This document shows positions 1 through 64,000 of a DNA stretch of 64,000 nucleotides, in pieces. Positions within the stretch are counted from its first letter, which is position 1; each line of letters starts with the position of its first letter. Source of the stretch: Streptomyces sp. 3214.6 (GTDB lineage Bacteria; Actinomycetota; Actinomycetes; Streptomycetales; Streptomycetaceae). Below the pieces are notes generated by a model. It was given only the letters and a program-made list of their open reading frames with translations, was not told the DNA's origin and did not search any database. A program made the translations under genes and the position numbers. The stretch is taken from positions 3,534,001 through 3,598,000 of the forward strand of contig NZ_LT670819.1 of NCBI RefSeq assembly GCF_900129855.1, written 5' to 3'.

Positions 1-59
1 GCGTAGGACACGGTGCTCCGCGAGACACCGGCCCTGCGGGCGATCTCACCGATGTTCAC
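1..59 (-). CDS. LacI-family transcriptional regulator, N-terminal start only (cut by window edge)
   Basis: Only the first 19 codons plus two bases are inside the window. Read on the minus strand from a GTG at 59-57, the peptide begins MNIGEIARRAGVSRSTVSYA, the classical LacI/GalR helix-turn-helix with the A-x-x-A-G-V-S-x-x-T-V-S pattern. An AGGAG ribosome site lies just upstream at about 65-69. The gene is divergent from the secreted glycoside hydrolase at 563, and the shared intergenic region holds CGAACCGGTTCG palindromes of the kind LacI proteins bind. It is therefore probably the substrate-responsive repressor of that hydrolase and perhaps of genes outside the window. The effector domain cannot be seen. 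Confidence 0.85.
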   Translation of the reverse strand, partial: MNIGEIARRAGVSRSTVSY

Positions 60-73
60 GGAGAACTCCTTGC

Positions 74-87
74 TCGAACCGGTTCGA
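74..87. promoter_or_regulatory. LacI-type operator, site 1
   Basis: TCGAACCGGTTCGA is a perfect 14-bp palindrome with the central CCGG typical of LacI/GalR operators. It sits 15 bp upstream of the regulator's GTG start, where binding would give autorepression. That it binds this regulator is inferred from position and symmetry. Confidence 0.7.
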
Positions 88-156
88 CACTCCGAAGGGA
101 CAGAGCGTCCGACTCGTGTGGGTAGCGGGTGAGGAGAGTACGAACCCCCGGATCGT

Positions 157-168
157 CGAACCGGTTCG
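157..168. promoter_or_regulatory. LacI-type operator, site 2
   Basis: CGAACCGGTTCG, the same 12-bp palindromic core as the sites at 74 and 321, lies in the middle of the divergent intergenic region. The spacing between cores (82 and 164 bp) would allow looping between dimers, but this is inference. Confidence 0.65.
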
Positions 169-320
169 CGTGAAGTGAAGGTAGGAACAAGGCGGGCGGC
201 TGTCAACACCTGAATCAATACTTCTCGTCACACAACGGCAATCTGGACGATTCATGGACTTCGCCGACTTCGCTTGAGTCAGAGGTATTGCTGCGAGATT
301 TCCCCGGTGCTAACTTCCTG

Positions 321-332
321 CGAACCGGTTCG
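321..332. promoter_or_regulatory. LacI-type operator, site 3, with a degenerate fourth site at 441-452
   Basis: This is a third exact CGAACCGGTTCG. A related but imperfect copy, CGCACCGATTCG (10 of 12 matching), follows at 441-452, closer to the hydrolase start. Three identical palindromes between divergent genes strongly suggest coordinated control by the adjacent LacI protein. No other gene was recognised between 60 and 562. Confidence 0.65.
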
Positions 333-562
333 ATGAAGTGATCCTTCCGGCGACCGAGGCTCGTTCCGCACCGCCCGTGGTGCGCGGGGCGCCACCACTG
401 CCACCCGGGTCAGCCGACTCGGTTCCGGGGCGCATGTGATCGCACCGATTCGACAACGTGTCATCTCGACCCCTCTTCTCCGGCAACGGCATGCGGACGA
501 GCAGCCGGGGGCCGAGGCGGTCCGACCGGGACCCGTTACTCAAAGGATTGAGGACGCACTCC

Positions 563-3500
563 ATGTCATCCGCTGACAGATCAGCCCGGCGCCGGGCCCC
601 GGCCGCCGTGGCCCTGGCCCTCGGCGCGGGCGTGCTGGTCGCGCCGACCTCCCCCGCGCAGGCGGCCGACACACCCCGGCCCACGGCCCGCTACACCTTC
701 GACGACGACCTCGCGTCCGGGAAGATCACCGACAGTTCCGGCAACGGCCTGACGGCGAGCCTGGTCAACGGCTCCACCGCGCAGTCCGTCGAGGGCACGG
801 GCGGCGGCAAGGCGCTCGCCCTGCCCGGCGGGGCGCCCACCTCCGACGGCGCGTACGTCCGCCTGCCCCGCGAAGTGGTCGGCGACGCCACCGACCTGAC
901 GGTGTCCGCCCGTGTGAAGTGGGGCAGTGACACGTCGTCCTGGCAGCGGATCTTCGATCTTGGCGCCGGCACCACGAAGTACCTCTTCACCACCCCGTCC
1001 AACAACGGCGGGGTGCTGCGCACCGCCGTGACCACCGGCGGAGGAGGCGCGGAGTCCCAGGTCTCCGGGTACGCGGCGCTCCCCGCCGACACCTGGCGGA
1101 CGGTCACAGTCACCCTCGACACCGCCGCCGGACAGGTCACCACCTACCTCGACGGGGTGGCGGTCTCCTCCGCGGCGACGACCGTCAAGGCCAAGGAGCT
1201 GCTGGACGGTTCGGCCACGTCCGCCGGTTACATCGGCAAGTCCCTCTACCCGGATCCGCTGCTCAAGGGCGCGATCGACGACTTCACCGTGTGGCACTCG
1301 GCACTGAGCGCCGAGCAGGTGGCGGGTGTGGTCGGCGACGTCCCCACGCTCCGGGCGCTGTCGCAGACGTCCTTCGAGGTCCGCACCACCACCGGGACGG
1401 CCCCGTCCCTGCCCCCATCGGTCCGCTCCTCCTACTCCGACGGCTACGACCGCGACACACCGATCGTCTGGGACGCCGTACCGCCAGAGAAGTACGCCCG
1501 GCCCGGCACGTTCACGCTGACGGGCACGGCGGCCGGGCGCGAGGTGAAGGCGACCGTCACCGTGGTCCGCGAAGGTCAGCTCACCGTCGACCTCGGCTCG
1601 GACACCGGCGCCTTCCACGGCGGCGCCTCCGGCACCCTCTACGGTGTGTACGGACCCGACGTCCCCACCAACAACCTCATCGAGGGCATGGGCCTGCGCA
1701 CGGTCTCCACCAAGGCGCAGGACGGCCCCCAGCACCCGGGGGCCGACGCACTGGAGGTGGTGAAGCCGCTGGCCGACTCCACCGACGGTGACGTGTACAT
1801 CTACATGACCGACATCCACCGCGGGTTCCCGTACGAGTGGCCGGGCAACACCCCCGCGGAGAAGCTCAAGCTGTACGAGGAGAAGATCGCGGGGCAGGTC
1901 GACCAGGTGCTGCGCCTGCCGGAGCGGTACCAGGACAACATCGTGTTCGTGCCGTTCAACGAGCCCGAGGGCAACATGTTCGGCACCGGCCAGTGGAGCT
2001 ACAACAAGGTCAGCTGGCTCGACGACCCCGACGACTACTTCGCCGCCTGGGACAGCGCCTACAAGCTCATCAAGGGCAGGATGCCCGACGCGCGCATCGC
2101 CGGCCCCAACACCAGCATCCTCTACGACCAGGTGAAGGGCTTCCTCACACACGCCCTGGCCGCCGGCACCGTCCCCGACGTCATCACCTGGCACGAGCTG
2201 AGCCACCCGGAGGCCGTGCGCGAGAGCGTCGCCAAGTACCGGGCGTGGGAGAAGGAGCTGTTCAAGGGCACCGACCGTGAGGGCAGCCAACTCCCCATCA
2301 ACATCAACGAGTACGCCTTCAACTACCACACCTCCGTTCCCGGCCAGATGATCCAGTGGGTCTCCGCGATCGAGGAGTCCAAGGTGGACGCCGACATCGC
2401 GTACTGGAACATCGACGGCAACCTCTCCGACTCCGCTGTGCAGTCGAACCGCGGCAACGGCCAGTGGTGGCTGCTCAACGCGTACGCCTCGATGAGCGGC
2501 CACACCGTGACGGTGAACCCGCCGTTCCCCGGCCAGAACTATCGCATGCAGGGCGTCGCCACCCTCGACGAGAAGAAGAAGCAGGCCCGGCTGATCTTCG
2601 GCGGCTCCACCGGCGAGGGTCACATCACCTTCGCGGGCGTTCCTAAGAAGCTCTTCGGAACGAGCGTGCACGCCTGGGTGCGGGAGATCGAGTGGACCGG
2701 GCAGGTGGGCGATTCCCCCGGCCCGGTACTGCGGGCCGAGCGGAACCTGAAGGTCGCGGGTGACGGCACGGTCTCCGTCGACTTCGGCGACGGCACGCTG
2801 CCGACACTCAAGGAGTCCTCGGCGTACGAGATCGTCCTCAGCCCGGCCGGAAACGCGAAGGCCACGCAGTCCTCGCCGGTGCGCTGGCAGAGCTCGTACG
2901 AGGCGGAGGATGCCGCCCACACCGGTTCCGGCTACTCCAAGAACGGCCCCGAGGGCTCACCGCGCGACGTGTCGAAGTTCTACACCTCCGGCGGCTACGA
3001 CGTCGGCGGCCTGCGCACCGGCTCGGACGTCACCCTCGACTTCACCGTGGACGTGCCCGAGGACGGCACCTACGACCTGAGCGTCTTCGCCAACTCCCTC
3101 AACACCTTCGACCAGGTCAAGGAACAGGGCCCCACCAACGTCTTCCTGCGCGTGGACGGCAAGGCGGACAGCGAGCAGGAACTGCACCTGCCGCTCGGCT
3201 ACAAGTGGGTGGTGTGGGACCACACCGACTCCAAGGTCCAGCTCACCAAGGGCAAGCACACCCTGACCCTCGCCGCGAAGAGCCTCGACGGCAAGCGCGC
3301 CACCAAGGGCGACGCCATCGTCGACCGCCTCACTCTGTCCCTCCCCGAGGCATCGGCGAGCACCCAGGTGTACGAGGGCGAACTCGCCTGGCTGGGCGGC
3401 AGCGCCCGGCCCGTCTACGACCTGCCGAAGCGGGCGGCCACGGGATCGGGCGCGGCCCGGCTCCCGAAGGAGGGGACCGCGACCTTCTGGGTCTACTCCG

Positions 3501-4213
3501 CCGCCGACCGTGAGGCCACCCTCAAGATCGACACCCTCGGCGGCTCAGGCGCCCGCGTCGCCGTCAACGGCCGGAGCGTCCTGCGCCTGGACAAGGGCGG
3601 GAACAGCGTCGCGGTCTCCCTGTCCGGTGGCGTCAACAAGGTGACGGTGACCGGCGGTTCAGGCACCACCCTCGTCGACCGCCTCACGGTCACCCCGACC
3701 GAGGGCACCCTCAAGACGCGGACGTACGAGGCGCAGGACGCCACCCTCGCCGGCACGGCCACACTCAGCCCGCTCTCCCTGGCCACGGACGGCACCGCGA
3801 TCACCGGCATCGGCGGTGCCCCGGGCAACGGCAACACGGCCACGTTCACCGTCACCGCGGACAAGACGGGCCTGTACGCGCTGCGCATCCGCTACTCCAA
3901 CCCCGAACAGTCCCCGGCCACCCACTACAACCCGGACCCGCTCGCCCGCCACGCCGACCTCACCGTCAACGGCGGCACGACGCAGCGGGTCGCCTTCCCG
4001 CACACCTTCCACCAGAACGACTTCTGGGAGCTGACCGTCCCGGTCCAGCTCAAGAACGGACAGAACACGCTCACCTTCCGCTCCGAGGAACTGCCCAACT
4101 TCGACGGCACCAGCTACGCCTCGGACACCTTCCCCGGCGTGCTGCTCCGCTCCCGCTACGCCCCGCTGATCGACCGGATCACGGTCGCCCCGTACGCGAA
4201 GGAGGTGCGATGA
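563..4213 (+). CDS. Secreted multidomain glycoside hydrolase (LamG, Ig-like, clan-A-like barrel, three CBM35/6-like modules)
   Basis: A 1216-aa exported protein. The ATG at 563 is chosen because AGGA lies about 8 nt upstream and a signal peptide follows at once (twin-arginine-poor Arg-rich start, Ala/Leu/Val core, AQA cleavage near residue 34). An in-frame upstream start at 458 would bury this signal. Order of domains: LamG/concanavalin-like about 36-265, a bacterial Ig-like module about 265-350, a TIM-barrel-like catalytic region about 350-750, then three modules opening YEAED, YEGEL and YEAQD (about 776, 936 and 1053) that look like CBM35/CBM6 beta-sandwiches. Candidate acid/base is E467 in FNEPEG and candidate nucleophile E583 in NINEYA, a spacing typical of clan GH-A. 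The closest family seems GH39-like, but substrate and exact GH family cannot be assigned. Likely regulated by the divergent LacI gene. Confidence 0.8.
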   Translation: MSSADRSARRRAPAAVALALGAGVLVAPTSPAQAADTPRPTARYTFDDDLASGKITDSSGNGLTASLVNGSTAQSVEGTGGGKALALPGGAPTSDGAYVRLPREVVGDATDLTVSARVKWGSDTSSWQRIFDLGAGTTKYLFTTPSNNGGVLRTAVTTGGGGAESQVSGYAALPADTWRTVTVTLDTAAGQVTTYLDGVAVSSAATTVKAKELLDGSATSAGYIGKSLYPDPLLKGAIDDFTVWHSALSAEQVAGVVGDVPTLRALSQTSFEVRTTTGTAPSLPPSVRSSYSDGYDRDTPIVWDAVPPEKYARPGTFTLTGTAAGREVKATVTVVREGQLTVDLGSDTGAFHGGASGTLYGVYGPDVPTNNLIEGMGLRTVSTKAQDGPQHPGADALEVVKPLADSTDGDVYIYMTDIHRGFPYEWPGNTPAEKLKLYEEKIAGQVDQVLRLPERYQDNIVFVPFNEPEGNMFGTGQWSYNKVSWLDDPDDYFAAWDSAYKLIKGRMPDARIAGPNTSILYDQVKGFLTHALAAGTVPDVITWHELSHPEAVRESVAKYRAWEKELFKGTDREGSQLPININEYAFNYHTSVPGQMIQWVSAIEESKVDADIAYWNIDGNLSDSAVQSNRGNGQWWLLNAYASMSGHTVTVNPPFPGQNYRMQGVATLDEKKKQARLIFGGSTGEGHITFAGVPKKLFGTSVHAWVREIEWTGQVGDSPGPVLRAERNLKVAGDGTVSVDFGDGTLPTLKESSAYEIVLSPAGNAKATQSSPVRWQSSYEAEDAAHTGSGYSKNGPEGSPRDVSKFYTSGGYDVGGLRTGSDVTLDFTVDVPEDGTYDLSVFANSLNTFDQVKEQGPTNVFLRVDGKADSEQELHLPLGYKWVVWDHTDSKVQLTKGKHTLTLAAKSLDGKRATKGDAIVDRLTLSLPEASASTQVYEGELAWLGGSARPVYDLPKRAATGSGAARLPKEGTATFWVYSAADREATLKIDTLGGSGARVAVNGRSVLRLDKGGNSVAVSLSGGVNKVTVTGGSGTTLVDRLTVTPTEGTLKTRTYEAQDATLAGTATLSPLSLATDGTAITGIGGAPGNGNTATFTVTADKTGLYALRIRYSNPEQSPATHYNPDPLARHADLTVNGGTTQRVAFPHTFHQNDFWELTVPVQLKNGQNTLTFRSEELPNFDGTSYASDTFPGVLLRSRYAPLIDRITVAPYAKEVR

Positions 4214-4323
4214 GGTGAGCGGCGTCAGCGGCGAGGTGACGCGTACGAAGACCGGGTAGCGGGGCATCGCCTCCCACCCGCCGCCCGCCGGAGCGCGCCC
4301 ACCCCGCCACCGATGCCGCGTGC

Positions 4324-4362
4324 AGGCGACCGGGTCCGTCAGGCCGACGGACCCGGTCGCCT
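4324..4362. terminator. Bidirectional hairpin terminator
   Basis: A perfect 17-bp inverted repeat (arms 4324-4340 and 4346-4362, 5-nt loop) stands between the convergent hydrolase gene (stop 4213) and the AAA regulator gene (stop 4437). GC-rich hairpins without a T-run are usual terminators in Streptomyces, and this one could serve both directions. Confidence 0.8.
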
Positions 4363-4436
4363 CGCTGTGCGAAGCCGGCGGTCGGCCTGGTCGGCGTCGT
4401 CGGCCGCCGTCGGTGGCAGGGCCAGGAGCCGCACGT

Positions 4437-7400
4437 CTACTCACCGCCGGTTTGCTGGTGGGCCCGGTCCGGGGAGGCCAGCTCCGCCCTGCTGGTCACC
4501 CCCAGTTTGCGGCCTGCTTGCTCAATCAGTCCGGTCACGTCGTGCGGGGTCAGGAGCAGGGCCTGGGCGATCTGACGGTCACTGTGACCCGCGCGGAGCA
4601 GCTCGACCAGCCGGTGTTCGGTCGGGGACAGGCTCGGGGCCGCCGGTGGAGCCGGCTTCGGGCGCACTCCTGCCGTGGCGAGCGCTCCGCGTACTTGGCC
4701 GGCCAGCAGGACGCTGCCGCAGCTGTCCGCGAGGTGGAGCGCCTGGGTGAGGGCCTGGCGGGCCTTGTCGGTCTCGCCGCCGCGCAGGAGGGCGGTTCCC
4801 AGCGCGTAGTGGGCGCGGGCCAGTTCGAGTCGGGCGGGGGACCGTTTCAGCAGGGCCACGGCCTCGCGCAGGAGGGCCTGTCCTTTGCGTCCGCCGTGGA
4901 TGACGCCCAGGCAGCGTGAGGCCACCCCGATCGATCGCTCGGTGCCCCACCGGTGGGCCAGCTCCAGTTCCTCGGTGGCCAGTTGGAGCGCGTCCGTCCG
5001 CTGTCCGAGCGTGAGGTGCAGCAAGGCCGCCCGCGACCGCCACGGCGCCCCGGCCAGGCTCATGACCTGTGCCCGGTTCTCCTCCGCGCCGTACTCGTGC
5101 AGGATGGCGAGGGCGGCGGCCTGGTTGCCCCGCGCCGCGTGCAGGCGACTGCGTACGAGGAGCGCCGGGCCCTGCCAGGTCCAGCCCACCCGGTCGAAGT
5201 CGGCGTCCGCGGTGAGCGCTGCCGTCGCCGAGGTCAGGTCGCACCGCTCGATCAGCGACTCGCCCACCTGGGTCGTCAACGACAGCCTGACCCGAGGCTC
5301 CAAGCCCTGGTCTGCCGTGGTGGCGGGGTGTCCGAAGTCAGCGGTGAGCGGGAGCTGTCGGCCGCGGCGGGCCTGGACGAGCAGCTGCCAGGTCAGCGCG
5401 GACGAGACCAACAGGAACGAGCCCCATCGGCCGCCCATGTCGCCGATGCGGTCGAAGCGCGCGACCGCGTCGTCGAGCCGGTCGGTGGCCACGAAGGCCA
5501 GCCCGGCGAGGGTCACGAGCATCTGGGACGTGTCCGCCGCGACCAGGCCGCCTCGCAGGGCCCGGTCGAGGAGGTCGTTGGCGACCTGGGCACTGGCCTC
5601 CCCGGTGGTGGCCGGGGCGGACAGCGCGGCCAGGATCATGCACTCACCGGGGGTGTCCCCGGCCAGCTTGTGGTCCCACAGCTGTCGCGCGTGCCGGCGT
5701 GCGGCGGGGAGCGTGGACAGCTGGTCGTAGCCGATCAACAGCATCTGCGCCTGAAGGAACCACGACACCTCACGAGCGAGGCCGATGCCGTCGTCGGTCT
5801 GCCCCAGATCGTCCACAGCACGGGCGAGGACGTCGACGGCGCGCTCGTGCTCATGGCTGAGGAACAGCGCGCTGGCGAGCAGAGAGGCCGCCTCGGCCAG
5901 CGCATACGGGTCGGCTAACGCCATCGAGGCCTGCGTCAGGTGGTGCCTGGCCGCGCCGGCATCGATCTGTATCTCGTCCTTGCCCAACTCCAGCAGCAAG
6001 GGACCACGCTCTTCGACGGACACCGGCTCGCGCAGCGCCCGGCGCAGATAGGCGACGGTGACCTCCGGAGCCCCTCGGCCACGAGTCGCCCGCGCCGCCT
6101 CCCGCAGGGCGTCCACCCACCAGTTCTCACCGCCCGGCTCGGCCAGCAGCAGATGGGCCGCCACCAGATCGTCGGCCGCGCCGTCGCTCCGCAGCAGTTC
6201 GGCTGCCCGCGCGTGACCGGCGGCCAGTTCCACCGGCCCCAGGACGGCCTCGGCGACAGCGGCGCGGACCAGGGCGTGCCCGAACCGCACCGGCTCACCC
6301 GGCGCCAGCACACCGATCTGCCGCAGCCTGCCGCCGAGCTCCCGTGCCGTCGACTCGCCCAGCCCCGCCAGCTCGGCCGCGACGTTCCAGGCGGCCTCGT
6401 CCCCCAGAACTACCAGGGCCCGCGCCAGGCGGAGGACCGGCTCCGGCTCGTCGGCCAGCCGCTTGACCACGGTTCCGGCCAGGATCCGGCCCCGGAACTC
6501 CTCCACCAGATGGGCCTGCTCGTCGGTGGCCCCGACCTGGTTGTCGGCCAGGGTCCGCAGCAACTGGTGCAGCAGCAGCGGGTTGCTTTCGGTGGCCGAG
6601 GCACACGCGGCGACGAACCGTGGTTCGCCGGGCCCCAGGCTCGCCCGCACCAGGTGGGTCACACTGTCGAGGTCCAACCCGGGCAGGCCGACCGACCGGC
6701 AGTAGGGCTGTCCGGCGATCCGCTCCAGCATCGGCTCGGCCCCGGACCCGGCCCCGTTGTCCGGCCGCCCCGCCAGCACCAGCAGCAGGGGCAGACCCCG
6801 CAGACGCCGCGCCAGGTACTCAAGCCACCGCACCGACGGGAGATCCGCCCAGTGCACGTCATCGACCACCAGGGCGACCGGCCCCTCGTCGGCGACATGC
6901 ACCATCAGCCAGTACAGGCTGTGCAGAAGGCCCGGCGACGCCTCGGGCGACAGCTCACCGGTCCCCTGCACACGCAGCGCGTGCGACGCCAACTGCGCCG
7001 GACCCGACAACAGCCGTGCCCGCCCCTCGTCACCGGCTCGGGCCAGCAGAGGCTCGACCAGCTGCCGCAGCACCGCGAAGGCGAAGCCCTGCTCCAGCTC
7101 CGCCCCGCTCGCGGACACCACCAGGATCTCCCGCGACTGCTGGACGCGAGCCCACGTGTCCAGCAGCGCGGTCTTCCCCATCCCCGCGCCCGCCCGTACC
7201 AGCACCACGCCGCCCCGGCCCGCGCGTGCCTCGTCGGCCGCACGCTCCAGGATCACCAGCTGGTCCCGACGACCTAACAGGCCGGACGGCGCCGTGCCGT
7301 CGTCGGCAGGAGGAGTCGTCGGCCGGCCGGGGCGGCCCGCCGCGAGCAACGCGGCGGCGTCGGCGTCGCCCAGCCCCAGCGCCGACACCAGCAACTGCGC

Positions 7401-7562
7401 CGTGCGGCGCTGCGGACGCGCCCGCCGGCCGCGCTCCAGATCCCGGATGGACCGGGCCGCCATCCCGGCGGCCTCGGCCAGCTCCTCCTGTGTCAGCCCC
7501 GCGGCCCGGCGAAAGACCAACAACATCTCACCGAACGTCGCCAACTCCCCCACCCCCCGCAC
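4437..7562 (-). CDS. Large ATP-dependent transcriptional regulator (XRE HTH - AAA ATPase - LuxR-like HTH)
   Basis: A 1041-aa protein. Residues about 9-60 form an XRE helix-turn-helix (LTQEELAEAAGMAARSIRDL). An AAA/STAND-type NTPase follows, with Walker A GAGMGKT at about 125-131 and Walker B ALVVDDVHWAD at about 230-240. A long helical, TPR-like middle leads to a C-terminal segment starting LSPTEHRLVELLRAGHSD that resembles a LuxR/GerE HTH, as in LAL regulators. Having an XRE domain in front distinguishes it from canonical LAL proteins. It probably integrates an ATP/ligand signal to activate transcription. It is transcribed away from the 8.35-23.55 kb cassette with a 0.8-kb gap, so control of that cassette is possible but unproven. 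Confidence 0.85.
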   Translation of the reverse strand: MRGVGELATFGEMLLVFRRAAGLTQEELAEAAGMAARSIRDLERGRRARPQRRTAQLLVSALGLGDADAAALLAAGRPGRPTTPPADDGTAPSGLLGRRDQLVILERAADEARAGRGGVVLVRAGAGMGKTALLDTWARVQQSREILVVSASGAELEQGFAFAVLRQLVEPLLARAGDEGRARLLSGPAQLASHALRVQGTGELSPEASPGLLHSLYWLMVHVADEGPVALVVDDVHWADLPSVRWLEYLARRLRGLPLLLVLAGRPDNGAGSGAEPMLERIAGQPYCRSVGLPGLDLDSVTHLVRASLGPGEPRFVAACASATESNPLLLHQLLRTLADNQVGATDEQAHLVEEFRGRILAGTVVKRLADEPEPVLRLARALVVLGDEAAWNVAAELAGLGESTARELGGRLRQIGVLAPGEPVRFGHALVRAAVAEAVLGPVELAAGHARAAELLRSDGAADDLVAAHLLLAEPGGENWWVDALREAARATRGRGAPEVTVAYLRRALREPVSVEERGPLLLELGKDEIQIDAGAARHHLTQASMALADPYALAEAASLLASALFLSHEHERAVDVLARAVDDLGQTDDGIGLAREVSWFLQAQMLLIGYDQLSTLPAARRHARQLWDHKLAGDTPGECMILAALSAPATTGEASAQVANDLLDRALRGGLVAADTSQMLVTLAGLAFVATDRLDDAVARFDRIGDMGGRWGSFLLVSSALTWQLLVQARRGRQLPLTADFGHPATTADQGLEPRVRLSLTTQVGESLIERCDLTSATAALTADADFDRVGWTWQGPALLVRSRLHAARGNQAAALAILHEYGAEENRAQVMSLAGAPWRSRAALLHLTLGQRTDALQLATEELELAHRWGTERSIGVASRCLGVIHGGRKGQALLREAVALLKRSPARLELARAHYALGTALLRGGETDKARQALTQALHLADSCGSVLLAGQVRGALATAGVRPKPAPPAAPSLSPTEHRLVELLRAGHSDRQIAQALLLTPHDVTGLIEQAGRKLGVTSRAELASPDRAHQQTGGE

Positions 7563-8349
7563 CGCCCCGCCTCACGGGACGGTCCCCTTCGAGTCCTGCC
7601 CGAAGCATCCGGGCGAGGACTCCGACGCCTCGCCGTTCAGCGGATGCTACTCACCGGCGATCGCTGCTTGCCGGCCGCCCTCCCTTTCGACAGGGGGGTC
7701 GAAAGGGAGGGCGCGGAGGTCACTCCGGCGCTCAACGCGATCGTGGTCGCACCACCGACCGCGGCGGCACTGAGCACGGGGGCGGACAGGGGCACCAGGA
7801 AGAACAACGGGACGGACCACCGGAAGAACCGCGCGGGAACCTTCCGGTGCCGCAGCCGGTCCCGTCGCGCACGCCGGCCGGACCGGAGGCGGCGGCCCGC
7901 CCGGGGACAGGGATCGGGCCGCCCTCGTTGTGCGAAGAGGGAACTTCACCGCGCCGGGGACGACGGCCCTGCCCAAGGTCCCGCCCAAGGCCCCGTCCAA
8001 GGCCCTCGTCGCGCTCGATCGCGTCGGCGTTCACGAGGAACGCACGTGGTGAGCCCGCTGCCGGAGCAGCTGTTGCGAGCTGCCGGCTCTCGTCCCGACA
8101 GCAGCCTCCGGCGGGCCGGACAGCCCCGTTTCCTGCGGTCGTTGCGGTCGCACAATCGTGAAGTGCGCGTTGGCCCGAGTTCCCGTCAAGACGTCCGGAC
8201 CACGCCGTCTCAAGTACTGCCGCTTTCAATCAACTGCGGTCTCCACAGGGCTGGTTGCTGAGTACGGTGGCGCTCGCTGAACTGGGAGAGACACCGTTCG
8301 ACCAGCAGCTGGACTCTGGGGGAACCGTGTTTCAAGGGACAGCCGTCGC
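7563..8349. other. Intergenic region with no convincing gene
   Basis: About 790 bp separate the AAA regulator from the large cassette. All reading frames are open by GC bias, but none has a convincing start, ribosome site or recognisable family. One minus-strand frame (roughly 7640-7900) encodes an Arg-rich stretch followed by a hydrophobic segment, but it lacks a normal start codon after its upstream stop. A short inverted repeat (CCCTCCCTTTCGAC with GTCGAAAGGGAGGG) lies at about 7678-7712. The promoter of the cassette should lie toward 8230-8340. Confidence 0.5.
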
Positions 8350-11300
8350 ATGTCCGACCTCAACGGCGGAAGGCCGATGAGCGCCGGCGGACCGTTGGTC
8401 GTACCGGTCCACCTCGACGCCCTGTGCCTGGCCGACGACCTCGACGTGCGGGGACCGGCCGACGACTTCACCCGGCTCCCCTACCGCGATGCGGCGACCG
8501 GTCTGGATCAGAACGAGGATCTCCCGTACGTCAGCGAGATCATGGTGCGAACGCCCTTCCAGGACGAGGACTTCCGGCTCAAGGCGGGCGTCCATCTCCA
8601 CTGGGCGCTGCCGGACGGCCTGACCCGGATGGTCCAGGGCGCGGACGGCAGCACCGACGTCGCCGCGGTGCCGAACCGCTGGCTGGTGACCCGGAGCCGG
8701 GACGGCCAGGTGGAGAAGGAGTGGGTCGTCGAGAGCGACTACCTGTCCGAGGACAACCCCGCCGGGATCTGCTACCCGGTGTCCGGAGCGGGCCGCCCGT
8801 ACCGGCGGCTCGGCCGGAAGCTGCCGCTCGACGTCTGGAGCCGCTCCACCGACCGCTCGCGGTATCTCCCCGAGCTGACCGCCGTCGGATACGGGGAACC
8901 CACCTTCGCGGCGCAGTACGCCAACTGCCACAGCGTCTTCGGCTTCCATGACCCGGACTACCCGGGCACCCCGCCGGCAGGGCTGCGCTACGAGGTCCTC
9001 GGATGGTTCGACGACCCCGGCCAGGATCCCGCCGCCGCGCTGGGTGGCGGCTCGGCGGCGCCGGGCGCACAGAACTGGCAGGAGGCGGCCCGACTGCGGT
9101 ACGGCTGGACGGCGTCCTCGGCGAGCCCCGACACCCCGTCGCCGGGCCGGACGGTCTGCTACGCACGGTTGACCTTCGCGGCCACCGGCACCAAGCCTGG
9201 TCCGCCACCGTCCGACCCGGACGACGAGACCGGCGTCTGCGTGGGGAACACCGCCACCGAGGCGCTCGCCGCGCACCTCGGAAGCGTCCTGCCCGCCGGG
9301 CCGGCCGACACGCCCGGACCGGCCGCCCCAGGGAGCCAGGAGGACCGGGCCGACCGGGTGGAAGAGCTCCTGGAGGCGCTGGCCTTCGCCGACGAGCTGG
9401 AGTCGAAGCCGCTGGACCTCGGCTTCGGCCTGAGCGAGTCCCGGCACTCCGCCACCTTCCACGACGTGCCCTCCGGCATCCTGTGGACACTCCGGCGGGA
9501 GGACGACACCGACGGCGTCACCGCCGAGGACAAGCAGGCACGCGAACGTCTCACCGTGCCCCACGCATTGAGCGACCTGCTGAATCTCCTGAACGTCGCC
9601 CAGGCCGACCTGGACCGGGCACGCCACCAACTGACCTCGGTCCGCGAGCAGTTGTTCGCGGACTGGTACAAGTACCAGCTCTGCGCCTACCCGTACGACG
9701 CCCTGGTGGACTCGTATCCGAACCAGGACCAGGTGGCGTTCTTCCTCCGACGCACGATGGGCCTGCTCGACCAGGACTCCGGCAGGGCCGAACTCCTGGC
9801 CCAGCGGCTGCGCGACGCGCGCAAGGCCGTCGACATCTCGCTGAAGGATTTCAACGCCGTCGCCCTGCGCGCCCGCAGCACCTTCGTCCTGCACGAGATT
9901 CCCGCACCGTCGTACCAACTCCCCAATGATCCCGTGGTGCTGCTCACCGGGCAGGCGGCCACTCCCAGTGACCGCCACGGCCAGGACGGGGCGCTGCATC
10001 CGCAGGGGCTGCTGGAGTGCGCCCTGTCCGCCGAGGGCCACCCGGACCTGAGCACACCGAAAGCCGTGCGGGCCCTGCGGGCGACCGCCGTCGCCGCCGT
10101 GGCGAAGCTGCCGGTGCCGAACTTCGCGATCACCGAGTGGACCGGCCCGTCCTGGCATCCCACGGTGCTGGAATGGGAGGTGGAGTTCTTCCCCGCGACG
10201 ATCGGCAACAACAACGACCCGCGCGACCGCAGTTACAGCGAGGACTTCGTCACCGGCAACTACGTCCTGCCGCCCCGTGACGTGGAGCTCCAGCCGATCC
10301 GCCAGATACCGGACAAAGGCGCCAACGTCTACACCGGTACGACGATCCTGTCGCCGGGCGCCCGGCCGGTGCTGTCCTCCCGGGTGCTGCGCTACCTGCA
10401 GGGCGCTGTGCTGCCGCTGTACAACGCGTCGGCGCAGCCGAAGCAGCCGGAGGTGACCCGTGAGGCGTTCCTGTCCGACCCCGCCCCCGTGCTCGACTGG
10501 TTCGACTCCCACGGGACCGACCAGCGGCTGGCCCTGCTGGTCCGTATCTACCGGCATCTCGCGCTGAACGAGGACAGCAACCTGTCGGCCGTCCTGAGCG
10601 GATTCAACGACGCCCTGCTCATGCGCAAGCTCACCCGGCAGCTCCCGATAGCCGATCCGCTCGGCTTCCCCGACCACCAGCGGTTCGCCGCCGACCTCGC
10701 GCAGGCGGTGGGAGCGGAGACCCGGCACGCGCCGCAGCCGCTCAGCGACTTCAACCCGATCCGCGCGGGCGCGCTGCGGGTGCTGCGGCTGCGGATCCTG
10801 GACAACTTCGGCACCGCCCAGGATGTGGACGTCAGCCGGATCCGGACCACCACACAGTTGCGGATGCCCGAACACCCGGACTGGGTGGCGATGCCGCCCC
10901 GGCTGGCCCAGCCCGCACGGCTGTCGTTCGAGTGGCTCGACGCGGAGGACGACATCCGGCAGACCAACGGTCTGCCGGACACCTCCCCGATCTGCGGCTG
11001 GCTGATACCCGACCACCTCGACGCCGGTCTCGCCGTGTACGCCGCCGACGGCTCGGCCATCGGCGAACTCCACGCTCTGCCGGACGCCGCCCACCCGCAG
11101 TCCGCCCAGTGGCGGAACCTGCCCGGAAGCACCGCCGCCCCGATCGAGGCGATCGCCAACTCCCATCTGCGGGCGGTCGTGCAACGACTGCACGACACCG
11201 GGCCGACAGCCCTGGGCACGTTCCTGGAGGATCTGGACGCCACCCTCCAGTACATCGAGCCGGAGGACTACGCGCAGCACCGGGGCCGGGCCGTGCTGAT

Positions 11301-11937
11301 GGGCCGGCCGCTGGCGGTGGTCCGCGCGCGGGTGTCGCTGGAGCTGATGGGCCGGCCCGCCACCCACCAGGACTGGAACGTCTTCCGGCAGGACATGGGC
11401 CGCGCCTGCCGGGAGACCAACGACTTCCCGCTGGTCCGCTTCCCGGTCAGGATCGGCGAGCACCAGCTCCTCGACGACGGGGTCCTCGGGTTCTGGCTGG
11501 AGGACTCGGCGCAGCGCCTCGGCCCCCTGTGGCACGACGTCCGCTCCCCCGAGGACCCACTGGTCCAGGCGCTCGACGCGCCTCCGCAGTACCTGACCAT
11601 GCTCATCGACCCGCGGGGCACGGTGCACGCGACGGCGGGGATCCTGCCGACCCACTCGCTGCGGATCCCGTCCGGGATGTTCCGGGACGCGCTGGAGGGC
11701 ATGGCCGTCAGTTTCCGTGCCGCGCCGGTCCTCACCGACGCGGACCGGATCGCCGTACCGCTGCCGGACGAGCCCGGCTACGCCTGGTCCTGGCAGGAAC
11801 AGCGGGAGACCGGCCGGGTGGAACAGGCCGATCCGCCACGGCCCGACGCGCGGTTCCCGGCCCGGGCGACCCTGCGCGAGGGCTGGCTGACGCTGCGTCC
11901 GGTGTCCGACCCGCAGACCGACCAAGGAGCACGATGA
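8350..11937 (+). CDS. Uncharacterised 1195-aa protein, first gene of the cassette
   Basis: I do not recognise a characterised family. No signal peptide or membrane segment is visible. The N-terminal third is beta-rich with striking motifs (VHLHWALPDGL, VPNRWLV, FGFHDPDYPGTP). A helical, coiled-coil-like stretch occurs at about residues 333-355 and 405-500, and the C-terminal half is mixed. The ATG at 8350 is preceded by AAGGGA at 8334-8339; a second in-frame ATG at 8377 has poorer spacing. The gene ends in ATGA overlapping the 49-aa gene, so translation is probably coupled. Proteins of this kind sit beside DUF6603-like proteins as far as I recall. A structural role in a large protein assembly is only a guess. 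Confidence 0.8.
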   Translation: MSDLNGGRPMSAGGPLVVPVHLDALCLADDLDVRGPADDFTRLPYRDAATGLDQNEDLPYVSEIMVRTPFQDEDFRLKAGVHLHWALPDGLTRMVQGADGSTDVAAVPNRWLVTRSRDGQVEKEWVVESDYLSEDNPAGICYPVSGAGRPYRRLGRKLPLDVWSRSTDRSRYLPELTAVGYGEPTFAAQYANCHSVFGFHDPDYPGTPPAGLRYEVLGWFDDPGQDPAAALGGGSAAPGAQNWQEAARLRYGWTASSASPDTPSPGRTVCYARLTFAATGTKPGPPPSDPDDETGVCVGNTATEALAAHLGSVLPAGPADTPGPAAPGSQEDRADRVEELLEALAFADELESKPLDLGFGLSESRHSATFHDVPSGILWTLRREDDTDGVTAEDKQARERLTVPHALSDLLNLLNVAQADLDRARHQLTSVREQLFADWYKYQLCAYPYDALVDSYPNQDQVAFFLRRTMGLLDQDSGRAELLAQRLRDARKAVDISLKDFNAVALRARSTFVLHEIPAPSYQLPNDPVVLLTGQAATPSDRHGQDGALHPQGLLECALSAEGHPDLSTPKAVRALRATAVAAVAKLPVPNFAITEWTGPSWHPTVLEWEVEFFPATIGNNNDPRDRSYSEDFVTGNYVLPPRDVELQPIRQIPDKGANVYTGTTILSPGARPVLSSRVLRYLQGAVLPLYNASAQPKQPEVTREAFLSDPAPVLDWFDSHGTDQRLALLVRIYRHLALNEDSNLSAVLSGFNDALLMRKLTRQLPIADPLGFPDHQRFAADLAQAVGAETRHAPQPLSDFNPIRAGALRVLRLRILDNFGTAQDVDVSRIRTTTQLRMPEHPDWVAMPPRLAQPARLSFEWLDAEDDIRQTNGLPDTSPICGWLIPDHLDAGLAVYAADGSAIGELHALPDAAHPQSAQWRNLPGSTAAPIEAIANSHLRAVVQRLHDTGPTALGTFLEDLDATLQYIEPEDYAQHRGRAVLMGRPLAVVRARVSLELMGRPATHQDWNVFRQDMGRACRETNDFPLVRFPVRIGEHQLLDDGVLGFWLEDSAQRLGPLWHDVRSPEDPLVQALDAPPQYLTMLIDPRGTVHATAGILPTHSLRIPSGMFRDALEGMAVSFRAAPVLTDADRIAVPLPDEPGYAWSWQEQRETGRVEQADPPRPDARFPARATLREGWLTLRPVSDPQTDQGAR

Positions 11938-12083
11938 TCACCCTGGAGCTGACGCTCGCCGAGACCAACCTCCTGCTGGAGGCGCTCGGTACCCGTCCGT
12001 ACGCGCAGGTGTACGAACTCATAGCCAAGGTTCACCAGCAGGCCGAGAAGTCTGCCGAGACCCAGGACGGAACCGCGGAATGA
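11934..12083 (+). CDS. 49-aa helical microprotein of the cassette
   Basis: The peptide MITLELTLAETNLLLEALG continues through TRPYAQVYELIAKVHQQAEK to a polar tail. It starts with an ATG overlapping the previous stop (ATGA) and ends with a TGA overlapping the next ATG (ATGA again), which strongly supports it as a real, translationally coupled gene. The pattern L-x-L-x-E-x-N-L-x-L-E-A-L-G-x-x-P-Y-x-x-V-Y-x-L-I-x-K-x-x-x-Q resembles small conserved helical proteins seen near phage-like or structural genes, from memory. Function unknown; a small adaptor or chaperone is possible. Confidence 0.75.
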   Translation: MITLELTLAETNLLLEALGTRPYAQVYELIAKVHQQAEKSAETQDGTAE

Positions 12084-14668
12084 CGGCCAACCTGGTGCTG
12101 CACTGGCACCTGGACGCCCTGACCTCGAACAACCAGGTCACGGACAGCTCCGACAACCATCTGGCCGGTACCGTCTCCGGGAAGCCGGGGACACGCCCCG
12201 ACGAGCGGTTCGGCAGCGTGCTGGCGTTCGACGGCGCCACCGTCCAGGTCACCGGCGCCGACACACCACTGCTGCGCCTCGGCTCGTACACGGTCGAGGC
12301 ATGGGTCAACCCGTCGGCCAAGAGGGCCACCCGGGTGGGCATCGTGGCGAAGACGAAGGGCGACTTCGCCGTCGTACTCGACGCGGACGGCACCCTCAGG
12401 CACCGGTTCGACACCACGGCGAAGTCCGGCGACGGGCACGCCACCGCGCCCGGGGCCGTACCGACGGACACGTGGCACCACGTGGCATGCGTCAACGACG
12501 GGCACACCGCTCGTATCTACGTCGACGGGGTCAAGGCGAGCGAGTACGCGTTCGCCGGTGACCGGGCCGCCACCCAGAGCCCGTTGCTGGTCGGCACGGA
12601 CGGGGCGGGCCGGTACACAGGGCTGCTGGCCCACGTACGGATCTACGACAACGCGCTCAGCCAGGCCGAGATCCAGCGGGACATGGCCGACGACGAGGCG
12701 TCGCTGGCCGCGTTCGTACGGGCGCATCCGCTGGACTTCGCCCTGCTCGACGTGGACCAGCAGCCGGTGCTGTTCATCGACGACACCCCCGCGGGGCAGC
12801 CGATGACCCTGCGGCTCACCAACACCTCCCGCCAGGACATCGAACTCCGGACCCTCACGGGCCCCGTGTCGGCCACCGAGCACCACGTCGCTCTGCGGCT
12901 GCGCCCCGGCACCATCACGGTCCCGCCCGAACCGGCAGTCGCCTCCTCCGGGTGGACGCTGCTGCGGGCCCCGGACCCGACGACCGGCGGAACGGTGCTG
13001 TATCTGGGGGCGCCCAAGTCCATGGTCATTGGACGAGGCACGTCATTCGACCTGGCGCTGCGGGGGCTGGCGGCCGACGGGGGCCGCGGCACCCGTGGCA
13101 CCCGGGTGGAGCTGACGCACCAGCGGATGCGGTACGCGAACGAGCAGAGCGAACTGACCGGCCAGCGCACCGCGTTCCTCGACATCGTCAACCGGCGGGG
13201 CCGCCGTGACATCCCGCTCGCGATCGGGTTCGTCGGCGGAAACCGGGTGCTCAGCGACGGCGTCACACCGAACACCCTGAGTTTCCGGATCGCCAACCGG
13301 TCGAGGGACACCGCGCTCTCCCTGGCCGGCGCCTCGTTCACCCTCTCGTACGACCTTCAGGAGGCCGGCGAGACCCACGAGTGGGCGCTGGTGAACGCGG
13401 CCGCGGCGGCGGGCGCGGCGCTGGGCGGTCTGCGGGCGAACGGGGTCGGTTCCGACTGGGCGATCACCTCGGAGAAACTCGGGCAGCGTGTCGAATGGAC
13501 GCTGACCCCCCGGTCGGCCACCGCGTTCGGGCCCGACGGGACGCTGGTGGTCACCCTGTCCCAGGTGATCGCGGTTCCGTCACTCGGCCAGGCTCCGATC
13601 GTCATCGGCTACCGCAACGTACCGGGATACCAGGACGGCTCGGTGACCCTGTTCGCCGAGAAGTCGCCACTGCTGTACGGCCCCACGAACACCGGTGTCG
13701 GCACCGTCGCCCCCCAGGCCAAGCTGCACATCGTCAACGCCAACCAGACCGCGGACGGAAACACCCTCGTCCTCGGTCCCACCAACCAGTCGAACCTGCG
13801 GCTCGGTTACCACCAGGACTACGGCTGGATGCAGTCGCACGGCTCGAAACCACTGGCCGTCAACCCGCTCGGCAACAACGTCGGCATCGGTACCACGGCG
13901 CCCGGCGCCAGGCTCACCGTCAGTGCCGACTCCTCCCACCTGCAACTGCGCCGGGAGTCGAACGCGGGCGGCGGCAAGCAGCTCTATCTCGAACTGTTCC
14001 AGGAGACCAGCGCGAGCACGACCTACCCCGCGCTGCGTTTCCATCACGGCAACCGCTTCTGGCATCGCCTCGAGGCCAGGCCCGAAGGGCTCATGTTCAA
14101 GACCGGCGACCTCAACAGCGATGACTTCTCCGACGTGTACGCGAACACCGTCGTGGTGAACGGCCTGCGCAGCGGGACGGCCGCGCCACTGGTGGCCGAC
14201 ACCGGCGCCGGACACCTGCAGTTGCGGCGGCAGAGCGGGACGGCCGACACCGTCGCCGGGAAGACGTTGTTCCTGGAACTGTTCCAGGAAAGCAGCTCCA
14301 ACCCGGTCTACCCCTCGCTGCGTTTCCATCACGGCAACCACTTCTGGCACCGCATCGAGGCCAGGTCCGAAGGGTTCATGTTCAAGGACGGCTACCTCAA
14401 CAGCGACGACCTCGTCGACGTGTACGCGAACACCGCGGTGGTGAACGGCCTGCGGATCGGAGACGTCACCATCGGCGCCGGCGAACTCCGGATCCTGAAG
14501 AAACTGGCGGACGGGCACCTGGAGTTCGACCTGCGGAACGTGGTGCACGACGAATACGCCTTCGCCGGCTTCAACTTCATCGGCGACAACCGGCGCGCCA
14601 TGGCCACCTGGGCCACCAAGGGCGAGCGGGTGACCCAAGGGCGCTGGCAGATCGCCTACCCGAGTTGA
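12080..14668 (+). CDS. LamG-domain protein with C-terminal tail-fibre-like tandem repeats
   Basis: 862 aa with no signal peptide. Residues about 1-205 are a LamG/concanavalin-A-like fold (SYTVEAWVNPS, TDTWHHVACV, RIYVDGVKASEY, LAHVRIYDNALSQAEI). A middle beta-rich region runs to about 530. The C-terminal part has GVGTVAPQAKLHIV and VGIGTTAPGARLTVS, the G-I-G-T-x-x-P-x-x-x-L-x-V motif common in phage tail fibres and bacterial adhesins. Two tandem units of about 80-90 residues start at residues 620 and 712 and share FHHGN-FWHR-EAR-EG-MFK and DVYAN-VVNGLR. A carbohydrate- or surface-binding role is inferred. It overlaps the 49-aa gene by 4 bp. Confidence 0.85.
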   Translation: MTANLVLHWHLDALTSNNQVTDSSDNHLAGTVSGKPGTRPDERFGSVLAFDGATVQVTGADTPLLRLGSYTVEAWVNPSAKRATRVGIVAKTKGDFAVVLDADGTLRHRFDTTAKSGDGHATAPGAVPTDTWHHVACVNDGHTARIYVDGVKASEYAFAGDRAATQSPLLVGTDGAGRYTGLLAHVRIYDNALSQAEIQRDMADDEASLAAFVRAHPLDFALLDVDQQPVLFIDDTPAGQPMTLRLTNTSRQDIELRTLTGPVSATEHHVALRLRPGTITVPPEPAVASSGWTLLRAPDPTTGGTVLYLGAPKSMVIGRGTSFDLALRGLAADGGRGTRGTRVELTHQRMRYANEQSELTGQRTAFLDIVNRRGRRDIPLAIGFVGGNRVLSDGVTPNTLSFRIANRSRDTALSLAGASFTLSYDLQEAGETHEWALVNAAAAAGAALGGLRANGVGSDWAITSEKLGQRVEWTLTPRSATAFGPDGTLVVTLSQVIAVPSLGQAPIVIGYRNVPGYQDGSVTLFAEKSPLLYGPTNTGVGTVAPQAKLHIVNANQTADGNTLVLGPTNQSNLRLGYHQDYGWMQSHGSKPLAVNPLGNNVGIGTTAPGARLTVSADSSHLQLRRESNAGGGKQLYLELFQETSASTTYPALRFHHGNRFWHRLEARPEGLMFKTGDLNSDDFSDVYANTVVVNGLRSGTAAPLVADTGAGHLQLRRQSGTADTVAGKTLFLELFQESSSNPVYPSLRFHHGNHFWHRIEARSEGFMFKDGYLNSDDLVDVYANTAVVNGLRIGDVTIGAGELRILKKLADGHLEFDLRNVVHDEYAFAGFNFIGDNRRAMATWATKGERVTQGRWQIAYPS
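13937..14461 (+). repeat. Two tandem intragenic repeats in the tail-fibre-like region
   Basis: Unit 1 starts at 13937 and unit 2 at 14213. They stay recognisable in DNA as well as protein: the stretch around 14038-14101 (TTTCCATCACGGCAACC onward) recurs around 14323-14386 with only scattered changes. The second unit carries a small insertion of three codons. This indicates a fairly recent duplication or ongoing homogenisation. Confidence 0.8.
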
Positions 14669-14709
14669 CCGGACGAACATACGGCCGGACGGCCGGGATG
14701 AGGTGACCG

Positions 14710-15945
14710 ATGCCCACCGATAAAAAACGGAAACGCACCGATGACGAGCCCGCCCCGCCTGTGAGGCGCAGCCCGAGAAAGTCGGCGGAGGAAGCACGGA
14801 AAGCACAGAAAGAGCAGGCGGAGCGAGATGCCGAGGCGAAGCGCCTGTTGTTTCTGGAAGAGCTACGGTCCGAGATACGCAGGCGTAAACCGGACCCGAA
14901 GGGCGACAGCGGCGACGGCAATCTGTATGTCTCCTTCGTCGAAGTCGGTCAAGGTGACTTCGCCGTGCTGTCCACACCGGGCGGAAAGGTCATCCTCTTC
15001 GACGGCGGCTCGCTGGGAACGGACCACGAGTCCATCGAGGGCACCAAGATCCCCAACAGCGACGCCGATCTCATCAAGCGGATGCGCGATGTCCTGGCCG
15101 ACACGAAGTTCCTCGGCCAAAAGAACCTGATCGACATCCTGATCCTCTCCCACCCGGACGGCGACCACTACAACAAGCTCAGAAAAGTACTGGGCAACGA
15201 TTACACGATCGGCAAGTGCTACCACAGCGACAGTTTCGGTCAATACACTTCGGACAAAACAAGCGAATTCCTGTTCCCCCGCATCGGGCTCACTCAACAG
15301 GTCGTCAAGAACCATGACCCGGGCAAGGTGAACGGGGAGGTCACCCTTCAAGGAAAACCTGTCCAGAAAAAGGACACCGAAACCAACATCACCGTCGACC
15401 GGCTGGACGACGACGGCGGCATCCTGATCGTGGACGAAGGGGCCGCCTGCCAGATATCGATCATCGCCGCCGGCGTCGCGCATGAATACACGAATGACGG
15501 CAGCGACGACACCAATCGGGGAAGCGTCGTCACACTCGTCCAGGCCCATGGCCAGAAATTGCTGATGATGGGCGACGCGACCAAGAACACCGAGCAGTTC
15601 CTGCTGAACACGGCCAAGGATCGGATCACGGGGCTGGACATCGTGCAGATCGCTCACCACGGCAGCGTCCTGACCTCGTCCTCCCAGAAGTTCGTCAACG
15701 TGGTGAACCCGATCGAGGCCATCGCGAGTTCCGGACGGAAACTCGTGAAGCACCGTCACCCGAGCAAAGAGGTGATCTTGCGTTACGTGGCGAAGCTCAA
15801 AGAGCGCCCCGACATCGACAAACACGTCACGTACATCTGGCCGCCTACAGGAGAGGGAAAGGTCGAGGCCTACGAGAGCACCAAGAGCGTGTTCTCCACC
15901 GGGTCCCGGGGCACCATCACCCGTGTATTCAAGGCGAGCCGATGA
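14710..15945 (+). CDS. ComEC/Rec2-like metallo-beta-lactamase-fold hydrolase, soluble
   Basis: 411 aa. The first 60 residues are Lys/Arg/Glu-rich and probably disordered or helical. The MBL fold then shows YVSFVEVGQGDFAVL, LILSHPDGDHYN (H148, D150, D152, H153), MMGDATKNTE (D289) and IAHHGS (H316, H317), matching the metal-binding motifs of the ComEC/Rec2-type MBL domain. Unlike ComEC it has no membrane channel, so it is a stand-alone hydrolase whose substrate may be a nucleic acid or another phosphoester. The ATG at 14710 follows GAGGTGA. It is separated from the LamG gene by 41 bp and overlaps the next gene by 4 bp. Confidence 0.88.
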   Translation: MPTDKKRKRTDDEPAPPVRRSPRKSAEEARKAQKEQAERDAEAKRLLFLEELRSEIRRRKPDPKGDSGDGNLYVSFVEVGQGDFAVLSTPGGKVILFDGGSLGTDHESIEGTKIPNSDADLIKRMRDVLADTKFLGQKNLIDILILSHPDGDHYNKLRKVLGNDYTIGKCYHSDSFGQYTSDKTSEFLFPRIGLTQQVVKNHDPGKVNGEVTLQGKPVQKKDTETNITVDRLDDDGGILIVDEGAACQISIIAAGVAHEYTNDGSDDTNRGSVVTLVQAHGQKLLMMGDATKNTEQFLLNTAKDRITGLDIVQIAHHGSVLTSSSQKFVNVVNPIEAIASSGRKLVKHRHPSKEVILRYVAKLKERPDIDKHVTYIWPPTGEGKVEAYESTKSVFSTGSRGTITRVFKASR

Positions 15946-18900
15946 CTCCTGACGAGATCCGGACCGTGGTGCGGCAGACCGGCACCAGGATCGATGTGGC
16001 GATCGGCGCGCTGACCGGCGTGGGCGGCCTCTTCGCCTCGTTCTTCCCCGACGGACGCTTCGTCGTCGACCCGGTGACGGCCCGGACGCAGACCGCCGAC
16101 GGGGTCAGGGTGACAGGCACCGGTGCGTCAGGCCCGTTCACCGGGATGGCTCTGGACGTCACCTTCAGCGCCGCACCCGGCTCCGTGCACGTCGTGGTGC
16201 GGGCCGCCGGTGCTGCGGACTGGACGTTCCCGCGGGCGTTCCCGGCCCTTCGCGGCTCGATCTTCGACACCCTGCGGTTCGGGTCGCCGGTGCTGGTCCT
16301 GGACTCGGCGGCCACCGCCATGACCTTCGGCGGCGTCCTGGTCATCACCACGCCGATGGCGCCGCTGGACCTGCTGATGCCGGGCGTCACCCACACCCTC
16401 ACCGGGAAGATCACCATGGTGAGCGGCCGGGAGGAGCTGGGCTTCCCGACGACTCCCGTGCCGGACATCCTGCTGTTCGGGCCCGAGAAGCTGACCCTCG
16501 ACCTGGGCCTGTTCACCCTCACCGAGCTGCGGTACGAGATCACCGCGGACCCCGTCTTCAACTACCACCACATCGATTGGTCGGCGCGCTGCTCGATCAC
16601 GGTGACCGCAGCCGTCCCGATCACGGTGGCCGGAACACGGCACGACGTCCTCATCGACACGCGGATCTTCGGGTGGGGCGACAGCCTGCTGTTCACCGGG
16701 GACTTCAGGGCGCTCGGTGACATCAGCCTAGCGGACGCCGCCGGATTCGCCGGCCAGTCCGCCCTGCCGGTCCCGTTCGGCCTCGCCGTCACCAGCCCGG
16801 TGCGGCTCACCAAGGTCTCGATGCAGGTGACCCCGGCTGCCCTGTCGATCGACTCCATCAGCCTGACTCTGGAGACCCAGGAGGAGTGGACGGTCGTCCC
16901 GGACCTGCTGGATCTGCAGGCGATCGACCTGACCTTCCGGATCGACAGCCCCCTGTCCTCCCCGCGTCCGTCCGCCCTCCTCACCGGGCTGTTCGGCATC
17001 GGCAAGGACGGCACCCTGGAGATCACTGCCGACACCCTCACCGGCACGCTGGGCGGCGCGCTGCGCGAGGGCGACGGCCCGCTGAGCATGCGCGAGGTCT
17101 ACACCGACCTGACCGGCGCCGATCCCTCGCCGGTGCCGGATCTGTCGGTGCTGAAGTTCGACTTCGGCCTGACCGTCCCCACCAAGGACCAGGCGGCCGT
17201 CTACCACGCCTTCCTGGAACTGGACGGCGAGTGGCGGCTGACGGACTCGGTCTCGCTGAACAACGTCATGTTCTCCGTCGAGCACGCCCAGGACACCACC
17301 TTCCGAGCACTGGCGATATTCGTGATCGCCGGAGTCTTCCTCAGGATCTCCGCGACACACGACCCCGGCGCCGACGGGTGGCAGTTCACCGGCGACACCG
17401 GACCCGACCAGCAGGTCGCGATCGGCACGCTGTTCCAGGAGATCGCCGACCGGTTCGGGACGATCGCGCTGCCCGCGCCGATCGCGGGGCTCGTCGTCGA
17501 GAACCTCGGCATGGAGGTGTCCACCGGTACCGGGCGCCTCTTCTTCACCGGCGAGGCGCTGTTCCCCCTCGACACCGCCGAGGTGGACGTGACCCTCGCG
17601 ATCGACACCGGGCAGCGCAGCCTCACCGCCGCGCTCGCCGCGACGGTACCGACAGCTCACGGGCCCTTCAGACCCCGGTTCGACCTGAGGTTCGCGCAAC
17701 AGCCGACGGCGAGCTTGTTCACCGCCGCCTACAGCCATGCGGCCGGTGACCCGGTTCCCGCGCTGAAGGACCTGGTCGCAGCCCTGCTGCCGTCCGCCGC
17801 CGCCTTCGTCCCGGACGGGCTGACCGTGGACCTGAAGGACGCCTTCCTCGCCGTGGACGGGCCGAAGTACCTGTTCGGCGCCGATCTGGCACTCACGGTC
17901 GACCTGTCGCACCTGCCGGTCGTCGGCGACCATCTCGGCGCGGGCGACATGGGCTTCGATCCGCTCCGGCTGGTCGCGGCCTCCGCCGCCCTGGCCGCGG
18001 CCGAGGTCACCGCCGTCAACGGAATGCTGCCGGACCGGGTGGCCAAGCTTCCCGACGGGGACCTGTCCGCCGGTTTCCTGATCAGCGGCCTGCTGAAGCT
18101 CGGCACCCTGGAAAAGCCCCTGGTCCTGCCGGTGGCGGGCACCCAGCCGACGACACCTCCGACACCCACCACACCCGTACCCGACAAGTCGACGCAGAGC
18201 GCCGACAGCGCCCTCTGGTACAAGGTGCAGCGCTCCTTCGGACCGATCCACATCCAGCGGGTGGGCGTGCGGTACGACCATCCGCCCGGCCAGGGCGCCG
18301 AACTCGCCGTACTGCTGGACGCCTCGATCTCGGCGGCCGGACTGACCCTCACCCTGACCGGCCTTGAGGCGGGCGTCGCGCTGTCCGACCCGGCCGCGAT
18401 GCCGTCCTTCGGGCTGGCGGGACTCGATCTCGCGTACGCCTCGGGGCCGGTGGAGATCGGCGGCTCGTTCCTGAAGAACACCGTCGAGTTCGAGGGCGCG
18501 ACCTACCCGGCGTACGGCGGGGCGGCGACCATCCGTACCGCCGACTTCTCCATCGGCGCGATCGGGTCCTACCTCCAGCTCCCGCAGGGCCCGTCCCTGT
18601 TCGTGTACGCGTTCCTCGACAAGCCGATCGGCGGACCGGCGTTCTTCTTCGTCCGCGGGCTGGCCGCCGGCTTCGGCTACAACCGCAGGCTGATCCCGCC
18701 CGCTGTGGACCGGCTCGCCGAGTTCCCGCTGATCGCCGACGTGGTCGGGGGCAGCTCGCCCGCCACCGACGTGGGCGGGCAGTTGCAGCGGCTGAACGAT
18801 TCGCTGCCGCCGTCGCCCGGTGACGTCTTCCTGATGTTCGGGATCCGGTTCACCTCGTTCGAGATGGTCGACTCCTTCCTGCTGCTGTCGGCCGGCTTCG

Positions 18901-20306
18901 GTCACCGGTTCGAGCTGAACATGATGGGGCTGTCGACGCTGATCCTGCCCGCGTCGGACGCGGGCGCGGCGGACGTCACACCGGTCGCCGAGGTGCAACT
19001 GGCGCTGCGCGGCACCTTCGTACCCGACGACGGGTTCTTCTCGATCGCCGCCCAGCTCACCCCGAACTCCTATCTGCTGTCCCGGGACTGCAAGTTGACC
19101 GGCGGCTTCGCGTTCAGCACCTGGTTCGCGGGGCCGAACAGCGGTGACTTCGTCCTGAGCGTCGGCGGCTACCACCCGCACTTCACCGTGCCCGCGCACT
19201 ACCCGGTGGTGCCGCGGCTCGGCTTCAACTGGCAGGTGAACTCGCACCTGCAGCTCACCGGCAGCGCCTACTTCGCGCTGACCCCCGCGGCGCTGATGGC
19301 GGGCGGCAGCCTCAGCGCGACCTGGCACGACGGCTCGCTGCAGGCCTGGTTCGACGCGTCGATGGACTTCCTCATCGCGTGGCAGCCGTACCACTACGAG
19401 GCCTCCGCGCACATCTCGGTCGGCGCCTCGTACACGTTCTCGTTCTTCGGCAGCCACACCATCAGCGCCCATGTGGGCGCGGACGTGGAGTTCTGGGGGC
19501 CGGACTTCGGCGGTCGCGCCCATATCGACCTGAGCATCATCTCCTTCACCATTTCCTTCGGCGCCTCGGGCTCCGCCGCGCCCGCCCCCATGCCGTGGGA
19601 CAGGTTCCGGGCGACTCTGCTCCCGCCCGCCGAGGAGATCACCACCGTCGCGCTGGGCGGCGGAGCGCTGGCCCCGGGCGGCGGCACGGATCTCGGTGTG
19701 GTCGATCCGCACGGACTGGTGCTGGTCACCGACTCGGTCATCCCCAGCACGCGCGCGGTGCACGGCCCGGACGGTCAGGACCGGACGCTGCCGACAGGCA
19801 CCGCCGGTACGGCCTTCGGGGTCAGCCCGATGGGCGTGGCGTCCACGACCGCGACACACCGGATCGAGATCACCAAAGACGGCAAGCCGATGGACGACCT
19901 GTTCGCCTTCGAACCCGTCGCCAAGCAACTCCCGTCGGCGCTCTGGGGAAGCGAGTTCGGCGCCTCGCTCAACCGGCCGCAGCTCGTGGGAGAGCTGCTC
20001 ACCGGCTATACGGTACGACCGTCGCCGCCGACGGAGCCGTCCGTCTCGCCCACCCTCCCCAGCGCCGCACTGCAGAGCCTGACCCCCCTGTTCACCGAAC
20101 CGGACGCGATCCGCTGGGCGTCCGCAGAACCGGCCCGCGTCCTCGTGCAGGACGCCGCCGCGATCACCGACGCGCTGCGCGACCCGGCCGTGGCAACGGC
20201 CCGCGCGTCCCTGATCGACGCGGTGCTCGGCAGCGTTTCGATCGACCTCGCCGGATTCGGCACCGACCAGTTCCTGGAGGTCCCGCAGGTGGTCACCCAT
20301 GGCTGA
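15942..20306 (+). CDS. 1454-aa beta-rich giant protein, DUF6603-like
   Basis: From memory this matches the DUF6603 family: the segment AAIRTADFSIGAIGSYLQLP is followed by FVYAFLDKPIGGPAFFFVRG, then GLAAGFGYNRRLIPPAVDRL and EFPLIADVV (about residues 860-930). Nearly the whole chain is alternating polar/apolar beta-strand sequence. A Pro/Thr linker (TQPTTPPTPTTPVPDKS) lies at about 735-750, separating an N-terminal half from the conserved C-terminal half. No signal peptide or transmembrane helix is visible. Such long amphipathic beta proteins could form large tubes, sheets or lipid-binding grooves, but no function is established to my knowledge. It starts in the ATGA overlap with the MBL gene and overlaps the next gene by 8 bp. 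Confidence 0.75.
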   Translation: MTPDEIRTVVRQTGTRIDVAIGALTGVGGLFASFFPDGRFVVDPVTARTQTADGVRVTGTGASGPFTGMALDVTFSAAPGSVHVVVRAAGAADWTFPRAFPALRGSIFDTLRFGSPVLVLDSAATAMTFGGVLVITTPMAPLDLLMPGVTHTLTGKITMVSGREELGFPTTPVPDILLFGPEKLTLDLGLFTLTELRYEITADPVFNYHHIDWSARCSITVTAAVPITVAGTRHDVLIDTRIFGWGDSLLFTGDFRALGDISLADAAGFAGQSALPVPFGLAVTSPVRLTKVSMQVTPAALSIDSISLTLETQEEWTVVPDLLDLQAIDLTFRIDSPLSSPRPSALLTGLFGIGKDGTLEITADTLTGTLGGALREGDGPLSMREVYTDLTGADPSPVPDLSVLKFDFGLTVPTKDQAAVYHAFLELDGEWRLTDSVSLNNVMFSVEHAQDTTFRALAIFVIAGVFLRISATHDPGADGWQFTGDTGPDQQVAIGTLFQEIADRFGTIALPAPIAGLVVENLGMEVSTGTGRLFFTGEALFPLDTAEVDVTLAIDTGQRSLTAALAATVPTAHGPFRPRFDLRFAQQPTASLFTAAYSHAAGDPVPALKDLVAALLPSAAAFVPDGLTVDLKDAFLAVDGPKYLFGADLALTVDLSHLPVVGDHLGAGDMGFDPLRLVAASAALAAAEVTAVNGMLPDRVAKLPDGDLSAGFLISGLLKLGTLEKPLVLPVAGTQPTTPPTPTTPVPDKSTQSADSALWYKVQRSFGPIHIQRVGVRYDHPPGQGAELAVLLDASISAAGLTLTLTGLEAGVALSDPAAMPSFGLAGLDLAYASGPVEIGGSFLKNTVEFEGATYPAYGGAATIRTADFSIGAIGSYLQLPQGPSLFVYAFLDKPIGGPAFFFVRGLAAGFGYNRRLIPPAVDRLAEFPLIADVVGGSSPATDVGGQLQRLNDSLPPSPGDVFLMFGIRFTSFEMVDSFLLLSAGFGHRFELNMMGLSTLILPASDAGAADVTPVAEVQLALRGTFVPDDGFFSIAAQLTPNSYLLSRDCKLTGGFAFSTWFAGPNSGDFVLSVGGYHPHFTVPAHYPVVPRLGFNWQVNSHLQLTGSAYFALTPAALMAGGSLSATWHDGSLQAWFDASMDFLIAWQPYHYEASAHISVGASYTFSFFGSHTISAHVGADVEFWGPDFGGRAHIDLSIISFTISFGASGSAAPAPMPWDRFRATLLPPAEEITTVALGGGALAPGGGTDLGVVDPHGLVLVTDSVIPSTRAVHGPDGQDRTLPTGTAGTAFGVSPMGVASTTATHRIEITKDGKPMDDLFAFEPVAKQLPSALWGSEFGASLNRPQLVGELLTGYTVRPSPPTEPSVSPTLPSAALQSLTPLFTEPDAIRWASAEPARVLVQDAAAITDALRDPAVATARASLIDAVLGSVSIDLAGFGTDQFLEVPQVVTHG

Positions 20307-22071
20307 CACCATCACGTTCGTCGATCACTCCAAGCCGGTCCTGCCGCCCGGACAGTACGAGATCACCACCACCCAGACGATCACCGAAAGCCCGGAACCG
20401 TTCGCGGCGACCCGCCAGTTCACCGTCAGCGCGGACAGGTTCTCGCTTCCGGCGGCCCGGGTGACCGCGGTCTTCCCACCGGACGGCAGCCTCGGCGACC
20501 ATCACAACGTCCTGCCGCACGTCATGCTGGACCGCCCGACACTGCCCTGGGAACGCTCGCCCGGCGTCGAAGGCCCTTGGCTTGCGCTGCTCCTGTTCAA
20601 CCAGTCCCAGCGGCCCGACCCGAAGTCCGTCCGGCTCGCCGACCTTGCCGTCGGGCCGGCGTACTTCCCCGCCACCCCTCTGGAGGCACACCAGTCACCC
20701 GAGGACCAGGCCACCGTCATCGACGTACCCAGAGACATGCTGGAGGAGATCCTCCCCTCGGCGGCGGAACTGCCGTACCTGGCGCACCTTCGGCGGACCG
20801 AGGGGGCCCCGGACGTCGCGGTGGTCCTGGGGAACAGGCTGCCCCCGGCGAACGAGTCGAGCACCGTACACCTGGTGTCGCTGGAAGGCCGGTACGGCGC
20901 CGACGGGTTCGACCTGGGCCCCGACGCACCCGGCTCATTCGTACGCCTGGTCAGCCTTGCCTCCTGGCGGTTCGCCTGCGTGGCCGAGAACCAGAACTTC
21001 GCCACCCTCGTCCGTGACCTGGCCCAGCACGGCAGCCCCCTGCGTCTGCCCGACAGCGGCAACGCCGCCGCGGACGACCTGCTGCGCCAGGGCCAGATCC
21101 CCGTACGGCACACCCTGCGGCAGGGCGGCACGACGGTGTCGTGGTACCGAGGCCCCCTGACAACGGGCCCGGTGGCAGTGACTCCCCTCCAGACAACCCG
21201 CAACTCGGACCGCCTACTGCGCTTCCACCCGGACATCGGCATGTTCGAGACCGGTTACGCCGCCGCCTGGGAGTTGGGCAGGCTGCTGGCACTGCAGAGC
21301 ACCGACTACGCCACCGCGCTGTACGACTGGAAACGCCGCCGCAGCCAGAAACGACTCCGGGCAACCCTGGAACCCACCACGGGCTACCCACTCGACGTCC
21401 CCGACATCGACGACGCACTCCCCGACACCGTACGTACCTGGCTGACGGGACTGGCGGGCCTGTCCGGCGTCCCTCTGATGTACCTCGTCCCCGACGAGCG
21501 GCTGCTGCCGGTGGAAAGCATCCGTTTCATCAGCCTCGACCAGCAGTGGATACGCCATCTCCTGGACGGCGCCTTCAGCATCGGCCGCCTCACCGCGGCG
21601 GACGCCGAACTGGACCGGTCGGGCCCACCGATAGCCATGGCAAAGACGGTGACCGGAGCCCTGATCAGATCCGGCGTCGTGTCGGGCTACCCCGGCCTGG
21701 TCATCGAGGCGTTCGGCAAGAATCACGACGTTCCGCTGGAGCAGATCAGCACCACCCGCCTGACCCCCGACGTCATGCTCTGCCTCTTCGCCGGCACACT
21801 GACCCGCCTCGACGTCCGACAACGGCCCGAGGCAGTGCACTTCGCGGTGGAACTCCCCGACGACGGCCGATTCGGCAAGTCCCTGCGCGACCCCGACGGA
21901 ACCAGTGGCCCAGCCCTGACACCCCTCCCCCTGGGCCCGGGCGGCCGACTGCCCATCGGCGATCTCGCCGACAGCATCGCCGCAACCATGAAACGCGGCA
22001 GGATCGGCTCCGGCGATTTCGCCCGCCAGATGATCGAGACGGCCGAGCGGGTGAGCTTTCTGAGCTCCTGA
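20299..22071 (+). CDS. Uncharacterised 590-aa cassette protein
   Basis: I do not recognise the family. The N-terminus is beta-rich (ITFVDHSKPVLPPGQYEITT), followed by motifs WLALLLFNQSQ, DVPRDMLEEILPS, LVSLASWRFACVAENQNFATLV, and a helical C-terminal half with GYAAAWELGRLLALQSTDYA and IRFISLDQQWIRHLLDGAFSIGR. No signal peptide or membrane segment is present. Its start lies 8 bp inside the preceding giant gene, so the two are almost certainly co-translated and their products may form a complex. A part in assembly or export of the giant protein is speculation. Confidence 0.8.
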   Translation: MADTITFVDHSKPVLPPGQYEITTTQTITESPEPFAATRQFTVSADRFSLPAARVTAVFPPDGSLGDHHNVLPHVMLDRPTLPWERSPGVEGPWLALLLFNQSQRPDPKSVRLADLAVGPAYFPATPLEAHQSPEDQATVIDVPRDMLEEILPSAAELPYLAHLRRTEGAPDVAVVLGNRLPPANESSTVHLVSLEGRYGADGFDLGPDAPGSFVRLVSLASWRFACVAENQNFATLVRDLAQHGSPLRLPDSGNAAADDLLRQGQIPVRHTLRQGGTTVSWYRGPLTTGPVAVTPLQTTRNSDRLLRFHPDIGMFETGYAAAWELGRLLALQSTDYATALYDWKRRRSQKRLRATLEPTTGYPLDVPDIDDALPDTVRTWLTGLAGLSGVPLMYLVPDERLLPVESIRFISLDQQWIRHLLDGAFSIGRLTAADAELDRSGPPIAMAKTVTGALIRSGVVSGYPGLVIEAFGKNHDVPLEQISTTRLTPDVMLCLFAGTLTRLDVRQRPEAVHFAVELPDDGRFGKSLRDPDGTSGPALTPLPLGPGGRLPIGDLADSIAATMKRGRIGSGDFARQMIETAERVSFLSS

Positions 22072-22164
22072 CCGATCCCGCGACCGCGCCCCGCGCTCTC
22101 GCTTGATTCACGTCCCCCGCACGAGCGGGAAGACCTCCTCGAACTCCGAGAACGGAACTCCGAC

Positions 22165-23553
22165 ATGACCACCTTCCACGTCGCGGTCGACCACCTGGAT
22201 CCCGACACCCACGACATCACCACCACCTATCTGGGTACCGTCGACCAGGCGCACGTCGACCGGGTACGCGCCATCGCCGCCCTTCCGGGCTCCGAGCGCC
22301 ATGTCAACGAAGACCCCCGGCACGAGGGCGCCTTCATGGTCCTGCGCGACGACGGCGACCTGGACGTCTACGAGCCCACCAGCCCGGCCGAGCCCACCAG
22401 CCCGGCCGAACACGCAGCACCCGAGCGCGACGCGCTGCCGGAGGCCCACGACGAGACCGGCGACCGGCTCGCAGGGTTCCTGAGCAGCGACAGCCGCACC
22501 CTGGTCGGGGCGCCGCACGGCGCCTCGGGCCCGGCGTACATCGACGGCGTGACCCGGTTCGGCGACCAGCGCATCGGAGGAGCGATGGACACCCCGCTCG
22601 AGCCGCCGCGGGCCGTGTGGCACACCACCGAGTCCCCGGCCGGCGCCGGCTACTTCACCTCCGTGGCCGCCTACCTGATCCGTGCCGGGGTGGAACCGCA
22701 GGTGATCTACTGCCCTGTCACCGACCGCCTGGGCCAGTTCGGGCCCCTGAACCTGTCCTCGAGAGCGCTGAAGAACGACGGCACGCAGCGCACGAACCGA
22801 ACCGGCAAGGTCTGCATCCAGATCGAGGTGCTGGGACGTGCCGCCTCTCCGTGGACCAAGGGTTTCGACCCGAAGGCGAAGCCGAACTTCCAGAGGCTGC
22901 TCACCGCGATACGCGCGCACGGCATCCCGGACGTGTGGCCCGTCGGGGCCCCGCCGGCCACCGCGGCCGCCGCGACGGAGCGTCCCAGAGTCACCTGGGA
23001 GAACAAGGGCGGCCACTACGGGCACTCCCAGATCCCCGGCCAGGACCACTGGGACCCCGGGGCCATCGACACCGAGATCGTGCCCGGCAGGCCCCGCCCC
23101 GCCGACGGGGGAACCGCTCCGGACGCCGGTTCCGGTACCTACACCGTGAAGGCGGGCGACACCCTGACATCCATCGCGGCCGCACACGGGACCACGGTGG
23201 CTGTTCTCCTGTCCCTCAACGGCATCAAGGACGCCGACGAGATCTCCGTGGGGCAGAAACTGCGACTGCCGGCGGCCGGCCCGGCGAAGCCGCCGGCACC
23301 GCGGTACGAGCCGTTTCCCGGGACGGCGTTCTTCCGTGCCGGCCACCGCAGCCCCCTCGTCACCGCCCTCGGAAAGCGCCTGGTGGAGCTCGGCTTCGGC
23401 AAGCACTACACCTCCGGTCCCGGACCCGAATGGACGGAGGCGGACCGGCTCAACGTCGCTGACTTCCAGCGCTCCCGGCCCGAACTGGCGGGCGACGCGG
23501 ACGGGATCCCGGGCCCCAAGACGTGGGCCGCGCTGAACATCCCGAAGCTCTGA
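22165..23553 (+). CDS. Amidase-like, LysM and peptidoglycan-binding protein without signal peptide (endolysin-like)
   Basis: 462 aa. An N-terminal region of about 75 residues is followed by an acidic EPTSPAEPTSPAE linker. An amidase-2/PGRP-like domain at about 130-310 has VWHTTES, CIQIEVLG and GHSQIPGQDHWDPG. A LysM domain at about 328-372 reads TYTVKAGDTLTSIAAAHGTT. A C-terminal peptidoglycan-binding domain shows the actinobacterial pattern GPGPEWTEADRLNVADFQRS to PGPKTWAALNI. There is no secretion signal, as in phage endolysins, so it would need lysis or a dedicated exporter. It lies 93 bp after the 590-aa gene on the same strand and probably completes the cassette. Confidence 0.85.
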   Translation: MTTFHVAVDHLDPDTHDITTTYLGTVDQAHVDRVRAIAALPGSERHVNEDPRHEGAFMVLRDDGDLDVYEPTSPAEPTSPAEHAAPERDALPEAHDETGDRLAGFLSSDSRTLVGAPHGASGPAYIDGVTRFGDQRIGGAMDTPLEPPRAVWHTTESPAGAGYFTSVAAYLIRAGVEPQVIYCPVTDRLGQFGPLNLSSRALKNDGTQRTNRTGKVCIQIEVLGRAASPWTKGFDPKAKPNFQRLLTAIRAHGIPDVWPVGAPPATAAAATERPRVTWENKGGHYGHSQIPGQDHWDPGAIDTEIVPGRPRPADGGTAPDAGSGTYTVKAGDTLTSIAAAHGTTVAVLLSLNGIKDADEISVGQKLRLPAAGPAKPPAPRYEPFPGTAFFRAGHRSPLVTALGKRLVELGFGKHYTSGPGPEWTEADRLNVADFQRSRPELAGDADGIPGPKTWAALNIPKL

Positions 23554-23560
23554 AGCACGC

Positions 23561-23704
23561 TCAGCCCGAGACACCCACGATGCCCGCCGCGGCACCGGGC
23601 GCGACGCTCAGGCTGACGCCGTTGACGGACAGGTCGTCGACGTGCTCCTGGCGGTGGCGGCCGACGTGGCGCGGCGGCCGGCGTGGCATCTCGTGGTTCG
23701 TCAT
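23561..23704 (-). CDS. Possible 47-aa peptide (uncertain)
   Basis: A minus-strand reading frame from ATG 23704 gives MTNHEMPRRPPRHVGRHRQE, then HVDDLSVNGVSLSVAPGAAA and GIVGVSG. A basic leader-like half and a hydrophobic Gly/Val/Ser-rich tail are suggestive of a small secreted or precursor peptide. No good ribosome site is seen, and no modification enzyme is adjacent. It is opposite to the seven-gene cassette and convergent with its end. It may simply be non-coding. Confidence 0.25.
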   Translation of the reverse strand: MTNHEMPRRPPRHVGRHRQEHVDDLSVNGVSLSVAPGAAAGIVGVSG

Positions 23705-23737
23705 GGGCGCAGCGCCGGGGGGCCGGGTCTGTGGACA

Positions 23738-24213
23738 GCGCTCGCGCAGTACGTCGCCCGCCGTCTGGTCCGCTTCGCGAACGAGGACATCGGCATGGCC
23801 GACCCGCACGCCGTCCAGCAGACCCTCGCCGCCTGGGACGTGTACGAGCGGCTCGGCACCCCCGAGGGCGAGTTGGCGATCGCCCAGGCCGTCGTCTACC
23901 TCGCCACCGCCCCCAAGTCCACCGCCGTCTACCACGGCTTCAACACCGCACACCGATCCGCCCGCCAGACCGGCTCGCTCATGCCGCCCGCCCACATCCT
24001 CAACGCCCCGACCCGGCTGATGAAGAACCTCGGCTACAGCAAGGACTACCAATACGACCCGGACACGGCCGCAGGCTTCTCCGGCGCCAACTACTTCCCC
24101 GACGGCATGGACCGCGAGACGTACTCCAGCCCACCCGCAACGGCTACGAAGCCCAGATCAGCGAACGCCTGCGCCACTGGGCCGCTCTGCGTGACCGCCG
24201 ACAACGCGGCTGA
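23738..24213 (+). pseudogene. rarA (replication-associated recombination ATPase) C-terminal remnant, frameshifted
   Basis: From ARRLVRFANEDIGMADPHA through GELAIAQAVVYLATAPKSTA to SLMPPAHILNAPTRLMKNLG and ANYFPDGMDRETY, the translation matches the C-terminal half of RarA/MgsA. At about 24125 the frame breaks. The expected YYSPTRNGYEAQISERLRHW continues in the +1-shifted frame and ends at 24213, consistent with loss of one C in the CCC run. The AAA ATPase half is missing altogether. This is a dead fragment, more like the proteobacterial-type RarA than the usual actinobacterial one, left by an old rearrangement or transfer. Confidence 0.8.
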
Positions 24214-24255
24214 CGGGCCGACAGTAGGGCGAGTTGTCCGTCAAGTGCACTCACC

Positions 24256-24289
24256 GAAGGGGTCGGACTCGACAGAGTCCGACCCCTTC
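24256..24289. terminator. Strong hairpin terminator
   Basis: A perfect 15-bp inverted repeat (arms 24256-24270 and 24275-24289, loop GACA) follows the rarA remnant and closes the left-hand cassette before the kinase gene, which is convergent. It could be bidirectional. No gene was recognised in the remaining 24290-24721, where only short frames and a small ACGT hairpin at about 24307-24319 occur. Confidence 0.8.
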
Positions 24290-24721
24290 TGACCTGCATG
24301 TTTCCCACGTCATCAACGTGGTGTTATTTATCCGCTCAGACGTTGAAGCGGAACGTCGACGACTCATTAGTCAGCTGCAAGAACGCCGCATCCTGGCAGC
24401 GGATCCAGCGAGGATCCAGCAATCGTCCTGGCAAGGGCCACCGTGATCGCATGCGCCCATCGGGCCGGTCACGGCGCACGGTCCGAGCCCATCTGCGTCG
24501 CGCTGACACGACCTCCCACGTCTCGCTTTCCACGACGCGCGTGGCCGTGAGGCTGTGCGCGCGAAGGGGCATGAGCGCCGGCCCAAGGCCGAATCGATCA
24601 AGCTGGAGTCGGTTCGAGCCGGTCGACGCCCTTGGCCAAGTGCGCGTCCGGAATCCCCGGCCAAAGGCAGAGAGGGCCTGACAGTCGGCGGGTCTGCTCT
24701 GCCCCGGACTCGGGCGGCTGC

Positions 24722-26323
24722 TCAGATTTCGCCCTTCTGGTAGCCCTTCAGCCGATCAATCTGCTTATCGAGGTTGCGTACCTGGGTTGAGTTGGCCCCG
24801 ACAGAGACGACCAGGAGGCGGCGAACCATTTCGAGCTCCACCCGCGCTTCACCATGGTGTCCAGAGGCAGCGAGCATCTGAGCGATGAGGTAGCGCGACT
24901 CGCGGATTTGGTCCGCGGTGTCGTTGCTCGCCGAGACAACAGCGTTCTGTACGTAGAAGCGGAGTTGGGGCAGGGCTTTGCCTGGGTTTCCGATCTCGGC
25001 GTAAGCATGTCCGGCGTGGTACGAACAGTCGAGGACGAACGAGTCGGTCGCAGGCAGATGCTTGCGGTAGTCGCGGCCGACGACTTCGAAGAGCGCCGCG
25101 GCACGGGTGTACTCGCCAGCGTAGAAATGTGCGGCAGCGAGGAAGTGACGCAGGCGCAGGTCCAGGAACGGGTCGTGAGCGGCGCGGGCGACACCGTCCT
25201 CGAGAAGCCGGATGGCCTCAGAGGGGTGATCGTTGTCCAGCAGTACCCGGACGTTGGCCTGCAGTTCTTCGGCCTCAGCGTCGGTGAGCTTTCCTCGATT
25301 GGTGGGCTGCTCCCGCTGCTTGGCCGGGGTCAGGAGGGGGCGGCGGAAGGGGCGCGTCGGGTCTCGGCTCTCGTCGCCGCCCGTCTTCGTATCGTTCGGA
25401 GCTGATGCCAGGGGGAGAAGGACCTCGTAGACCTCCTCTGCGGAGGGCCGCTCCTGCGGGTCCTTCGCGAGCATCGACGACAGCAGTGAGTCAAGAGCGA
25501 TCGGGATTTCTGCTCGTCGGCCCTGGACCGAGGGGGCGGGCGTCTGCAGGTGGTGGGCCCGCAGGGGCATGCTGTCGGTCCCATGGAACGGCACGTCGCC
25601 AGTCAGCAGTTCGCAGAGCAGACAGCCGAGTGAGTAGATGTCCGAGGCAAAGGTCACCACCTTGCCGAGGCACTGTTCCGGAGACATATAGGGCGGGGTT
25701 CCGACCGTCTTGTCAATCTGGGTCAGCCGCGGCAGCGCGCCCGCACCGCGCAGGATGGCGATGCCGAAATCGAGGACCTTCACTAGGCCGCCGTTGACGA
25801 GCATCACGTTGGACGGCTTGATGTCTCGGTGGACGATGTCGACCCGGTGCACGTCGGCCAGCACCGCCGCGATCTGCGCCGCGATCGACGCCGCCCACGC
25901 CACGCTCGGCGCCGCGTCGCCGTAATCCGTACGGTCGAGCACCGCCTCCAGCGTCGAGCCACGCAGAAGCTGCATGACGAGCCACAGCTGCGAACTGCCG
26001 TCGGGGGCGGTCTCGACGCCCGTGTCGTAGACCGCCGGAATCCCGGGATGCTCCAACTGCGCGGAAGTACGGATCTCGCGCAGGAACCGCTTGCGGTCGC
26101 GCTCCAGACCGTCGAGGATCTCCACCGCCTCCGGGCTGTCCGGTGCGGCCGGGATCGCTGCCGTCGACGAGGGGCGAAGCACCTTGATCGCGACGCGTCG
26201 GTCCAGACGCTCGTCGTAACCGTGGAAGACCTCGCTCATGCCGCCGCGGCCGATCGAACCGTCCACCCGGTAGCGTCCTGCGAGCAGCGGTCTCTCGGCC
26301 GACTGTTCCGTACTGTCCGTCAC
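24722..26323 (-). CDS. Soluble Ser/Thr protein kinase with C-terminal TPR-like region, linked to the type I R-M operon
   Basis: 533 aa. A Hanks-type kinase domain occupies about 16-285: glycine loop GRGGMS 25-30, catalytic K47 in VAIKVLR, HRD at 165-167, DFG at 185-187, and GTPPYMSPEQ. All catalytic residues are intact. There is no transmembrane helix and no PASTA domain, unlike typical PknB. Residues about 350-530 are helical with repeated Ala/Tyr/Leu patterns like TPRs. Translation starts at GTG 26323. It lies 72 bp downstream of hsdR on the same strand and is probably the last gene of that operon. The position suggests it modulates or executes a defence response; substrate unknown. Confidence 0.88.
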   Translation of the reverse strand: MTDSTEQSAERPLLAGRYRVDGSIGRGGMSEVFHGYDERLDRRVAIKVLRPSSTAAIPAAPDSPEAVEILDGLERDRKRFLREIRTSAQLEHPGIPAVYDTGVETAPDGSSQLWLVMQLLRGSTLEAVLDRTDYGDAAPSVAWAASIAAQIAAVLADVHRVDIVHRDIKPSNVMLVNGGLVKVLDFGIAILRGAGALPRLTQIDKTVGTPPYMSPEQCLGKVVTFASDIYSLGCLLCELLTGDVPFHGTDSMPLRAHHLQTPAPSVQGRRAEIPIALDSLLSSMLAKDPQERPSAEEVYEVLLPLASAPNDTKTGGDESRDPTRPFRRPLLTPAKQREQPTNRGKLTDAEAEELQANVRVLLDNDHPSEAIRLLEDGVARAAHDPFLDLRLRHFLAAAHFYAGEYTRAAALFEVVGRDYRKHLPATDSFVLDCSYHAGHAYAEIGNPGKALPQLRFYVQNAVVSASNDTADQIRESRYLIAQMLAASGHHGEARVELEMVRRLLVVSVGANSTQVRNLDKQIDRLKGYQKGEI

Positions 26324-26395
26324 GCCCCACCACTCCTGCCCAGAGATCTCGGAGCCTACGGCTCCGCCCGCCCCACCGCCTGTCGCTTACAGCGA

Positions 26396-29300
26396 TTACT
26401 GCTCGATCGCCTGGCCTCCGATTTCCCGGCGCATCTCACTGCGCAGCTTTGCCAGGGCTTCGTCCCGTGCCGGTTCGGTGATGATCCGGTAGGCGCGCTT
26501 GCGGGCCGCTTCCTTGATCGCCTTCTGGAATTCGTTGTTGTCGAAGTACAGCTTCATGAAGTCGGTGTTGCGCTCGGCGTTCTCCGCGACGATGTCATCG
26601 AGACGATCGTCGGCGACCTGCCCGAACCGGGCCTCGTCGTTCATGAGCGCGATCTGCTGCATCGAGGTGTCTTCAACCAGGCCGACGACCTGCTGGTAGA
26701 CGAGGATCTGGTCGGAGGTGCTCAAGTCGAGCCCGAACCGTTCGTTGAGTTCCTCGATAACCTCGGAGAGCGGCTTCACCTCCGGCTCCCGGTAGCCTCC
26801 GCCGTCGGCGGCGTGCCCGCGGACGTCGCGGTCTCCGACGGCGGAGAGCGACACATTGTGCCGTCCGGTGAACTCCAACCGGAAGTGGCTCAGGTCGGCG
26901 TCCCCTATGTCGACCGAGGCGGAAGGGCGTCCGGGCAGGCGGAGAAGCAGGATCCTGCCGTACTGGTAGAGACGTTCCAGATCCCGGTCCCCCCAGTCGA
27001 CGATCTGCGCGATGAGACTGTAGGCGCGCACGTAGTCCTGCAGCGCACCCCGGAACCCCTCGCGTTCGTCGTCCGTCTCCAGGGCGTCGAAGCGGTCCAG
27101 GGCCGGCTTCAGGTACTCGTGGAGTTCGGCGTGGAGCTTACGCTCGGCGGCGTCCGGCATCCTGCCGGGACCGGCTGCGGACAGGACGCGGATGAACGCC
27201 TCCATCTCCGATGCGGCCAGGAGGCCGTACCCCATCACCTCGTGCTGCTTGGTGTAGAGGAGGTTCGGGTCGCTCGGCTCGGTGATGGTCGTCTCGAACC
27301 AGTCCTCGAAGGCGGTCTGGATGTCGGCGGCCTCGTTGACGAAGTCGAGAATGTGTACGTCGTCCTGCGACTTGAGCGGGTGGATGCGGTTGAGCCGCGA
27401 CAGCGTCTGCACGGCCGCGACGCCGGTCAACTGCTTGTCGACGTACATCGCGCACAGCAGCGGCTGGTCGAAGCCGGTCTGGTACTTCTCCGCGACAACC
27501 AGAATGCGGTACTCCTCCTGAGCGCGCGCGACCGCCTGCGGATCGTCGGCCTTGGTGTAGCCGAACCTGTCCGGCAGCTTGCTCTCAGGGAAGCCGTTGA
27601 GCTGGGCCTCGGTGAACTCCAGGCCGGCGTCGTCCTTGAGCTGCCCGGAGAACGCGACGAGAGCGCCGCAGTCCTTATAGCCGCGCAGGGTGACGTACGC
27701 CCGGATCGCCTGGTAGAGGTCCAGCGCATGCTGACGGCTGCTCGTGACGACCATGGCCTTGGCCCGGCCGCCGAGCCGACCGGTGATGTTCTCCCGGAAG
27801 TCATCGACGATCAGCCGCGCCTTCTGCTCCAGGGACTTGGGGTGCTGCTCGGCGTAGCGGACGAGTTTGGCTTTGGCCTTCTTCTCGTCGACTTCGGGGT
27901 TGGAGATGGCCGACTCGGCCTGGTCGACAGCGGCGTTACGCAGCCGCCACTTGGTGTTGTACGTGATGTAGTTGGCGAGCACGTCGAGGATGTAGCCCTC
28001 GTCGATCGCCTGTCGCATCGAGTAGATGTGGAAGGGCACGTACATGCCCTGCTCGCCGGTGCGCTGGTTCACCCGGTCCGGGTCGAAGGTGCCGAACAGC
28101 TTCAGGGTGGGCGACTTCGGGGTGGCGGTGAAGGCGAAGTAGGACAGGTTTGGCTGCTTGCCGCGGACCCGTGTCATGTACTCCACGGGGTCCTCGTTCT
28201 CCTCGCGAGCCGGCACATTCGAACCGAGCGCCTGCTTGATCTTGATCGCCGATTCGCTGCCCTGTGAGGAGTGCGCCTCGTCGATGATGACCGCGTAGCG
28301 CTTGCCGGACAGACCCATGTCGGCGATCTTCTTCAGCACGAACGGGTACATCTGCAGCGTGCTGATGACGATCTTCGAGGTGGAGTCGTCCAGGGCGCCG
28401 GCGAGCTGGGTCGAGTCCTCGTCGATCTTCTTGACGACGCCGGGGGTGTGGTCGAACTGGAAGATGGTCTTCTGGAGTTGCCGGTCGAGGACCACCCGGT
28501 CCGTGATCACTATGATCTTGTTGAAGACCGGCTGGTTGGCCGTGTCGAAGAGCGTGGAGAGGCGGTGCGCCAGCCACGCGATCGTGTTCGACTTGCCGGA
28601 GCCGGCCGAGTGCTGGACCAAGTAGTTGTGCCCGGCCCCATGGTCCCGAGCGTGGGTGACCATCTTCTGTACGGCGTCCCACTGGTGGTAGCGCGGGAAG
28701 ATGCGGGGCGAGGTGTGTGGGTTTTCCTTCGCGCCCTTCCTGTCCGGGGCCTTGATGTGGATGAAACGGTGCAGGATCTCCAGCCAGTTGTCGCGCTGCC
28801 AGATCTGCTCCCACAGGTAGGCGACGCTGTACGAGCCGGGGGCGGCGGCCGGGTTTCCGGCCCCGCCGGATACACCGGGGCCGTTGGAGCCGAGGTTGAA
28901 CGGCAGGAACTGCGTATCGGCACCGCGCAGCCGGGTGGTGATGAAGGCCCGATCGGGGTCCACGGCGAAGTGAACCAGGGCCCGCTTGGCGAAGAACACA
29001 TCGTTCGGGTCGCGGTCACGGCGGTACTGCGCGACAGCGTGGTCGGCGTTCTGGTTGGTGTTCGGGTTCTTCAACTCGACGGTGGCGACCGGCAGGCCGT
29101 TGACGAAGAGCGCCATGTCGAGGGAGCGGCGGGGGTGGCGAGTGCTGTAGTGCAGCTGGCGCGCGACGGTCAGGACGTTCGCGTTGTACTCGGCGAGCGC
29201 GTCCACGGCCAGGGTGTGGCCGGGGCGGAAGTACACCAAGTCGATCTGCACGCCGCGGTCGCGCACACCCTGGCGCAGGACGTCCAGCACGCCACGCGCG

Positions 29301-29545
29301 TCGATCTCGGCGGCGACGCGCTCTGCGAACTGGCGTTGGGCGGTGTTCTGGTCGCCGCCGTAGAACCCGACAAGCCGAGTCCAGGCCTTTATCTGCGTCG
29401 CACCGATGAATCGGTACATCTCTCCGGTGTCGATACCGAGTTCGACGTTGAACGTGCCTTGGGCCTTGGACCAGCCGTGCGCGAGCAATTCGGCCTCGAC
29501 ATTGGCCTCGAAGGCATCTTCGGAGCGCGCTCCACGACTGCTCAT
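26396..29545 (-). CDS. hsdR: Type I restriction endonuclease subunit R
   Basis: 1049 aa, normal for HsdR. An N-terminal PD-(D/E)xK nuclease contains VATVELKNPNTNQNADHA at about 150-165. The SF2 helicase/translocase has Walker A SAGSGKSNT at about 312-320, DEAH in VIIDEAHSSQGS near 420 and further motor motifs (FAFTATPK, EKYQTGFDQP, TLSRLNRIHP). The C-terminus is the helical HsdR_C region that docks to the methylase. It would translocate and cleave unmethylated DNA together with HsdM and HsdS. Its start overlaps the hsdS stop (29542-29545, ATGA). Confidence 0.95.
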   Translation of the reverse strand: MSSRGARSEDAFEANVEAELLAHGWSKAQGTFNVELGIDTGEMYRFIGATQIKAWTRLVGFYGGDQNTAQRQFAERVAAEIDARGVLDVLRQGVRDRGVQIDLVYFRPGHTLAVDALAEYNANVLTVARQLHYSTRHPRRSLDMALFVNGLPVATVELKNPNTNQNADHAVAQYRRDRDPNDVFFAKRALVHFAVDPDRAFITTRLRGADTQFLPFNLGSNGPGVSGGAGNPAAAPGSYSVAYLWEQIWQRDNWLEILHRFIHIKAPDRKGAKENPHTSPRIFPRYHQWDAVQKMVTHARDHGAGHNYLVQHSAGSGKSNTIAWLAHRLSTLFDTANQPVFNKIIVITDRVVLDRQLQKTIFQFDHTPGVVKKIDEDSTQLAGALDDSTSKIVISTLQMYPFVLKKIADMGLSGKRYAVIIDEAHSSQGSESAIKIKQALGSNVPAREENEDPVEYMTRVRGKQPNLSYFAFTATPKSPTLKLFGTFDPDRVNQRTGEQGMYVPFHIYSMRQAIDEGYILDVLANYITYNTKWRLRNAAVDQAESAISNPEVDEKKAKAKLVRYAEQHPKSLEQKARLIVDDFRENITGRLGGRAKAMVVTSSRQHALDLYQAIRAYVTLRGYKDCGALVAFSGQLKDDAGLEFTEAQLNGFPESKLPDRFGYTKADDPQAVARAQEEYRILVVAEKYQTGFDQPLLCAMYVDKQLTGVAAVQTLSRLNRIHPLKSQDDVHILDFVNEAADIQTAFEDWFETTITEPSDPNLLYTKQHEVMGYGLLAASEMEAFIRVLSAAGPGRMPDAAERKLHAELHEYLKPALDRFDALETDDEREGFRGALQDYVRAYSLIAQIVDWGDRDLERLYQYGRILLLRLPGRPSASVDIGDADLSHFRLEFTGRHNVSLSAVGDRDVRGHAADGGGYREPEVKPLSEVIEELNERFGLDLSTSDQILVYQQVVGLVEDTSMQQIALMNDEARFGQVADDRLDDIVAENAERNTDFMKLYFDNNEFQKAIKEAARKRAYRIITEPARDEALAKLRSEMRREIGGQAIEQ

Positions 29546-30765
29546 GCGATGCCTCCGGAGATGGTTGAGCGGCGGGCGGTCGTGACGTCGAACTGGCCTG
29601 TGACGGCGGCGGTAATGAGGGCCTGGCGGCGTTCTGCGAGTAGGGAAATCTGCCTGTCTAGATGAGAATTCAGAAGATTGAGATCATCGGCGATCTCATC
29701 GAGTTTCGCTGCGCGACGCTCCTGCTCTCGGATATCAATTGCCGGGAAGTCCAACTGTTTCATGCTGCCGACATTAAAGTGCGCCTGAATGCTCCCGACC
29801 GAGTGTTCAGAGATCTTGTCCCGCGCGTAGAAGGAATTCAAATAGTGAGTGAGGAACGAGGAGTCCGTTGAGGATCCTGGGCGGATGATCAACAAGTCGA
29901 TGCAGTTGGATCCGTCAAGTTCTTCAGGAACGATAGCTGCCGCCCCGGCCTGTCCAGTGCGAACCACCACAACATCGCCAGCTGACAGGCGGGACTTCTT
30001 ATTCTCGCCATGGCCGGCGTGACTAATTTGCACCATGTTGGTGGTGTCGATGCGACCTGGGCTAACATTCAGGCCGCGCAACGCAGGTACGCCGCCCTCG
30101 TCCACGTACCAGTTCGCCGGTGTGATCACGATTCCCACGCTGACTGACTGGACTACATACTTCAGCGGAAGCATGGGTGGGAGCGAATCCAATCCCAGGA
30201 TCTGCTCGGTCATGCGTTCACGTTTCAGTACAAGTAGGTCGCGCATTCCTTGTCTCGCAGCCGCGAGGCCATCGATCCGGTCCGTCTCGGCGTCGAGGAA
30301 GTCGGCGATCCGGCGTTGCTCGTCAAGAGGCGGGCGAGTTACCTCAACTGAAGCAAGTGCGTCGGTCGACAATTCCATGAATGTTGACCCGGTGCCGCGA
30401 GCGATCAGCTTTTCACGTAGCGCAAGCAGATGGTATCGATAGTAGCGTGCATCGACGGGGATGGTTGCAACGAGGCCTCGACATCCCTGATTAAAAGCCA
30501 TCCTTTTGTTGATCTGTGCTACATATCCGATAGGTGCGCGAGTCGAGAGAATTAGTGACCCTTCGGGAATCATTCTCGATCCTGTCAGAACGCCTTCTTC
30601 CGTGAGATTTCGCTGCGTTGAAGCGAGGGTCCCACCGTCTGCGCCCCCGATATCTAGGGGTGTCGCCCAAGGGACGTCGCCGTTCCAATATTTTTCATCG
30701 CTTTTTGGAGTTCCACCATTCGCGAAGCGGAAAATTCGACGAAGCGGGATTTCTTGCCAGCTCAC
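29542..30765 (-). CDS. hsdS: Type I restriction-modification specificity subunit S
   Basis: 407 aa with the two-TRD layout: TRD1 at about 1-150 (IPLRRIFRFANGGTPKSDEK), a conserved helical spacer (PPLDEQRRIADFLDAETDRI), TRD2 at about 200-340 and a second helical spacer (EQERRAAKLDEIADDL) at the end. The TRDs set the bipartite recognition sequence, which cannot be read from sequence alone. Base composition is visibly lower in GC than its neighbours, as is common for exchanged TRDs. It overlaps both hsdM and hsdR by 4 bp. Confidence 0.93.
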   Translation of the reverse strand: MSWQEIPLRRIFRFANGGTPKSDEKYWNGDVPWATPLDIGGADGGTLASTQRNLTEEGVLTGSRMIPEGSLILSTRAPIGYVAQINKRMAFNQGCRGLVATIPVDARYYRYHLLALREKLIARGTGSTFMELSTDALASVEVTRPPLDEQRRIADFLDAETDRIDGLAAARQGMRDLLVLKRERMTEQILGLDSLPPMLPLKYVVQSVSVGIVITPANWYVDEGGVPALRGLNVSPGRIDTTNMVQISHAGHGENKKSRLSAGDVVVVRTGQAGAAAIVPEELDGSNCIDLLIIRPGSSTDSSFLTHYLNSFYARDKISEHSVGSIQAHFNVGSMKQLDFPAIDIREQERRAAKLDEIADDLNLLNSHLDRQISLLAERRQALITAAVTGQFDVTTARRSTISGGIA

Positions 30766-32744
30766 GCCGTCACCTCGCCCAGGAGCTTCTGGATCTGCGC
30801 CTCAAGCTCGCGCAGCTCTGCGTCGATTTCCGCCAGTGGCCTTGGCGGTGTGTACACGTAGAAGTGCCGGGTGAAGGGGATCTCGTAGCCGACCTTCGTC
30901 TTCTCCTCGTCGATCCAGGCGTCCGGGACGTGTGGGGTGACTTCGCGGGCGAAATAGGCCTTGATGTCCTCATCGAGAGGGATGTTCTCGTAGTCGCGCA
31001 AGTCCGGGTCTGGGAGGATCGTTTCGATGCCGGCCTTCTTGGTCTTCTGGACCTCGCCCTCGGGGTCGGAGACGGAAACCGCGCCCCAGACGCCCTTGAG
31101 GAGCGCCGCCGTGCCGGGCCACTGTGCGCCGTCGGCTGCGATGGCAGCGTGCATGGCGTCCCGGGCCTCCTGCTTTGTCCACCACACCGTGCCGACCAGA
31201 CCCCGCAGCGCCTCGACCATCGCCTCGCGACCGTCCCACTTGGCCAGGGCCTTCGCGTTCTCCAGTGCGGCGAGGGTGTCCTCGGTGATCTCGAAGCGCA
31301 GCTTGAGGGGGCGCTCGACGGTGATGCGGTGGTAACCGAAGTCGCGAGTCTTGAAGACCTTGACCTTGGCCTGGTCCGGGTGGTTCTCGCCTACCGCACC
31401 GTTGAGCGCCTCGACGTACAGCTCGGTGATGTGCTTGATCTGTTCGTCGTTGATCTGCTTGCGCTTGTCGCCGAAGGACTTGCGCATTTTCTCCCACTGA
31501 TCGCGGGCGTCGACCAAGGCCACCTTGCCGCGCAGCTTCTCAGACTTGCGGTTGGACAGGATCCAGAAGTACGTGGAGATGCCGGTGTTGTAGAAGAGCT
31601 GGTCCGGGAGGGCGACGATTCCTTCCAGCCAGTCGTTCTCCAGGATCCACTGCCGGATCTTTGACTCGCCGGACTCGGCAGCGCCGGTGAAGAGTGGCGA
31701 GCCGTTGAAGACGATGCCCAGGCGGGTCCCCTTGCCCTCGACGGGTTCCATCTTCGAGAGCAGGTGCTGGAGGAAGAGGAACGAGCCGTCGTTGATGCGA
31801 GGTGTGCCCGCGCCGAAGCGGCCGGCGTGGCCGATCTCAGCTTCGGCCTCGACCTCGTCCTTGACCTTCTTCCACTCCACGCCGAACGGCGGGTTGGCCA
31901 GCATGTAGTCGAACTTCTGGTCCGGGTAGCCGTCGTCGCTGAAGGAGTTCCCGAAGTAGATGCGGCCGGGCTGGTTGCGCATGAGCATGTCGGCCTGGCA
32001 GATGGCCCAGGACTCCGCGTTGAGCTCCTGCCCGAAGAGGTAGACCTTGGCCTTCGGGTTGATCGACTTGATATGGTCCTCGGCCGCGGTGAGCATGCCG
32101 CCGGTGCCGCAGGCCGGGTCGAGGATGTTGATGACCTGGCCCTCGCCGGCGATGGTCTCGGCGTCCGGGGCGATGAGCAGGTTGACCATCAGCTTGATGA
32201 CTTCGCGCGGGGTGAAGTGCTCACCGGCGGTCTCGTTGGAGTCTTCGGCGAACTTGCGGATCAGGTGCTCGAAGACGTAGCCCATGTCGTGGTTGGAGAG
32301 CTTGTCGAGGTCGCGCATCGTGTTGAACTTGCCGACGACCTTGTACAGGATTTTCGCGCCCGCGAGCCTGGTGATCTCGTTGTCCAGGTCGAAGCGGGAC
32401 AGGATCTTCCGGACGTTGGGGGAGAAGCCGTTGATGTAGTCGCGCAGGTTCTTCGCGACGTTCGGGGCGTCCGAGGCGATCGAAGCGAAGTCCTGATCGG
32501 AGGTGTTGTAGAAGGGAAGCTTGGCTGCGAGCTCCAGCAGCCGGTCCTTGTTCTGAACCTCCAACGACGCGTTGCGGGCGCGCACCGCGTCGCGGGTCGG
32601 CGCCATCACCGCGTCGAGGCGACGCAGCAGCGTGAACGGCAGGATCACCTGCCCGTACTCATGGCGCTTGTAGTCGCCGCGCAGCAAGTCGGCGACCGAC
32701 CAGATGTCGTTCGCCATCTTGGTGTGCGTGGGTGCTGAGGTCAC
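30762..32744 (-). CDS. hsdM: Type I restriction-modification DNA adenine methyltransferase subunit M
   Basis: 660 aa. An N-terminal HsdM_N helical domain (ANDIWSVADLLRGDYKRHEY) precedes the N6-adenine methylase fold with motif I DPACGTGGML at about 206-215 and motif IV NPPFG at about 282-286, both intact. It adds the protective methyl mark directed by HsdS and is required for restriction. It is somewhat longer than the about 500-aa type IA proteins because of a C-terminal extension. Its start lies within the end of the upstream HTH-methylase-like gene (4-bp overlap). Confidence 0.95.
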   Translation of the reverse strand: MTSAPTHTKMANDIWSVADLLRGDYKRHEYGQVILPFTLLRRLDAVMAPTRDAVRARNASLEVQNKDRLLELAAKLPFYNTSDQDFASIASDAPNVAKNLRDYINGFSPNVRKILSRFDLDNEITRLAGAKILYKVVGKFNTMRDLDKLSNHDMGYVFEHLIRKFAEDSNETAGEHFTPREVIKLMVNLLIAPDAETIAGEGQVINILDPACGTGGMLTAAEDHIKSINPKAKVYLFGQELNAESWAICQADMLMRNQPGRIYFGNSFSDDGYPDQKFDYMLANPPFGVEWKKVKDEVEAEAEIGHAGRFGAGTPRINDGSFLFLQHLLSKMEPVEGKGTRLGIVFNGSPLFTGAAESGESKIRQWILENDWLEGIVALPDQLFYNTGISTYFWILSNRKSEKLRGKVALVDARDQWEKMRKSFGDKRKQINDEQIKHITELYVEALNGAVGENHPDQAKVKVFKTRDFGYHRITVERPLKLRFEITEDTLAALENAKALAKWDGREAMVEALRGLVGTVWWTKQEARDAMHAAIAADGAQWPGTAALLKGVWGAVSVSDPEGEVQKTKKAGIETILPDPDLRDYENIPLDEDIKAYFAREVTPHVPDAWIDEEKTKVGYEIPFTRHFYVYTPPRPLAEIDAELRELEAQIQKLLGEVTA

Positions 32745-34513
32745 AGATCTCTCGTCTCGTCGTCAGCCGGCTCGGCTTCATCAGTGTGCTGCGAGGTGGT
32801 GAACTCCGGTGCCAGAACACCGGTGGTCAGTCCGTGGATGGTCTGCTCGATGACGTGCGTGCTCGTTTTCGCGAGCGTGGTGAGTACGTCTTCGAGCTGC
32901 TGGAGGTGGCGAAAGGCATCTCCGTAACGGCGTTGGTCAGAGAGCGACATGCGGGGAACGCGGCAACGGCGCAGGTCCTCGCGGCTGAGTACGCCGAGGG
33001 TGTTGGATACCGGCAGCGCGTTGGCGTCGATGCGCAGGAACGTGGCGAGGAAATGTGCGTCCAGCCGGGTGCCGTCGATCTCGACGACCTGTGCGACGCC
33101 GTTGTCGTCCTCGGCGCCGCCGGAAGCGACGACCGGCGGCCGACCGAACGTCCGAAGCAGCAGGTCGCCTGCGCGCGGGGTGGTCTCCCGGGAACGGATT
33201 TTCAGTGCGCCCGCGCGCTCCAGCTCGCCGAAGGTCACGTACACGGGGTTCGCCGACTTCGCTGGCGTGGCGAAGCGCGGAAGGCGTTGGCCGATGCGCG
33301 TGTACATGGCCTGCAGCCGGTCGGTGACCTGGAGGAAGTCCTGAGGGCTCGCCTCGGCATGCGAGTTGATGTGCCGGGAGGGCAGAAGGTTGGCGTCGCC
33401 GTTGAGGAGTTCTCGGCGCGGAACGGCGCGGAATATCGTCGAGTGGGCATCGGTGAAGAGGCGTTGCCAGGCGGCGAACTCCTGAGGTACGTCGGCCGCA
33501 TCGCCCAGTCCTGTGAGGTCGACCATGCGCACCGACTCCGTGGCGGCAGCGTCATAGGGGCGTTGCAGTACCCAGAGACAGAGCTCGCTGTCAGGTGCCG
33601 ACCCCATTCCCTTCGGCAGCGCGATCACATCGCGTAGAGCGCCGGTGCGTACCAGCTCGGCGCGGATGTGTTCTCCGGAGGGCTGGACGCACGTGCGTGG
33701 TGTCACTGCGACCACAGCCAGGCCGCGGGGCCGTAGATGGGCGTAGCAGTGCTGAACCCAGGCCAGCTCGCTGTCACGCGGAGCAGGGACGCCGAATTCC
33801 CAGCGTGGATCAGTGCCCAGCTCGTCGGCCGGCCACCGGGGCAGGTCGGGGGGAGGCTCGCAGACCACCGCCGCCGCTTTGCCTAGGTAGGCGTCGAGCT
33901 GATTGTCCAGGAAGGAGTCGCCGGTGTGGATCTCGTACGGTGCCCCGTGGGCGTTGCTGCGCAGATTGTGGGCGGCGGCAGAGGCGTCCGACGCCTCGAC
34001 TTCCTGGCCGACGAGCTTGACGGCATCCCCGAATCGATCCGCGACGGCCAGCAGCAACGTGGCCTTCGAACAAGCTGGGTCGAGTACCGCGGGTTCGTCC
34101 GAGGAACCGGCTTCGATCGGGCGTGCCGCGGCTGTCGTGCGTGGCAGCAACGCCGCCATCGCCCTGGCCAGCAGTTGTCCGGAGCCCAGGGCCGCGATTC
34201 CCTGCTCCCCTTCCTCCTCCGGCAGGCGGTCGCCGTGCAGAGCGGAGTGCGGCGCTTCCTGGTCCACACGATGAGTACCGGTGTCAGTGCGGCCGGCCGT
34301 CGATAGCTGATCGCCCTTACCGGTGTCCTTCAGCCATGCCTCGACCTCGGCCCGGGAGAACGTCGGGCGGCGCTCGTCACCGCCCACCGGCTGCGGGAAC
34401 GCGGGGTATCGACGGCGCCAGTTGGACACGGCGGCACGTCCGACGCCGGCCAGCCTGGCGATCGCGGCGGCCGTCATCTCCTCGTGCTCGGCTGGACTCA
34501 TGACGGTGACCAT
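32741..34513 (-). CDS. HTH - degenerate HsdM-like - TRD fusion protein, leader gene of the type I R-M operon
   Basis: 590 aa from ATG 34513; a further in-frame start at 34552 is possible but has no good ribosome site. Residues about 10-60 are an AlpA/MerR-like HTH (AAIARLAGVGRAAVSNWRRR). A methylase-like domain follows, but motif I reads LDPACSKAT instead of DPACGSGT and motif IV reads CEPPPDLP instead of NPPF/NPPY. Residues about 420-560 look like an HsdS target-recognition domain ending in a helical spacer. The protein is therefore probably catalytically weak or dead but may still bind DNA. Similar HTH-methylase proteins are common orphans in Streptomyces; here one leads a complete type I operon. 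A regulatory or accessory specificity role is inferred. Confidence 0.8.
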   Translation of the reverse strand: MVTVMSPAEHEEMTAAAIARLAGVGRAAVSNWRRRYPAFPQPVGGDERRPTFSRAEVEAWLKDTGKGDQLSTAGRTDTGTHRVDQEAPHSALHGDRLPEEEGEQGIAALGSGQLLARAMAALLPRTTAAARPIEAGSSDEPAVLDPACSKATLLLAVADRFGDAVKLVGQEVEASDASAAAHNLRSNAHGAPYEIHTGDSFLDNQLDAYLGKAAAVVCEPPPDLPRWPADELGTDPRWEFGVPAPRDSELAWVQHCYAHLRPRGLAVVAVTPRTCVQPSGEHIRAELVRTGALRDVIALPKGMGSAPDSELCLWVLQRPYDAAATESVRMVDLTGLGDAADVPQEFAAWQRLFTDAHSTIFRAVPRRELLNGDANLLPSRHINSHAEASPQDFLQVTDRLQAMYTRIGQRLPRFATPAKSANPVYVTFGELERAGALKIRSRETTPRAGDLLLRTFGRPPVVASGGAEDDNGVAQVVEIDGTRLDAHFLATFLRIDANALPVSNTLGVLSREDLRRCRVPRMSLSDQRRYGDAFRHLQQLEDVLTTLAKTSTHVIEQTIHGLTTGVLAPEFTTSQHTDEAEPADDETRDL

Positions 34514-34819
34514 ATCGGTCAGATCTCCCCTCAGGCAAGCCCTTGTGAACACGCCCGGATTGCGTCAACGAGATCGCGTGAACATCGATGCCTAATGTCA
34601 ACATGGTTGCGCCGCATCTCATTCGCCGCTACGTTTCTTCGCGGCGAGAACTCTTGGTTCGCCTGCTGCACCTTGCGCACGCCATCAATGTCCCGCGTCA
34701 CCCACGGCCCAGTGCGGCCATACGCGCCAGCCCCATCACAGGAACCGACGCTCCACACGAGGCACCACGTGTCACAGACCCCGCGCGCGGAATGCGCCCC
34801 TCACTCCAGGGAGACTTCC
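34514..34819. promoter_or_regulatory. Divergent promoter region of the R-M operon and the TIGR04141 gene
   Basis: A 306-bp region between divergent starts with no gene. It is less GC-rich than the surroundings. A TTGACA hexamer lies on the minus strand at 34601-34596, a candidate -35 element for the R-M operon, near a GAACATCGATG self-complementary patch at 34579-34590. No clear -10 was assigned. Confidence 0.4.
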
Positions 34820-36553
34820 TTGCCCCGTACCACCGCCTCAAGGCGCCGCCTCTACCGGCTCCTCGACGTCGACCCCACCTCGGCTGCCATGCTCGATGCC
34901 CTCGATCTTGAGCAGCTCAGCGCCTATCACGCGGACGTCCACGACCCGAGCGAGTTCCTGGGCGTGCCCGCGCTTCGGGTGACGTTCGGTGTCGAGAAGG
35001 ACGAGGCCGCCTGGTGCGGAGAGCTCGTCCAGCTCACTGATGAGGATGTCCGTGAGCGGGAGCGGCGCACCGGTGCGCTGCTGATGATCGCTGTTGACTC
35101 CGCCGTGTACGCCGTCGGTTACGACCAGGGGTTTCGGCTGCTCCCCACGCATCTGAAGGACCAGAGCTTCGGCCTCTCGGTCGCAATCCGCACCATCGAC
35201 CCGCAGCACGTCCGGGACTTCACTGCGAATCAGCTCGGCGCTGCCCGCACCGACATCTCCATCGTGCCCGGCGGCACTTCCGTGCCCACCCTCGGCCTGC
35301 GCGCGCACTCCCGGATCGTCCGCAGCCTCGGCGGTTACCTGGACAGCAGCGACCTGACCGGCGCCGCCGAGTCCAGCGGGCGGCTGGGCCGCCCGATGAC
35401 GGTGGAGGGCGGGGTCGGGTTGCACCTCAAGCTCGGCACCACGCCTGACGCCCTCATCGCCGACATTCGCACCATCGCCGCCGTCCTCGAGAACACCGAC
35501 CCTCATCCCGACCTGGCATTCGTCGAGCACATCAAGCCGGTCACCGCCCCGGCTTTGCGCAAGACGCTCGACGAGCAGCTCGACACGATCCTGGGACAGC
35601 CGGCCATCGACTCGATCTGCTCCGCCGTCCCCGCCGAGCACATCGACGACTACACCCGCGCAGCCGCCTACACGATCAAGATCGGAGACTGCGCACCCTT
35701 CTCCGCGGACACCTTCGACCTCGATTACTTCCTGACCCGCGCACGGATCATTAAGCGCGGTCAGCGCATCGAGGCCTTGCGTCGCGGCACCGTGGCCCTG
35801 TACGGCCGCGAGCGTGCATCGGCCGTGGATCACCTCGCGACGACCAGTGCGCTGAAGTGGATCGAGGCCCATGTCTCCTTCGGATCGCGCAAGTTCTGCT
35901 TCCTGGACGGTGCCTGGTACGAGTTCGGAACGACGTACCTGCGTGCTCTGCGTGAGACCGTGGCCCCTCTGTTTCCGGCCAACTCGTCGCTGCGCCTGCC
36001 CGCCTGGCAGTACTCCCTCGAGGTGAACAAGAAGGGGAAGACCGTTCGTCGGCCGATCAGGGAAGCCACCTACAACCAGCAGGCCGCAGAGAACCGTCCT
36101 GGCTGGGTCTGCCTCGACCAGAAGAACGTCAACAACCCCCTCAAGACCACGAACGCGGTCGAGATCTGCGACCTCCTCATGCCCGACGGCACTCTCGTCC
36201 TGGTGAAGAAGGCCCATGACTCCGCCCCCTTGAGCCACCTGTGCTACCAGGCCCACGTCGCAGTCGAGCTTCTCCAGCAGAACCCCTCCGTGCGCGCCCA
36301 GTTCGCCCGGCAGGTGCACATCCAGAGCGACGGCAACCGCACCCTGCCCGAGGACTTCACCCCGCACCGCGTCGTCTTCGCGATCCTCCTCAAGGCGGGC
36401 GAGAAGCTGACCCCCGACACCCTCTTCCCGTTCTCCCTGATCACGCTGGCCCAGACCGCACAGGCACTCAATGCCCGTGGCGTCCAGGTCGAGGTCGTCG
36501 GCATCGAGCCCACCCTGGCCCCCGCAGCCAATGGGCTCAGCGAGGCCGCCTGA
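34820..36553 (+). CDS. TIGR04141-family (DUF6119) sporadically distributed protein
   Basis: 577 aa from TTG 34820, chosen because CAGGGAGA lies 5 nt upstream. The longer open frame back to 34484 overlaps the divergent gene's leader and is unlikely. The sequence (RRRLYRLLDVDPT at the start, ALLMIAVDSAVYAVGYDQGFRL, NQLGAARTDISIVPGGT, RPGWVCLDQKNVNN, CDLLMPDGTLVLVKKAHDSA, LSHLCYQAHVAVELL) matches my memory of the TIGR04141/DUF6119 family. That family is patchily distributed and often close to restriction-modification genes. Its biochemical function is not known to me. Being divergent from the R-M operon suggests joint defence function or shared control. Confidence 0.8.
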   Translation: MPRTTASRRRLYRLLDVDPTSAAMLDALDLEQLSAYHADVHDPSEFLGVPALRVTFGVEKDEAAWCGELVQLTDEDVRERERRTGALLMIAVDSAVYAVGYDQGFRLLPTHLKDQSFGLSVAIRTIDPQHVRDFTANQLGAARTDISIVPGGTSVPTLGLRAHSRIVRSLGGYLDSSDLTGAAESSGRLGRPMTVEGGVGLHLKLGTTPDALIADIRTIAAVLENTDPHPDLAFVEHIKPVTAPALRKTLDEQLDTILGQPAIDSICSAVPAEHIDDYTRAAAYTIKIGDCAPFSADTFDLDYFLTRARIIKRGQRIEALRRGTVALYGRERASAVDHLATTSALKWIEAHVSFGSRKFCFLDGAWYEFGTTYLRALRETVAPLFPANSSLRLPAWQYSLEVNKKGKTVRRPIREATYNQQAAENRPGWVCLDQKNVNNPLKTTNAVEICDLLMPDGTLVLVKKAHDSAPLSHLCYQAHVAVELLQQNPSVRAQFARQVHIQSDGNRTLPEDFTPHRVVFAILLKAGEKLTPDTLFPFSLITLAQTAQALNARGVQVEVVGIEPTLAPAANGLSEAA

Positions 36554-37019
36554 AGAAGCGGCCGGATCACAGGGAATCCCCGTGACCGAGTAGGACACCG
36601 CCCGCTGAGGCAGCCACGACGACGGTCCCCTCACGGAACTTGCCGAGCTCCCAGCCGCCACGCATCGCACGCAACTCCCGCAGCGCCTCGACACCCACCA
36701 CGCCGACCGCTTCACCAGCCCTGCGGCCCACGGGGCCAGTGGGTCAACATCCTGCCCCGTTATGTTTTCCGCGGTCCTGCAAGAGGGCCGCTGGCCTCCG
36801 GGCCCGGCATGACTTTTGCCCCCTGTCGAACGGATGACCTGGGGGGGGTGGTGTCACCGGGCCTGGGAGGTACCGTCGGAGACGCTGATCAGAGGTCCGG
36901 CCACCGCCCGGTCCGGCGCAATGCCGGACATCTCGCGGGCGGCAGGTCTGCATAACGTGGATGCGCGCGTACGACACCACTGCCAAGGCCAGCACGTTCA
37001 ACTCCCCTGGAAGGGCGCG
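36554..37019 (+). ncRNA. Upstream non-coding part of the IS110 element, possible bridge-RNA locus
   Basis: 466 bp between the DUF6119 gene and the IS110 transposase start. IS110 elements are known to encode a structured bridge RNA in the non-coding end next to the transposase, usually upstream. Here the stretch 36780-37019 has several hairpin-forming runs (for example GTCCGGCGCAATGCCGGAC at about 36911-36929) and a G8 run at about 36841. The exact RNA and element ends are not resolved. The part before about 36740 may be flanking DNA or remnants. Confidence 0.35.
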
Positions 37020-38300
37020 ATGTTCGATACCGAAGACGTGGGCGTGTTCCTCGGCCTGGACGTCGGCAAGAGCGCCCATCACGGGCACGGGCTGACTCCG
37101 GCCGGGAAGAAGGTCTTCGACAAGCAGCTGCCCAATAGCGAGCCGAAACTGCGGGCCGTGTTCGACAAGCTGGCCGCGAAGTTCGGCTCGGTCCTGGTGA
37201 TCGTGGACCAGCCCGCATCCATCGGATCCCTCCCGCTCACGGTCGCCCGGGACGCGGGCTGCAAGGTCGCCTACCTGCCCGGACTCGCGATGCGGCGGAT
37301 CGCCGACCTGTATCCGGGCGAGGCCAAGACCGATGCCAAAGACGCTGCGGTCATCGCGGATGCGGCCCGGACCATACCGCACACCCTGCGCTCCCTGGAG
37401 CTCACCGACGAGATCACCGCCGAACTCACGGTCCTCGTCGGCTTCGACCAGGACCTCGCGGCCGAGGCCACCCGCACCTCCAACCGCATACGCGGCCTGC
37501 TCACCCAGTTCCACCCGTCACTGGAGCACGTCCTGGGCCCCCGCCTCGACCACCAGGCCGTCACCTGGCTGCTGGAGCGCTACGGCTCCCCGGCCGCACT
37601 GCGAAAGGCCGGCCGCCGCAGGCTCGTCGAACTCATCCGACCCAAGGCCCCACGCATGGCCCAGCGGCTGATCGACGACGTCTTCAAGGCGTTGGACGAG
37701 CAGACCGTCGTGGTCCCGGGGACCGGCACCCTCGACATCGTCGTGCCCTCCCTGGCCCGCTCGCTCGCCGCTGTCCACGAACAGCGCCGGGCCCTGGAAG
37801 CCCAGATCAACGCCCTGCTGGAGGCCCACCCTCTTTCCCCGGTCCTGACGTCGATGCCCGGCGTCGGCGTCAGGACCGCCGCCGTCCTACTGGTCACCGT
37901 CGGCGACGGCACCAGCTTCCCGAGCGCTGCCCACCTGGCCTCCTACGCCGGACTCGCCCCGACCACGAAGTCGTCGGGGACCTCCATCCACGGCGAACAC
38001 GCACCCCGAGGCGGAAACCGGCAGCTCAAACGCGCCATGTTCCTCTCCGCCTTCGCTTGCATGAACGCCGATCCCGCCTCCCGCACCTACTACGACAAGC
38101 AACGCGCCCGCGGCAAAACCCACACCCAGGCACTCCTCCGCCTCGCCCGCCAACGCATCAGCGTCCTGTTCGCCATGCTCCGAGACGGCACCTTCTACGA
38201 ATCCCGCACGCCCGCGGACGTCGAGCTCGCCGCATGACACCAGCAAGAGCGAATCACCCCAAACCCCGACAGGGGCGCCTTGGCGAAGGACATAGAGGCA
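36780..38300 (+). mobile_element. IS110-family insertion element (ends approximate)
   Basis: The element comprises the 405-aa transposase, an upstream non-coding stretch of a few hundred bases and a short downstream tail. IS110 elements have no terminal inverted repeats and usually make no target duplication, so the boundaries given are estimates only. The downstream 38238-38530 contains no gene I can support. Confidence 0.5.
37020..38237 (+). CDS. IS110-family transposase
   Basis: 405 aa, the usual length. It starts at ATG 37020 behind GGAAGGG; the open frame further upstream has no homology. The N-terminal DEDD RuvC-like domain has GLDVGKSAHH and YPGEAKTDAKDAAVIADA. The C-terminal Transposase_20 domain has LTSMPGVGVRTAAVLL and ASYAGLAPTTKSSGTSIHGE with the conserved Ser region. 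It is apparently full length and may be active. It sits inside the defence island between the DUF6119 gene and the unknown gene at 38531. Confidence 0.93.
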   Translation: MFDTEDVGVFLGLDVGKSAHHGHGLTPAGKKVFDKQLPNSEPKLRAVFDKLAAKFGSVLVIVDQPASIGSLPLTVARDAGCKVAYLPGLAMRRIADLYPGEAKTDAKDAAVIADAARTIPHTLRSLELTDEITAELTVLVGFDQDLAAEATRTSNRIRGLLTQFHPSLEHVLGPRLDHQAVTWLLERYGSPAALRKAGRRRLVELIRPKAPRMAQRLIDDVFKALDEQTVVVPGTGTLDIVVPSLARSLAAVHEQRRALEAQINALLEAHPLSPVLTSMPGVGVRTAAVLLVTVGDGTSFPSAAHLASYAGLAPTTKSSGTSIHGEHAPRGGNRQLKRAMFLSAFACMNADPASRTYYDKQRARGKTHTQALLRLARQRISVLFAMLRDGTFYESRTPADVELAA

Positions 38301-38530
38301 CCCCCCCACGACCACCCCGCTTACACCCCTCCGAGCTCTGCCGCTGGACGGGCCTCCAATGCGACTTCGCCAACGACTGGTCCCACTCCTGACCTCCCCC
38401 GCCCGAGCCGACGCCCAGCTACTGTGCCGCGGGCACCGATGTCGCGCTTGCGTCTACTGCAGCTCAACTCCTCTGAAATAGTTGGCAGATGAAGCAATTC
38501 TGATTCGAGGATGGCAAGAGAGGAATCACC

Positions 38531-39100
38531 ATGTCGTACTCATTGGTCGTCGGCGAACCGTACCCAAGACAGGTCGACTGGCCGAAGTCCGCTGTCAACC
38601 TGGTACTCAGCGAGAACCACGCCGAGATCATCCATTCGTTCGACGGCCTAACGTTGGACGAGGTGGCCGCCTTCACGACCGGCTCAGCGACAGTCGCGGT
38701 CACCGTCGGGGACAGACATTTGATGTGGTGCTACCGCTTCGATGCCCCGCCCCGCGCCGGCGCCCCGAAGGCGATTCTCGGTTGGGGCGACTCACCATGG
38801 GAGGCATACCGTCAACGCGGCCGCACTGTCGGCGTGCCCGGGCAGCAAGGTGAGCCCTTCACCGCGTACATGGTCCTCGTCGATGCCTCGACCGGCATCG
38901 TCGAGGGTCTACGGACGGCCGAGGTAAATAGAGACGTCGCGGACGCACTTCGGTACGGCGTCGCTCGTCAGCTCGCGCTGCCCTACGACCATGAGGCCGC
39001 ATCGCATGAGATCGACGCGGTATACCGACGACACCCCAGCACACAGAGCCTCCTACGGGAGGCCATCGCCGGACAGCGGATCCCTGCTCTCGACAACTGA
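38531..39100 (+). CDS. Hypothetical 189-aa protein of the defence island
   Basis: Start at ATG 38531 behind a good GAGAGGA ribosome site. The protein begins MSYSLVVGEPYPRQVDWPKS and contains VTVGDRHLMWCYRFDAP, ILGWGDSPWEAYRQRGR, MVLVDASTGIVEGLRTAEVN and a helical C-terminus. It has no signal peptide, membrane helix or recognised motif. It precedes the EACC1-caspase pair by 181 bp on the same strand and could be a third member of that system. I do not recognise the family. Confidence 0.7.
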   Translation: MSYSLVVGEPYPRQVDWPKSAVNLVLSENHAEIIHSFDGLTLDEVAAFTTGSATVAVTVGDRHLMWCYRFDAPPRAGAPKAILGWGDSPWEAYRQRGRTVGVPGQQGEPFTAYMVLVDASTGIVEGLRTAEVNRDVADALRYGVARQLALPYDHEAASHEIDAVYRRHPSTQSLLREAIAGQRIPALDN

Positions 39101-39281
39101 CCGATCCGCCGCAGCCACGCGGAGTCGCCGATGTGCGCGGTCACGAAGGAACTTCTAGAAGATCCATGCCAGTTGGGAGACGTATTCTTCCGCTCAGATT
39201 GACCGCTGGGACGGGAGTCACGAAGGGGCACCCGTTCCCTGCCATGAGCATCGAGCACTGTAGGCAATTGGGGGAGACGGC

Positions 39282-39695
39282 ATGAAGCTGCAGATCACCG
39301 TCGGTTCACAAGGCGACGACATGGCGGCCCACGATCTGTACCACTGGCTCCGGCAGGATCGTGAACTCCGGCGCCACGCACAGGTCGAGCTGGCACTGTC
39401 TGTCGGCGCTTCTGGTCGCATGAGCGCGGGAGAGACCATCAATATGTTCGTCAGCAACGGTCTTGCCGCTGCGAGCCTGTTGGTGAACATCGTGGTCGCC
39501 TGGCGAACAGCCCGTCCATCGTCACCCGGGCCGGTCGTCATCGGCCGCGACGGAATGACCGTGACAGTCCACGACACATCAGAGGAAACCCTGCGTCGCG
39601 TCGCGACCCTGTTGGCATCCACACCTCCCGAAGTAGCGCCGGGGACCGTCGGCACGAGCCAGGCGTCAACGCAGTCCGTCTCCGAGGATCGGTGA
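39282..39695 (+). CDS. EACC1-family effector-associated protein
   Basis: 137 aa behind a GGGGGAGA ribosome site. The pattern KLQITVGSQGDDMAAHDLYH, WLRQDRELRR, ALSVGASGRMSAGETIN and a hydrophobic helix NGLAAASLLVNIVVAWRTAR (about 48-67) fit the 'effector-associated constant component 1' family described by Aravind and colleagues from NTP-dependent conflict systems. These are small proteins encoded next to an effector such as a caspase-like or trypsin-like peptidase. Its stop overlaps the caspase start (TGATG), so the two are coupled. It probably tethers or senses for the effector; the exact role is not established. Confidence 0.82.
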   Translation: MKLQITVGSQGDDMAAHDLYHWLRQDRELRRHAQVELALSVGASGRMSAGETINMFVSNGLAAASLLVNIVVAWRTARPSSPGPVVIGRDGMTVTVHDTSEETLRRVATLLASTPPEVAPGTVGTSQASTQSVSEDR

Positions 39696-41899
39696 TGCGT
39701 TTGCCGGATCCTGACGGAACCCGTGTAGTGCTGATCGGGGTGGACGAGTACCAGCACTTTCCGCCCTTGCCGGCGGTGCGCAACAACCTCACCGAGCTGG
39801 CCAGGCTCTTCAGGTCCCCACTCGGCGGGAACCTTCCGGACAAACATTGCACGACGGTTCTCAACCCCACCGACGTCGCCAGCGCGCTTGACCCCGTACA
39901 CCGAGCGGCGAGTGAAGCGTTGGACACCCTAGTGGTGTACTTCGCCGGCCACGGTATGCCGCTACCCGATGGTTCCCTCCGTCTCGCTGTGAGCAACTCA
40001 GAACGGGGCAGGCGACAGTACGGGGCCGTGGCCTTCGGCGACCTCCGTGCCGAAGTGTTGGACAGCACGGCTGTCAACAAGGTCGTGATCCTGGACTGTT
40101 GCTACAGCGGCGCCGCGCTGGAGGGGTTCATGGGGAGAACCGATGGGATCGCGGACGAGACCATCATTGAAGGCACCTACGTCATGACCGCCTCAGCAGC
40201 GACGCAAGCGGCTATGGCTCCTCCGGATGCCCCACTTACAGCGTTCACCGGCGAACTCGTCAAAGCGATCACCGATGGCATAGCTGAATCGCCGGACCCG
40301 CTGGACATGACCTCCCTGTACAAGTACGTGCACGGTCAACTCAAATCCCAGGGAATGCCTCTGCCCCAGCAACGAGCCAGCGGGCTGGGGCATAACATCG
40401 CACTGTTCCATAACAAGTGGCGCCCACCTACAGAGAAACCGACACTCTCGCTGAAGCGAGAGGAATGGTTCCGCGAGGTTCACCAAGCATTGCTCGGGCG
40501 CTTGAGGAATGTCTCAGCACTCACCCAAGATCAACTCCGCCCTGAGTTCGGCGATCCGACACTCATCCGCTCCCTGCTGGTAGCGCGAATCGCCACCCAA
40601 CTCGCCCAGGGCAAAAGCACCACGGCCATCAGCGGCATTCTCTCCTCCAGTGGAGTCTTCGCCACTCCGTGCCCCAACACTGACGAACTCTCCGAACTCA
40701 TCGCAGAGGTGCAGTTGGGATACGAAACAAACGGGCTGGCCAACAGCGTTCCGCTCCTCGGAGATCTGGGGCTCCTCCCCTGGACGCCAGAAAGTACGTA
40801 CATGCTGCTGAGCGAATACTGGGCTGCCCAGCGAAGCCGCACGATGCCTCGTCCGCACGTGGAGCGAGAACTCAGCGAGCTTTGGGATGTCACGGACACG
40901 CGAGTCCTGAGCTCCCTCTCATCGCTGCCGTCCCTCCCTCTGGCCTTTTATCCCGACCCTTGGGGCAAGCTGGAGGCCGAGCCGGACCTTCGAGTCGGCA
41001 CCGTCACAGCAATGATGCTCGGCGAGCGCGGTGGGGGCGACCGCGCTTGGGAGCACTGGATGTCCACTCGCCCATGGAGCACGCTCAAGGCCCCCCACTT
41101 GGTTCAGCTTGGCGGCGATCTCGTCCGGTACAAGGCGGCTCAACGAGCCCTCGCCCAGTACGTCGATCTGGCACCAGCGGGCCATGACTCCCGCGCAGTT
41201 TTTGTACGGGCAGCGGAGATCATCGAAGAGCAGCTGAAGGCCATCTCACTAGCAATCGAAAGCATTAGCGCCATCGAGTACGACTTACTACGTGAGCGCA
41301 CGACGGGCGAGCACTTCCAGGACCGTTGCCTTGCCACCTTCAGCAAGCACCTTCTGGAGCGCCCTCAAATCTTCACACCCTTCGAAGAGCATAGGATGAA
41401 CCACGGCACATGGGCCGCAATTCCCTGGTGGTCCCTAGTAATTCACAGTAAGAAAGAACAGCAGGCGGTTGAGTGCTTTCTGAAACGCGGCGGCCTCCAA
41501 CTGAGTGTCACCGAAAGTCCCGATGTCGACGAACTAGTCATCAGCTGTGAGGAACCCGACCTCGGACCTTCATGGATAACCGCCCGGCTCATTTTCAATC
41601 TTCGCGACGTCGTGCAGGCCTGCGAGTTGCTCCTTCTGGGCCGACGGCAATCTGTGGTTCTGGACTTCCTCACCGAGCACATCGATGAGTGGGGCGATCG
41701 GCAAGTGGATCTAGCCGGAAGTCTCGACCTCGCGCTCGGGCCGGAGATCGGAGCAACACTGACCGATGTCGCGACCCGTGCCCTGCGCCGACTTTTGCCT
41801 GGTTCTCATGGCCAATCGCTCCATCACGAGGGTGTGCCAGCCCTTGATCGGCTCCTCGGCTCGTCACGGCTTCCGAGGATCGCCCGCTGCCCGCGCTAG
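39695..41899 (+). CDS. Caspase-like (peptidase C14) effector with large C-terminal sensor-like region
   Basis: 734 aa from ATG 39695, 6 nt behind GAGGA; the GTG at 39692 is less well spaced. Residues about 1-250 form a caspase-like domain with catalytic His86 in VYFAGHG and Cys136 in ILDCCYSG. The remaining about 480 residues are mostly helical with no family I recognise, and may sense or dock a partner. A TTA codon at 41285-41287 (codon 531) implies dependence on the bldA leucyl-tRNA, restricting production to later growth stages. With the coupled EACC1 gene it forms a predicted suicide or conflict module. The end lies 35 bp from the integrase stop. Confidence 0.88.
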   Translation: MRLPDPDGTRVVLIGVDEYQHFPPLPAVRNNLTELARLFRSPLGGNLPDKHCTTVLNPTDVASALDPVHRAASEALDTLVVYFAGHGMPLPDGSLRLAVSNSERGRRQYGAVAFGDLRAEVLDSTAVNKVVILDCCYSGAALEGFMGRTDGIADETIIEGTYVMTASAATQAAMAPPDAPLTAFTGELVKAITDGIAESPDPLDMTSLYKYVHGQLKSQGMPLPQQRASGLGHNIALFHNKWRPPTEKPTLSLKREEWFREVHQALLGRLRNVSALTQDQLRPEFGDPTLIRSLLVARIATQLAQGKSTTAISGILSSSGVFATPCPNTDELSELIAEVQLGYETNGLANSVPLLGDLGLLPWTPESTYMLLSEYWAAQRSRTMPRPHVERELSELWDVTDTRVLSSLSSLPSLPLAFYPDPWGKLEAEPDLRVGTVTAMMLGERGGGDRAWEHWMSTRPWSTLKAPHLVQLGGDLVRYKAAQRALAQYVDLAPAGHDSRAVFVRAAEIIEEQLKAISLAIESISAIEYDLLRERTTGEHFQDRCLATFSKHLLERPQIFTPFEEHRMNHGTWAAIPWWSLVIHSKKEQQAVECFLKRGGLQLSVTESPDVDELVISCEEPDLGPSWITARLIFNLRDVVQACELLLLGRRQSVVLDFLTEHIDEWGDRQVDLAGSLDLALGPEIGATLTDVATRALRRLLPGSHGQSLHHEGVPALDRLLGSSRLPRIARCPR

Positions 41900-41934
41900 C
41901 CGGTGCGCTCGCACGCTCGAAGGAGGCCGCGCGG

Positions 41935-43119
41935 TTAGGCATCATCGCCAGGACGCAGAGCCTTTTGCATGATGGTGCGGCAGCGATCCCAAGACGCGGG
42001 GACGAGGTGGCCGTACACGTCGACAGTGGTCTTGATCGATTTATGACCGAGCCAGCGGGAGACCTCGTGGATCGGAATGCCGTGAGCCAGGGCCGTGGAG
42101 GCGAAGAAGTGCCGTAGACCGTGCGGGGTGTACTTCGGTTTGCCGTCCGGTTTGACGAGACCCGCATCCATGAGGGCCTTGCGGAAGTGGTAGCCGTAAG
42201 TGTTCGCAGTCGGCATGGTCCCCTTGCCGCGCTCGCGCGGGGCGAAGAGGACCTCGACACCCTTGACCGTTGTCGTGCCCCAGGTGTTCAGGTGGTTGTC
42301 GATCTCGGCGTCGAGGAAGGCGGGGGTGGGGATGTCGCGGTATTCGCCCTCGGCGCGGTGCTTGAGCGGGATGAACCGGGTGACGCAGTCGTCGCGGTGG
42401 GCCTTGGCCGAGACCTGGCGGCGGATACGGACGAAGCCGTCTCGACGGCAGTCTGCGGAGAAGGCGAGGGTTTCGCTGATACGTAGTCCGGCTCCGGCCT
42501 GCAGGTAGACGGTGAGTCGGTACTGAGGCGAGATCTGTTTGGCGATCAGGTCGACCTCGTGGAGTGTGGGGATCTCGTCCTCATCGACCGCGTGTGCCCC
42601 GATCCGCGGGAGCCTGACGCCGTCGGTGGGGTTGTCCGCGCGGCGCTTCTCCTTAACCGCCGTCTTGAACAGGCTGCTCACCATCTTCATGCGGTCACGG
42701 ACGGTGCTGGCGGCGAGCTTCTTGCTCACGGCGACGACGAACGCCTCGATGTCCCTGGTCTCCACGGCGGTGATGGTCTTCGCGCCGAGGGCAGGCAGTA
42801 GGTGGATGCGCAGGAAGCTGTCGTAGTTGCGCCAGGTGCCCTCAGCGACTACCTGGCGTTCCAGCCAGTCGGTGGCGTAGTCGCGCAGCGTGATGTCGCC
42901 GCGTTTGGGGTCGAGGTAGAAGCCCTCGTACTTGTCGCGGTCCAGCTGGGCAGCAAAGACGTCGGCCTGGGTCTTCTTCTCGAAGCTCGGCTGGCGTTCG
43001 GCGCGCGCGCCGAACGGTTCGCGGTAGCGGACGGTCCAAGGATGTCTACAACGGCTCTCCGTGCAGGGGTAGTTGGCGTTCCGTTTGTCGCTCTTGCAGC
43101 GCTGGTAGACCGTGGCCAC
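41935..43119 (-). CDS. int: Tyrosine recombinase/integrase of an integrative element
   Basis: 394 aa from GTG 43119, preceded by AAGGAGGG. An N-terminal Arm-binding/Zn-like region (YPCTESRCRHPWTVRYREPF) is followed by a SAM-like core-binding domain (LRDYATDWLERQVVAEGTWR). The catalytic domain has Arg in GAGLRISETLAF, H-x-x-R in TPHGLRHFFAS, His in WLGHKSIKTTVDVYGHL and Tyr in VDVYGH. All catalytic residues are present. It resembles integrases of Streptomyces integrative plasmids (pSAM2/SLP1 type). It is convergent with the caspase gene, so the attachment site could lie in 41900-41934 or beyond the excisionase side. No tRNA is visible in the window. Confidence 0.93.
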   Translation of the reverse strand: MATVYQRCKSDKRNANYPCTESRCRHPWTVRYREPFGARAERQPSFEKKTQADVFAAQLDRDKYEGFYLDPKRGDITLRDYATDWLERQVVAEGTWRNYDSFLRIHLLPALGAKTITAVETRDIEAFVVAVSKKLAASTVRDRMKMVSSLFKTAVKEKRRADNPTDGVRLPRIGAHAVDEDEIPTLHEVDLIAKQISPQYRLTVYLQAGAGLRISETLAFSADCRRDGFVRIRRQVSAKAHRDDCVTRFIPLKHRAEGEYRDIPTPAFLDAEIDNHLNTWGTTTVKGVEVLFAPRERGKGTMPTANTYGYHFRKALMDAGLVKPDGKPKYTPHGLRHFFASTALAHGIPIHEVSRWLGHKSIKTTVDVYGHLVPASWDRCRTIMQKALRPGDDA

Positions 43120-43160
43120 GGGTTCGGGCCCTCCTTGCGTCGGGCGGTTGGCGCGGGGCG

Positions 43161-43532
43161 TCAGCCGTAGTGCTCGTCGAGGTAGCGGGTGATGTCGCGG
43201 GCGCGGAACCGCAGCAGGCGGCCGACCTTCTGCGGCGGGATGCCCCACAGGCGGTAGTTGTTCCTGAGGGTGGTCGGGCTCACCCGCAGCCATGCCGCAA
43301 CCTCTTCCACGGTCAGCAATCGATCACTTCCGCCGGGGGCGGAACGCCCGCGATCCGTGGCGACACAGGAGCATCTACCTTTCCCGTTCCGGGAGTTGGC
43401 AAGGGTCGGCGGGACGTCGGCTGCCGGTCCGGTGGTGGACCATGGACGCTCCCTGGTCCGGGCCTTGTCAAGCGTCGGCACGGCGTCGCTCGGGCCGGCA
43501 TCGATGGGCTGACGGTTACGCGGCACGGTCAT
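43161..43532 (-). CDS. xis: Excisionase / helix-turn-helix DNA-binding protein
   Basis: 123 aa from ATG 43532 behind GGAGG. The first about 65 residues are low-complexity. The C-terminal half is a MerR/HTH_17 excisionase fold: LLTVEEVAAWLRVSPTTLRN followed by VGRLLRFRARDITRYLDEHY. It lies 41 bp upstream of the integrase on the same strand, the standard xis-int arrangement. It would direct excision and possibly regulate its own promoter. Confidence 0.88.
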   Translation of the reverse strand: MTVPRNRQPIDAGPSDAVPTLDKARTRERPWSTTGPAADVPPTLANSRNGKGRCSCVATDRGRSAPGGSDRLLTVEEVAAWLRVSPTTLRNNYRLWGIPPQKVGRLLRFRARDITRYLDEHYG

Positions 43533-44431
43533 GCCTGCCTCCGCGGCGAGAGGCACTCAGCGAACGCACACGGGGCCTGTCGGTGAGCGGCATGCGGGAT
43601 GATTCGGGTCATACCTTCTATGGAGAAAAAGACGGCCGATCCTGCCAAACGATCACTCGCCGTTGCGCGCACCCGGGGCCGCGCCACCGACCACAGCAGA
43701 TCGAACAAGATTCATCCATCGATATGCAGGCTGGCCCCGATTCCCATGGCAGATCGGGCCCTGAACTGGGAGGAAGGGGCGCCATGGGTGCTCCCTTCCA
43801 AACAGGACGCCGGATGGGACGCCCGTGATAGGAGCACAGGCAGGACGGGGCGCTGGCCAAACAGGTCGTTCACTACGGCGGTCTCCTCGAACCGGTCGAT
43901 CGAGAAATCCGGCGGCGCTGTCCGATCGGCCCTACGCTGATCGATCTGGATCGGTCAGCACCGCCACAACGCCCGTGCCACCGATCCACGGCATGCCGAT
44001 CGCAGCCTCCAGACCGACGGGCCGCACGCCCATCTGTGGGACCGCCGCAGGAATCCCGCTGACGCCGACGACAGGGCCGATCCGCACTCCCTGCGGGCAA
44101 CTACCGCACCGCCGGGCGACGGCCCGACACACGGGCCGACGTCACCGTTGCCGGGCGCAGTGACACGTCTGCCGACAGAGGGAAGTTGGGCCGCGACTAC
44201 GTCATTACCGCCCGGCCCGGCTCGGCCCGTCATCCACAGAGATCGGGAAGCTCCTCTGCACCGATATACAGTCGCCCCCGCCAGCTCACCACCGGCACCC
44301 GCCCCAACCTGCGAACACATCTGACTCGGGGCGTCGTTGGGGTGTCGCTTCCAAGCACGACCCCGCAAACGACACCAGAAACGACGCCAGAAACGACAGG
44401 GCAACCGCCACCCGGCACATCCACCGGCTCG
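43533..44431. other. Gene-poor, GATC-rich stretch behind the xis-int module
   Basis: About 900 bp with no gene I can support. GATC occurs unusually often between about 43635 and 44090 (a dozen or so copies, several as CGATCG or overlapping GATCGATC near 43940). A short tandem run of AAACGACRCCAG units lies at about 44367-44398. It may be a degraded remnant of the integrative element or a non-coding control region. No replication gene is recognisable. Confidence 0.45.
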
Positions 44432-44800
44432 CTACCCCCGCGACCTGCACACATCGTTGACCGCGGCCGCAGCCAACGCCGTAGCCACCCAGGGCAGCAA
44501 CGTGAACGCCGGGACGTGATCGGGCGTGACGGCCCGGAAATGCCGGTGATCCAGGTGACCACCTCTGCCGCCTTCACCGGTGTCAACAATCGGCTCCGGC
44601 TTCGCCGATCTCCTCCCGGACGATCTCCCTCGCCCGGGCCCCAGATCGGCCGGCGGGCCATCGAAGCCGCGCAGTATCCGGAACCGGCTCGGCGCGGGCT
44701 TCACCAGGCGCAGCGCATGCTGACGTACCTCTTCGGCCTGCTCCGGCTCAAGCCGGTCGATGCGCTCGTGCAGATCGCTGAAGTCGTACGCCGACGTCAT
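44432..44800 (-). pseudogene. VapBC toxin-antitoxin wreck: frameshifted antitoxin fused to a VapC (PIN) stub
   Basis: From ATG 44800 the frame gives MTSAYDFSDLHERIDRLEPE, QAEEVRQHALRLVK and RFRILRGFDGPPADLG, a VapB-like antitoxin. At about 44640 a one-base loss in a GGGGCCC context breaks the frame: the shifted frame would continue ARAREIVREEIGEAGADC and stop, the expected antitoxin end. The open frame instead reads into PIVDTG, the start of a PIN toxin, and then jumps to LDHRHFRAVTPDHVPAFTLL, the normal C-terminus of such toxins. About 100 residues of the toxin core are therefore deleted near 44563-44580. Neither protein can work. Confidence 0.7.
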
Positions 44801-44872
44801 GGCCCGGTCCCTTCCGGCACCGAACGCGGAGCACCTCCACGACAGCGCCGCCGCCCGAGCCACCGGCGACGA

Positions 44873-45328
44873 TCACCGGTCCCCCGCATCCCCGCACTCG
44901 GCCCACAGCACCTTCCCGCCCCGCCCGTCCGGGAACGCGTACGCACCCCAGTCGTCCGCATAGGCCCGCACGAGAAACAGCCCGCGCCCGCCCTCCGCAC
45001 ACGCATCCGCCCGCGGCCCACCCCGTTCGAACCCCGCAGGAATCGACGGGTCACCGTCCCACACCCCCACCCGAACCCGCCCCGGATCAGCCGCGCCGGG
45101 CCCCAGGCGCAGGGCGTACGGGCCACTGGTGTGCAGGTGCGCGTTGGTCAGCAGTTCCGAGCCCAACAGCTCGGCATCCGCAGCGAGTTCGGGCCTGCCG
45201 TGCGCTTCGAGGACCAGGCGGAGCAGGGCGCGGGCGATGCCGGGGGCACGGGGGTCGTGCGGGAGCTGGAGGGTGTACGTGCCCGGGAACCGGACTGGGC
45301 TGGCCGGAGCCGGAGATACGGTGGTCAT
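44873..45328 (-). CDS. HATPase (RsbW/SpoIIAB-like) regulatory ATP-binding protein
   Basis: 151 aa from ATG 45328 with a good AAGGAG site; longer frames upstream are non-coding leader. The GHKL ATPase signature is present: ELLTNAHLH (N box), GVWDGDP (G1-like) and GGRGLFLVRAYADDWG (G2). It belongs to the small anti-sigma-factor-kinase-like proteins that Streptomyces encodes beside XRE-DUF5753 and DUF397 genes. It is divergent from that XRE gene. The role is probably morphological or metabolic regulation; the partner is unknown. Confidence 0.88.
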   Translation of the reverse strand: MTTVSPAPASPVRFPGTYTLQLPHDPRAPGIARALLRLVLEAHGRPELAADAELLGSELLTNAHLHTSGPYALRLGPGAADPGRVRVGVWDGDPSIPAGFERGGPRADACAEGGRGLFLVRAYADDWGAYAFPDGRGGKVLWAECGDAGDR

Positions 45329-45462
45329 GGAAGTCTCCTTTCGAGTGGGCGAGTTGAGGTGTCGGCCGAGGGAATCACGTCGGCCTGTACCCAGTGACCA
45401 AGTCGCTCCGTCGAGCGGGATGCTTCTGGGCGAGGCGCCTGAATTGAAGGTAGCGGAGCCCC

Positions 45463-45516
45463 GATAAACTCTTATCCAGAACAGCGAAAAACCTTTATGT
45501 GCCACCCTTGTGGGTG
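45463..45516. promoter_or_regulatory. Inverted repeats in the divergent HATPase/XRE promoter region
   Basis: GATAAACTCTTATC (45463-45476, arms GATAA/TTATC) is an AT-rich inverted repeat that is rare in this GC-rich DNA. CACCCTTGTGGGTG (45503-45516) is a second one close to the XRE gene's AAGGAGG ribosome site (about 45529). They are plausible operators for the adjacent XRE regulator or promoter elements. Assignment is inferred from position. Confidence 0.45.
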
Positions 45517-45544
45517 ACCGCATCGCCAAGGAGGCGCCGAGTCA

Positions 45545-46390
45545 GTGCGGAGCAACCCGACAGGGCGTCAGCTACGCCTCGGTTCCGAGCTGCGCAAACT
45601 GCGTGAGCGCGCTGGTCTGACCTCGACCCAGGCCAGTCAACTGCTCGGCGTGAAGCAGAACCAGGTCAGCAACACCGAGTCGGGGCGCATGGGCGTCAGC
45701 CCCGACCGCGTACGAGCGCTCGCCTGTCACTACGACTGCACCGACCTCGCGCTCATCGAGGCACTGGCGGACATGGCCGGTGAACGCGTACGCGGCTGGT
45801 GGGAGGAGTACCGCGCCATCCTGCCCGCCGGGCTGCTCGACCTCGCCGAGGTCGAACACCACGCCCAGCGCATGTGCACGGCCATCACCGTGCACATCCC
45901 CGGACTGCTCCAGACCGCCGAGCACGCGCGCGAGATCTTCCGCCAGGACGTTCCCGCCATCGCTCCACCGGAGATCGAGCACCGCGTCTCGTTCCGCATC
46001 AAACGGCAGGCAGTCCTCTTCCGGGACGAACCGACCCCGTACCACGCGATCATTCACGAGGCCGCGCTACGCATGCAGTTGGGCGGACCCGCCATTGCCA
46101 AGGGTCAACTTCACCATCTGCTCGACATGAGCGAACGAGCCGGAGTCGTCATCCAGGTCCTCCCCTTCAGCGCGGGCTCCTTCGCCGGATCCGGGCAGTC
46201 GATCTTCTACTCCCACGGCCCTGTACCGAGCCTCGACACCGTGCACCTGGACCAGTCACACGGCCCGGTCTTCCTGGACGCGGAAGCCCAACTGGCCAAG
46301 TACCGCGTGCTGATCGAGCGCATGGAAGCCATCGCCCTGCCCGTGCCCGCCTCACGGGACGTCATCCACACCATCGCCGAGAGCCTGTGA
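45545..46390 (+). CDS. XRE-family regulator with DUF5753 domain (WhiJ-like)
   Basis: 281 aa from GTG 45545, 9 nt after AAGGAGG. An N-terminal HTH_31/XRE domain (LRKLRERAGLTSTQASQLLG, KQNQVSNTESG) is followed by DUF5753 at about 95-275 (YRAILPAGLLDLAEVEHHAQ, IPGLLQTAEHAREIFRQDVP, HHLLDMSERAGVVIQVLPFS). This is the WhiJ-type paralogue family abundant in Streptomyces. It probably binds the divergent promoter and is modulated by the DUF397 proteins encoded next. Confidence 0.93.
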   Translation: MRSNPTGRQLRLGSELRKLRERAGLTSTQASQLLGVKQNQVSNTESGRMGVSPDRVRALACHYDCTDLALIEALADMAGERVRGWWEEYRAILPAGLLDLAEVEHHAQRMCTAITVHIPGLLQTAEHAREIFRQDVPAIAPPEIEHRVSFRIKRQAVLFRDEPTPYHAIIHEAALRMQLGGPAIAKGQLHHLLDMSERAGVVIQVLPFSAGSFAGSGQSIFYSHGPVPSLDTVHLDQSHGPVFLDAEAQLAKYRVLIERMEAIALPVPASRDVIHTIAESL

Positions 46391-46400
46391 AGGAACCCGA

Positions 46401-46592
46401 ATGCCCACGCCCACCTGGCAGAAGTCGTCCTACTGCGCACAAGGCGACTCCTGCGTCCACGTCGCCGCCGACGCCGACCGCATCCTCCTGACCGAGTCCG
46501 CCGACCCCAGCGCATCCATACTCACCGCCACCCCCGCCGCCTTCTCCGCACTCCTGACCCTCATGAAGCAGAACACCACCCGCCATGACTGA
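46401..46592 (+). CDS. DUF397 small protein
   Basis: 63 aa: TWQKSSYCAQGDSCVHVAAD then LLTESADPSASILTATPAAF. The W-x-K-S-S-x-C/S-x-x-x-x-x-C-V-x-V pattern is the DUF397 hallmark. It follows the XRE-DUF5753 gene by 10 bp and overlaps the next DUF397 gene by 8 bp. In related systems such proteins act with the XRE partner, possibly as an antagonist. Confidence 0.93.
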   Translation: MPTPTWQKSSYCAQGDSCVHVAADADRILLTESADPSASILTATPAAFSALLTLMKQNTTRHD

Positions 46593-46797
46593 CGACCTCA
46601 CCTGGCATCGCGCCGCCCCCGACGACGCCACCGGCCCCGGCCCCTGGATCGAAATCGCCTTCGGCGACGGCGACTTGGTGTACCTGCGCGAGACATCCGC
46701 GCCCGACACCGTCGTCACCACGACCCGCACCAAGTGGGACGCCTTCTCACTCGGCGTCCGAGCCGGAGAGTTCGACCACTTCGTAGACGGTACGTAG
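46585..46797 (+). CDS. Second DUF397 small protein
   Basis: 70 aa: DLTWHRAAPDDATGPGPWIE, IAFGDGDLVYLRE and WDAFSLGVRAGEFDHFV. It is a divergent DUF397-like protein whose final W-x-A-F-x-x-G-V-x-x-G-E-F-D-x-F is typical. It overlaps the preceding gene by 8 bp and ends the little regulatory operon. In the following gap, CCAGCCRACATCCAGCCA is present twice (46826-46843 and 46892-46909). Confidence 0.88.
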   Translation: MTDDLTWHRAAPDDATGPGPWIEIAFGDGDLVYLRETSAPDTVVTTTRTKWDAFSLGVRAGEFDHFVDGT

Positions 46798-46999
46798 AAC
46801 ACCCTGACTCGTCGTTCAACGCCACCCAGCCGACATCCAGCCAGCGTGCGGAGAACCACAGATGACGACAGATGACGAGCCGTCAGTCCATCCAGCCAAC
46901 ATCCAGCCACGGCTACGCGAACGGGGCCGCCCCGACACCGGGACGACCCCACCTGACCTGGCTGTTTGCTAAAACGCCGGATCCACGCTAACGCGCGGC

Positions 47000-48088
<1,089 letters not shown>

Positions 48089-48290
48089 GTTGCGACTTCC
48101 CGTAGTCAGAAGGGCCAGTGGGCCGGTTCCCGTAGTGAGCGGGCCGGGGGGCGGGCCAGGGGCCGGCCGATGCCCCAGTTTACGGCGTGCGCGAGGCCGC
48201 CCCCACGGGCTTGTCGAACGCGTGGCCAAGCTCCGCCCCACGGCGTGTCCGACACCTGATTTAGCACATAAACCGACCTAGGTTGGTCCA

Positions 48291-48890
48291 GTGGAGCAAC
48301 ACAGGACACGCCCCCCGAACCGAGCCGTGCGACACGAACCGCCGCCGCCCCTTCCACCCCAGGCGGGCCGGGAAGGAAGCCGCAGAGCCCCACGCCCCGC
48401 GGACCCCACACGCACCGCCCGAGCCGCACAGACCAACCGGACCAATCGGACCGACCCGACCGGCCTGGCCGGCTGCGGGGAGCGGGGCTCGGGGCGGCGG
48501 ATGCCGAATCCACGGCTCACCGGGCTGGGCGCGGGGCTGTTCGGCGGGGCGTCGATGTTGGTGGTGGGGTTCCTGGACCAGCTGCTGTTGGGGGCCTCGC
48601 TGACGGTGTACGGCGTGCTGTTCCTGCCCGTGTGTCTGCTGACCGCCCTCTGGGTGCGCGCGGCCGACCTGCTGTCCGCGCCCGTGATCGCGCCCATCGC
48701 CTTCGCCCTGGGACTTCTGCCCGTGGCCGGGGGCGGAAACGGGACCGAGGAGCGGCTGACAGGGCTGGTGACAGCCCTCGCCACCCAGGTCGGCTGGCTG
48801 TACGGCGGGACCCTCCTGGCCGCCCTGACCATCCTGACCCGCGGACTGCGCCGAGCGGCGGCCCGCCGCCACCCCGCGAACCGCCGCTAG
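48291..48890 (+). CDS. DUF6542 membrane protein
   Basis: 199 aa from GTG 48291. The first 70 residues are a Pro/Arg-rich cytoplasmic tail. From NPRLTGLGAGLFGGASMLVV onward there are about four transmembrane helices (LLLGASLTVYGVLFLPVCLL, LLSAPVIAPIAFALGLLPV, VGWLYGGTLLAALTIL), matching DUF6542. It is divergent from ychF. A near-palindrome ACCGACCTAGGTTGGT (48272-48287) ends three bases before the start and may be an operator or promoter element. Function unknown; conserved in Streptomyces. Confidence 0.85.
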   Translation: MEQHRTRPPNRAVRHEPPPPLPPQAGREGSRRAPRPADPTRTARAAQTNRTNRTDPTGLAGCGERGSGRRMPNPRLTGLGAGLFGGASMLVVGFLDQLLLGASLTVYGVLFLPVCLLTALWVRAADLLSAPVIAPIAFALGLLPVAGGGNGTEERLTGLVTALATQVGWLYGGTLLAALTILTRGLRRAAARRHPANRR

Positions 48891-48928
48891 CCGACCGATC
48901 GCAGGGCCTCCGGCCCGGTCGCGAGGCG

Positions 48929-48986
48929 TCCGGGGCTCGGCCGCGGGGGGCCGGGGCTCAGCCGCCGGGGGTTCCGGGGCTCGGCC
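48929..48986. repeat. Three short direct repeats between DUF6542 and ppgK
   Basis: TCCGGGGCTCGGCC occurs at 48929-48942 and 48973-48986, with a variant GCCGGGGCTCAGCC at 48950-48963, giving a 21-23 bp period. Such G/C-rich motifs are frequent in Streptomyces intergenic DNA. It may act as a weak terminator between the convergent genes. Confidence 0.5.
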
Positions 48987-49006
48987 CCAGGGCCTCCGGG
49001 GCGAAG

Positions 49007-49753
49007 TCAGTTGCCCTTCGCCGCCCGCATCGCCGCTCCGACGATTCCCGCGTTGTTCTGCAGCTGCGCCGGGACGATCTCCGCCTCGATGCCCTCGATG
49101 AGGTGCAGGAACTTCTCCGACTTGCGGCTGACGCCGCCGCCGATGATGAACAGCTCGGGCGAGAAGAGCATCTCGACGTGGGCGAGGTACTTCGTGACGC
49201 GGCGGGCCCAGTGCTCCCAGGTCAGCTCGCCGTCCTCCTTGGCCTTGCTGGAGGCGCGCTTCTCGGCGTCGTGCCCGTGCAGCTCCAGGTGGCCGAGCTC
49301 GGTGTTGGGGACGAGGACGCCGTCGGCGAAGAGGGCACTGCCGATGCCCGTGCCGAACGTCAGCAGGATCACCGTGCCGCTGCGGTCACGGCCCGCGCCG
49401 AACGCCATTTCGGCGACCCCCGCCGCGTCCGCGTCGTTGACCACCGTCACCGGCAGCCCGCCCAGCCGCTCGCTGAACAACGCGCGCGCGTCCGTGTCGA
49501 TCCAGCTCTTGTCGACGTTGGCCGCCGTACGGATCGTGGAGCCGCCGGTGACCACCCCGGGGAACGTCAGACCCACGGGGCCGGTCCAGCCGAAGTGCTC
49601 CACGACCTCCTTGACCCCGTCGGCCACGCCGTCGGGCGTCGCCGGATGCGGGGTGAGCACTTTCAGGCGCTCCTGAGCCAGGTCGCCCATGTCCAGGTCC
49701 ACAGGGGCGCCCTTGATCCCGGATCCGCCGATGTCCACGCCGAAGATCTGCAT
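49007..49753 (-). CDS. ppgK: Polyphosphate glucokinase
   Basis: 248 aa, a ROK-family sugar kinase. It has the phosphate loop [17 protein letters not shown] at the N-terminus, [31 protein letters not shown] and the polyP-glucokinase hallmark [18 protein letters not shown] with a C-terminal [10 protein letters not shown]. It phosphorylates glucose using polyphosphate (and ATP), feeding glycolysis. The order next to ispH and ychF is conserved in Streptomyces. Confidence 0.95.
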
Positions 49754-49782
49754 GGCCCTACGTTACGACGATCGACTGACAG

Positions 49783-50811
49783 TCACTCGGCCACGGGTCC
49801 CGGGGAGCCCTCGGCACCGCTGCCGCCGCGCTCCGCGACCAGCGCCGCCGCCTCCTCACGCAGGTCCCTGCGGAGCTCCTTGGGCAGCGAGAACGTGATG
49901 TGCTCCTCGGCCGCCTTGACCAGCTCGACGTCGCCGTACCCCCGCTCGGTGAGCCAGGCCAGGACCTCCTCGACGAGGACCTCGGGGACGGAGGCGCCGG
50001 AGGTGACGCCCACCGTCGTCACACCCTCCAGCCAGGCCTCGTCGATCTCGCTCGCGAAGTCCACGAGGTAGGCGGCGCGGGAGCCGGCGAGCTTGGCGAC
50101 CTCGACGAGCCGCTTGGAGTTGGAGGAGTTGCGCGAGCCGACCACGATGACCAGCTCGGCCTCCGCGCCCATCTGCTTCACCGCGAGCTGACGATTCTGC
50201 GTGGCGTAGCAGATGTCGTCGCTGGGCGGCGAGACGAGCTGCGGGAACTTCTCCTTCAGGGCGTCGACGGTCTCCATGGTCTCGTCGACGGAGAGGGTGG
50301 TCTGGGAGAGCCACACGATCTTCGACGGGTCGCGGACCTCTACCTTGGCGACGTCCTCGGGGCCGTCGACGAGCTGGATGTGGTCGGGGGCCTCGCCGGA
50401 GGTGCCGATGACCTCCTCGTGGCCCTCGTGCCCGATCAGGAGGATGTCGTAGTCCTCACTGGCGAAGCGGACGGCTTCCTTGTGGACCTTGGTGACGAGC
50501 GGGCAGGTCGCGTCGATGGTGGCGAGGCGCCCGCGCGCTGCCTCTTCGTGGACGACGGGGGCGACGCCGTGCGCGGAAAACATGACGATGTTGCCCGGCG
50601 GGACCTCCTCGGTCCGCTCGACGAAGATGGCGCCCTTGTTCTCCAGGGTCTGCACGACGTACTTGTTGTGGACGATCTCGTGGCGGACGTAGACCGGGGC
50701 CCCGTACTGCTCCAGGGCCTTCTCGACGGCGATCACGGCACGGTCGACGCCCGCGCAGTAGCCCCGGGGAGCGGCGAGCAGGACACGGCGGCGGCCAGGC
50801 GAAGCAGTCAT
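49783..50811 (-). CDS. ispH: 4-hydroxy-3-methylbut-2-enyl diphosphate reductase
   Basis: 342 aa from ATG 50811; an ATG at 50820 is also possible. The three iron-sulfur cluster cysteines are present: C19 in [11 protein letters not shown]103 in DATCPLVTK and C201 in [27 protein letters not shown] and [14 protein letters not shown] complete the LytB/IspH signature. It catalyses the last step of the MEP isoprenoid pathway, giving IPP and DMAPP. It is divergent from xseA. Confidence 0.97.
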
Positions 50812-50911
50812 GCGTCCCATCGTAAGGCCGCCCCCGGGGGGCCGAAGATCCCCGAGGGGTGAAGGGTTGGCGTCCACTGCGTTGTCAGTCGTGGCCGTTA
50901 CTCTCGGGCGC

Positions 50912-52126
50912 ATGGCTGTGAACACGTCCGCGGACGCCCCGCTGCCCGTCGGCGAGGTGTCGCGGCTCATCGGGAGCTGGATCGAGCGGCTCGGCGCGGT
51001 GTGGGTCGAGGGGCAGATCACCCAGCTGTCACGGCGCCCGGGTGCCGGCGTCGTGTTTTTGACGCTGCGGGATCCGGCGCACGACATCTCCGTGAGCGTG
51101 ACCTGCTACCGGCAGGTCTTCGACGCGGTCGCGGGCGTCGTCGGCGAGGGCGCCCGGGTCGTCGTCCACGCGAAGCCTGAGTGGTACGCGCCGCGGGGGC
51201 AGTTGTCGCTGCGGGCCGTGGAGATACGGCCGGTGGGGGTCGGGGAGCTGCTGGCGCGGCTGGAGCAGTTGAAGAAGTCGCTGGCCGCGGAGGGCCTCTT
51301 CGCCCCGGCGCGGAAGAAGCCGCTGCCCTTCCTGCCGCAGCTCGTCGGGCTGGTGTGCGGGCGGGCCTCCGCCGCCGAGCGGGACGTCCTGGAGAACGCC
51401 CGGCACCGCTGGCCCGCCGTCCGCTTCGAGGTGCGCAACGTCGCCGTCCAGGGTGTGCACGCGGTGACACAGGTCGTCCAGGCCGTCAAGGAGCTCGACG
51501 CGCTCGACGACGTGGACGTGATCATCGTGGCGCGCGGGGGCGGCAGCGTCGAGGACCTGCTGCCCTTCTCGGACGAGCAGCTGGTGCGGGCGGTCGCGGC
51601 CTGCCGCACGCCGGTCGTCTCGGCGATCGGGCACGAGCCGGACAACCCGCTCCTCGACCATGTGGCCGACCTGCGCGCCTCGACGCCGACCGACGCCGCG
51701 AAGAAGGTCGTACCGGACGTCGGTGAGGAGCTGGAGCGGGTGCGGATGCTGCGCGGGCGGGCGCGGCGGTGCGCGGAGGCGTTGGTGGAGCGGGAGGAGC
51801 GCGGGTTGGCGCAGACGCTCGCGCGGCCCGTCATACAGGATCCGCACCGGATGGTCGACGAGCGGGCCGACCAGGTCGCCTCGCTCGTGGACCGCACCCG
51901 GCGCACGCTCGGCCACCTCCTGGACCGTGCCGACTCCGAGCTGACGCACACCCACGCGCGCGTGGTGGCCCTGTCGCCGGCCGCGACGCTGCGGCGGGGG
52001 TACGCGGTGCTGCAGAAGGCGGACGGGCACGTGGTCCGGGATCCGGGCGAGGTGGCGGCGGCCGAGGTGCTCCGCGCGCGGGTCGCCGAGGGCGAGTTCA
52101 CCGTGAGCCGGGTCGACGGCCAGTAA
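50912..52126 (+). CDS. xseA: Exodeoxyribonuclease VII large subunit
   Basis: 404 aa from ATG 50912. An N-terminal OB fold ([40 protein letters not shown]) is followed by the catalytic domain with [38 protein letters not shown] and [20 protein letters not shown], then a long helical region. With XseB it degrades single-stranded DNA in both directions. The actinobacterial variant [10 protein letters not shown] replaces the GHExDxxLxD of enterics. It is followed by xseB after 78 bp. Confidence 0.96.
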
Positions 52127-52204
52127 CCGAGGGCCAGTAACCGACGGCCGGACAGCGGCAGCCGGGGAAACGACGACTGGGAAGCGACGACTGGGAATGG
52201 GTGC

Positions 52205-52429
52205 ATGACGAGCAGGACGGACGAGGCGCTCGGGTACGAGCAGGCCCGCGACGAGCTGATCGATGTCGTACGGCGTCTGGAGGCGGGGGGTACGACGCTG
52301 GAGGAGTCCCTCGCCCTCTGGGAGCGCGGCGAGGAGCTGGCCAAGGTGTGCCGACGCTGGCTGGAGGGTGCGCGGGCGCGGCTCGACGCGGCGCTGGCCG
52401 AGGAGGAGGAGTCCCCGGACGAGAAGTGA
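52205..52429 (+). CDS. xseB: Exodeoxyribonuclease VII small subunit
   Basis: 74 aa with the typical helical sequence [40 protein letters not shown] and a Glu-rich end. Multiple XseB chains wrap the XseA helical region. It starts at ATG 52205 behind a weak GGGAATGG-type site and is co-transcribed with xseA. Confidence 0.95.
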
Positions 52430-52578
52430 CCCGGCCCCGACCGGGCCGACCGACCGGCTGACCGGCTGACGTACGGGCCGGCCAACCTACGGGGCGGTGG
52501 ATGTGAAGCGGATCACCTCACCCCACCATTTGTTGAAACTTGAACATACCTGCCGTACCGTCGGAGACGTCAGCCGAT

Positions 52579-52615
52579 CCGGACCACGGTCCGGTACTGG
52601 ATCCGGTCCGGATCC
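52579..52615. promoter_or_regulatory. Two adjacent palindromes upstream of the nitroreductase gene
   Basis: CCGGACCACGGTCCGG (52579-52594) is a 7+2+7 inverted repeat, and GGATCCGGTCCGGATCC (52599-52615) is a perfect 8+1+8 palindrome. They lie 26-63 bp before the start at 52642, downstream of an AT-richer patch (TTGTTGAAACTTGAACATAC, about 52530-52549) that may hold the promoter. They may be operators or leader hairpins; the cognate regulator is unknown. Confidence 0.45.
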
Positions 52616-52641
52616 GGACGCCTCCCCAAGGAAGTTCACGC

Positions 52642-53232
52642 ATGTCTCTCGTTCTTGACGCCGCCGCCCAGGACCTGCTGTTCCGCGAGGCCCGCACCGC
52701 GAACACCTTCACCGACGAGCCGGTGACCGACGAGCAGGTCCAGGCGATCTACGACCTCGTCAAGTACGGCCCGACGGCGTTCAACCAGAGCCCGCTGCGC
52801 ATCACCCTGGTCCGCTCCGCCGAGGCCCGCGAGCGCCTGGTGAAGCACATGGCCGAGGGCAACCAGCCCAAGACCGCCACCGCCCCGCTGGTCGCGATCC
52901 TCTCCGCGGACAACGAGTTCCACGAGGAGCTGCCGGCCCTGCTCCCGCACTTCCCGCAGGCCAAGGACCTCTTCTTCAGCGAGCGCCCGGCCCGTGAGGG
53001 CGCCGCCTCGCTGAACGCCGCGCTGCAGGTCGCCTACTTCATCATCGGCGTCCGCGCCGCCGGTCTCGCCGCCGGCCCGATGACCGGCGTGGACTTCGCG
53101 GGCGTCCAGAAGGAGTTCCTGGACGACGACCACACCCCGCTGGTCGTCGTCAACATCGGCAAGCCGGGCGAGGACGCCTGGTTCCCGCGCTCCCCGCGCC
53201 TGGCGTACGACGAGGTCGTCACCACCGTCTGA
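52642..53232 (+). CDS. Malonic semialdehyde reductase / nitroreductase-family protein (RutE/HadB-like)
   Basis: 196 aa from ATG 52642 behind AAGGAAG. It is a nitroreductase-fold FMN enzyme: LFREARTANTFTDEPVTDEQ, YGPTAFNQSPLRITLVRS, AASLNAALQVAYFIIGVRAA and GKPGEDAWFPRSPRL. The pattern is close to the RutE/YdfG-type malonic semialdehyde reductases (NADPH, 3-hydroxypropionate formation). True substrate in this organism is uncertain, because no other rut genes are nearby. Confidence 0.85.
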   Translation: MSLVLDAAAQDLLFREARTANTFTDEPVTDEQVQAIYDLVKYGPTAFNQSPLRITLVRSAEARERLVKHMAEGNQPKTATAPLVAILSADNEFHEELPALLPHFPQAKDLFFSERPAREGAASLNAALQVAYFIIGVRAAGLAAGPMTGVDFAGVQKEFLDDDHTPLVVVNIGKPGEDAWFPRSPRLAYDEVVTTV

Positions 53233-53260
53233 GACCAGTGACACAAGGTCCAGCGACATA

Positions 53261-53296
53261 CGAAGAGGCCCCCGGCGCGCGCCGGGGGCCTCTTCG
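53261..53296. terminator. Perfect 36-bp palindromic terminator
   Basis: An uninterrupted 18+18 bp inverted repeat lies between the convergent nitroreductase gene (stop 53232) and DUF4245 gene (stop 53312). It is symmetrical and can work in both directions. Confidence 0.9.
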
Positions 53297-53311
53297 TGCG
53301 TCAGGGGCCGC

Positions 53312-53836
53312 TCACGCCAGCTTCAGCGCCGCGGCCATCGTCGACAGCTGCTCGAAGGACCCCGTGCCCGCGACGACCGTCGTCGAGCCACTGGTGTCCT
53401 GCAGGACGAGCGCGTCGTAGCGGCCGCCGGTGTAGCGGGTCCAGGCGCGGCCGCCGATCTGCTCGGTGACCTTGGTCGCGGTCGAGCCCTGGCTGGCCTC
53501 GTCGATGAACTGCGCGCGCTTCTGAGTGGACTGCTCGATCGTCACGTACTCCCCGTCGGGGGCGTGGAAACCGAGGTGCCAGGCGTCGAAGTCGGCGCCC
53601 TGGAAGCGCACCGAGGTCGCCTTCCAGGTGTCGGGCAGGCCCTCGGGCGCGGCCACCGGGTACGACGCCGCGCGACGCGCCGTGAGGAGTTCGACGCGGT
53701 AGTCGACCCGCTTGACGTCGGGAGCGCGGTCGTCGTGGGGAATGAAGAGGTATATGACCCACGCCGCGATCATGATCAGTCCCAGGGAAAGGATCATGTC
53801 CCGGGCCGTCTTCTGCTTACCGTTCGAACCTGCCAC
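53312..53836 (-). CDS. DUF4245 membrane-anchored protein
   Basis: 174 aa. A short basic N-terminus leads into one transmembrane helix ([20 protein letters not shown], about 14-33). An extracytoplasmic domain then contains [40 protein letters not shown] and [16 protein letters not shown], as in DUF4245. Function unknown. Its position next to glpX is conserved in Streptomyces. Confidence 0.9.
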
Positions 53837-53967
53837 GCCCCCTATCGTCGCAGGTGCCCGGCGCGCTCATCCGTGGGGTCCCCTGCTCATTTTGTCGGAC
53901 TGGCGATAGAGTCGAGGATCTAACCCTCATCCGGCCGTCGTCGTATCAGTCAGAAAGGTGCGCTCCG

Positions 53968-55002
53968 ATGACCGAGCATCATCACTTGCCGTCCGAACTG
54001 GACGTCCCCTCCGAGGCCCCCGACCGCAACCTCGCCCTGGAACTCGTCCGGGTGACCGAAGCCGCCGCCATGGCCGCGGGCCGCTGGGTGGGACGCGGCG
54101 ACAAGAACGGCGCCGACGGCGCCGCGGTGCGCGCCATGCGGACCCTCGTCTCCACCGTGTCGATGAACGGCGTGGTCGTCATCGGCGAGGGCGAGAAGGA
54201 CGAGGCCCCGATGCTCTTCAACGGCGAGCGGGTCGGTGACGGGACCGGGCCCGAGGTCGACATCGCGGTCGACCCCATCGACGGCACCACGCTGACGGCC
54301 AAGGGCATGCCGAACGCGATCGCCGTCCTCGCGGCCACCGAGCGCGGCGCGATGTTCGACCCGTCCGCCGTGTTCTACATGGACAAGCTCGTCACCGGCC
54401 CGGAGGCCGCCGAGTTCGTCGACATCAACGCGCCCGTCGAGGTCAACATCCGCCGGGTCGCCAAGGCCAAGCGGGCCACCCCGGAGGACGTCACCGTCGT
54501 CATCCTGGACCGGCCGCGGCACGAGGGCATCATCAAGGAGATCCGGGAGACCGGCGCGCGCATCAAGCTGATCTCCGACGGTGACGTCGCCGGCTCGATC
54601 CTGGCCCTGCGCGAGGGCACCGGCATCGACCTGCTGCTCGGCATCGGCGGCACCCCCGAGGGCATCATCTCAGCCTGCGCCGTCAAGTGCCTGGGCGGTG
54701 TCATCCAGGGCAAACTGTGGCCCAAGGACGACGAGGAGCGGGCGCGGGCGATCGACGCCGGGCACGACCTCGACCGCGTGCTGACCACCGAGGACCTGGT
54801 GACCGGGGAGAACGTGTTCTTCGTCGCCACCGGGATCACCGACGGGGAGCTGCTGCGCGGGGTTCGGTACCGGTCGGAGACCGCGACCACGGACTCGATC
54901 GTGATGCGGTCGAAGTCCGGGACGGTGCGACGGATCGACTCCGAGCACCGGCTGAGCAAGCTGCGCGCCTACAGCGCCGTGGACTTCGACCGGGCCAAGT
55001 GA
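53968..55002 (+). CDS. glpX: Class II fructose-1,6-bisphosphatase
   Basis: 344 aa from ATG 53968 behind GAAAGGTG. GlpX motifs: [93 protein letters not shown] and [20 protein letters not shown]. The metal- and substrate-binding Asp/Glu residues in GEGEKDE and DPIDGT are intact. It hydrolyses fructose-1,6-bisphosphate in gluconeogenesis. Confidence 0.96.
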
Positions 55003-55036
55003 CCCCACGCCACTGAAAAACCGAAAGCCGACAGCA

Positions 55037-55082
55037 GAGAAGCAGGGCGCCCCCGGTGCGGAGGGGGCGCCCCTCGCTTCTC
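55037..55082. terminator. Hairpin terminator between glpX and the whiB-like gene
   Basis: GGGCGCCCCC (55045-55054) pairs with GGGGGCGCCC (55063-55072), and an outer GAGAAGC/GCTTCTC pair (55037-55043, 55076-55082) extends the stem. It serves glpX and possibly the convergent WhiB-like gene. Confidence 0.85.
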
Positions 55083-55103
55083 CAGGGGACCCTAGGGCCT
55101 GCC

Positions 55104-55481
55104 TTAGCCCGCCTGCGCTATGCGGTCCGCCGCTCGGGCCGCCTTCTTCAGTTCCACGTCGCGGCGGCGTCGTCGGGCGAGGACCACGCGGCGCTCGGCT
55201 GCGGTGAGGCCGCCCCAGACGCCGTAGGGCTCGGGTTGCAGGAGGGCGTGTTCGCGACACTCCACCATGACGGGGCAGCGCGCACAGACCCGCTTCGCTG
55301 CTTCCTCGCGGGAGAGCCGGGCGGCTGTGGGCTCCTTGGAGGGGGCGAAGAACAGGCCCGCCTCGTCGCGTCGGCACACCGCCTCGGTATGCCAGGGAGC
55401 GTCTTGGTCCCTGTCGCGCGCTGGTACCCGCCGGGCCGGGACAGCGGCTACCTGCAGGGACGAATGCGGCGGTTGCAGCAC
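55104..55481 (-). CDS. WhiB-family iron-sulfur transcriptional regulator
   Basis: 125 aa. The four cluster cysteines are C36 (AVCRRDEAGLFF), C66 and C69 (RVCARCPV) and C75 (VECREHAL), giving C-X29-C-X2-C-X5-C. The conserved G[VI]WGG turn (YGVWGGLTAAERR) and a basic C-terminus (LARRRRRDVELKKAA) follow. WhiB proteins bind sigma factor with a [4Fe-4S] cluster and control development or stress genes. By position next to glpX it may be the WblI orthologue, which I recall as SCO5046; this is tentative. Confidence 0.93.
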   Translation of the reverse strand: MLQPPHSSLQVAAVPARRVPARDRDQDAPWHTEAVCRRDEAGLFFAPSKEPTAARLSREEAAKRVCARCPVMVECREHALLQPEPYGVWGGLTAAERRVVLARRRRRDVELKKAARAADRIAQAG

Positions 55482-55611
55482 GGGTCTACTCCTGACGACG
55501 GCTTCGCGAGCGAGAGACGATGCAGCAAGGCCTACCCGCTGTGCGCGCGCCTATGCACAGGGTTCGCGACCGCCGGATCCCCCGCTGTCGGGGATGGCGC
55601 GTTCACGACCG

Positions 55612-56298
55612 TCAACGGTCCAGGTGTTTGCGCAAACTCTTGTCGACCTTGTGCTGAACCCGATCGAGAATGTCCGCGACGAGCTTGCCCCGCTTCGGCC
55701 GGCCTTCGATGTTGCCCAGCACCGCCCATCCGTCGACGTAGACCACGGGCGCGTCGGACTGGGGCGAATCGAGCGCGTCCACCTCGAAGTTGCCGAGCAC
55801 CGCGCCGCCGGTGCCGCGCAGCGAGACGTTCTCCGGGACGCGGACCTCGATGTTGCCGAAGACCGAGATCGCCTTGATCACGACCTGCTGGTACTCGAAG
55901 AGCGCCTCGGTGAGGTCGATCTCGACGGTGCCGAAGACCGCGTACGCGTGGATACGGCGGCCCGCGCGCCAACGGCCCCTGCGGACGGCGCTGCTGAAGA
56001 CCGCGACCACGTTGTCGTCGGGGTCGGCGGGTATCGCGCCGGCGGTGGGCCGGCTGGGGGCGGAGGCGGGGGCCGCGCGGCGCTCGTGCGCGGCGGGCAG
56101 GTCCCGGACGAACGCCTCCAGTTCGCCGACCGTCTTGGCGGCCAGTACGCCCTCGACGCGCTCGGCGTGCTCGTCAGCGGTCAGCCGGCCCTCCGCGAGG
56201 GCCTCGCGGAGCATGTCGGCGATACGGTCACGGTCGGCGTCGGAGGCGCGCAACTCGGCGGCCGGCGTGGGTGCGGCGGTCTGCTTCTGAAGGTCCAC
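55612..56298 (-). CDS. DUF1707 and LiaF-like C-terminal domain protein
   Basis: 228 aa from GTG 56298; an ATG at 56319 is also in frame. DUF1707 at about 12-65 (LRASDADRDRIADMLREALA, EGRLTADEHAERVEGVLAAK) is a SHOCT-like helical module. A linker leads to a beta-helix-like domain (VFGTVEIDLTEALFEYQQVV, AISVFGNIEVRVPENVSLRG, GAVLGNFEVDALD, WAVLGNIEGRPKRGK) like the cell-wall-active antibiotic-response (LiaF) C-terminus. Probably an envelope-stress-related regulator; no transmembrane helix is seen. Confidence 0.88.
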   Translation of the reverse strand: MDLQKQTAAPTPAAELRASDADRDRIADMLREALAEGRLTADEHAERVEGVLAAKTVGELEAFVRDLPAAHERRAAPASAPSRPTAGAIPADPDDNVVAVFSSAVRRGRWRAGRRIHAYAVFGTVEIDLTEALFEYQQVVIKAISVFGNIEVRVPENVSLRGTGGAVLGNFEVDALDSPQSDAPVVYVDGWAVLGNIEGRPKRGKLVADILDRVQHKVDKSLRKHLDR

Positions 56299-56475
56299 GA
56301 CAGCAGGGTACCCACACACGATAGATCGCGATACCCCTGTCGAACCCCGAGACGCCCATCGGGCCGGCGCCGAACTGAGCCTTACCTCACAGGCCCGGCG
56401 TCAGTGGCAGGTTCTACGCTGGTGAGCGCCCGCCAACGGAGGCGGGCGCCGTCTGTCGAGTGAGGAATGGGCGAG

Positions 56476-58146
<1,671 letters not shown>

Positions 58147-59802
58147 GCCGTCCCCTGAGTCCTCCAGACCGTTCCTGATCAGTGAGCGGGAGTGAGTGCT
58201 GTACCCATACCTGGTCACTGCGGACATCCCGAACGGTTTTGGGTGTCCTGGTCGCCCGCGTACTCTCCACGTCCGGCGGCACGGATCGTGTCCGTGGTCC
58301 GGGAACGCGGGGGCGGAGTCCCTCACGCCCCAGGGTTCCCGGTCCGGCCTGGACGGTCCGATGCCCACGCACATCGCTCTGGTGTGCACGGGGCGGTGCC
58401 GTCCGTCGCCGGATCGGGCGCCCTTGGGCGCGTCGCCCGATCGCGATGCTCGCGGCATCGTGACGGGTGGTCTTGCCAGTCTTCGAGGCCATGGGGCGCT
58501 GCCAGTGCTGGGCGCCCCAGCGGGAGGTGTAGGCCGGATCCACGGCGATGACGGCGATTCCGACGGCGTCGGCCATGGAGGTGAGCCGGGCGCGGAGCCT
58601 GCCGGTGGGCAGGCCGGAGATGAGCTGCCTAAAGCGCTTCTTGCGCCCATGCTTCTCTCTCGTCTTCTCGCCCTGGAAGTCGAGGTCTTCGACGGCGATT
58701 GCATTGACGCCGCAGGTCTTGGCCCAGTTCAGCAGCCGGGACAGGGCGTGGCGAACCTGGGCGTCGCGGTGATCCCGGGTGCCGGACAGGTCGTAGAAGA
58801 AGCGGCGCGGACGGCCGACCGGGTTGCCGTGCTCGTCGAGGCGCCAGGCGGCCAGGTGATCGGCGTTCGTGTCGACGCCGATGACGCCATGCGCGAGTGC
58901 GGTGCGCAGCGCGATGGTCCGGGAGACGGGGATGGTCCAGGAGGCGTCCACGTACCAGCGCCCGCGCTGTACGTCGTAGTGGATGCGGTAGGCCACCGCG
59001 CGGTTCGCTTCCACGCGGTCGGCCCACTCGGCGCCACGGTGCGGGAAACGCACCGTGCAGGCGAGGACGTACCGGCCGTGCTTGGCGTTGGCCAGACCGG
59101 AAAGCGGCGCGGGCAGTTTGACGCTGATCCCGCCGTCCGGGGTGACGCGGATCGTCTCGTTGCCGTACCGCTTGCCCGATTCCCCGTCGGCGGACAGGAA
59201 CCAGCGCGCCGTCTGCCATCGCTGACGCCACTGCGCCTCGCTGAGCTGGGCGGCGTCGAGGTGTTGGCGGGCGCCCAGCAGGCGTTTGCCGCCGCGTGCC
59301 ACGCGGACGCGTCCGGCCTCGCGGTCTGCCCGAACCTGTTCGAGCCGGTCTTCGAGGACGTGCAGGCGGCGTGTCTTGCCAAACCATTCGTGCGCCGACC
59401 GGTAGCCGCCCGGAGCCCGCTTGGTTCCCCTGTGGCCGACCGGCAGGGAAAGACGGTGCGAAGCGTCCTGATGCCGGCTTCGAGGGACTGGATGTGAGCC
59501 GACTGCCCGCGCCGGGCGAGCGCCCACTGATCGTGCGTGGCCTTGGTGATGCTGCCCGCCCACCTGGACGACGCCTCGGCCGTCAGCTCCCGCTTCCGGG
59601 CCGCCCACGTCTCGCTCGAGTGCTCCAGGCCGTCCACGCAACGCGCTTTGAGATCCCTCGAGGCCAGCGAGCCCAGGTGCGCCCCCACCAGCGTCAGGAC
59701 CCTCTCATCCTCAGGCGTGAGGTCCCCCAGCCGGGTCCGGATCGCCACACCAGAAGGGCCCAGAACGACAAACGGCGCCGCCACCTCGCGCAGCCCGCCC
59801 AT

Positions 59803-60107
59803 GCCCTCACCCCCTGCCCGATGCCGCAGATCCCTCACCGCACAACGAGCCTCTCCCCCAAAGGTCACGCATTCGACCCGAGAACTCCCGTTCCATCGAA
59901 TCCGCGCGTCGGAGCCGCAGCGCTCACTCATGCACGCTCAAGCGTGCCCAAGCACTGTCAACCGGCAGCAGTTCCCAACCCCTCGGCATCGCCGGGGGGT
60001 CTGCTTGCACGCTGATGCAGGGAGGCGGCGGTACGTAGGGGGTTAGCAGGCGTCGCGGCGGACCAGTGACCTGAGTCGGAGACTTTCGGGTAGTTCTCGA
60101 GAGCTGC
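59803..60107. other. Gap between transposase relics, no gene seen
   Basis: About 305 bp with only short frames. The stretch ending at 60107 (GACCTGAGTCGGAGACTTTC and following bases at about 60066-60105) looks like the end of an insertion sequence leading into the IS5-type fragment, but no inverted-repeat partner was found by eye. Confidence 0.35.
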
Positions 60108-60420
60108 ATGGCGCCCGGGAAGAAGCCGGGGCGGCCGCCGATCAACCGGTTCCGGCGATGGCAGCGCAACGGGACGTGGAAGCGGCTTCTGGAACAGCTC
60201 CGGACCGAGGCTGAGGCGAAGGGCTTGATCATCTGGGACGCCGGCGTGGACTCCACCGTCTGCCGCGCCCATCAGCACGCCGCGGGCCCCCGCAAAAAGG
60301 GGATCTCCAGAAAGAGTCTCCCGGCGGCATCGACACCGAGCCGGACGACCACGGCCTCGGACGGTCGCGCGGCGGCCTGACCACGAAGAAGAAACCCAAA
60401 GCGGTCTGCTCCCTGCGTCC
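60108..60420 (+). pseudogene. IS5-family transposase fragment, frameshifted
   Basis: From ATG 60108 the frame gives PPINRFRRWQRNGTWKRLLE, then GLIIWDAGVDSTVCRAHQHA, the middle of a Streptomyces IS5-type transposase (WDxxVDSTxxRAHQHAAG). At about 60298 one G is missing, and the expected GDLQKESPGGIDTEPDDHGL GRSRGGLTTK continues in the shifted frame. Both the N-terminal HTH part and the C-terminal catalytic part are absent. It is a dead fragment. Confidence 0.8.
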
Positions 60421-60528
60421 GGCCGCCCATCCATGCGACCGCTGCACCCCACGCCGGCCGCTGCGCAGACCGTGAGCGCCCTGCTGGGGATGGAGGCCGC
60501 GGTGCGGCGTCGTGATCGCCGAGCGACC

Positions 60529-61116
60529 TCAGGCCATGGCCAGGACGGCCGAGACCAAGGACCGCAGGCAGACACGCTCGGCTTCCTCGTCCGGCAGGGA
60601 GAGGTGCTGCATCGTCAGTCCGTCGAAGCCGGCCAGGAAGAACCTCGCGATCGTCTCAGCGGGCTGGCCGAGCCGGTGACCGGTGCGTTCGGCGGCCTGC
60701 TCGACCAGCTTCGTCGTCACCGCCAGGATCTCGCTGTAGTGGCTCTGAAGAGCCTCCTTCAGGTGTGGCGTACGCAGGGCGAACATGCTCAGCTCGGTGA
60801 GCAGCTGGTGCGAGGCGGGCTGTTCGAGCACGGTACGCCAGAGTGCTTCGGCGAGCGTGACGATGGTTTCCTCGAAGCTTGCGTCCGTGGGCGCGGCCCG
60901 TGTCACCTGGTCGATGAGGTCGCGCGTGAGCTGTTCCATGACGGCCCGGTACAGCTCCTCCTTCGTGCCGAAGGTGTAGTGCACGGTCGCCTGTGCCACG
61001 CCGAGCTCGGCGGCGATGGCGCGGGTGCTGCCGGCGGCGACGCCCTCCCTGGCCATGAGGCCGATGGCCGCCTTGATCAGTTGCGGGCGGCGCTCCGCCG
61101 TGGATACATGAGCCAT
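60529..61116 (-). CDS. TetR-family transcriptional regulator
   Basis: 195 aa. The N-terminal HTH reads RRPQLIKAAIGLMAREGVAA, STRAIAAELGVAQATVHYTF and GTKEELYRAVMEQL; the ligand domain is helical. It is 134 bp downstream of the SRPBCC gene stop and on the same strand. A GTCGCTCGAC site at 61151-61160, 35 bp upstream of its start, resembles two palindromes in front of the monoamine oxidase and MMPL genes, so it probably represses itself and those genes. Confidence 0.92.
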   Translation of the reverse strand: MAHVSTAERRPQLIKAAIGLMAREGVAAGSTRAIAAELGVAQATVHYTFGTKEELYRAVMEQLTRDLIDQVTRAAPTDASFEETIVTLAEALWRTVLEQPASHQLLTELSMFALRTPHLKEALQSHYSEILAVTTKLVEQAAERTGHRLGQPAETIARFFLAGFDGLTMQHLSLPDEEAERVCLRSLVSAVLAMA

Positions 61117-61150
61117 GACGCGATCCTATCCGACTCAGTCTGTCGAACAG

Positions 61151-61160
61151 GTCGCTCGAC
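61151..61160. promoter_or_regulatory. Candidate TetR operator upstream of tetR
   Basis: GTCGCTCGAC fits GTCGNNCGAC, the motif also found as perfect palindromes at 63307 and 63346. It lies 35 bp upstream of the tetR start and is preceded by an overlapping CTGTCGAACAG repeat (61140-61150). Confidence 0.55.
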
Positions 61161-61250
61161 AAATCAGCGGTACATGATGATGGCCGCTCCTGGGCCGGCG
61201 GCCGGTCGGACGGGCGGACCGGCCGCCGGCCCAGGAGCATTCGCCGCCTG

Positions 61251-61736
61251 TTAGCGAGCCGTCCTCGACGCCTCGGAACGGAGCAGGGTGTTGAGGTTGG
61301 CCATGGAGGTGCGCATGCCGGCGCGCATCGCGGGCTGCTGTATGGAGTCGAGGAGCAGGCCCAGCGGGCCGAGGCCGATGGTGTACTCGACCTGGTAGAG
61401 CATCTCCGTCGCCTCCCGGCCGTCGGCGCTCTGGACCGGGCGGAACTCGAAGATGTTGGTGACGTCCTGGAGTGGGGCGAATCCGGCGCCGGTGTCGACG
61501 CGGCGCTTGAAGGGCTCGATCTCCCTGACGGTCCAGACCGAGTCGGTCTTGAGCGGGCCGAGGGTGCGGTTGCGCTCGGAGTAGGTCTTGCCGACGGTGG
61601 CGACGCCGTGGTGGTCGGTGACCTCTATGGCTCCGGCGACCCACTCGGCGTACCGGTCGGTGCGGGAGATGACGTTCCAGACCCGCCCGAGGGGGGCGTC
61701 GATGACGGCGGTCTCGGCGACGACGAAACGGTTCAT
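61251..61736 (-). CDS. SRPBCC-family (START-like) protein
   Basis: 161 aa from ATG 61736. The helix-grip fold is indicated by AETAVIDAPLGRVWNVISRT DRYAEWV, SERNRTLGPLKTDSVWTVRE and a long C-terminal helix (MRAGMRTSMANLNTLLRSE). Such proteins bind hydrophobic ligands or act as cyclases/aromatases. It follows the amine oxidase gene by 35 bp on the same strand and is likely co-transcribed. Ligand unknown. Confidence 0.88.
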   Translation of the reverse strand: MNRFVVAETAVIDAPLGRVWNVISRTDRYAEWVAGAIEVTDHHGVATVGKTYSERNRTLGPLKTDSVWTVREIEPFKRRVDTGAGFAPLQDVTNIFEFRPVQSADGREATEMLYQVEYTIGLGPLGLLLDSIQQPAMRAGMRTSMANLNTLLRSEASRTAR

Positions 61737-61771
61737 GGCAGGGTTCCCTTGCTTGTCGGTACTTCTTGCGC

Positions 61772-63178
61772 TCAGTTCTGGTGGAGGAGTTCGGTGGCGG
61801 TGTGCTTGCCGGAGCGGACCGCGCCGTCCATGTAGCCGTTCCAGTAGGGGGAGAACTCGGCGCCCGCCCAGTGCACGCGGCCGTGGGGGCGGCCCATCCA
61901 CTGGCCGAAGTCGGTGAGCACGCCGGGGGCGGCGACGGAGGTGGGGCCGCCCTGGGTCCACTGCTCGGCGGTCCAGTCCTGCTCGACGTAGTCGACGGTG
62001 TCGAAGGCGCGGTCCCCGACGACCTGGGCGAAGCAGCGCAGGACGGCGCCTCGGCGCTCGGCGGCCGGGCGGTGGGCCCACTTGCGCCATTCCCGGCCGC
62101 CGAGGAAGCCCATCAGGACGCCCGGTCCGCTGTCGGGCGGGGTGTTGTCGAACATCTCGCGGATGGGGGAGCCGCCGCGCAGCAGGCCCATGCCGGAGAG
62201 CCCGTCCTCCCGCCAGAACGGCTTGTCGTAGATGGCGACACACTTCATGAGGGTGCCGAACGGCAGTCGCTGGAAGAGCTGGTCCTGCTGGGCCGGCAGC
62301 AGCGGGTCCCACACGATCCGCGAGGCCACCAGCGGCGGTACGGCGACGATCACTCGGTCGGCCCGCCAGTCACCGGCGTCGGAGACCACGGTGACACCGG
62401 TGGAGTCCTGGCTGACGCGCCGCACCGGCGCCGACAGGTGGACGCGGCCGTCGAGTTCTTCGGCGAGGCGCTGGGCGACGAGCTGTGAGCCGCCGACGAA
62501 GCGGCTGTCCTGGGCGCCTCCGGTGGTGCCGGTGCCGCGCTCCATGGTGCCGGGGTTGGCCTCGTTGCCGAACGCCGAGACGTACCAGAGGCTGAACAGG
62601 GCCGACGCGTCGCGCGCCTCCCCGCCGTACGCGGAGTTCAGGAAGATGTTGACCAGATCGACGGCGGCGCCGGTGATCTCGGCCTTGCGCAGCCAGGTCT
62701 CGTAGGTCATGCCGTCCAGTTCACGGGCGTTCGGGGCCTTCCAGGGGGCGGCCGGGTCCACCTTGGCCGCAGCCTGGCCGATGCGGGCCAGGGCGATACC
62801 CATGTCCGGCAGCGCGAACAGGTCCGGAGGGGTGTGCCCCGTGAACCGCTTGGCCTTGCCGTCGTGCACGTAGACGGTCTCGCCGGGGACGGCGGCCTGG
62901 TAGGTGGCCACGCCGACCTCCTTGGCCAGCGCCAGGATGTGGTCCTGGGTGGGGCCCACGAACTGCCCGCCGATCTCGGTCACTTGACCGTCGCCGAGGT
63001 CGTGGTTGAGCAGCCGGCCGCCGACCCGGTCACGGGCCTCCAGCACGGCCACGGACTTGCCCGCCGCGACGAGCTCCCGTGCCGCGGCCAGACCGGCCAG
63101 CCCCGCACCGATCACCACCACATCCGCCCTGCGGGCGTGGTGCGCCGTGGCGATGTCCCTGTTCTGCGTGCTGCTCAT
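61772..63178 (-). CDS. Flavin monoamine oxidase family FAD-dependent oxidoreductase
   Basis: 468 aa from ATG 63178, 5 nt after AAGGAG. The Rossmann FAD motif DVVVIGAGLAGLAAARELVA is near residue 20, followed by EARDRVGGRLLNHDLGDGQV and the C-terminal FAD contact VHWAGAEFSPYWNGYMDGAV. The fold is that of monoamine oxidase/putrescine oxidase. The substrate may be an amine or other small molecule; the SRPBCC partner and a divergent MMPL exporter suggest detoxification or processing of a hydrophobic compound. It lies under two GTCGNNCGAC sites. Confidence 0.9.
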   Translation of the reverse strand: MSSTQNRDIATAHHARRADVVVIGAGLAGLAAARELVAAGKSVAVLEARDRVGGRLLNHDLGDGQVTEIGGQFVGPTQDHILALAKEVGVATYQAAVPGETVYVHDGKAKRFTGHTPPDLFALPDMGIALARIGQAAAKVDPAAPWKAPNARELDGMTYETWLRKAEITGAAVDLVNIFLNSAYGGEARDASALFSLWYVSAFGNEANPGTMERGTGTTGGAQDSRFVGGSQLVAQRLAEELDGRVHLSAPVRRVSQDSTGVTVVSDAGDWRADRVIVAVPPLVASRIVWDPLLPAQQDQLFQRLPFGTLMKCVAIYDKPFWREDGLSGMGLLRGGSPIREMFDNTPPDSGPGVLMGFLGGREWRKWAHRPAAERRGAVLRCFAQVVGDRAFDTVDYVEQDWTAEQWTQGGPTSVAAPGVLTDFGQWMGRPHGRVHWAGAEFSPYWNGYMDGAVRSGKHTATELLHQN

Positions 63179-63306
63179 GATCACTCCTTGCCCTGGGGTG
63201 GTCCCGGCGCTGCGGACGTGCTCCGCGGGGAGAGTGGCGCAGGCCCATGACCTGGCGCTTCCCGGGGGCGGCGGGCTCCGGTGGCCATCACCATACAGAT
63301 GACATG

Positions 63307-63316
63307 GTCGATCGAC
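63307..63316. promoter_or_regulatory. Candidate TetR operator 1 in the oxidase/MMPL intergenic region
   Basis: GTCGATCGAC is a perfect 10-bp palindrome within TGGTCGATCGACAA. Its centre lies 39 bp from that of the second site and it resembles the site in front of tetR. Confidence 0.65.
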
Positions 63317-63345
63317 AATGTCGAAGGTTCAAGTTGGATGATTTG

Positions 63346-63355
63346 GTCGTACGAC
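63346..63355. promoter_or_regulatory. Candidate TetR operator 2 in the oxidase/MMPL intergenic region
   Basis: GTCGTACGAC is a perfect palindrome within TTGGTCGTACGACTTG. With operator 1 it would cover the divergent promoters. The surrounding 63300-63380 is notably AT-richer, as expected of a promoter. No gene was seen in 63179-63522. Confidence 0.65.
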
Positions 63356-63522
63356 TTGAGCAAGTGATAAAGTCGGTGCTCGAAGCAGCTCGATGCCGCC
63401 CACGGCACCGGCATGCCTCATGCCCGTGCCCGCTCGACGGCGCGGGCCGACCCACCCCGCCCTTCGTCCCGCGCCCGCGCCGAGACGTCCGGGAAATCCC
63501 TTACCGACCTTGGGAGTTCGCC

Positions 63523-64000
63523 ATGGCAGTCCTGCTCCATCGGCTGGGCCGCAGTGCCTACCGCCATCGCAAGCTGGTGCTCGGTATCTGGCTCGTGGTC
63601 CTGGCCGCGCTCATCACGTGCGCCGGCGTCTTCGGCGGCAAGCTCGACGACCGCTTCACCGTGCCGGGCACCGAGTCGCAGCGCGCCCTGGACACGCTCG
63701 GAAAGACGCTGCCCGAAGCCTCCGGAGCGGGCGCCCAGATCGTCTTCACCGCGCCCAAGGGCCACCACATCACCGAGGCCTCCTACACCGCGGCCATCGC
63801 CGGAACCGAGAGGGCGGCTGCGAAGGCGCCCCAGGTCAAAGCCGTCATGGGCCCGAGCCAGTCCGGGGCTGTCTCTGCCGACCGGAGCACGGCGATCGTG
63901 CAGGTGCAGTACTCGGTGCAGCGGGCCGAGGTACACCCTGCATCCCTGCACGTGATCGAACGGGCGGCCGAGACGGCCGAGAAGAGCGGGCTCAAGACCT
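63523..64000 (+). CDS. MMPL-family transporter, N-terminal part (cut by window edge)
   Basis: 159 residues are visible from ATG 63523, behind TGGGAG. The sequence starts MAVLLHRLGRSAYRHRKLVL, has a first transmembrane helix (LGIWLVVLAALITCAGVFGG), then the periplasmic start DDRFTVPGTESQRALDTLGK and VVF-like GAQIVFTAPKGH, typical of actinobacterial MMPL/RND proteins. These export lipids, siderophores or drugs. It is divergent from the amine oxidase and shares the candidate TetR-controlled region. Confidence 0.9.
   Translation, partial: MAVLLHRLGRSAYRHRKLVLGIWLVVLAALITCAGVFGGKLDDRFTVPGTESQRALDTLGKTLPEASGAGAQIVFTAPKGHHITEASYTAAIAGTERAAAKAPQVKAVMGPSQSGAVSADRSTAIVQVQYSVQRAEVHPASLHVIERAAETAEKSGLKT

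Follow-up and report, generated by a model that had tools for sequence, protein, structure and literature searches.

A type I restriction-modification operon of Streptomyces with a methyltransferase-like leader gene and a Ser/Thr kinase gene

How type I restriction-modification (R-M) enzymes avoid cutting the DNA of their host, particularly when they arrive in a cell not yet modified, has been explained only in part. Phosphorylation of HsdR of EcoKI is said to have been recorded by Cajthamlova in 2007. The methylation-associated defence system MADS consists of eight genes, mad1 to mad8. Passages of two reviews (PMC12707154, PMC3874165) explain the control of type IA and IB enzymes, but not of EcoR124I, by ClpXP; they regard the cause of the long delay in EcoKI restriction as not clearly determined and call the discrimination between unmodified host DNA and invading DNA unresolved. 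Possible phosphorylation of the REase subunit is named among the EcoKI controls in a section of one of them (PMC12707154). For M.SsoII, a cytosine-5 enzyme, regulation of transcription by the N-terminal region is described in part of a further paper (PMC3978073).

The locus described here lies in a stretch of 64,000 nucleotides (the window) from Streptomyces sp. 3214.6, contig NZ_LT670819.1, and joins type I R-M genes to genes for a leader protein with a helix-turn-helix (HTH), a pseudo-methyltransferase and a half-HsdS part (LEAD) and for a TPR-like Ser/Thr kinase (KIN).

Gene content of the operon

The operon occupies positions 34513 to 24722 of the minus strand in the order of transcription LEAD, hsdM, hsdS, hsdR, KIN; a further gene is divergently oriented.

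32741..34513, minus strand: LEAD; HTH at about residues 10-64, degenerate N6-methyltransferase fold at about 142-332, HsdS-like half with target recognition domain (TRD) and long helix at about 365-564; probable start at 34501
30762..32744, minus strand: hsdM; motifs DPACGTGG and NPPF intact; PADLOC model PDLC03029 at 855 bits
29542..30765, minus strand: hsdS; two TRDs
26396..29545, minus strand: hsdR; nuclease motif VELKN, Walker motif AGSGKS, DEAH
24722..26323, minus strand: KIN; soluble Ser/Thr kinase (residues 18-299) with C-terminal TPR-like helices (about 348-529)
34484..36553 (longest open reading frame), plus strand: DUF6119/TIGR04141 gene; start by gene calling at 34595 or 34889

The genes overlap by 4 bp at each of the junctions LEAD/hsdM, hsdM/hsdS and hsdS/hsdR; between hsdR and KIN there is a gap of 72 bp. 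Gene order, overlaps and gap are thus as originally predicted. HsdM has intact N6-adenine motifs (Pfam HsdM_N and N6_Mtase), HsdS two TRDs (Methylase_S twice), and HsdR both nuclease and SF2 motor motifs (HSDR_N, SWI2_SNF2 and T1R_D3); against the narrower NCBIfam hsdR subfamily TIGR00348 HsdR scored 194 bits, below the cut-off of 284.6. Judged by these intact domains and motifs, the operon core is a type I R-M system. The DUF6119 gene is likely to be a sixth, accessory member of the cassette. The window contains no tRNA gene and no Rfam match at gathering thresholds. A search for clean att sites, such as an integrated element would leave, was negative: there was no tRNA and no exact repeat of at least 13 bases between 23400-24900 and 42900-46000.

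KIN carries the catalytic motifs VAIK, HRDIKPSN and DFG, so that the catalytic residues claimed to be intact are indeed present. The kinases aligned were the 56 of 60 R-M-linked ones that exceed 400 aa, together with 26 from a background set of 29. The Lys, the HRD Asp and the DFG Asp are kept in all 56 R-M-linked kinases aligned and in 13 of 13 kinases from other LEAD loci. By sequence, KIN is a Hanks-type kinase with the residues required for activity. Its kinase domain (Pfam Pkinase, residues 18-299) is of the general PknB type, and its C-terminus is TPR-like by predicted fold.

As modelled, LEAD resembles an HsdM fused to half an HsdS, with an N-terminal HTH added. Its motif I reads DPACSKAT and its motif IV CEPPPD; since both depart from the DPACGTGG and NPPF of HsdM, LEAD is catalytically degenerate here. 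Motif IV was checked in 18 named LEAD copies of the window lineage, two of which gave no motif; N, D or S was lacking at its first position in all 16 others, which suggests that the degenerate state is stable across genera. The family was assessed in an alignment of LEADs longer than 400 aa, 57 from R-M loci and 20 others. Among the 57, NPPY or NPPF is kept in 46, and motif I looks intact in most. The label "pseudo-methyltransferase" given to the leader at the outset is therefore apt for the window lineage but fails for the LEAD family, and the idea of LEAD as a universal pseudo-enzyme was dropped for the family and kept for that lineage.

Recurrence of the cassette

The neighbourhoods of 20 close relatives of HsdR from named genomes were compared. 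KIN lies directly 3' of hsdR on the same strand, at a gap of -4 to 80 bp, in 17 of the 18 relatives with sequence beyond hsdR, and LEAD precedes hsdM in all 18 with room for it, overlapping it by 4 bp in 16; both counts include L205 and L217, which repeat L072 and L071, and L218 and L220, which come from one MAG. For a non-redundant set of 17 window-type loci, L205, L217, L213, L214, L218 and L220 were left out; L213 truly lacks KIN, while L214, L218 and L220 end at contig ends. In this set LEAD, hsdM, hsdR and KIN are each present in 17 of 17 loci and DUF6119 in 12. Apart from these and hsdS no gene family occurs in three or more of the 17 loci, which makes the edges of the cassette sharp. 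The five-gene order thus recurs across many actinobacterial genera within sharp boundaries, and the rarity of kinase and leader beside hsdMSR that would have spoken against the original prediction was not encountered.

Chance neighbourhood of a common kinase was rejected: the 9.4-Mb host genome has 33 Pkinase matches, 31 of them, KIN included, over the cut-off, yet the same placement of KIN is found in 17 of 18 relatives. The LEAD-hsdMSR-KIN arrangement is far beyond chance. Distances of KIN and HsdR co-vary with r = 0.98 in the 59 loci whose LEAD, M, R and KIN are all long, and with r = 0.91 in 16 window-type loci. The lowest correlation of all pairs and groups was 0.74 (LEAD-HsdR, window-type), and for each pair and group the observed value was reached in 0 of 500 permutations. 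Correlated distances also arise from shared descent of a co-inherited block, without physical contact.

Among Streptomyces loci of HsdR clade A, KIN is present in 60 of 67, on the same strand in all 60; in a distant HsdR clade it is present in 1 of 14. In five clade-A loci no LEAD was seen in the sequence read; KIN is present in every one of them, 40-72 bp downstream of hsdR in four and 2.5 kb away in L129. Four Streptomyces loci (L093, L106, L117, L128) have no KIN over about 9.7 kb, and Frankia tisae L213 has none over 9 kb; KIN is thus not always needed. In a large Streptomyces group the distance between KIN and hsdR exceeds 900 bp in 41 of 49 loci, so that KIN is often outside the hsdR transcription unit, and an XRE or HATPase gene intervenes in 32 of 49. 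Defence-like neighbours in this group are variable and include AIPR, UvrD-like and AAA_21/DUF4276 genes.

A class-wide search with HsdR gave matches in 50 of 394 genomes and 29 of 137 genera. A partial HsdR match in G269 had been set aside ahead of the locus counts. On plasmids, 747 records matched at E 1e-100 or better, all at less than 60% identity. No paper on the five-gene order was found among open-licence papers judged by titles and beginnings of abstracts, which does not establish its absence from print.

Twenty further LEAD loci were read. In 12 of them LEAD forms an operon with a kinase of the same clade but without hsdMSR; of the host genomes, nine are Streptomyces and three belong elsewhere in the order. 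The kinases of R-M-linked and stand-alone LEAD operons group together. Because such operons exist without hsdMSR, the LEAD-kinase pair may act outside restriction. The stand-alone operon marks a signalling module for which the open-licence literature searched held no matching paper.

Putative operator and proposed working

Two elements upstream of LEAD bear on its possible regulatory role.

34509..34538, minus strand: promoter-like element; -35 TTGCCT (34538-34533), -10 TATGGT (34514-34509), 18-bp spacer, ATG at 34501, leaderless-like
34545..34602, minus strand: putative operator; GTTGAC-N13-GTTCAC twice (34569-34545 and 34602-34578) with a 33-bp period

When 13 upstream regions are aligned, both a TTG and a hexamer like TAnGGT are seen repeatedly at the position of this promoter. 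The annotated LEAD start at 34513 falls inside the -10-like TATGGT, and the ATG at 34501, which agrees with the recurring promoter layout, is probably the likelier start. The pattern GTTGAC-N13-GTTCAC, written after the site was seen, has two exact matches in the window; with one mismatch allowed, two matches were reached in 1 of 100 shuffles. The same double-site layout is found in L210.

The window's putative operator appears to be a diverged form of a palindrome of its relatives, TGTGAACA-N10-TGTTCACA. This palindrome was scored in 80 upstream regions of at least 200 bases belonging to LEADs with a recognised HTH, with a simple base shuffle as control. A score of at least 13 of 16 was obtained in 8 of 13 window-type regions, the window's own site scoring 11 of 16; this count is partly circular, since the motif was derived from the window-type alignment. 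At 13 of 16 none of the 44 regions of the large Streptomyces group matched. Upstream of the stand-alone LEAD-KIN operon, where the score is not circular, all 12 of 12 genomes carry the palindrome, each at a single place, which is suggestive of autoregulation by LEAD. HTH and recurring operator-like site together point to LEAD as a putative regulator of its own promoter; the region 34509-34602 and TGTGAACCGAGTCAACACGGTTCACA may be its target sequences.

We give roughly even weight to the view that the cassette is a type I system under transcriptional control by LEAD, tuned by its kinase and spread horizontally. LEAD would bind the operator at the operon promoter and set the level of hsdMSR and kinase, as the recurring operator and the HTH suggest. 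HsdM and HsdS would methylate host sites and HsdR would cut unmodified DNA, the standard type I function that the intact motifs lead one to expect. KIN, probably co-transcribed with hsdMSR, would dock via its TPR-like domain, most likely on HsdR or HsdM, otherwise on LEAD, and phosphorylate the docked subunit, by which restriction would be held back or released. Occasions for this might be entry of the cassette into an unmodified host, or a chromosome with unmodified sites. Restriction may thus be switched by phosphorylation. With the kinase gene inside the operon, a possible control of HsdR by phosphorylation is within easy reach of genetics and biochemistry.

A bolder version can be put forward only tentatively. 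LEAD and KIN would form a portable phosphosignalling module, also present without restriction genes, that has become attached to type I R-M. LEAD, although methylating nothing, would use its dead methyltransferase and its target-recognition half to sense AdoMet or the modification state of DNA, and would in turn drive the TPR kinase, whose phosphorylation of HsdR would gate restriction. If this is true, the module couples a sensor of modification to a switch operated by a kinase.

KIN could instead be a second-line effector of abortive infection, which we regard as unlikely. Here the R-M complex or LEAD would sense infection or an anti-restriction protein, and KIN, released or activated, would phosphorylate host proteins until growth stops, the mode of action reported for Stk2 and suggested for PglW. 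A precedent, by other chemistry, is the type I system EcoprrI, which keeps the lethal effector PrrC sequestered (PMC3874165), and KIN appears suited to such a role, being soluble by sequence, with intact catalytic residues and a likely interaction domain; the varying accessory defence-like genes around the large Streptomyces group would also fit. However, KIN co-diverges with the R-M genes and, in window-type loci, is part of a tight operon, and the presence of same-clade kinases in operons without hsdMSR would be odd for a dedicated killer.

Those stand-alone operons, and the grouping of their kinases with the R-M-linked ones, are what one would expect if LEAD and KIN were an independent regulatory pair into whose operon hsdMSR had landed, sharing only the promoter. 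We consider this improbable: in the five loci where no LEAD was seen in the sequence read, KIN is retained, in four of them directly behind hsdR; the protein in the middle of the stand-alone operon is not a recurrent member of window-type cassettes; and simple hitchhiking would not lead one to expect that KIN is kept in 17 of 18 relatives from different genera. That LEAD is a second working methyltransferase adding another protective mark, its degenerate motifs here being tolerated, would suit the many R-M-linked LEADs with NPPY or NPPF and a mostly intact-looking motif I, but is very improbable given a motif IV degenerate in every named window-lineage copy in which it was found, across genera.

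Comparison with known systems

A link between a kinase gene and methylase-based defence is the trait common to the operon and Pgl/BREX type 2. As the original prediction had it, the operon holds neither PglX nor PglZ, none appearing in the full Pfam and NCBIfam lists or among the PADLOC matches listed. Its comparison of the kinase with PglW is weak, the PglW model giving 27 bits against a cut-off of 990 for a kinase domain of general type. With no PglW among the operon proteins and no whole-genome Pfam match to PglZ over the cut-off of 25 (one at 21.7 bits lies outside the operon), assignment to Pgl/BREX type 2 was rejected. DISARM (drmA, drmB, drmC and a drm methylase) was likewise rejected, since the PADLOC matches listed for the operon proteins and their scanned neighbours contain no drm name. 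In L157 the genes for a DrmD-like helicase and a type IIG/DrmMI-like methylase come after those for a LEAD homologue and a different kinase.

PADLOC models of PD-T4-6 match the kinase domain of KIN with up to 274 bits. The likeness is confined to that domain, the match ending at about its end, and the C-terminal 214 residues alone gave no PADLOC match.

MADS likewise joins a methylase, an HsdS-like subunit and a Ser/Thr kinase, and PADLOC models of mad1, mad2, mad5 and mad6 match parts of the window operon, but the window has a classical HsdR. NCBIfam scores stayed below the cut-offs for MAD6 (131 of 460), MAD2 (53 of 720) and MAD5 (31 of 400), and other mad names were absent from the full NCBIfam lists and from the PADLOC matches listed for the operon and some neighbours; the operon was thus not assigned to MADS.

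With methyltransferases of the M.SsoII/M.EcoRII type LEAD would share an N-terminal region controlling R-M expression, a trait that is predicted for LEAD. LEAD differs from M.SsoII in being of the N6 type, HsdM/HsdS-like and degenerate in the window lineage. With EcoKI and EcoR124I, finally, the operon shares hsdM, hsdS and hsdR with their defining domains and motifs, to which the window adds the HTH/pseudo-methyltransferase/half-S protein and the TPR-like kinase, both co-conserved.

Layout of the operon and its surroundings

The operon is headed by LEAD, a gene with HTH, methyltransferase and half-HsdS parts, and ends with KIN, a Ser/Thr kinase gene. These and neighbouring features of the window are as follows.

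34513 to 24722, minus strand: LEAD, hsdM, hsdS, hsdR and KIN, five genes in one direction
15942-23553: gene for a large DUF6603 protein, then for a 590-aa protein without Pfam match, then for a LysM protein
34484-36553: divergent DUF6119/TIGR04141 gene
36816-38237: IS110-type transposase, between the DUF6119 gene and the caspase gene
39692-41899: caspase-family protein, EACC1-associated type, inside the same lower-GC stretch as the operon
41935-43319: phage-type integrase, with a 52-aa ORF at 43161-43319

The layout agrees with the original prediction: LEAD, hsdM, hsdS and hsdR are joined by 4-bp overlaps, and 72 bp separate the end of hsdR from the start of KIN on the same strand. Together, hsdM, hsdS and hsdR carry a complete type I domain set with intact motifs. 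GC over about 24-43 kb is below that of most of the window. No tRNA was found in the window, and 23400-24900 shares no exact repeat of at least 13 bases with 42900-46000.

Recurrence and co-divergence of the cassette

Comparison of the window's HsdR with named genomes yielded 34 loci, 20 close (L201-L220, 74-97% identity) and 14 distant (L221-L234, 35-41%). Close relatives were found in Nonomuraea, Sinosporangium, Sphaerisporangium, Acrocarpospora, Actinomadura, Frankia, Nocardia, Pseudonocardia, a Geodermatophilaceae bacterium, Streptomyces and some MAGs. The five-gene order sought in other genomes recurs across these genera. Of the 18 close loci with sequence beyond hsdR, 17 have KIN next (gap -4 to 80 bp); L214 and L220 stop at a contig edge and lie outside this count, and the sole exception is Frankia tisae L213, where KIN was not found within 9 kb. 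LEAD precedes hsdM in all 18 close loci with room for it (4-bp overlap in 16), and between hsdM and hsdR there is an HsdS match in 18/18. One MAG is the source of both L218 and L220, and L205 and L217 duplicate L072 and L071. Neither LEAD nor KIN was found in the 14 distant loci, some of which are cut short.

All called genes of 17 non-redundant loci of the close, window-type kind were clustered. KIN, hsdR and methylase-fold genes were present in 17/17, DUF6119 in 12/17 and hsdS, often missed by the gene caller, in 4/17. No further family reached three or more loci; the cassette thus has sharp edges, and DUF6119 is likely its sixth member. HsdR is 85-88% identical between Streptomyces and other families, which suggests that the cassette moves as a block.

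Within the window's genus, 78 of 392 genomes had an HsdR match at E 1e-60 or better, and hsdR with its surroundings was read in 80 stretches, each at most 20 kb long, one partial match (G269) being left out; genes were called with a simple codon-usage script. Including the window, 67 loci fell into its own HsdR clade (clade A) and 14 into a distant clade B (37-40% identity). KIN was located downstream in 60/67 clade A loci, on the strand of hsdR in 60/60. Three of the seven remaining loci are cut short (L089, L096, L108), and in L093, L106, L117 and L128 KIN was not found within about 9.7 kb. A kinase occurred in only 1/14 clade B loci (L144; 800 aa, 5 kb away). LEAD was present in 62/67 clade A loci, 60 from gene tables (some copies cut or weak, e.g. 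L081) plus L087 and L133, in the last of which it lies several genes upstream of hsdM. As far as read, it is absent from L076, L077, L079, L080 and L129, all of which keep KIN, directly after hsdR in four. Because each is absent from some loci, neither LEAD nor KIN is strictly required.

In L076 and L079, the place of LEAD before hsdM is taken by genes for an AAA ATPase and a subtilase-family protein (seen in the upstream stretches L239 and L241, respectively; Pfam was run on those of L239), with KIN retained after hsdR. An AAA_21 ATPase and DUF4276 pair is inserted just before hsdR in L073, L111, L114, L119 and L130. In the large Streptomyces group (L081-L135 and L149), KIN is separated from hsdR by over 900 bp in 41 of the 49 loci that have it, and an XRE or HATPase gene intervenes in 32/49; the gap in these 32 holds XRE/DUF5753 and HATPase genes, at times also DUF397. 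Among the nearby genes, those of the UvrD-like, AIPR and EcsC-like kinds differ from locus to locus; upstream there is often a divergent DndB-like gene.

Pairwise distances over 59 loci correlated at 0.98 for KIN-HsdR and 0.96 for LEAD-KIN. Correlations ranged from 0.74 (LEAD-HsdR) to 0.91 (KIN-HsdR) in 16 window-type loci and from 0.91 to 0.96 in 39 loci of the large group; 0/500 permutations reached any observed value. These correlations show shared descent and are not proof of binding.

The LEAD and KIN proteins and a candidate operator

The predicted fold of LEAD (AlphaFold2; mean pLDDT 80.9, pTM 0.58) comprises an HTH, a methyltransferase fold and an HsdS-like half, with PacII M1M2S, a Vibrio type I MTase, Streptococcus HsdM and EcoR124I subunits as top PDB matches in Foldseek. 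There is one LEAD copy in the window's own genome. It should not methylate, given its motif IV (EPPP) and motif I (DPACSKAT). The original designation as a pseudo-methyltransferase holds for the window's lineage, where the first residue of motif IV is never N, D or S (16/16 named copies with the motif found, of 18), but not for the family: 46/57 R-M-linked LEADs have NPPY/NPPF, nine have another motif and two truncated copies have a gap. The degenerate branch to which the window's LEAD thus belongs is long-lived, and the family also holds apparently intact enzymes.

KIN belongs with the PknB kind of Hanks-type kinases, and its C-terminus forms a TPR-like helical array. It is probably soluble, since its strongest hydrophobic 19-mer (residue 173, mean 1.9) falls within the kinase domain. 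In a tree with 26 other kinases of the window's genome, 56 R-M-linked and 12 stand-alone-operon kinases grouped together; the edge holding all 68 plus one background kinase had a support of 0.984, and a tighter edge holding just the 68 had 0.398.

Regions upstream of LEAD in relatives share TGTGAACA-N10-TGTTCACA, just ahead of a TTG/TAnGGT-like promoter. The palindrome scored at least 13/16 in 8/13 window-type regions, from which the motif was derived (the window itself scored 11), in 7/12 regions of the stand-alone group, which serves as an independent check, and in 1/8 remaining regions; no such score was found in two other R-M groups (0/3 and 0/44) or among 1600 base shuffles. The window's variant is GTTGAC-N13-GTTCAC, present twice with a 33-bp period. 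TGTGAACNNNGTCAACNNNGTTCAC, with up to two mismatches, occurred at one place per genome in all 12 Streptomyces genomes picked for a stand-alone-type LEAD (two matched on both strands), each time ahead of the LEAD HTH match by about 105-170 bp, and its reversed control gave 0; G004, G011 and G034 among them were not used in motif discovery. A site that occurs once in each genome, and in every case at the LEAD promoter, would fit autoregulation by LEAD. The large group carries another, similarly arranged site, TGAAAGCACTGTCAAACACATTGACG, and its HTH differs slightly; as the model of this site was built from the group's own sites, the 24 sites beside LEAD are descriptive only.

Stand-alone operons and a proposed mechanism

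Neighbours were read in 20 further LEAD loci. LEAD followed by KIN without hsdMSR was found in 12, nine from Streptomyces and three from another family of the order:

L151, L153, L155, L158-L160, L162-L164, L167, L168, L170: stand-alone LEAD-KIN loci

In 11/12, the gene calls place a protein of about 190-260 aa between LEAD and KIN, and the L151 copy has a strong hydrophobic stretch. Motif IV of these LEADs is HPPF in nine and QPPS/T in three. Two further loci (L165, L169) have hsdMSR after all, and five have no KIN, hsdMSR or genes like those of L157. In the last-named locus (2-9399), a DrmD-like helicase and a type IIG/DrmMI-like methylase are preceded by a LEAD homologue and by a kinase that falls outside the KIN clade.

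We propose that LEAD would set the expression level of the operon, that HsdMSR would perform modification and restriction, and that KIN, docked via its TPR-like part, may phosphorylate a partner and thereby inhibit or activate it. An R-M subunit is the favoured partner, given that the five LEAD-less loci keep KIN and that four of them have it directly behind hsdR. According to PMC3874165, how host DNA is told from invading DNA is unresolved, and EcoR124I shows alleviation although it is insensitive to ClpXP.
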